24,927 nt of DNA, taken from NCBI GenBank assembly GCA_030407315.1, contig JALQPE010002465.1, forward strand, positions 1 through 24,927, read 5' to 3'. The position numbers and the translations under genes were made by a program. Numbering within the stretch: the stretch's first letter is position 1; each line of letters opens with the position of its first letter. Positions 1 to 24,927 of this stretch are shown here, piece by piece. The notes beneath the pieces are model-generated. The model did no database searches, had not been told where the DNA came from, and worked only from the letters and a program-made list of their open reading frames with translations. This DNA comes from Asparagopsis taxiformis. Taxonomy: Eukaryota > Rhodophyta > Florideophyceae > Bonnemaisoniales > Bonnemaisoniaceae.

Positions 1-27
1 TTACACTACGGTGTGAGAATGAAAAAA

Positions 28-370
28 GACAGTAAATTTACTGTCTGAGGACAGTAAAAATTACTGTCTGGCCAAGACAGTGCGCGGAGACAGTAAAATT
101 TACTGTCTGGAAATTTCAGAATACTGCTGCAGCAGTAAACTGGCACGAAATCTGGACAGTACCAAAAACAGTAAAATTTACTGTCCAGAACAGTAAATTT
201 TACTGTCCGGAAGTGTTGCCGCCAGACAGTATGTGCAGACAGTACATTTTACTGTCTGAGGCAATGCATTGTATTGTATTACTGCACTGTCTGGGGAAAT
301 CTGTAGACAGTAGTGTAGATAGCAAATTGTATTGTCTGCGGTTAGTACCGTGCATTGGTTCACATTACTG
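28..370. repeat. Palindrome array 1 (GACAGTAAA/TTTACTGTC type)
   Basis: A dense array of short palindromes. Clear copies lie at 28-45 (18 bp, perfect), 50-68, 89-107 (9-bp arms around one A), 168-184, 190-206 and 238-256. Degenerate half-sites continue to about 370. The half-site is GACAGTAAA, and neighbouring copies are often separated by TGAG or TGG, so adjacent half-sites also form ACTGTC-TGAG-GACAGT. The array lies upstream of A1, as array 2 lies upstream of A2. Subterminal or promoter-proximal arrays bound by an element-encoded protein are known in CACTA and VANDAL transposons; that role here is inference. No gene is supported in 1-906. Confidence 0.85.
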
Positions 371-906
371 TCTGGTGGAGTGGACTTGAGAGGAAATATG
401 GAGCATAGTGTTGGTGTGAAGGTAAATATTGGAATGGTTTGTGGTATACGACTATAGTAATTGTGATGGTGCTTTACAGATAGTTCGGTGCAGGGAAGGT
501 AGATGTTGAATAGGACGTAGAATGAAAGATTGGGAGAACAGAACATATCTGGTTTGTCTCACCGTAAGGAGAGAATGCACAGAGTAGCTATATTATGTTG
601 AGTTTAGCATTTCAAATTATACCTATCTATCTTTGAATGAAAGTGTCGAGTAGGAGACGTCAGTCTGGTAGCGAGGTGTGGTATATACAGGACGTGGGTG
701 GTGGCAAAGGAAAGAATACGCACCATCCACCACTAAATTATGAAAAATAACCGTTACGGAGCACTGGGAAGCATTATTATTATGTAGAGTAGAACAGGAT
801 GGATGCATCCACTGAAATGATATTTGCTACAACACTGCTGTGCTAAGCGTGACATCCTTCCTTCAAAGCAATTCTCCTTTTAGCAAACTCCAATTGCAAG
901 GTCAAG
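371..906. other. Leader region upstream of A1
   Basis: No convincing coding region on either strand. The one element worth marking is AACCGTTAC at 749-757, 150 bp before the A1 start and matched at almost the same distance before A2. The rest is AT-rich and unassigned. Confidence 0.5.
749..757 (+). promoter_or_regulatory. AACCGTTAC motif upstream of A1 (MYB/MSA-like)
   Basis: AACCGTTAC, the complement of GTAACGGTT, contains the TAACGG core recognised by MYB proteins (established for plant and animal MYB sites and the MSA cell-cycle element). The same 8-9 bp recurs before A2 (5819-5827), B1 (4132-4140) and B2 (9631-9639). Spacing from its end to the ATG is 150 bp for A1 and 148 bp for A2. Recurrence at four gene starts supports a regulatory role, but binding is inferred. 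Confidence 0.45.
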
Positions 907-2409
907 ATGAATCCCGAAACCTCCGTAAGCATCGCCGCATTTTCCGAAATAACGCGTGAGGGCTTTTCGAACATCACTGCAGAGCTGAAAGCCCTGAGTG
1001 ATAAAATGGATGCCGTCGAGAAGAGCACCATTCAATTACGCGAGACTCTCGGAAATGTCGCCAACTTGTAGACAGTCTTGAAGACTGTCTCCATGCTAAA
1101 CACCGATATGCAGGAGGTCAAGAGCATCGTCGATGGGCTTCTGAGCCAGGGACAAGGACATCCGAAGAAGATCGCCTCCGAGAAGGACAGGGAACGTCTC
1201 CGCATTGCGCAGGATGCGGAGAAATCGTTCACGTTCGAAATGGTGTGTGCTGTGCTGTGTGCTGTTGTTCCAACGTACACGAAGGCAATGGTGGATAAGA
1301 GGGATAGGCATTTCAACGGATGCCAGCTAATCAATACGCTGATGTTCGCCAGGCAGAGCAATGAGCGAAAGGATGTGTTCAATAGGACGCTTGCCGGCCG
1401 GAACCACATTGAATTGCGCTGCCGAGTTGTGACCTCTTTAATCAAGAATACTCGTGAAAACAATTCTTTCAGACAGGGAGGAGACCGTTCCAGCTCCAAT
1501 GGAACGTCGGAAGGTATCGAACGGTGGAGGGCGCGGGGGTATGTGACTACCGGGACCATTGAGGAGACAATTCGCGGAACGGACTCTGCTCGCATGGATG
1601 GAATGCATGGGACGTCCGAGGGAAGTGATGGGGCCGCTCGAAAGCAGAAGCGAAGAAAGGTTGGTGACAATGGGCCGTTGCACAGAAAGGAGGTAGGCAT
1701 CACTGTGACGAAATCGGCACTCACGGCAGTGACCGGGTTTATGAACAAGTCCAGAGATCATGTGCGAAACCGGTTCATCCGAGATCTTGGATTCGTTCTA
1801 TACAGTGGGTTTCAAGGTTCAGTCCGAATGGAGCATCATTTGCACGACGGTGGGCTGGACATTGAGTCAGTTCCAAGTCTGTACTCGGCGCAGAGGAAAA
1901 TGAATGCAGCGGAGCGTGCAGCAATGGATGACAATAATATGAAGATTCTTCGCGACTTCATTGCGTTGCGAAAAGAAATGCTATTCAAAGTCGAGTACGA
2001 AGTTCAAATAATTGGAGAACCGGACAAGAGGTTTTTGACTAGGAGGATCAATTTAGTAGAGGTTGCACTGAACTTTGCAGTCGCCTACACGCAATGTTCT
2101 GATAAGAACATGTTCCTGCGACGTTCAGAATACTCCTTGCAATTCATCTACATACTTGCATACGGGTTCCGAACGATTTTGAAATTTCAAAGTGGAGCAG
2201 AGGTGAAAGGAGCGCAAATCCGGGAAATCAATGAAGCAGTAAAACTGCTTCTTCCCGGGGAGCGGGTGAGTAGTTGGTTCATGAATGAGGAGGTTTTGAC
2301 TATATCGCGTGATAGATATGAAGAACTGAATGTAGACGATGGGGGGAATCAGTGCTGGAGGAGAGCTTCAGGTCTATGGAAGTGGACGGAGGAGATGCAG
2401 AATATGTGA
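907..2409 (+). pseudogene. A1: A-family protein, interrupted by an in-frame TAG
   Basis: Paralogue of A2 at 5975-7498, of nearly the same length (500 codons against 507) and collinear throughout. Reading from ATG 907 gives MNPETSVSIAAFSEITREGF, matching the A2 N-terminus (REGF shared), then an in-frame TAG at 1069-1071. The frame continues without shift to TGA at 2407-2409; the downstream open part contains DGLLSQ, LFKVEYEVQI and MFLRRSEYSLQF, each with an A2 counterpart. The N-terminus looks like a coiled coil, and a basic cluster (ARKQKRRK) near residue 245 could be a nuclear localisation signal. No known family was recognised. A shortened protein from an internal start (ATG 1093) or TAG readthrough is possible, but decay fits the state of B1 and C1. 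An AATAAA follows at 2495. Confidence 0.75.
1070..1090 (+). repeat. Perfect 21-bp palindrome at the A1 internal stop
   Basis: AGACAGTCTT-G-AAGACTGTCT has 10-bp perfect arms around one base and overlaps the last two bases of the in-frame TAG at 1069-1071. Its outer GACAGT/ACTGTC matches the half-sites of array 1. The corresponding part of A2 has no such palindrome. Confidence 0.7.
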
Positions 2410-2725
2410 AGGTATTCGTCGATGATTAAATCGAGAATGAAGGGGAGTAGTATCGGATGAAACCAGTTTCGGTGTAGTAGACGAAGAATGAAGAAATAAA
2501 ATTTCTGTTGAGTTGAATTTTGTAATAGATGGAAGTAGATAGATACGAGACATCAGGAAACCAGTCAGACGATAGTGTCAAGTCGAAGGAACGGCGCAGA
2601 GACAGGTAGTGGAATAGTCGAAGTAGGAAGGGGCGAGGGTATCCGTCTTTACTAGAAATTGATGGCCACAGGAGCTCTAGAATGGAATACCCAGGAACAG
2701 GATAACTACGGATAGGTGTGCTTTA
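2410..2725. other. Spacer between the convergent genes A1 and B1
   Basis: Intergenic, with no coding support. It contains AATAAA at 2495-2500, about 86 bases after the A1 stop, a candidate poly(A) signal. The matching A2-B2 spacer is about twice as long and carries two palindromic repeats that are missing here. Confidence 0.5.
2495..2500 (+). terminator. Candidate poly(A) signal AATAAA after A1
   Basis: Canonical AATAAA about 86 nt after the A1 stop. Short motif, so weak evidence alone. Confidence 0.3.
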
Positions 2726-4087
2726 TCATTTTTGCTCCGGACTGCAGGTGGCAGGTGGAGGAGAGGGTGGGTGGGTAGTGTCTGAATCCACATTGAAGCC
2801 AAGACGAGAGATAGCCTCATAGCCAATGTCTTCAAGCTCCTGGCATGTAGTAGTACCACTGAAAATACAGCAAGGTAAGCGTAGATGTAGTGTACCAAAC
2901 GTCTCTGCGGTTGATAGAGGCTGGAAAGTGCTGTAACAAGCTCGGCGCTGAATACGTCTCCACAATAACGAAAACGTTGCTCCATAGGTAACAGTAGCCT
3001 TATCACGTAGGTGGAAAGAGTCCAAGATGCTAGACTGTGATAGTTGGCTAAGGCATAGGGGATGTAAAAATGTATTGTTGACGTGGTCAAACTCGTAGGA
3101 GTCTCTGCAAAGAACTGTCATACGTTGGTCTGGGCTGGACAGGACGTAAGCAGATGAGCCGACGAGAAATGCGGAAGAAGGAGCATCATGAGAGCAATCA
3201 ACGTCGACTAGATTTCCTAAAATTCGGACAATCGATGAGCTGCCTCCATCGCGTTCCGCCCTGCTCTTCACAAATATTTTCTGGAACCCGTGTTGCGAGG
3301 TACCTATGGAGTCACATAGTGCCTAAAAGGTGGGGAAAATGATGGAAAGATCCGACTCATTTCCAGAGAGAAAGGTGATGTCCTCAAAGGACGGCTGGAA
3401 GAGAACGTCACGATTCTCTTTCGCCTTGCATTGAATGGCAATAGGGCGGAATTGAGCAAGGGAGCAGTCAGCCTGTACTCTGATTTCTTCTTGCGATGTT
3501 TGTCGCATTCCCCTGGAGTGCTCCGATTTTGTCATCCGGAGGGAGAGGGGCTTGTCCGTGTACACACCAAGCTTCTGAAACAGAATGCTACATACAGTCA
3601 GAGCAGAAGAGGTCATGGAGCTGTTGGAATCGAATGGAGGGGGAAGAGGATGTTTGGCAGCTGACTCCAGCTTTTCCAATCTTGCCAGCATTTCTGCTAT
3701 GGTCTTCTTCATTTGATCCGCAGTGCAATCTTGAAGGATGCCGCGGTGGCGGTGGCGAGTGTGGTCAATGCCGTAGTCCGGGTCTCTCTCTGCTGGGGAT
3801 GCAGTTGAGTCCATACTGCGAAGCTCACCACTTCGCCACGGGAGAACCCTTCCGGAATCCTTGTTGACGAGCTCATTACGATCTGAGATCTTGACTTGAG
3901 AAAGGGTAGAGTCGAAACCATATTCAGCTTTGTATTCGAGCAATGCATGGAGGAATGGGTCTGTTTCAGTCTTGACCTGAGTAATTTCCTTGACGATTGC
4001 AGACCACCAGACAATTTTTCGTTTCCTCCCAAACGGTCGAAGTTCCCATTGCACTTCTATAACGTCGTTTGAAGCGAGAGGAAGCAT
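2726..4087 (-). pseudogene. B1: B-family protein, interrupted by an in-frame TAG
   Basis: Paralogue of B2 (8105-9493), 454 codons against 463. ATG at 4085-4087 opens a frame running to TAG at 3323-3325; the same frame then continues without shift to TGA at 2726. Around the stop, FPTF-stop-ALCDS aligns without a gap to FGTYYDLCN in B2, so the TAG stands where B2 has Tyr. The N-terminus (IEVQWELR, then VVW-type WW residues) shares the possible Tudor/Agenet-like pattern of B2. The C-terminal half (SSSIVRILG, CIFSG, ELEDIGYEAI) matches B2 closely. The gene converges on A1 and diverges from C1. It is probably a single-substitution pseudogene; readthrough is a less likely alternative. The family is otherwise unknown. 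Confidence 0.75.
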
Positions 4088-4600
4088 GTTGGGATAGCCA
4101 TGGGATAGAATTGTTGTATTAGTGAAAGCCTAACCGTTACCTTCTGCTAAAGAGTAGTATATACTAGGAGGATTGGAAAGGTCGAGAAGAGATGTTTAGG
4201 TGGTGTAGAAATAGAATGGACAATTGACAAAATTGACACGTCAGTGTGGATGATGTCTGCCATGAACTGATTGCAGCATAAAATTTGATGTGAATAATCG
4301 TTCTAGAAGTGAATGTCGGATGCATACGATTGGACTACAAAGATACGCTTAGAGATGTTACGGGGCCCAATAAATTGCATGGAAAAATATTTTGAGTATT
4401 ACTTTAGTATTACATTGATTATTGAGCTAACAGTCGATGTAGTTATCTTGTAAAGGTTCGGACAGGGGTGGAAAGGAAACAGCCACCGAAGTGCTACCAC
4501 TCGCTGACACTTTGTTTTAAACAACCAACTTCTGCTTTGCGCCACCCTGGTCAAGCAGCAACCAACTACCCCTTTCTTAAAAACTCTACCTTTGTTCGCC
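4088..4600. other. Divergent B1/C1 intergenic region
   Basis: No coding support. AACCGTTAC at 4132-4140 lies 45 bp upstream of the B1 start. No TAACGG site was seen close to the C1 start, although C2 has one (TAACGGC near 10158). Confidence 0.45.
4132..4140 (+). promoter_or_regulatory. AACCGTTAC motif upstream of B1
   Basis: Same MYB/MSA-like core as at 749, 5819 and 9631. It is 45 bp upstream of the B1 start, in the opposite orientation to the gene, whereas the other three read AACCGTTAC or GACCGTTAC on the coding strand. Confidence 0.4.
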
Positions 4601-5344
4601 ATGGAAGGAACGTTCCACAATCACGGTGAAAAGCACGACGGATGGGTGTTCATAGACCCCAATCAAGTCAGCAAATTCGTATCGATTCGCGATGTTGATG
4701 CAAGTCATGTGGAAGCGCTCATGGAGAGCATTCGCAACAGCGGTTATGACACAGCTCATCCCGTGACTGGCAGGTTTCGAGAAGGCGTTCTGGAGATATT
4801 GGATGGAGCGCACCGGTGCATGGCAATTGTACGTGGAATGGAGAAGGGCGTCTTTCCTCCTGGCGTTACGATTTCTATGCGAGAAGAGTCTATCGTGGCG
4901 GACACCAACAGCAGTACTGCTGTTGTGCTGGACCGTGTGAGAGCAACGACATCCAACGACATTGCAGGCCTGCAAAGGCGCATGATGTTTGTTGAGTATC
5001 TGATGATCGCCGTTGATCTCAGAGACGAGTACTGGGTCCAAAAAGGAAAGGAAAAGTACGCTCATATTTCGTCTGTGAGGATGGCTGATGTGTTGGGCTG
5101 GATCAAATCCTGCGATCCAAGCAGCCAAATTGCTTCAAGCCTGAGTGGTAAACCGCAGTACAGCTCATGCATGTCTATCCGGCTGTGCTTCGGCCGTATC
5201 ACCGAGCAGAAGATTCGAGTTCGATTGATTTGCGTCTGTGGCAAATGTTTTGTCATGCATGGGGACTCAATGCAGACACTACTGAGTTTGAGATCAAAAA
5301 ATTTAGTAAATTTACTGCCTGAGGCAGTAAAAATCACTGCCTGA
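4601..5344 (+). pseudogene. C1: truncated, frameshifted ParB-like fragment
   Basis: This corresponds to the first ~240 residues of C2. ATG at 4601 begins MEGTFHNHGEKHDGW; the ParB/sulfiredoxin-fold motif DGAHR is at residues 68-72, and VEYLMIAVDLRDEYW matches IEYLNLTLDLRDGYW in C2. After KPQYSSCM (about 5170) homology to C2 moves to another frame (VLRPYHRAED against VLRPYSRIEE, LWQMFCHAWG against LWQLFCIVWG), so there is a frameshift. Homology then stops at about 5300, where palindrome array 2 starts. The methyltransferase and SET parts present in C2 are missing. As it stands this is a 5' remnant, not a functional C gene, although the ParB-like domain itself would be intact in a translated product. 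Confidence 0.8.
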
Positions 5345-5653
5345 ACAATGTAGTGCCTGAGGCAGTAAAATTACTATTTTAATTTTTTCAGTTCTAGTGC
5401 CGCAGGCAGTAAAATACAAAATTTCCTGGCAGTACGGTATGTAGCAGAATTCAGTACTGTACGATAGCAAATTATAGTAATTTTTGCTGGTACCACAGGG
5501 CAGTAGTGCAACGCAGTATTTTTGATGATTTTTGCAATGGAATGTACTGCCATACAGTACTGCCCTGGCAAATGACCTGGCATTAGAATCAGGCAGTAAA
5601 ATATACTGGCTCCGGCAGTGAATTGTACTGTGTACTGCCTGCAAGTACTGCCT
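5303..5653. repeat. Palindrome array 2 (GGCAGTAAA/TTTACTGCC type)
   Basis: Homologous in layout to array 1, but the half-site is GGCAGTAAA instead of GACAGTAAA. Clear parts are AGTAAATTTACTGCC from 5305, GGCAGTAAAAATCACTGCC at 5323-5341 and back-to-back half-sites ACTGCC-TGA-GGCAGT at 5314-5328. Further GGCAGT/ACTGCC half-sites continue to about 5653. The base change is present in both arms, so symmetry is kept. The array abuts the broken end of C1 and precedes A2, so it marks the module boundary. Confidence 0.8.
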
Positions 5654-5974
5654 TGATAGTAATTGGTGATTGGTATTTTCTGAGATTCAATGTTGCAATA
5701 GTTGTCCAGGATAGGGTTGTACAATGTGTTCGCATGTGAGTTCAAGTAGAGAAGAGAGGAAACTATTCTGAAGCTACTAGTAGTGAGAAGTGTAGAGGAT
5801 GCATGGTCACATGGAAATGACCGTTACAAAAAAGGTAGGAGAAAATCGGTCGTTTTCCGAGGATATGAGTAGAGTAGTTGGCATTATTTGTTACTATTGC
5901 TAGCATTCTCGTTGCAGGAAAAGCGTTTGGAGTGACACTCTGCGATTGGAACGAGAGGCGAAGTTTGACGGAAG
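5654..5974. other. Leader region upstream of A2
   Basis: Non-coding as far as can be seen. It contains GACCGTTAC at 5819-5827, 148 bp before the A2 ATG, the counterpart of the A1 site. Confidence 0.45.
5819..5827 (+). promoter_or_regulatory. GACCGTTAC motif upstream of A2
   Basis: MYB/MSA-like core, 148 bp from its end to the A2 ATG, nearly identical to the 150 bp at A1. Retained spacing in two diverged copies suggests it matters for A-gene expression; this is inference. Confidence 0.45.
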
Positions 5975-7498
5975 ATGGAATCTCAGCGTCGTGAGGAAAA
6001 TCCAAATGACTGCCTAGCAGGGATTATTCGAGAGGGATTCAGGACAGTGACTGGGGAAGTTCGTCGTATTGGGGAGAGGATGGATGAAATCGACGATGAT
6101 CGAACGTCCCAACGCCAGCAAATCGAAAAGCTGATGAGTCGCGTCGAGTTTATAGTAACGGAATTACAGGGTGTGAAAGACATCTGTGATGGTTTATTAC
6201 AGCAGAGTCAGGGCAATTCGAAGAAGGGGATGACTGACAAGGACAGGGACCGTTTGCGCATCTCGCAGTCAGCAGAACTATCGTTTTCTTACAATTTTCT
6301 GTGTGCAGTATTTGGAACTGTTGTACCTTTGCTGGTCGACAAGATTGATGCTGGGGCGACAATTTACACCAACCAAGGAATCTACGACCTCCGTGGTTGC
6401 AGGTTGCTCTCTGCAATGATGTTTGCGAAGCAGAGCAATGACAAGAGGGATGTGTTCCAATCCAACACCGGGAAGAACAACATCGAGCTTCGATTCCAAG
6501 TGGTGATGTCTCTCCTGCGGAACATTCAGAAGGAAAAGTCGGGTACAGGCCGTACAGTGGAAGGCTCGAGCTCTGGACGCGATTCGAATGCGTTCAACGT
6601 CTGGAAGGAGAACAAGTACATTCCGGACAAAATAATCGAAGAAGTTGTTTATGGTGCCACTGGCGATGGCCGAAACCAGCCTGCAGGAAGCATTGACGGA
6701 GGGGCTAGGAAGCGGAGGAAAACAGATGGAAATGGTGGACAGTTGAGCAAGCGTGAAATATCTTTGGCTGTTACGAAAGTTGCGCTGACAAAGGTGCTCG
6801 GTTTCCTGAACAAGTCTAGAGAGCAGGTGCGCCATCGATTCCTTGTCGAACTGGGGTTCGCTCTAGTCTTGGAAACGGACGCCTCTATCACTTTCGAGTT
6901 TCCAACTCACGATCTCATTCGAGATATGGATGTTATCCCCGATACCCGTGTGACCAACGGAAATCTAAGGCCTGAGGAACGGAAAGTTGTGGATGACAAG
7001 AATTCCGAGATCTTGATACAATTCATCGCTGAGCGGAAAGAGATGGTTGTCATCATTCAGTACGAAGTCGAGATATCGGGATGTGTGGCCAAAAGGATGA
7101 TTCGAAGGAGAATCAATATCCTGGAGGTAGCCCTGAACACTGCAATTGCTTTCCTTCAATGCACGAGTAGAATGGTTTTCCTGCGACGTTCCTGCAATTC
7201 ACTCAGATTTGTCTATGCAATCGCTTCCGGGATTCTAGGAATTTTCAAGGTACAATCAGGTCAGACCTTCGAAGAAAGTGTACAAGACGAGCTCAAACAA
7301 TTAGGAAAGGCGATGTTGCCGAGTGAGCGAATCTGTAAGAGGCATCTCTGCGAAGATGTACTGACAATTACTAACGAAAAATTCGATGAACAACACTTGG
7401 AACAGCGTAGTACCGCGTTTGAGGAGGATAGCGGACATGGAAATGAAGAAGATGGGAGTGAAAGCTACGTTGAAGTTTTCCTTGATGAGGAAGATTGA
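5975..7498 (+). CDS. A2: intact A-family protein, unknown function
   Basis: 507 aa from ATG 5975 to TGA. No known family was recognised. Residues ~10-80 are rich in heptad-like hydrophobics and charge (GIIREGF, RRIGERMDEID, IEKLMSRVEFIVTEL), suggesting a coiled coil and oligomerisation. A basic cluster, RKRRK at 245-249, could be a nuclear localisation signal. The C-terminal half has the segments most conserved with A1 (EVEISG, RRINILEVALN, MVFLRRS from residue 400), followed by an acidic tail (GHGNEEDGSESY...DEED). It converges on B2 and lies just downstream of palindrome array 2, so it is one candidate for an array-binding or anti-silencing accessory protein, by analogy to TnpA/VANC proteins of plant transposons. 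No sequence similarity to those proteins was seen. Intact, unlike A1. Confidence 0.85.
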   Translation: MESQRREENPNDCLAGIIREGFRTVTGEVRRIGERMDEIDDDRTSQRQQIEKLMSRVEFIVTELQGVKDICDGLLQQSQGNSKKGMTDKDRDRLRISQSAELSFSYNFLCAVFGTVVPLLVDKIDAGATIYTNQGIYDLRGCRLLSAMMFAKQSNDKRDVFQSNTGKNNIELRFQVVMSLLRNIQKEKSGTGRTVEGSSSGRDSNAFNVWKENKYIPDKIIEEVVYGATGDGRNQPAGSIDGGARKRRKTDGNGGQLSKREISLAVTKVALTKVLGFLNKSREQVRHRFLVELGFALVLETDASITFEFPTHDLIRDMDVIPDTRVTNGNLRPEERKVVDDKNSEILIQFIAERKEMVVIIQYEVEISGCVAKRMIRRRINILEVALNTAIAFLQCTSRMVFLRRSCNSLRFVYAIASGILGIFKVQSGQTFEESVQDELKQLGKAMLPSERICKRHLCEDVLTITNEKFDEQHLEQRSTAFEEDSGHGNEEDGSESYVEVFLDEED

Positions 7499-8104
7499 TA
7501 ATGGAAGCGGATAAGTAAAGTTTCATAACCTTTGAAGTAAAATAATTACGACGAGGCAGACTGAGGAGAAATAGAAACCTTTAGATATGAAACTGTCTAG
7601 GATATGAGTGGAAAAGGTGCACCCTAGCATGCTACGTACTACATGGTGTACTGGAAACAATAGCTATCGTTCTTATTTTTCAGCTCACTCTGCGACTAGA
7701 AAGCGTCATGTCTACTACGGTTAAGAGTTTTACCCTGTCATTGAGCACGCCTCTAGTAGCTTCGGGGCCTGTGCAGTCCCATCCAATGCCGTAGCTCCAC
7801 CTGGCAGAGTAGTGCGGAAAATAATACCGGGTATTATTTTGAGGAATATTTTGCCAAGTGGAGGGCAATCATTCGTACCGACTACAGGCGATCCCTGGAC
7901 GAAACCTAAGAATAATACCCGGTATTATTTTCAGGGATATTTTCCAAGTGGAGGGCAATCATTGTTACAGAATGCAGACAGTCCCTGGACGAAGGAACAG
8001 GCCAGAAAGATACGGAGCATATATCGATGGATACCATCGACTTAATCGAGGTTGGCTAATTCTGAACAGTCTTGTAGACCCATCTAGAAAAGATAGAAAA
8101 CGTT
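7499..8104. other. Spacer between the convergent genes A2 and B2
   Basis: Non-coding. The first ~300 bases hold nothing recognisable. The rest contains a pair of tandemly repeated palindromic elements at about 7818-7964; short open frames across them are by-products of the repeats. Confidence 0.5.
7818..7964. repeat. AATAATACC palindrome family, cluster a (2 copies)
   Basis: Copy 1 (7818-7840) is a perfect 23-bp palindrome AAAATAATACC-G-GGTATTATTTT. Copy 2 (7911-7929) is AATAATACC-C-GGTATTATT. Each is followed by a related segment (ATATTTTGCCAAGTGGAGGGCAATCA and its near copy), and CCCTGGACGAA is repeated too, so this is a tandem duplication with a ~91-bp period. Related clusters lie at about 13.9, 17.9 and 22.2 kb. 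The centre is G in one copy and C in the other, so the element seems to be present in both orientations. Confidence 0.8.
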
Positions 8105-9493
8105 TTACTCGGAGGCGACATCGTGTACGGTAGGATGAGGTGCATCGACAGGGGAACTATTCTGTCCAACAATAACGTCATGTCCAATTGTGTCTAGCTC
8201 GCTGCAGATGGTGTGTCCACTGAAAATGCATGCTGGGAGGTTCAAGTATGCAGTTCCCAACACAACATTCTTGAGAACGCGCTCGAAAGTTCCATATGGA
8301 CGAGGGCCTTGAACAGGTTTCCAGGTCAGTGAGAACGAGTTGGCCAGTTTGAAATTTTTGCTGTCCGGCAGCTCAAAGTTCTCCTGCATTTCTCGACTTG
8401 AGAGGAAGCGAGCTTCCAAAGGATACGAATAGCTGCAATTGACATAGTCGTATTCATCAGATTCTCGAGTAAGAACGACAGTACTACTCATGTTTTCAGA
8501 TCTCCTGTATAAAGAGGAACCAACAAGAACAGCCTTTGTAGATGGAATAGAATCTTCTGAAGCACTGTCTGCTAGAGTTCCCAAAACTCTAATGACAGAA
8601 GACCCAGAATCGTGTCGTGTTTTCTTCCACTTGAGGATAGTAGAGTTCGTGCATGTAGACATGGAAGGAGCTAAAGTATTGCAGAGGTCATAGTATGTTC
8701 CAAAGTGGATCGATAGCTCTTTATCTCTCCCAGTTGAAATTCGAACCGCCTCGACGCTCGGCAGGAAAATTGTGTTTGGGTTGTTCTTCTCTTCGCATAG
8801 CCTGGAAAGTTGTAAAAACTGTTCAAGCGAGCAATCTGCTCTTGCCGTCACATAGTCTTGCACCAAGGAGCTCACTTCCCGGCCTGTTTCAGACTTCGTG
8901 ATTTTGGAGGACAGGGGTTTGTCCAGTTTTAAGCCAACTCTCTGGAACAGGTAGTCGCACACAATGTTTCCGAAGATGGGTCCAGTAGCGCTTGATGAAC
9001 CGCGACAGTTGAGAATCTGCCTTTCGAGGTAGGATACCTTTTGAAACAGCTTGGATATGTCCTCATTGATGTTAGGACCAGGAGGACTCTCATCGCAAAC
9101 TAAGCGCGGCTCGGACTTGGATCGACTCAACATGTTTTGTTTGCAGTCTTTTTTATGGAAACTGTCTTCACCCGCAGACGAGATCGTCTGCTCTAGTGCT
9201 AGTTGCTCTCCAAACCTCCAACGTAGCATGTTTCCAGAGTCAATGTCCAGCAGCGAATTGTTCTTGAATAATTTTGCTGTAGAGACTGACTGGTCGAAAC
9301 CGTGTTCAGATTGATATTGCAGCGTAACAAACAAGTTTCCAGTCAAACGATGTTCTCCGGACGCGTCCGGCTTGGCAGTACTCAAAACTTTGGCGCCCCA
9401 CCAAACCTTTTTCTGTTTCCTTCCTCTCGTTCGTAAACTCCATTCTACTTCAATGACTGATCCTTCGGAGACAAAGTCTGTTGGGTCTTGCAT
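8105..9493 (-). CDS. B2: intact B-family protein, possible Tudor/Agenet-like N-terminus
   Basis: 462 aa from ATG 9493 to TAA. Residues ~8-100 have a pattern like Tudor/Agenet-type beta barrels: an EGSVIEVEW strand, a basic stretch (RTRGRKQKKVWW, with W31 and W32), a strand ending in LQYQSEHGF and a closing LDIDSGNMLRWR. Such domains commonly read methylated histones, so a chromatin-reader role is plausible; this rests on pattern only. A short coiled coil follows near residues 145-160 (DISKLFQKVSYLERQI). The C-terminal ~200 residues (SSVIRVLG, CIFSGHTICSELDTIG) are conserved with B1 but match no family I know. It is convergent with A2 and divergent from C2. GTAACGGTT lies upstream at 9631-9639. 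The reading frame is intact, in contrast with B1. Confidence 0.8.
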   Translation of the reverse strand: MQDPTDFVSEGSVIEVEWSLRTRGRKQKKVWWGAKVLSTAKPDASGEHRLTGNLFVTLQYQSEHGFDQSVSTAKLFKNNSLLDIDSGNMLRWRFGEQLALEQTISSAGEDSFHKKDCKQNMLSRSKSEPRLVCDESPPGPNINEDISKLFQKVSYLERQILNCRGSSSATGPIFGNIVCDYLFQRVGLKLDKPLSSKITKSETGREVSSLVQDYVTARADCSLEQFLQLSRLCEEKNNPNTIFLPSVEAVRISTGRDKELSIHFGTYYDLCNTLAPSMSTCTNSTILKWKKTRHDSGSSVIRVLGTLADSASEDSIPSTKAVLVGSSLYRRSENMSSTVVLTRESDEYDYVNCSYSYPLEARFLSSREMQENFELPDSKNFKLANSFSLTWKPVQGPRPYGTFERVLKNVVLGTAYLNLPACIFSGHTICSELDTIGHDVIVGQNSSPVDAPHPTVHDVASE

Positions 9494-9630
9494 AATGGGT
9501 ATTCCCAGGAAAAGAATGGAAGAGGTATCGACTGAGGAAACAGGAAAGATGACGAAACTGTACAGCTTGTATCCGTGTGGAATGATAGAGAGAAAATTGG
9601 TAGGTTACTATTTTTATACTTGCATAACTC

Positions 9631-9639
9631 GTAACGGTT
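9631..9639 (-). promoter_or_regulatory. AACCGTTAC motif upstream of B2
   Basis: The plus strand reads CGTAACGGTTA, one mismatch from the plant MSA consensus (YCYAACGGYYA). It is 138 bp upstream of the B2 start and reads AACCGTTAC on the B2 coding strand, as at A1. Confidence 0.45.
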
Positions 9640-9911
9640 ATAAATTACTAACACCTGTCCCAAGCGACATGGGAGACCAACATCGTGATGATCATCTCTC
9701 TTGAACATTCATCACCATATAATAAAGATCTTATTCCGAGCTGCTCGAAGCCATTACCAGTAGATTGGGTGTATTTTTCGCTGTGGCAATATAACGGAAC
9801 CTAGACGTGTATGTATAAACAGACGCAGGGATCGAGAATGATGCAGTGAAATCAATGTGTATATTTATATACTGGTTGTAAGAACGAGTCTACAAGTTCG
9901 AACAGAAGATG

Positions 9912-9981
9912 AAGTCCTCTCAAGAGATTGGTTTTGAAATCTCCGATGGCAGATTTCAAACTCAATCTCTCGAGGGGACTT
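9912..9981. repeat. 70-nt imperfect foldback upstream of C2
   Basis: Two 31-nt arms around an 8-nt loop (CCGATGGC) pair at about 27 of 31 positions. The left arm begins AAGTCCTCTCAAGAGATT and the right arm ends CTCTCGAGGGGACTT. It lies about 245 bp upstream of the C2 ATG. It could be a small foldback element, a structured leader or a small-RNA hairpin; the sequence does not decide. Confidence 0.6.
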
Positions 9982-10224
9982 CAAATTCAAAACAAAAATG
10001 GAAATGTCCGTTGGCGAAATAATTGTATTGAAAGGCCGCCGAAGAACCTAATTATTCCTCATTACGTACCCTACCTAGCCAAAGTATACCTGAAAATATT
10101 CAGGTTAACTCTTTAACTGTGCATTTAAGGTTTATCAAGATTGTTGCCGAAGGTTTTTAACGGCAGGTAGGAGAGAAGATTGTTTTCTGCTGGTGGCTGA
10201 TTGAGGTGAAGAATCTATTTCTCG

Positions 10225-13200
10225 ATGGCCTCTGAGAAGAGAAATCCAGCGAGCACCTCTGGGCGTCCCCTTCATGGTGAGCGGCGCAATGGGCTATTGC
10301 ACATCGACCCATTCAAGATCAAAAGATATGTCGAGATTCGAGAAATCGACTACAGGCACGTCGATGTTATTGCCGAGAGCATTCAGGTTTACGGCTACAA
10401 TGACAACAACCCAATTACCGGTCGGATCATTGCCGGTGAGGTAGAGGTGCTGGATGGTGCGCATCGTTCGAAAGCTGTAATCAAGCTCATAGAGAACGGT
10501 GAGCTTCCGCGTGATTTCACTGTTCCTATGATTGAAGAAGAAGTCGACATATCTCCGATTACAAGTGCTGCTTTCCTTCTAGATAGTGTGAAAGCATCAA
10601 ACGCGAACGATATGGCATCCAGGCAGAAGAGGATGACTTTCATTGAGTACCTGAATCTTACTTTGGATCTTAGAGATGGGTACTGGGAGCGAAACGCAGG
10701 TGAAAAACAAGGAAGCTCAAGCATGGTTACAATTCGCGACGTGAATATGCCATCCATTAGGCGATGGCTCGCCGTGGGATCTCAGCGCGAAGATTTGGCA
10801 GAAACTGTGCTGAGGCAGCCACAGTACGAGAGTTGCTTGTCAATTCTTCGTGTGCTTCGCCCCTACAGTCGCATAGAAGAACCCAATCCCAAAATGGTTC
10901 GCTGTCTGTGGCAGTTGTTCTGTATTGTATGGGGAAGGCCGGTGGAAGTTCAGAACAATTTTGCGATGAAGGAGTTTCCCACATCTCTCGAGAAAAGAGC
11001 ATCAGTCGGCGAGCAGTTGTTTGGGATGTCTACAAGTGGTGAAATTGCTTCTCCATTGTGTCGCGAAGTCCTCACCTGTGAGTATTTTCGTTCTGGAAGA
11101 AGTGCACAGGGTAGAACATTAACAGAAGAAGACAAAGTATTTGGAAGGCTGATGTTTATGATTTCATTTGTGCACATTGCCCTCACTAGACGCAGAAATG
11201 CACCCATTCGCCGGGGTAGGAAGCGTCGTAGAACTGGGAGGGATACAGAGACTTCTACATTCGCCCCTTTCCAGCGCACAAGAGCAAACGGAGAGTCTGT
11301 GGGTGTCGTTTTGGAAAGGGTCATGTCTGCCTGGGATACAACAGCGATGATTCTGGGCTTCGAAAGCGCCTACATGATGTGTCGCCCATACATGGTTTTC
11401 GACTCTGAGAAATTCCAATTCATCTGTCTTGCTAATCGTACTGACGGGTGGGCACATCCTGACCACTACTCAGATCTTCTGCTTCCGTCCCCGGTAGTGA
11501 AACTCCGCGAGAATGCAGGTTATCCAGGCACTTTGGATATCTCTGTTGATGCAAGGTTGAGGTCTTTGACAGAAGCCGTACTAGTGTCTGTGTATGACTG
11601 TATGATAGGCATTGATGTATTCGGATCAAGTACGAACCAGATGGAAGGGCTGCGCACTAAATTTTTCCATCAGCCTGACCGGTTCGGATTGAACGCCTTC
11701 ATCGAAGCAAGAATAGAACAATCCATCGCATTGGATGGTCACGAAAGACTCAAGGTATGGAAGAACTGGAACCGTGAAATGCGTGTGAAGCCAGTTGATG
11801 TCTGCGACTTGAAAATTCTCTACGAGACTGAACAGCGCAACGCAGCATCCAGATCTCTTTCTCGAGAAAGAGATCGTCTTGAGTCGAATGAATCAATGCA
11901 GCACAGCACTCGCCGTTTAGGTACAGGTGGAAGGAAACCTACCAATGACTCTGGATCCCAGTATACATCCAGCATGGATGGGAGGGCTTCGTCCGCAATG
12001 GACACGGTTATGCAAGATGTTGCGGAGGATACACCGTCAGCGGAGGCAGTGGGTGAGGAAGAGGGGGTACCGGATCATATTGTGCAATTGAAAAAGGTCA
12101 TGAAGAGATTTTGCGTGGCTTACAACTGTACAGCCTCGAGGTTAGTGCACCAGGTTAACACTGATTCCATTGGCATGCTTTCAGGGAATACTATTGATGG
12201 ACAAGCACAACTTGTGCTCACCGATCCACCCTTCAACACGCGGAGGGAGAAAGGCAAGACCAATTCAGACTATGATGACATCAATAGCGCACAAATGTTT
12301 CGTACTGGAAAGGACATTTCTCGAATGCTGCGCCCTGGAGGACATGCCCTGATATTTTCCAGTATCAAACAGTTGGTTGGGTGGGGAGAAGCTCTTCAAA
12401 ATGCAGAAAGCGGGGAACAATCCATGCGTACAGACGATGTTCCTCTCATTCTAAGCCGTCGTCCCTACGTATTCATCCAAAACCCAATGAACAAATCGTG
12501 TTCATTACACAACATTCACGAGTTTGTTGTGCACAGTTTCAAACGTGGGATGGGAGCTGCCGCGTTTGAAATGGTTGATTATTCTTTGCATAACCGTGAC
12601 CTTTCACGACATCCAGGGTACGTGAACGCAATCGACAACTGCCCAAAGCTCGGACCTGGTGAGTCATTGAACTTCGAAGACAAAAGGCTACGTGCGGAGC
12701 AGAAGCCTCTGTCCATACTTCGAGAGCTTATTTCAAGGTTTTCAAAGCCAGGAGACATTGTGGTAGATCTATTCTCCGGAACGTATTCTACTGCAATAGC
12801 TTGCATGACAATGAGAGATGGTCTGTATCGCAAGTTTATTGGATGTGAAAAAGACGCCACATGCCATGGATCAGCTCAGCCGTTGTTGCTGGATTGCTTT
12901 GTTAGGCAAGGTCGAGATGGAGTTTTTGGGGAGGCAACCAAAAATGACATATCGAGTATTCTCGCTAACAAAGAATGGAATTACTCGATAAGGAGCAATG
13001 TAGGAAGTGAAAGACTTCGACATCGAAGTGATGCGCCTGATGGATTCCCGTCGGTATCTTCACTACCACTGCATATGTTGCGATTTGTCTCCTCTGTTGC
13101 GCGGGATCAAAGCATGCTCCGAAGACTTGCCGAAGTCCCAATGAATGAATGGGGCGTAGAAGATTTAGGCAAGGTTTTCTCCGTTGACCCTGAGATGATG

Positions 13201-13734
13201 CTTGCAGTAGATGCCTCCTTTCACAACGTTATTGTTGCTGCATCGACAGTTCGAGAGGGAGGATTGGGGGTTTTTGCCGCAGAAGATTTAGAGAGGGGCT
13301 CTGTTGTTGGATGGTATAATGGGACAATTTTATACGGGAAGATTGGGGAGAATGAACCGCAACGCAGTCGCTTGTACGGACCGGACGGGTTCGGTTGTAC
13401 TGGTGAAAGATTCCAAAACTTCAACATGGAGATGGAGACCAGTGTCATCGGAGAAGAAGCACCGGTCGACAAGATATATCTTGTACCAGCGGAATACAAT
13501 GTCTGCAGCTACCTCAACGACAGTAGGACCATTGACGGAATGGAGAGAGTTGCAAATGTGCAACGCAGAAAAAATGCAGAGTTCCGAGTTCACAAAGACG
13601 TCAATCCTACTTGCGACTTCAAGTATGCAGTAGCAAAACCTGATCTCATCCTAGCGCAGGTTGTAGTAGATGTTCGAGCTGGGGAAGAGATATTCGTTGA
13701 CTATGGATCGCGCTACTGGACTGCAGAGAAGTAG
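10225..13734 (+). CDS. C2: ParB-like + beta-class DNA methyltransferase + SET domain fusion
   Basis: 1169 aa, intact, ending in TAG with AATAAA at 13779. Residues ~24-105 are a ParB/sulfiredoxin-fold domain (LLHIDPFKIKRY, then DGAHR at 77-81). Residues ~110-620 are an unassigned middle region with a basic cluster, RKRRR, around 332-336, then a Ser/Arg-rich linker. Residues ~640-890 are an amino-DNA methyltransferase: DPPF at 667-670 (motif IV), EQKP at 825-828 (normally TQKP), DLFSGT from 848 (motif I) and FIGCEKD ending at 877. Motif IV before motif I is beta-class order, known for N6-adenine or N4-cytosine methylation of DNA. Residues ~1000-1165 are a SET domain: GGLGVF at 1012-1017, CSYLNDSR at 1094-1101 in the usual NHS position and GEEIFVDYG at 1153-1161. 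ParB-N4/N6 methyltransferase fusions are known in bacteria and phages; the added SET domain is not something I know. Inferred role: targeted DNA and histone methylation. Confidence 0.9.
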   Translation: MASEKRNPASTSGRPLHGERRNGLLHIDPFKIKRYVEIREIDYRHVDVIAESIQVYGYNDNNPITGRIIAGEVEVLDGAHRSKAVIKLIENGELPRDFTVPMIEEEVDISPITSAAFLLDSVKASNANDMASRQKRMTFIEYLNLTLDLRDGYWERNAGEKQGSSSMVTIRDVNMPSIRRWLAVGSQREDLAETVLRQPQYESCLSILRVLRPYSRIEEPNPKMVRCLWQLFCIVWGRPVEVQNNFAMKEFPTSLEKRASVGEQLFGMSTSGEIASPLCREVLTCEYFRSGRSAQGRTLTEEDKVFGRLMFMISFVHIALTRRRNAPIRRGRKRRRTGRDTETSTFAPFQRTRANGESVGVVLERVMSAWDTTAMILGFESAYMMCRPYMVFDSEKFQFICLANRTDGWAHPDHYSDLLLPSPVVKLRENAGYPGTLDISVDARLRSLTEAVLVSVYDCMIGIDVFGSSTNQMEGLRTKFFHQPDRFGLNAFIEARIEQSIALDGHERLKVWKNWNREMRVKPVDVCDLKILYETEQRNAASRSLSRERDRLESNESMQHSTRRLGTGGRKPTNDSGSQYTSSMDGRASSAMDTVMQDVAEDTPSAEAVGEEEGVPDHIVQLKKVMKRFCVAYNCTASRLVHQVNTDSIGMLSGNTIDGQAQLVLTDPPFNTRREKGKTNSDYDDINSAQMFRTGKDISRMLRPGGHALIFSSIKQLVGWGEALQNAESGEQSMRTDDVPLILSRRPYVFIQNPMNKSCSLHNIHEFVVHSFKRGMGAAAFEMVDYSLHNRDLSRHPGYVNAIDNCPKLGPGESLNFEDKRLRAEQKPLSILRELISRFSKPGDIVVDLFSGTYSTAIACMTMRDGLYRKFIGCEKDATCHGSAQPLLLDCFVRQGRDGVFGEATKNDISSILANKEWNYSIRSNVGSERLRHRSDAPDGFPSVSSLPLHMLRFVSSVARDQSMLRRLAEVPMNEWGVEDLGKVFSVDPEMMLAVDASFHNVIVAASTVREGGLGVFAAEDLERGSVVGWYNGTILYGKIGENEPQRSRLYGPDGFGCTGERFQNFNMEMETSVIGEEAPVDKIYLVPAEYNVCSYLNDSRTIDGMERVANVQRRKNAEFRVHKDVNPTCDFKYAVAKPDLILAQVVVDVRAGEEIFVDYGSRYWTAEK
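11852..11875. repeat. 24-bp perfect palindrome inside C2
   Basis: GATCTCTTTCTC-GAGAAAGAGATC, perfect and with no loop, in the linker coding for RSLSRERDR. It may be an accident of Ser/Arg codons or a real site; no second copy was noticed. Confidence 0.6.
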
Positions 13735-13778
13735 GACAGTTTAGGCGTCCAATTACAGATATCAAGAGTACCATCAGC

Positions 13779-13784
13779 AATAAA
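13779..13784 (+). terminator. Candidate poly(A) signal AATAAA after C2
   Basis: Canonical AATAAA about 45 nt after the C2 TAG stop; it supports both the C2 end and eukaryotic expression. Confidence 0.35.
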
Positions 13785-13883
13785 AAGTCTTGCATCTGAA
13801 CTCGTACAACGTTGTAGTACTACAATCTACCTGAGCGATAATAACAGACTTTCATTTGCTGAGCGGTGCCAGTCAGCCCACGC

Positions 13884-14206
13884 CCAATGATAGTGCTGCA
13901 CCTGGGCTTTGCCATGCCAAAATAATACCGGGTATTATTTTGGGTGTGGCCAGCCCAAGTGCAGCTCTATCATTGGCTGTCATGAACGCAGCGGCAGCCA
14001 ATGGAATTGCTGCACCTGGGCTTTGCCATGCCAAAATAATACCGGGTATTATTTTGGGTGTGGCCAGCCCAAGTGCAGCTCTGCCATTGGCTGTCATGAA
14101 CGCAGCGGCAGCCATAATTGCTGCACCTGGCTTTTGCCATGCCAAAATAATACCCGGTATTATTTTGGCATGGCAAAGCCCAGGTGCAGCAATTCCATTG
14201 GCTGCC
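13884..14206. repeat. AATAATACC palindrome family, cluster b (3 tandem copies)
   Basis: Three copies with 27-bp perfect cores CCAAAATAATACC-(G/C)-GGTATTATTTTGG at 13917-13943, 14031-14057 and 14142-14168, spaced 114 and 111 bp apart. Outer arms carry GCTGCACCTGGGCTTTGCCATG with its complement, and CCAATGG/CCATTGG ends. The third copy is the most symmetric: 14117-14193 has 38-nt arms pairing at about 36 positions around a central C. In the first two copies the right arm reads GGGTGTGGCCAGCCCAAGTGCAG, so those arms have diverged. Confidence 0.85.
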
Positions 14207-14535
14207 AGGTTTGCATTCTCAACTATAGTTAGTATACTAAGAAGAACAATCAAGACCTTGGTTACTCGAGTGATGTGGAATTGTGGCAGTCTTGCAAAAC
14301 TGTGCCATGCATGTAGGAAAGGAAAAGAGATCAGTCTGTACGATGTAGGGTGTATAAGCTATGCGGGGTGAGAGGTAGAGGAACTCTAATAGTGCAGTAG
14401 ACTGACCGTGCTAATATTTTCAAAGTCATGAATAGGAGTAGATTTAGTTGTGGTAAAGGAAGTATACTACCGAAGCTAGCTTAGGATTGGCAGATGCTGC
14501 CTGTAGAGGGAGAGGCAAAGCAGTATTCTTGCAGA

Positions 14536-17439
14536 TTATCGCGCACTAGGTGCATCCCAGTAGTTGACTGTTTCGATAGCATCCGCCAATTCTTCTTCGT
14601 CACTTAAAAGGTAGAGATGAGAACGAACCGGAAGACCATATGTTAGGCGATTTTCCGCTGAACTACTGAATCCTTTGCCTCCATGGTAGAAGTCACCACG
14701 ACCGATGAAGAGAGAATACGGTGGCACGTAGATGTCCATAACAGGCGTCTTGTACTTCTCAGCGTCTGCACGCGTCAAACAGACGTGGCTGAAATACGCT
14801 CCACGAAGCCAGAACCCATCAGCCGCGCTTGCCATCAGAAAGTACGATCTTCCAGGTGGGAAATCGGAATCATTGATGACCACCGGTAGGTCTGTGTGCA
14901 AGTCTTGATCTGGAGCACCATCAGAGGTCAGCAAAAGACGTAAACCGGTTTTAGGAAAGGCCACAGGCTCATGGATTCCTAGGCCCAAGTACATTAGCTC
15001 GGCACAGATTGCTTTGCCGACCTCGAGAATCATCTTGTTCTTGAATTGATGTTCATCCATCTGCTCGAGATCGTCGCAAATCTTCTTCCTTGAGATAGAG
15101 AACCTTCCCAAACGAGAGGCCTGTTGCTCTGCTGTTACCTCACCCTTGTTTCGAATCTGATGCCAGGGATCATTGGAACTGTCTTCAGCAGAAGAATGAA
15201 CAGGTTTGAACTTCTGGGCGTAGAACGTGAACAGTTCATGTGCTGCGTTGCCCACAGTCGAAGAACGGAAGATACCACTGAGTACATGGGCACCCAAGAG
15301 ATTGAGAGTTGACCTAGCTGTTGCAAAGAACTTCTCTGCACAGCAAGCTGGACCACTGCACGCTATACAATTCATATCGGCAGCAGCTGCACTCAAAATC
15401 TCCTGTCGGATTGTTTCGTACAGCTTGCTGTCGATATAGTACTTGACCCTAGAGTCTGACGGTATGGTGTTCGGGAGAATATCCATAATCCGTTCATCGA
15501 CTACCCTGTCGGGGAGGGGATTTTCCTGCTCATCGCTGAACAATGGAATCTCCTCGGTTGAACGTTCACTTCCAGTCTTCTGCGCTTCGGAAGGGGCTCT
15601 TCGGACTCTTCTTCTACCTCCGACTCTGCCTGACTGTCGCCGCCAACCCGTAGACTCTCCGTTCTCTGCCGTTTCGACCTGCGAAGTGTCTCGACTGGCT
15701 CATTCACCGCAAGCGGTGGTGCATTGAGAGGGAGACGGAGGAGAACAGATCCCAATTGCTTCTCAGAACCTGCCACAGTGGCATCAGGGGTTCCTTGAGC
15801 CTGCTCAACTGCAGGAACGGAAGTGGCAGGAGCAGGAGGGGTAGCAGGAGGGGTGGAAGGGGCGGGAACGGAAGTGCAGGAGGAGGGGTAGCAGGAGCAG
15901 GAGTAGAAGGGGGTAGAAGGAGTAGAAGGAGTAGAAGGAGTAGAAGGAGTAGAAGGAGTAGAAGGAGTACAAGGGGTAGAATGAGCACGAGGAGCAGGAG
16001 GGGTAGAAGGAGCAGGAGGGGTAGAAGGGGCAGGAGGAGTAGGACCAGAACGGGTAGAAGGGGTAGAAGGCTCATCTGATTGGGGCGTAGATGGCTTCGG
16101 CGCATCTTCAGATGGCTGTTCATTGTGAACAATGACCCTTTGGTCTTCTTCCATGTCTACAACGCCCGTGGAAAAGCGAAGCTGCTCATACATTTCGTCG
16201 GAGACGAGAGCATGCTTCGTACCGCTGTTGTCGTCGGTATTGAAGTGCAGGAGGGTCTCCGCGATACTGTTCGCAATAACAGTCTCCTTTCCTGACCCAG
16301 TGTTCTTGAGCTCGGAGTAGAAATGCTCGAGCGGAGGCTCCATCATTTTGTGAGCAGCAACCGGCTCGGACATCTTGAACACTTCAATTAAAACACGAAC
16401 GAAAGGACTACCAAATCCTCTTGTCGTCCTGCTCAACTGACGCAGATCTCGCATGCGTGTCCAGAGAGCTGTTATGAGCAAGATGAACCTTTGCTGATAC
16501 TCCGAGCCGCGACGGAAGTCTGCCATGAAAACGAGATCCATGTTGCAGCCATACATGTCTACGGACTGCTTGAAGACATCGTCGTTGATGTCACGGCCTT
16601 CTTTAACGGCCCTTTCCTGTTCCGCAGCGAGAATTTCCTTGGTGAACATGCTCGGTACGGAACTCCAGAACTCAAGCGCTTTGTTGTTCACAGTCCGGAA
16701 GCCTTTCGCAGCAGTCACGTGCTTGTTGATGGCTTGGTAGCCCAGTTTCGATATCGACAACTGGCTGTCCATGATGACCTGAATGCACTTCCGATTCGGT
16801 TCACCAGCATGTCCTTGGTCGTGAGCAGTTGGACCACAGAACACACTCGGTCTGCCAAAGAAACAAGGGCAACATCATGTGTGAGTGTGTTTGCTTGAAT
16901 GGACAGCCCGAGTACTTCAAAAGGTGTGAAGTACTCATCGGAAACTTCTTCTGTCCCTGGGCGCCTGATCAAAGCCACATCGATGTTCCTGAATGAAGCA
17001 GCATACGGATGTTGCCCTTCCGGGTCTTCACGAATGCACTTCTGGAGAGCCGCAACGCGATGGCCACCATCGATGTAGAACGTTTGAAGGGTGGGGGTTG
17101 TGCTGCCTTCACTAGGAAGGAGCATTTTGCAGGCAAGGATTCGGGAGATTGAGGAGGTGAATCCTTCCCTCAAGAACTTCTCCTTCAGCTCAAGCACTCT
17201 CCCTTCCCTAATATGACGAGAGAATAGGGGGGGTCTGTGCAAATCCAAGGGAGACAGCCTGTGGTCAGCTTTGGGACAGTCTGACAACTGAACCTCGGCG
17301 GTGACAGAGTTATCGTGACCAGGGCTGCGAGAAGGGGCGCGAGAGCGAGAAGGGCGCGAGAGCGAGCGGAGGCCCGACCGCGAGTCGAAGCGCGAGCAGG
17401 GGCGGGGGCAGAGGGTTTGGAGCGAGTGCGAGGAGCCAT
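14536..17439 (-). pseudogene. ParB-like + 2-oxoglutarate oxygenase-like gene, frameshifted (copy 1)
   Basis: One gene spread over several frames, recognised by collinearity with the gene at 18347-21870. It probably starts at ATG 17439 (MAPRTRSKPSAPAPARAS, basic). It shifts near 17340 into the frame carrying the ParB-like motif DGGHR (17071-17057) and THDVALVSLADRVCSVV. It shifts again near 16800, consistent with a lost base, into the middle region (AAKGFRTVNN, ALEFWSSVP). A long Pro/Ser/Thr linker and a basic cluster, PKRRRLE, follow. A third shift near 15540 leads to the C-terminal domain (15543-14536). That domain has HTD with His at 14898-14896, RGDFYHGG with His at 14685-14683 and PVRSH, the HxD...H...R layout of Fe(II)/2-oxoglutarate oxygenases. 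Such enzymes oxidise methyl groups on nucleic acids or proteins; the substrate is unknown. Introns or assembly errors could also explain the breaks. Confidence 0.7.
15830..16075 (-). repeat. Pro/Ser/Thr-coding 9-nt microsatellite in the linker
   Basis: The plus strand reads runs of GTAGAAGGA; on the coding (minus) strand this is an (STP)n tract with variants APSTPP and PTPP. It forms a flexible linker between the middle region and the oxygenase-like domain. Such tracts expand and contract by slippage. A short odd stretch, FYSCSCYPSSCTSV, within the tract reads as STP/AP-like in a neighbouring frame, so slippage may have shifted and restored the frame locally. Confidence 0.75.
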
Positions 17440-18346
17440 TGAAGGATGAGGGAAAGCAGGAATGGAGAGAAGCTTGATTGAGTGTACGACCCCGATAACG
17501 ACGATACAGAGACGATTAAGATAGATTTATTTCGCTACTGCAGTCTGATAAAGGATCAAACGTGAACAATCCGTTTCAACTCTGATTTCAATTTTTTGTT
17601 TATTTCTAGACCACTTGACTCAGATCAAGAGTAATACTCGAAATTCAGTTAATTTCTGCGGCCAAATACAATCGCTATACGACGAGTTCATACTCAAAGT
17701 GGCTAAACAGGTACGAGTTGGTCATGGTGATTACCCCAAAACCACTCAAGTAATAACTACATAATGCTGAAGTCACATACTTCCCAGCATTTTGCACCAA
17801 CTCGTGGAGCTGATGCGTACATACCAAATGCGTCTGTATTCAACATGAACCACGAATAAGTGGGCTTCGGCCAATGAGTGCACTGCACCTGGCTTGAGAA
17901 ACTAGGAATAATACCCGGTATTATTTTGGCCTCCCAAAAGCCAGGTGCACCAACGCCATTGGCTGAGGTTTTCCGGAGTACCCCCAGGCAATGGGGTTGG
18001 TGCACTTGGTCTACACCCACCCAACTTTATACCCGGCCAGACTCCTGTTCTCAGGAACTGAAAATTTTACCGGGGATAGTGAACGATGTAATATAATACC
18101 AGGTTTTACTATCTGCTATCGTTTCTTGCATCTACTGAAGAGGTTTAGAATTTGCAGCTCCTGTAGGTAGAGCTTTCTGTGGAGAATAGCTTTCTGCATG
18201 TGGTGTTTGTTACATTTGTGAATTGATCTGACTATATAAAGAATCCATGCAGTATCTCTTTTATCATGTTCTATTGGAATTGTGTTTATTACTCTACGGA
18301 TTCATACCCAACTAAGGCTTCAACACGGCTGGACAGATGCCCTTCA
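17440..18346. other. Spacer between the two minus-strand ParB-oxygenase genes
   Basis: No coding region supported. It contains repeat cluster c (17868-17965) and a decayed half-copy near 18090-18108 (AATATAATACCAGGTTTTAC). 17440-17867 is AT-rich and unassigned. ACTATATAAAG near 18230 resembles a TATA box, but no plus-strand gene follows. Confidence 0.5.
17868..17965. repeat. AATAATACC palindrome family, cluster c (1 copy)
   Basis: The core AATAATACC-C-GGTATTATT at 17907-17925 sits between outer inverted segments: CCAATG...CTGCACCTGGCTT on the left and AAGCCAGGTGCACC...GCCATTGG on the right. Same outer plan as cluster b, with diverged sequence between core and arms. Confidence 0.8.
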
Positions 18347-21300
18347 TCACTTCAATTTCGAATTGCCCTCCCAATGTCCAACGACATATTCTCCTTCTTC
18401 ACTTTGATGCTGCTCAGTTTTGAGGAATATGTGAGATCGGATCGGGAACTTGTATTGAAGACCCTTATTGCTCTCAAATCCTTCCTCGTGGTGATAAACA
18501 TCCCCTCGGCAGACAAGAACAGAATATGGTGGTACTTCACACCTCTTCATTGGAACTCTGTATAACTCTCTGTTGGGATGGGATAAACAGACATGACTGT
18601 AGGGTGCAAGCACGAGGCCGAATCCATCTGCGCCGCTTGACATCATGAAGTAGGATGGCGGAGAAGGGGGACTGTTAACTTCATCGATTCCCACTTCATA
18701 GTCTGTATGTCCAGCACGAGGTTTAGTCCGCTCTCCAGTCAGCACTAAAGTAGTTCCAGTGCTGGGGAAGGCCATCGGGTCCTTCCCACTAGTCCTCAAT
18801 TCCAAACCTTCCGCACAAATACCTAGACCGAGCTCAACAATCATCTTCTTCCGATAGAGATTATTATTGTTATCCTCGAGGTCATCACATAAGCTCTTCC
18901 GCTTTGTTATAAAGATTCCTCTGCCCTTCTCACCTTCTTCATCAGAGTTTTTCCCATCCATCATAGCCATGCACCACGGTGTCCAGTCCGGATCTCTGCG
19001 GGTGTCACCGGATTCAGAGTTCTTCTTGGCATCCTCGAGACGTTCCTCAAACAACGCAGAAAAATGAAGGAGCAGTTCGTGGATCGCATCTGCAGTAGTA
19101 GAAGACTTGAATATTCCGTCCAGAATTGTAAACCCAACCAAGTCTATTTCATTTCGTTTCTCTCGGAAATAAGCCCTCGAGAGAAACTCAGCGGAAACAT
19201 TTTGTGCCGAATAGGCACTCGCTGCTGCTTCAGCGACCTCGGCTCGAAGCGTATCGACCAGTTTCCCATTCACATAGTATTTCATTCGACTGTCGGGATG
19301 AATGATAACAGGCAGTTTCGCTTCTATACCTTCCTCCACATCTTTGTCAGGGACATCATTTTGTTGCCTGTCCGAATACTGACCTCCTTGAACCGCGTGG
19401 ACTGCAGCGTCTTTGCCGGATTGCAAATTTGCGTCTTCACGCATCTTTTGCTTCTTCTTCTGCCGCGGCCTGCTGGTATCCTCTCCCACCAGGTCAATAA
19501 CCTCTTGAGGGGTGACATCCACCAATTTCCGTTTGGATCGTAGAATCATTGGCGGCGTCTCCGTATTCCTCGGCTTTGCCTTTAAGGGCACGAAACCACT
19601 GCTGTGCTTGGCTTTCATCAACTTCCTAGGCGTAGAACTGGTAACAGGTGTTTCCGTGTCCTCCAGCTCAGGTAAAACAGGTAGGCCGACATCCGCTGTA
19701 GATAACATAGCGTCTCCAGTGCCATCACCCTGATTTCGTACACCTTTCATCGGGTCCTCCGTTGTCCTTCCAGAAGAATGTTCGGGACATTCTTCGCGGA
19801 CATCTTTCGTTCCAGACCCATCGCTCTTCCTAGATTCAGGACCTCCTTCACCATCTCGACCAGTTCTTGGATGACCAACTGACATATTCGCCGGCGACTT
19901 TCCACCCTGCTCTGGTCTGAGCGTGGCACTTCCGGCTGCCACTGGGCTAGGTGGTTGTTGCAGGTCATTTTCATCACCGTGGTCATTTCTTCCTCGATTT
20001 GCACCAGTTGGTTCAAGCTCTTGAGTTCCTACGTTCTTCTGCAACACATCCCCAACTTCACAATCTCCAGGTTTCGAAGAATTGTTCTCGGTAGGCGCAG
20101 TAGGCACTGCGCGGTCCGTTGTAACCTGCTTTGCGCTTTCGGAATCTGCCGCTTTCCCTGTCGCCTCTTCACCAACCTGTGTTGCAGCACCGACCTCAGC
20201 GTTAACACGATCCGATATTTCCAGACTGCCCTGTGTCTGCTGTTGGGTAAGTACATTTGGACTCTGTACCACGTCCGAGCGATCAATGGCAGCATTTGAA
20301 GTATCACCATACGATGCGGATTGTTGTCGTGGTTGAGGTGCAGTATTCCCTTCCAAGGATTTTCGCCTAGTCCGCCTTTCCTGCACACCTATTTCAGGCG
20401 CGACGGAATGGTCGAGAGAGTCATCCGATAGAATTGGGCCGTTGAAAACCACATAACGGATTTCTTTCATCATAGACCGCGTCAATGCTGCACGTATACC
20501 TCTCCCAGTTGGTGCGTCGGAAGGATAGAAATCTTTGAGGACAGTCAAAATGCGATATCGTATGGTTTTTTCGTGTTCGTCCACCTGGCTCCGGTACTTC
20601 ATGTAACTTCCTGAAACATGGATGAGGTGAGGAATGCCAGGAGTTTTCTTTCCGTACAGCTTTCTCAAGTATGTCATATATTTCACACATGCTGTAGCAC
20701 CACTTTTGCGCGCATGTCTTTAGACTTATACCACCATCTCCTTTCCTACGTTTCCACATCGTCCACATTGCAGTGAGCTCTAGAATGACAAGTTTGGTGT
20801 CCACCGAAGCTTTTCGAAACGCAGAAGCGAATAGGACGTCCACAGTGCATCCCTGCATATTCTTCGAGTCTGGCGGACTAGTTTCAGTTGCAAATCGACT
20901 TGGGATAGCTGACCAATGTTCGAACGCCGGGTTATTTACGTCTCCGAAGCCCTGCGCAATCGAAACGTACTTCATCATGATTCCTTCCTGACAACCTGGA
21001 ATGACCTTGTTCTCGACTACAACTTTTGTGCACACATTTACCTTCGCCTTCATCAAGCCCTTCATCATCATGAACTTCATGACCGTACAGACGTGGTCAG
21101 CAATAGAAACTTCTATCACGTCATGAGTCTTTTCGTTCAGCTTCTGCGATATTCGCATCACTTCAAGAGGATGAAACATTTCACGGGTTCCAGGTGGTCG
21201 GATGAAGTCAACGCTAATGCTCCTCAGTCTCCATCGATCAGCAACTGTCGGTTTGTTTTCCACAATCGACTGCAAAGCGCTGATACGATGACCTCCATCA

Positions 21301-21870
21301 ATGCACTGCAGTTTCTTCCGTCCGTCTGACCCCATTGTTTCACAGATGGTCATTCGGGTGCCAGTTTCCAGAAACCCCTCGGTAGATATTTTGCTGACCA
21401 GATCGCGCACTCTGGCCTCCTGCACAAGACGAGAAGTTGATTCCGGTTTGGCAACATCTAGCGGATTGATCATTTTAGGTTCAGTCCTGCATTCGACAAT
21501 GTTGATGTCAATCCCCATCACAGACTCTTCTGATGCTTCCATGCCAGCAGGACTCCCCTCGCCTTCACGGACGTTAGACCTCTCCCTGTTTTTCGATTTC
21601 ACCGTCCCAGGAGTAGATGGAAAGCGTAGAGTGTTTTTCCCAGATGGTGATATATCCCAAGGGTTTTTGCTGCCTCTATCATGGCAGCGTCTGCTCCCTG
21701 AATGGGTGTCTGGCTATCTGCCGTCTCCCTTCCCGCTGCAGACGGAGCCCCTCCATCAGCAGAACCTCCGGAGGGTGTTTATCACCGCCTACCGTCGTTG
21801 CAAGTCTCTCTGCAACGCTTTCGACGGTATCCTTTGGTTCCGCAGCGCGCTCAGTGTCGCTTCCGGCCAT
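18347..21870 (-). pseudogene. ParB-like + 2-oxoglutarate oxygenase-like gene, frameshifted (copy 2)
   Basis: Longer and better-preserved paralogue of 14536-17439. It probably begins at ATG 21870 (MAGSDTERAAEPKDT). The frame changes near 21715 into one open to 20421, which carries DGGHR (residue 102 onward counting from 21602), KTHDVIEVSIADHVCTV and AQGFGDVNN. A second change near 20735 leads into the frame 20686-18347. There, KYMTYLRKLYG continues the middle-region homology to copy 1, followed by a ~300-residue charged, low-complexity linker with the basic cluster RPRQKKKQK. The C-terminal domain has HTD (His 660, Asp 662 from 20686), GDVYHH (His 732) and PIRSH (Arg 750), matching HxD...H...R. 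The 779-aa C-terminal frame is intact and could be expressed alone. It lies downstream of, and on the same strand as, the decayed transposase at 22.8-24.9 kb. Decay, unseen introns or base errors could cause the shifts. Confidence 0.72.
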
Positions 21871-22805
21871 TGCAAAGATTTGGACGCGTAGAGAAGCCGT
21901 TCAGGATAACAAAGATACCTTTTCTCTCCGACTACACGATCAAGAGATATTCCTCTTTCAAGGTGGTATTTGGCGGGAAACGATCTCCCTACACGTCTAA
22001 ACGTGAAATATCAGTTATTGATTCACCTTCCACGCGCTCCAATTGTATTCGGCCATCTGTCATTCCTCGACGAAGGACTTCCCACACACAATTCCTTCGT
22101 TCCAAAACCATCCCATTGCCATGAATCATAGTACTCCACTTGTCACTGGGGCCAGAAAACTATACCGGGTATTATTTTCCACTTCATTGCCAGTGCCGGC
22201 TCCCCATTGGCAGCAGACAGCCAATCAGTCACAATACTACCACTTGCACTGAGCAAAAAACTATACCGGGTATTATTTTCCACTTCATTGGCCAGGTGCC
22301 GGCTCCCCATTGGCCAGCAGACAGCCCATCAGTCACAATACTCCACTTGTCACTGAGCCAGAAACTATACCGGGTATTATTTTCCACTTCATTGGCCAGG
22401 TGCCGGCTCTCCATTGGATTATCGAACTCAACTTTGTGAACTAGGATCCTGCAACTCGCGGCTCCATCTCTAGTAACCAATGGCGTCATACGTACGTAGT
22501 GCGTACGCTCTTCGCAAAAACACACTTTATTTGTGCGCATGGAAACAAAATCCCACTCTATTCTTCAAACGACATGTACAAATTTTGTATAGCATTTGTT
22601 GGAAGACTTGATCAGGACTGCTGCTAAATGATTACGAAAGTTTACTGATGTATTAAACCACTGTGCTGGAACACTCTATGCTGAACGTGGTGGTATCCAT
22701 CTTTCTCTAGTTAAGACGCTCACTTCACCACCAGAAAGAATATCACTATTGTGCTCTACAATGCCACTTTGTCTATCGTATGAACAAACTCCTGACTCGC
22801 AGTTA
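21871..22805. other. Spacer between ParB-oxygenase copy 2 and the transposase remnant
   Basis: Holds repeat cluster d (22131-22423). Apart from this, nothing recognisable; CGTACG-TAGTG-CGTACG near 22490 is a small inverted repeat. Open frames across the cluster, on both strands, contain repeated peptide units produced by the repeats. Confidence 0.5.
22131..22423. repeat. AATAATACC palindrome family, cluster d (3 tandem copies, variant)
   Basis: Three tandem copies centred at about 22167, 22268 and 22372 (periods ~101 and 104 bp). The core is ACTATACCGGGTATTATTTT: the central ATACC-G-GGTAT is kept, but the left arm carries CT where other clusters have TA, so the outer palindrome is broken identically in all three. 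CACTTCATTGGCCAGGTGCCGGCTCCCCATTGG follows the core, again with a CCAGGTG block and CCATTGG. The shared left-arm change indicates local amplification after divergence. Confidence 0.8.
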
Positions 22806-24927
22806 TTACGTGCAAAATTCTTCTCGGACCCCGTCGTTCATTTCAACGTGAACTATAGTATCATTCCCACCTTTCCGGTACATACCGTCTCCAGTGCATG
22901 TCAAGGGAATGCAGACAGCATATGGAGTTTTCTGCTTCCATTTCTTTGCCTTCTTCTCCTCTCCTTGCCTCCACAATAAAAAAAGGGACATGTTACGAAA
23001 AGACACGTCTAGAACATGTGAATTCCTCCATGCTCGTCATGCTATGGGCGGGTACTACTATACCAGCATCATACCATCCATCTTTGCACACTGCTTGAAT
23101 GATGCTTCCAGGTTCAGCACGCCCTAACCTCGATTCGCTCTCAGATCCCTCATGACTAGTGCGCACTCTTTGTGCAGCAGTGAGCCAGTGAGCCACCATT
23201 CCGTTCACCATGTTGAAGACCCGTTTACCTGTCTGGTTCTGGAAAAGTTTCAGAAGCTTTACGTATCCTTGCCATCATGACGGTTTCTTCTGCCGGAACA
23301 TTTTTTCGTCTCATTCAACAGATTCCCCTCGCCACCGCGTGATTGGACAGTGGGTGCTCACCATAGTACATGCTCCTCCTTGATATGAGAGGAATACAGG
23401 ACTTAAGAAGCATCTTTTGCTGCCTCTTCTGTCGCATGTGGACTCTCCGAAATTCCTTTTCCTAGTGCAAATACACGCGTCTGCAATCGGCAGACGTCCA
23501 TTGTTTTGTATTGTGACCTACCGCACCCAGCGTGATGGCTATTCGTGCGAGCCAGTCATCGGCCATGATGAGCTCCATTGATGACAGATGTTCATTCTTA
23601 TGGTTCGATTTTCGAACCCCTCTTTTAAGAGGCTGGTGCTTCTCTCGAATAAAAGCTCTTCCACATGTTTTCGCAGCTCAAAAGCTGGTAAGTATGTATG
23701 TACGCAAAATTCTATCAACCGATGCAAGTCGGTTTGTCCAGATGTTTTCATTGCAATAGGATCCTTCTTGCAATACCTCATGCAGTTTCTTTTCATATAG
23801 TCTGAAACAAGAGCTAGAAATGTGGTCATGACGTCCGCCATTCTCGCCTCGAACCTCTCCTGGTTGACTCAAGTCCTCTATCCACCCATGTTGGGATGAA
23901 TCGAATGCTGGCAACAACCATTTGAAAATTTTTCAGCAAACGAAGAATACGTTCAAGTTTTTCATACCCGTACCAAAGAGTTCCCGATGACGATACGAAA
24001 TGCCGAATAAAATGCTTGGGGAGCTACAACGAGACAGCGAAATATATCGCTCATGTTCATCGATAATAGGTAGTTCTGCCCGAATACCTGACTCTGACTA
24101 CTCAAACAGAACATTCGGAGGGTATTCAGTAGAAACTGTTTCCGCAACATTTCGATTAAAGTACAGGGTAGCTTCGGCTGTTGTGATTGTCGCATTATCA
24201 CATCTTGAGCCAGTCCGGAGAGCAGATGGTCTGGGGCAACTACAGCAGAGCGATTATGGATCGAATTGACAAGGAACAACTGGAACTCCTTCTTCGTTGT
24301 AGGAACTCCTCTCCGCACACGATTAAGGGATTCACTCAATTATGGAGTGCCTTATTCTCAATCGGATCTAGGCTTAGTCCAAGAACTTTGAGCTGATCTT
24401 GCGGATGCGACTTCCCTCACAAGCTTGTTTCGGTGCATTCCTCGGGCATGCGTACTCATCTGACTGTTTTAGCAATGCTGTGTGTATGCATTTCGTGAAC
24501 CTCCACTGCTGCTCATATCTTGCTTTTCGAAAATGCAGCTATGGCATGGTGTATTACTGGTGTGTCCACGGACATCCAGAGTATGCGAAACAGCTGGGTA
24601 ATCTCCGATAAATCCAACAGGATCCAGGAATATGACCACATCTTCTCTACATTTGCATCTTTCGCTGGAAAACCGTCTGTACTTCCCTTCACAATGTCGG
24701 GTACAACTCTCTCAATTACAACATTGGGTTGAAACTCCCGGGGGAACGAATCCAAGAACGCGGACTGCGTGAAGCTTCTCTCTTGCTTGGCTGTATGCCT
24801 AATTGAAGCATATAGCAGCCACCAAAACTCCTTTCCGGCTTGTGAACGGCTGGAAGTCATCAGCATATAGCAGAAATCGGTATTACGATATATTTCCTGC
24901 CATCTGAAAGATCCCCTCACTGCAGGC
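22806..24927 (-). pseudogene. Decayed DDE-type transposase (CACTA/TNP2/Plavaka-like), runs off the window
   Basis: No single frame is open, but consecutive minus-strand segments give recognisable pieces. Near 24.65-24.55 kb one frame reads FIGDYPAVSHTLDVRGH followed by PCHSC; the GD-PA...GH...CxxC pattern is typical of CACTA/TNP2- and Plavaka-type transposases. Upstream pieces include LLYASIRH and VKGSTDGF in other frames. Downstream are SAVVAPDHLLSGLAQDVI (24339-23962 frame) and DLHRLIEFCVHTYLPAFELR followed by KHVEELLFE (23841-23539 frame), like the helical region ending in a conserved Glu. Weaker possible C-terminal pieces reach about 22806. There are many stops and frameshifts and the 5' end lies beyond the window. 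The superfamily call is motif-based; the exact family is not settled. Confidence 0.6.

What the first reader, a model, noticed from the sequence alone, without database searches (positions are those of the whole stretch)
10225..13734. One protein combines a ParB-like domain, a beta-class DNA methyltransferase and a SET domain
Seen: DGAHR (77-81), DPPF (667-670), EQKP (825-828), DLFSGT (848), and SET motifs GGLGVF (1012), CSYLNDSR (1094) and GEEIFVDYG (1153), all in one uninterrupted frame. Known: ParB-N4/N6 methyltransferase fusions occur in bacteria and phages, and SET domains methylate histone lysines. Inferred: a bacterial or phage-type modification enzyme was captured by a eukaryotic element and gained a SET domain, so one polypeptide could mark DNA and nearby histones together.
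Basis: partly seen in the sequence, partly recalled or inferred. Interest (0 to 1): 0.92.

Follow-up and report, generated by a model that had tools for sequence, protein, structure and literature searches.

The report
Jumping element with double methyl-writing enzyme
A 25-kilobase jumping DNA element, present in many near-identical copies in what is probably a red alga, carries one gene whose protein joins a likely ParB-like domain, a bacterial-type DNA methyltransferase domain and a SET domain, and this protein is predicted to mark both DNA and proteins, probably to keep the element active.

Summary
In detail: one 1169-aa frame carries a beta-class N6/N4 DNA methyltransferase and a SET domain and, less firmly, a ParB-like domain. 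The gene lies in a ~24.6-kb DNA transposon: left end at window 5277, right end ~4.1 kb past the window, CACTA ends, 2-bp target duplications in 16 of 19 copies checked, subterminal repeats. The 141-Mb genome, probably a red alga, holds 259 left and 327 right ends; the 40 listed copies of the gene are ~100% identical. The element also encodes two unknown proteins, two ParB-motif/2OG-like proteins and a transposase distantly like Transposase_21. A multicopy sister family (43% identical protein) keeps all three domains. Seven of 7 aligned members match methyltransferase and SET (E<=1); 3 have the ParB box. SET genes, TET/JBP genes and enlarged red-algal CACTA elements are known from transposons; a DNA methyltransferase-SET fusion on one appeared in no listing of 10 paper searches. 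I think it writes activating marks on the element's own chromatin (anti-silencing). Activity, modified base, lysine target and targeting are untested.

The parts
5277..5294 (.). Left terminus of the transposon, CACTACTGAGTTTGAGAT
   Evidence: Similarity of 9 of 10 other copies to the window starts at 5271-5277; the tenth (C2338) shares the flank too and looks like the other haplotype
5293..5680 (.). Left subterminal array of palindromic CAGTA/TACTG repeats; the right subterminal region outside the window has the same type
5975..7498 (+). Gene A, 507 aa, function unknown (N-terminus looks coiled-coil by eye); 85 listed full-length genomic hits, 99-100% identical
7818..7929 (.). Palindromes AATAATACC(G/C)GGTATTATT between the convergent 3' ends of genes A and B
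8105..9493 (-). Gene B, 462 aa, function unknown (a Tudor-like look of its N-terminus is recalled, not tested); 92 listed genomic hits, 98-100% identical, one with a stop
10225..13734 (+). Gene C, 1169 aa: ParB-like + helical middle + beta-class DNA methyltransferase + SET
10336..10617 (+). ParB-like domain of C (residues 38-131, DGAHR box)
   Evidence: phrog_1033 E 8.6e-6; phrog_4272 (unnamed) 7.1e-8; no Pfam match
12094..12915 (+). DNA methyltransferase domain of C (residues 624-897; DPPF, EQKP, DLFSGT)
13261..13707 (+). SET domain of C (residues 1013-1161)
   Evidence: Pfam E 2.2e-5, above cut-off; profile match to KMT2D 1.3e-5
13884..14222 (.). 114-bp tandem array with the AATAATACC(G/C)GGTATTATT palindrome between the convergent ends of C and O1; length differs between transposon copies
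14539..17338 (-). Gene O1, ParB-type DGGHR motif plus HxD..H dioxygenase-like C-terminus; frame broken in this copy, 978-aa open frame in L079 (also open in L080 and L086)
17907..17925 (.). Single AATAATACCCGGTATTATT palindrome between O1 and O2
18347..21890 (-). Gene O2, paralogue of O1 (C-terminal part 38% identical); frame broken in this copy, 1184-aa open frame in L088. The upstream limit is approximate
22132..22417 (.). 104-bp tandem array with the variant palindrome CTATACCGGGTATTATTTT between O2 and the transposase gene
22700..24927 (-). 3' part of the transposase gene T, split into short frames in this copy and running off the window; 1247-aa open frame in L090 and L092. Start coordinate approximate
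4..5276 (.). Older, decayed element of the sister family into which the transposon above is apparently inserted (the far flank is not seen): left end at 4 (CACTACGGTGTGAGA), array 27-206, A-like 949-2406 (+) and B-like 4087-2729 (-) each with a stop, C-like 4592-5277 (+) with a frameshift, cut at the insertion
   Evidence: C-like part 97% identical to P0002 over its first 193 aa

Best explanation
Gene C is an accessory gene of a large, apparently recently amplified DNA transposon with CACTA ends in what is probably a red alga, and its ParB-like/DNA-methyltransferase/SET protein is predicted to write DNA and lysine methyl marks that likely keep the element's own copies expressed and mobile. Shown here: the domains in one frame; element ends, target duplications, copy number and gene content; conservation of both enzymatic domains in a sister family and in other homologues. 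Inferred: that the methyltransferase is active, probably as an N6-adenine enzyme (DPPF motif; nearest solved fold CcrM); that SET methylates a lysine, perhaps on histone H3 (its profile is nearest KMT2/SETD7); that the protein acts mainly on its own element; and that the marks favour activity rather than silencing.
For: Element: shared left end, shared right end, 2-bp duplications in 16 of 19 copies examined (10 of 10, 6 of 7, 0 of 2), 259 left and 327 right ends with 0 matches of the backward controls. Three of the copies with duplications (C718, C582, C337) hold a full-length gene A inside the element. Transposase: 36 database hits including itself; Transposase_21 matches 2 of 34 scanned (best E 0.0013) and Plavaka 1 of 34 (0.027). 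Gene C against P0002 is 53.9% identical in the methyltransferase and 56.1% in SET, but 21.9% in the linker, as expected if both enzymes are maintained; both families are multicopy with open frames. Precedent: transposon-borne SET and TET/JBP genes are read as counter-silencing (PMC12730594, Introduction read), and VANDAL elements encode anti-silencing proteins (PMC10398659, PMC5735166; listing and start of abstract only).
Against: No expression, methylation or enzyme data. Motif I reads F-x-G-[TS]-[YF] rather than FxGxG in 7 of 7, and the SET NH motif reads N-D in 6 of 7 and N-G in 1, so either site could be altered or dead. With the SET piece alone the best solved chains are KMT2D (0.0087) and EZH2 chimeras (0.014), nearly tied, and EZH2 writes a repressive mark, so the direction of the mark is open. 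ParB, the proposed targeting part, has its box in 3 of 7 members and a profile match in 2. The copies C1579, C75 and C732 show no matching 2-bp duplication (recombination, misassembly or another cause). The 15.1-kb copies (8 of 33 end pairs) lie on contigs without a listed hit to genes A, B or C, though those lists stop at the best scorers. The model's mean pLDDT is only 61.7.
Confidence: 0.47

Rival explanations
1. The protein serves transposition itself: DNA methylation times or limits cutting at the ends, as Dam does for Tn10 (recalled), and SET methylates the transposase or another element protein rather than histones.
For: Subterminal palindromic arrays differ between the two families (GGCAGTAAA..TTTACTGCC against GACAGTAAA..TTTACTGTC) and could be substrate sites. 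SET enzymes with non-histone substrates exist (recalled).
Against: Shorter copies (11.9-18.4 kb) with the same ends also carry target duplications, though C could act in trans. No direct evidence.
Confidence: 0.22
2. The marks are self-limiting or repress competing elements: the transposon encodes its own silencer to control copy number or exclude the sister family.
For: Two related families coexist, one apparently inserted into the other. In bdelloids a bacterial-type methyltransferase fused to a chromodomain is part of transposon silencing (PMC8885841, abstract and passages). The SET piece scores nearly as well with EZH2 as with KMT2D.
Against: Hundreds of ends and identical copies point to vigorous recent amplification. 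The family profile ranks KMT2C/D and SETD7 above EZH2.
Confidence: 0.18
3. Neutral passenger: a captured host gene carried along without function.
For: CACTA elements often pick up host genes (recalled).
Against: Full-length frames in two families whose proteins are 43% identical, with the enzymatic domains the best conserved parts, and homologues from other database entries with the same two domains.
Confidence: 0.06
4. Artefact: bacterial contamination or an assembly chimera.
For: A methyltransferase of prokaryotic type in a fragmented assembly; one homologue lies in a contig filed under a cyanobacterial genome (L013).
Against: 40 listed copies on many contigs, and element ends with target duplications on many contigs.
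Confidence: 0.01

Closest known systems
Enlarged En/Spm (CACTA) families of the red alga Chondrus crispus (Kojima, Bao and Jurka 2013, as cited in PMC6431247; passages seen)
   Same: Red algal host, CACTA superfamily, unusually large, several ORFs instead of 1-2
   Different: Reported as 16-20 kb with 4-5 ORFs; here ~24.6 kb with six genes. The content of the Chondrus ORFs could not be seen, so they may include a relative of C
N6_N4_Mtase gene expansion of Asparagopsis taxiformis L6 (PMC12115072; passages seen)
   Same: 66 N6_N4_Mtase genes reported in a 142-Mb red algal assembly; very probably these transposon genes, and probably this genome
   Different: Presented there among gene duplications; in the passages seen not linked to transposons, and the text has no 'SET domain'
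DNA transposons carrying SET genes (HarbingerS and MuDR of Phytophthora) or TET/JBP genes (fungi) (PMC12730594; Introduction read, other passages seen)
   Same: Transposon-borne epigenetic enzymes, read there as counter-silencing
   Different: Other superfamilies or hosts; no N6/N4 DNA methyltransferase and no fusion of a DNA and a protein methyltransferase in what I read
Bdelloid N4CMT (PMC8885841; abstract and passages seen)
   Different: Present as an allelic pair in the sequenced rotifer, with a chromodomain reader instead of a SET writer; not described as transposon-borne in the passages seen. DPPF here is the N6-adenine type (motif rule recalled)
Cell-cycle methylase CcrM and relatives
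   Different: Bacterial; the model match covers only residues 624-897 of C

Membership tests
CACTA/EnSpm-type (CMC) DNA transposon | Terminal inverted repeats beginning CACTA | tested here: met
   Left CACTACTGAGTTTGAGAT, right end read backwards and complemented CACTACTGTGTCTGAAAT; 259 and 327 genomic matches, 0 in the backward controls
CACTA/EnSpm-type (CMC) DNA transposon | Short target-site duplication (2-5 bp for the wider group according to PMC12730594) | tested here: met
   2 bp in 16 of 19 copies; the fungal EnSpm families of that paper give 3 bp
CACTA/EnSpm-type (CMC) DNA transposon | Related DDE transposase with C(2)C and H(3-4)H motifs | tested here: inconclusive
   C634 and C637 invariant in 29 of 29. 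Transposase_21 in 2 of 34 homologues (best 0.0013), Plavaka in 1 of 34 (0.027), beside 14 unrelated families in 1 member each at 0.052 or worse. The element's own transposase has no Pfam match at E<=5. Catalytic triad and H(3-4)H not assigned; fold not predicted
Beta-class N6/N4 DNA methyltransferase (PF01555) | Profile match above the curated cut-off, motif IV before motif I | tested here: met
   52 bits against 26.7; DPPF at 667, DLFSGT at 848; motif IV is DPP[FY] in 6 of 7, DSPW in P0007
Beta-class N6/N4 DNA methyltransferase (PF01555) | Motif I FxGxG (recalled) | tested here: not met
   F-x-G-[TS]-[YF] in 7 of 7. Some N4 enzymes also depart here (recalled)
Beta-class N6/N4 DNA methyltransferase (PF01555) | Catalytic activity and base (6mA or 4mC) | not testable with these tools
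   Needs methylation mapping or an enzyme assay
SET lysine methyltransferase (PF00856) | Profile match above the curated cut-off, GxG and catalytic Tyr | tested here: met
   Window protein 25.3 bits against 22.4; 7 of 7 members match at E<=1, 4 of 7 database hits in the precomputed annotation; G1013, G1015 and Y1160 invariant; matches to KMT2C/D, SETD7, SETD8, EZH2
SET lysine methyltransferase (PF00856) | NH motif (NHxCxPN, recalled) | tested here: not met
   N kept in 7 of 7, H replaced by D in 6 and G in 1
ParB-like (ParB/sulfiredoxin type) domain | Match to ParB families | tested here: inconclusive
   phrog_1033 8.6e-6 and four further ParB-like phrogs weakly for the window protein; P0002 0.003; P0003 has the DGAHR box but no ParB-like phrog. 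No Pfam match at E<=10. Helix-turn-helix not tested
2OG-Fe(II) dioxygenase (genes O1, O2) | HxD...H in a double-stranded beta-helix (recalled) | tested here: inconclusive
   HTD and RGD-x-YH conserved between O1 and O2; no Pfam match to such a family; model pLDDT 36, useless

The most novel reading that the evidence does not exclude
A eukaryotic DNA transposon carries its own epigenome kit: a single polypeptide that writes N6-methyladenine on DNA and methyl-lysine on chromatin, perhaps with ParB-type targeting, plus two possible dioxygenase erasers. It would be the first fused DNA-and-histone methyltransferase, and a self-marking system that explains the element's spread.
Probability: 0.35. 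Interest if true: 0.93.

Novelty: new variant of a known kind. Interest (0 to 1): 0.78.

Why it matters
DNA and histone methylation are normally coupled in eukaryotes through separate reader and writer proteins (recalled); here both writer domains sit in one chain, on a selfish element whose success can be counted. It would explain the N6_N4_Mtase expansion reported for Asparagopsis, offer a natural fusion for epigenome tools, and make 'do transposons write their own active chromatin?' testable in a seaweed. It also shows a eukaryotic PF01555 lineage outside bdelloids.

Tried and rejected
Assembly chimera and contamination: rejected by copy number and target duplications. Capture of a ready-made phage ParB-methyltransferase: not supported. 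Viral contigs: the single-protein scan found no relative; the alignment scan found 12 loci, matching only within residues 505-905 at 24-48% identity. Solved structures for the transposase: none. Gene O dioxygenase fold: model too poor to search. The fold search of C was filled by the methyltransferase; SET and ParB folds do not appear in the rows shown, which tests nothing about them. A 15.1-kb copy and a sister-family gene could not be fetched (below), so no dN/dS was computed. Genes A and B were not searched against the large protein database: the three searches went to C, T and O2; for O2 the only hit is itself. End pairs: one search used the 100 listed of 327 right ends and 81 of 259 left ends (those listed on contigs up to C822), and the gene A contig list was typed. 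Target duplications were read for 18 of those 33 pairs and for C1579, chosen for plausible size, not at random. Papers: 10 searches; no title or abstract start listed, and nothing in the sections and passages I read, describes a ParB/methyltransferase/SET fusion or a transposon with N6_N4_Mtase plus SET. Only lists were seen for most papers, and Repbase Reports and most subscription journals are not held, so absence there is not shown. Recalled, from no call: Dam and Tn10, variation of motif I in N4 enzymes, the DPPF/SPPY rule, SET motifs and non-histone substrates, gene capture by CACTA elements, the Tudor-like look of B. On checking, I lowered the main confidence from 0.50 to 0.47 and raised the silencing rival from 0.15 to 0.18, because one search puts EZH2 almost level with KMT2D.
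Full report

2. The family. The protein search gave 7 hits, one of them the window protein itself (P0001). Aligned with the window protein, the other six make a set of 7, and 7 of 7 match N6_N4_Mtase and SET at E<=1; the precomputed annotation lists SET for 4 of the 7 hits. The DGAHR box is in 3 of 7 (window, P0002, P0003), and a ParB-like profile matches 2 of these; the other four show no such region in the alignment. P0007 is also found, with a few differences, in a 3.5-kb contig filed under a cyanobacterial MAG (L013), probably a stray eukaryotic contig. Window protein against P0002: 41.3% identity in ParB, 53.9% in the methyltransferase, 56.1% in SET, 21.9% in the linker.

3. The genome. 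The window is contig C2339 of a 141.5-Mb assembly of 3156 contigs. Phycobilisome proteins give 13 matches, 11 on contig C469 and two elsewhere, which in a genome of this size points to a red alga. One pair of equal matches on C469 lies 177,170 bases apart, as if a circle of that length had been assembled with an overlap; a plastid genome of 176,936 bp and an assembly of 142 Mb in 3308 contigs are published for Asparagopsis taxiformis L6 (PMC12115072, passages). The host is therefore probably that species; this is not proven.

4. The element. The 40 listed genomic copies of gene C are ~100% identical and free of stops (40 of 3787 first-look candidates were scored, so more may exist). The 8 best-scoring ones, the window included, do not differ in 3507 bases. 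Genes A and B give 85 and 92 listed hits; in the contigs I compared by eye (C45, C142, C2338) the order A, B, C, the orientation and the spacing are those of the window. Comparing the left flanks of 10 copies puts the left end at 5277: 9 of 10 start there, the tenth shares the flank and looks like the other haplotype. Following two copies rightward puts the right end ~4.1 kb beyond the window; the C75 copy is 24,650 bp. The ends are CACTACTGAG... and ...CACAGTAGTG. Allowing 2 mismatches the genome holds 259 left and 327 right ends, and no match of the backward controls. A 2-bp duplication flanks 10 of 10 copies, 6 of 7 and 0 of 2: 16 of 19. Three of the 16 (C718, C582, C337) hold gene A, and two of these (C718, C337) also a listed gene C. 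Of 33 end pairs found on one contig, 8 are 15,098-15,101 bp, and none of those 8 contigs is among those with a listed gene A, B or C: a shorter class, perhaps without the A-B-C part.

5. Gene content. From left to right: A (+), B (-), C (+), O1 (-), O2 (-), T (-). O1, O2 and T are broken in the window copy but open in others: 978, 1184 and 1247 aa. T has 36 database hits including itself; 29 aligned sequences share invariant acidic, Cys and His residues. Of 34 scanned, Pfam Transposase_21 matches 2 (best 0.0013) and Plavaka 1 (0.027); 14 unrelated families match one member each, none better than 0.052. T itself has no Pfam match. With the termini and the duplications I call the element CACTA-type. 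O1 and O2 have a DGGHR box and a C-terminus with HTD and RGD-x-YH, which looks like a 2OG dioxygenase; this is a motif reading only, and the model failed (pLDDT 36).

6. Repeats. Both subterminal regions hold CAGTA/TACTG palindromes. A second palindrome, AATAATACC(G/C)GGTATTATT or a close variant, sits in the gaps between genes, in three of the four gaps in tandem arrays; the array after gene C differs in length between copies. The window has 19 separate short-spacer palindromes (arms of 8 or more) against a mean of 1.6 and a maximum of 6 in 20 block-shuffled controls; some lie inside genes.

7. The nest. The first 5.3 kb are an older element of the sister family: left end at 4, A-like and B-like genes each with a stop, and a C-like gene 97% identical to P0002 over 193 aa, then frameshifted and cut at 5277. 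The far flank is outside the window. The sister family is also multicopy (40 listed, ~100% identical). So two families have kept the same three-domain gene through recent amplification.

8. How it probably works. A mobile element is exposed to silencing. C has domains for methylating DNA and a lysine. DPPF (motif rule recalled) and the closeness to CcrM favour N6-adenine. The SET part is nearest KMT2 and SETD7 by profile, with EZH2 close behind. The simplest reading is that C, perhaps with A and B, keeps the element's chromatin active; the O proteins may remove host marks. None of these steps was tested. Both catalytic sites carry unusual residues conserved in the family (motif I F-x-G-[TS]-[YF]; N-D instead of N-H in SET), which could mean altered chemistry or loss of it. 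Rivals are that the marks regulate transposition itself, or silence competitors.

9. What is known. Large multi-ORF CACTA families were reported in Chondrus (PMC6431247, passages); SET genes on HarbingerS and MuDR, and TET/JBP genes on eleven lineages of fungal transposons (PMC12730594, Introduction and passages); a bacterial-type PF01555 enzyme with a chromodomain in bdelloids, stated there to have no eukaryotic homologues (PMC8885841, passages); 66 N6_N4_Mtase genes in Asparagopsis, given among gene duplications (PMC12115072, passages). I found no account of this fusion, or of N6_N4_Mtase on a transposon, in the ten searches listed under Tried and rejected. It is a new variant of a known kind: a CACTA-type transposon with epigenetic cargo, with a cargo protein not described in what I could search.

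Noticed in passing
window 14539-17338 and 18347-21890 (-): Two paralogous genes pair a ParB-type DGGHR box with a 2OG-dioxygenase-like C-terminus; the only database hit for the second is itself (P0047). They may be erasers to match the writer C.
   Followed up: partly
window 7818-7929, 13884-14222, 17907-17925, 22132-22417: Palindrome AATAATACC(G/C)GGTATTATT or a variant in the intergenic gaps, mostly in tandem arrays; in the C718 copy the array after gene C runs for over 3.8 kb of the stretch fetched. Possible terminator, insulator or methylation site.
   Followed up: partly
G000 contigs C212, C238, C511, C704, C753, C59, C181, C791: Eight copies with the same ends but 15.1 kb long; none of these contigs has a listed gene A, B or C hit. 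Content not read.
   Followed up: partly
window 1-5276: Decayed sister-family element, apparently the target of the younger insertion; its subterminal palindromes differ (GACAGTAAA..TTTACTGTC against GGCAGTAAA..TTTACTGCC).
   Followed up: partly
PMC12115072, figure legend: The published Asparagopsis bromoform (mbb) contig figure labels genes there as site-specific and adenine-specific DNA methyltransferase: possibly genes of such transposons beside the locus.
   Followed up: no
L013 (WTKN01000331.1): A family member (P0007) in a contig filed under a Moorena cyanobacterial MAG, probably a stray eukaryotic contig.
   Followed up: partly
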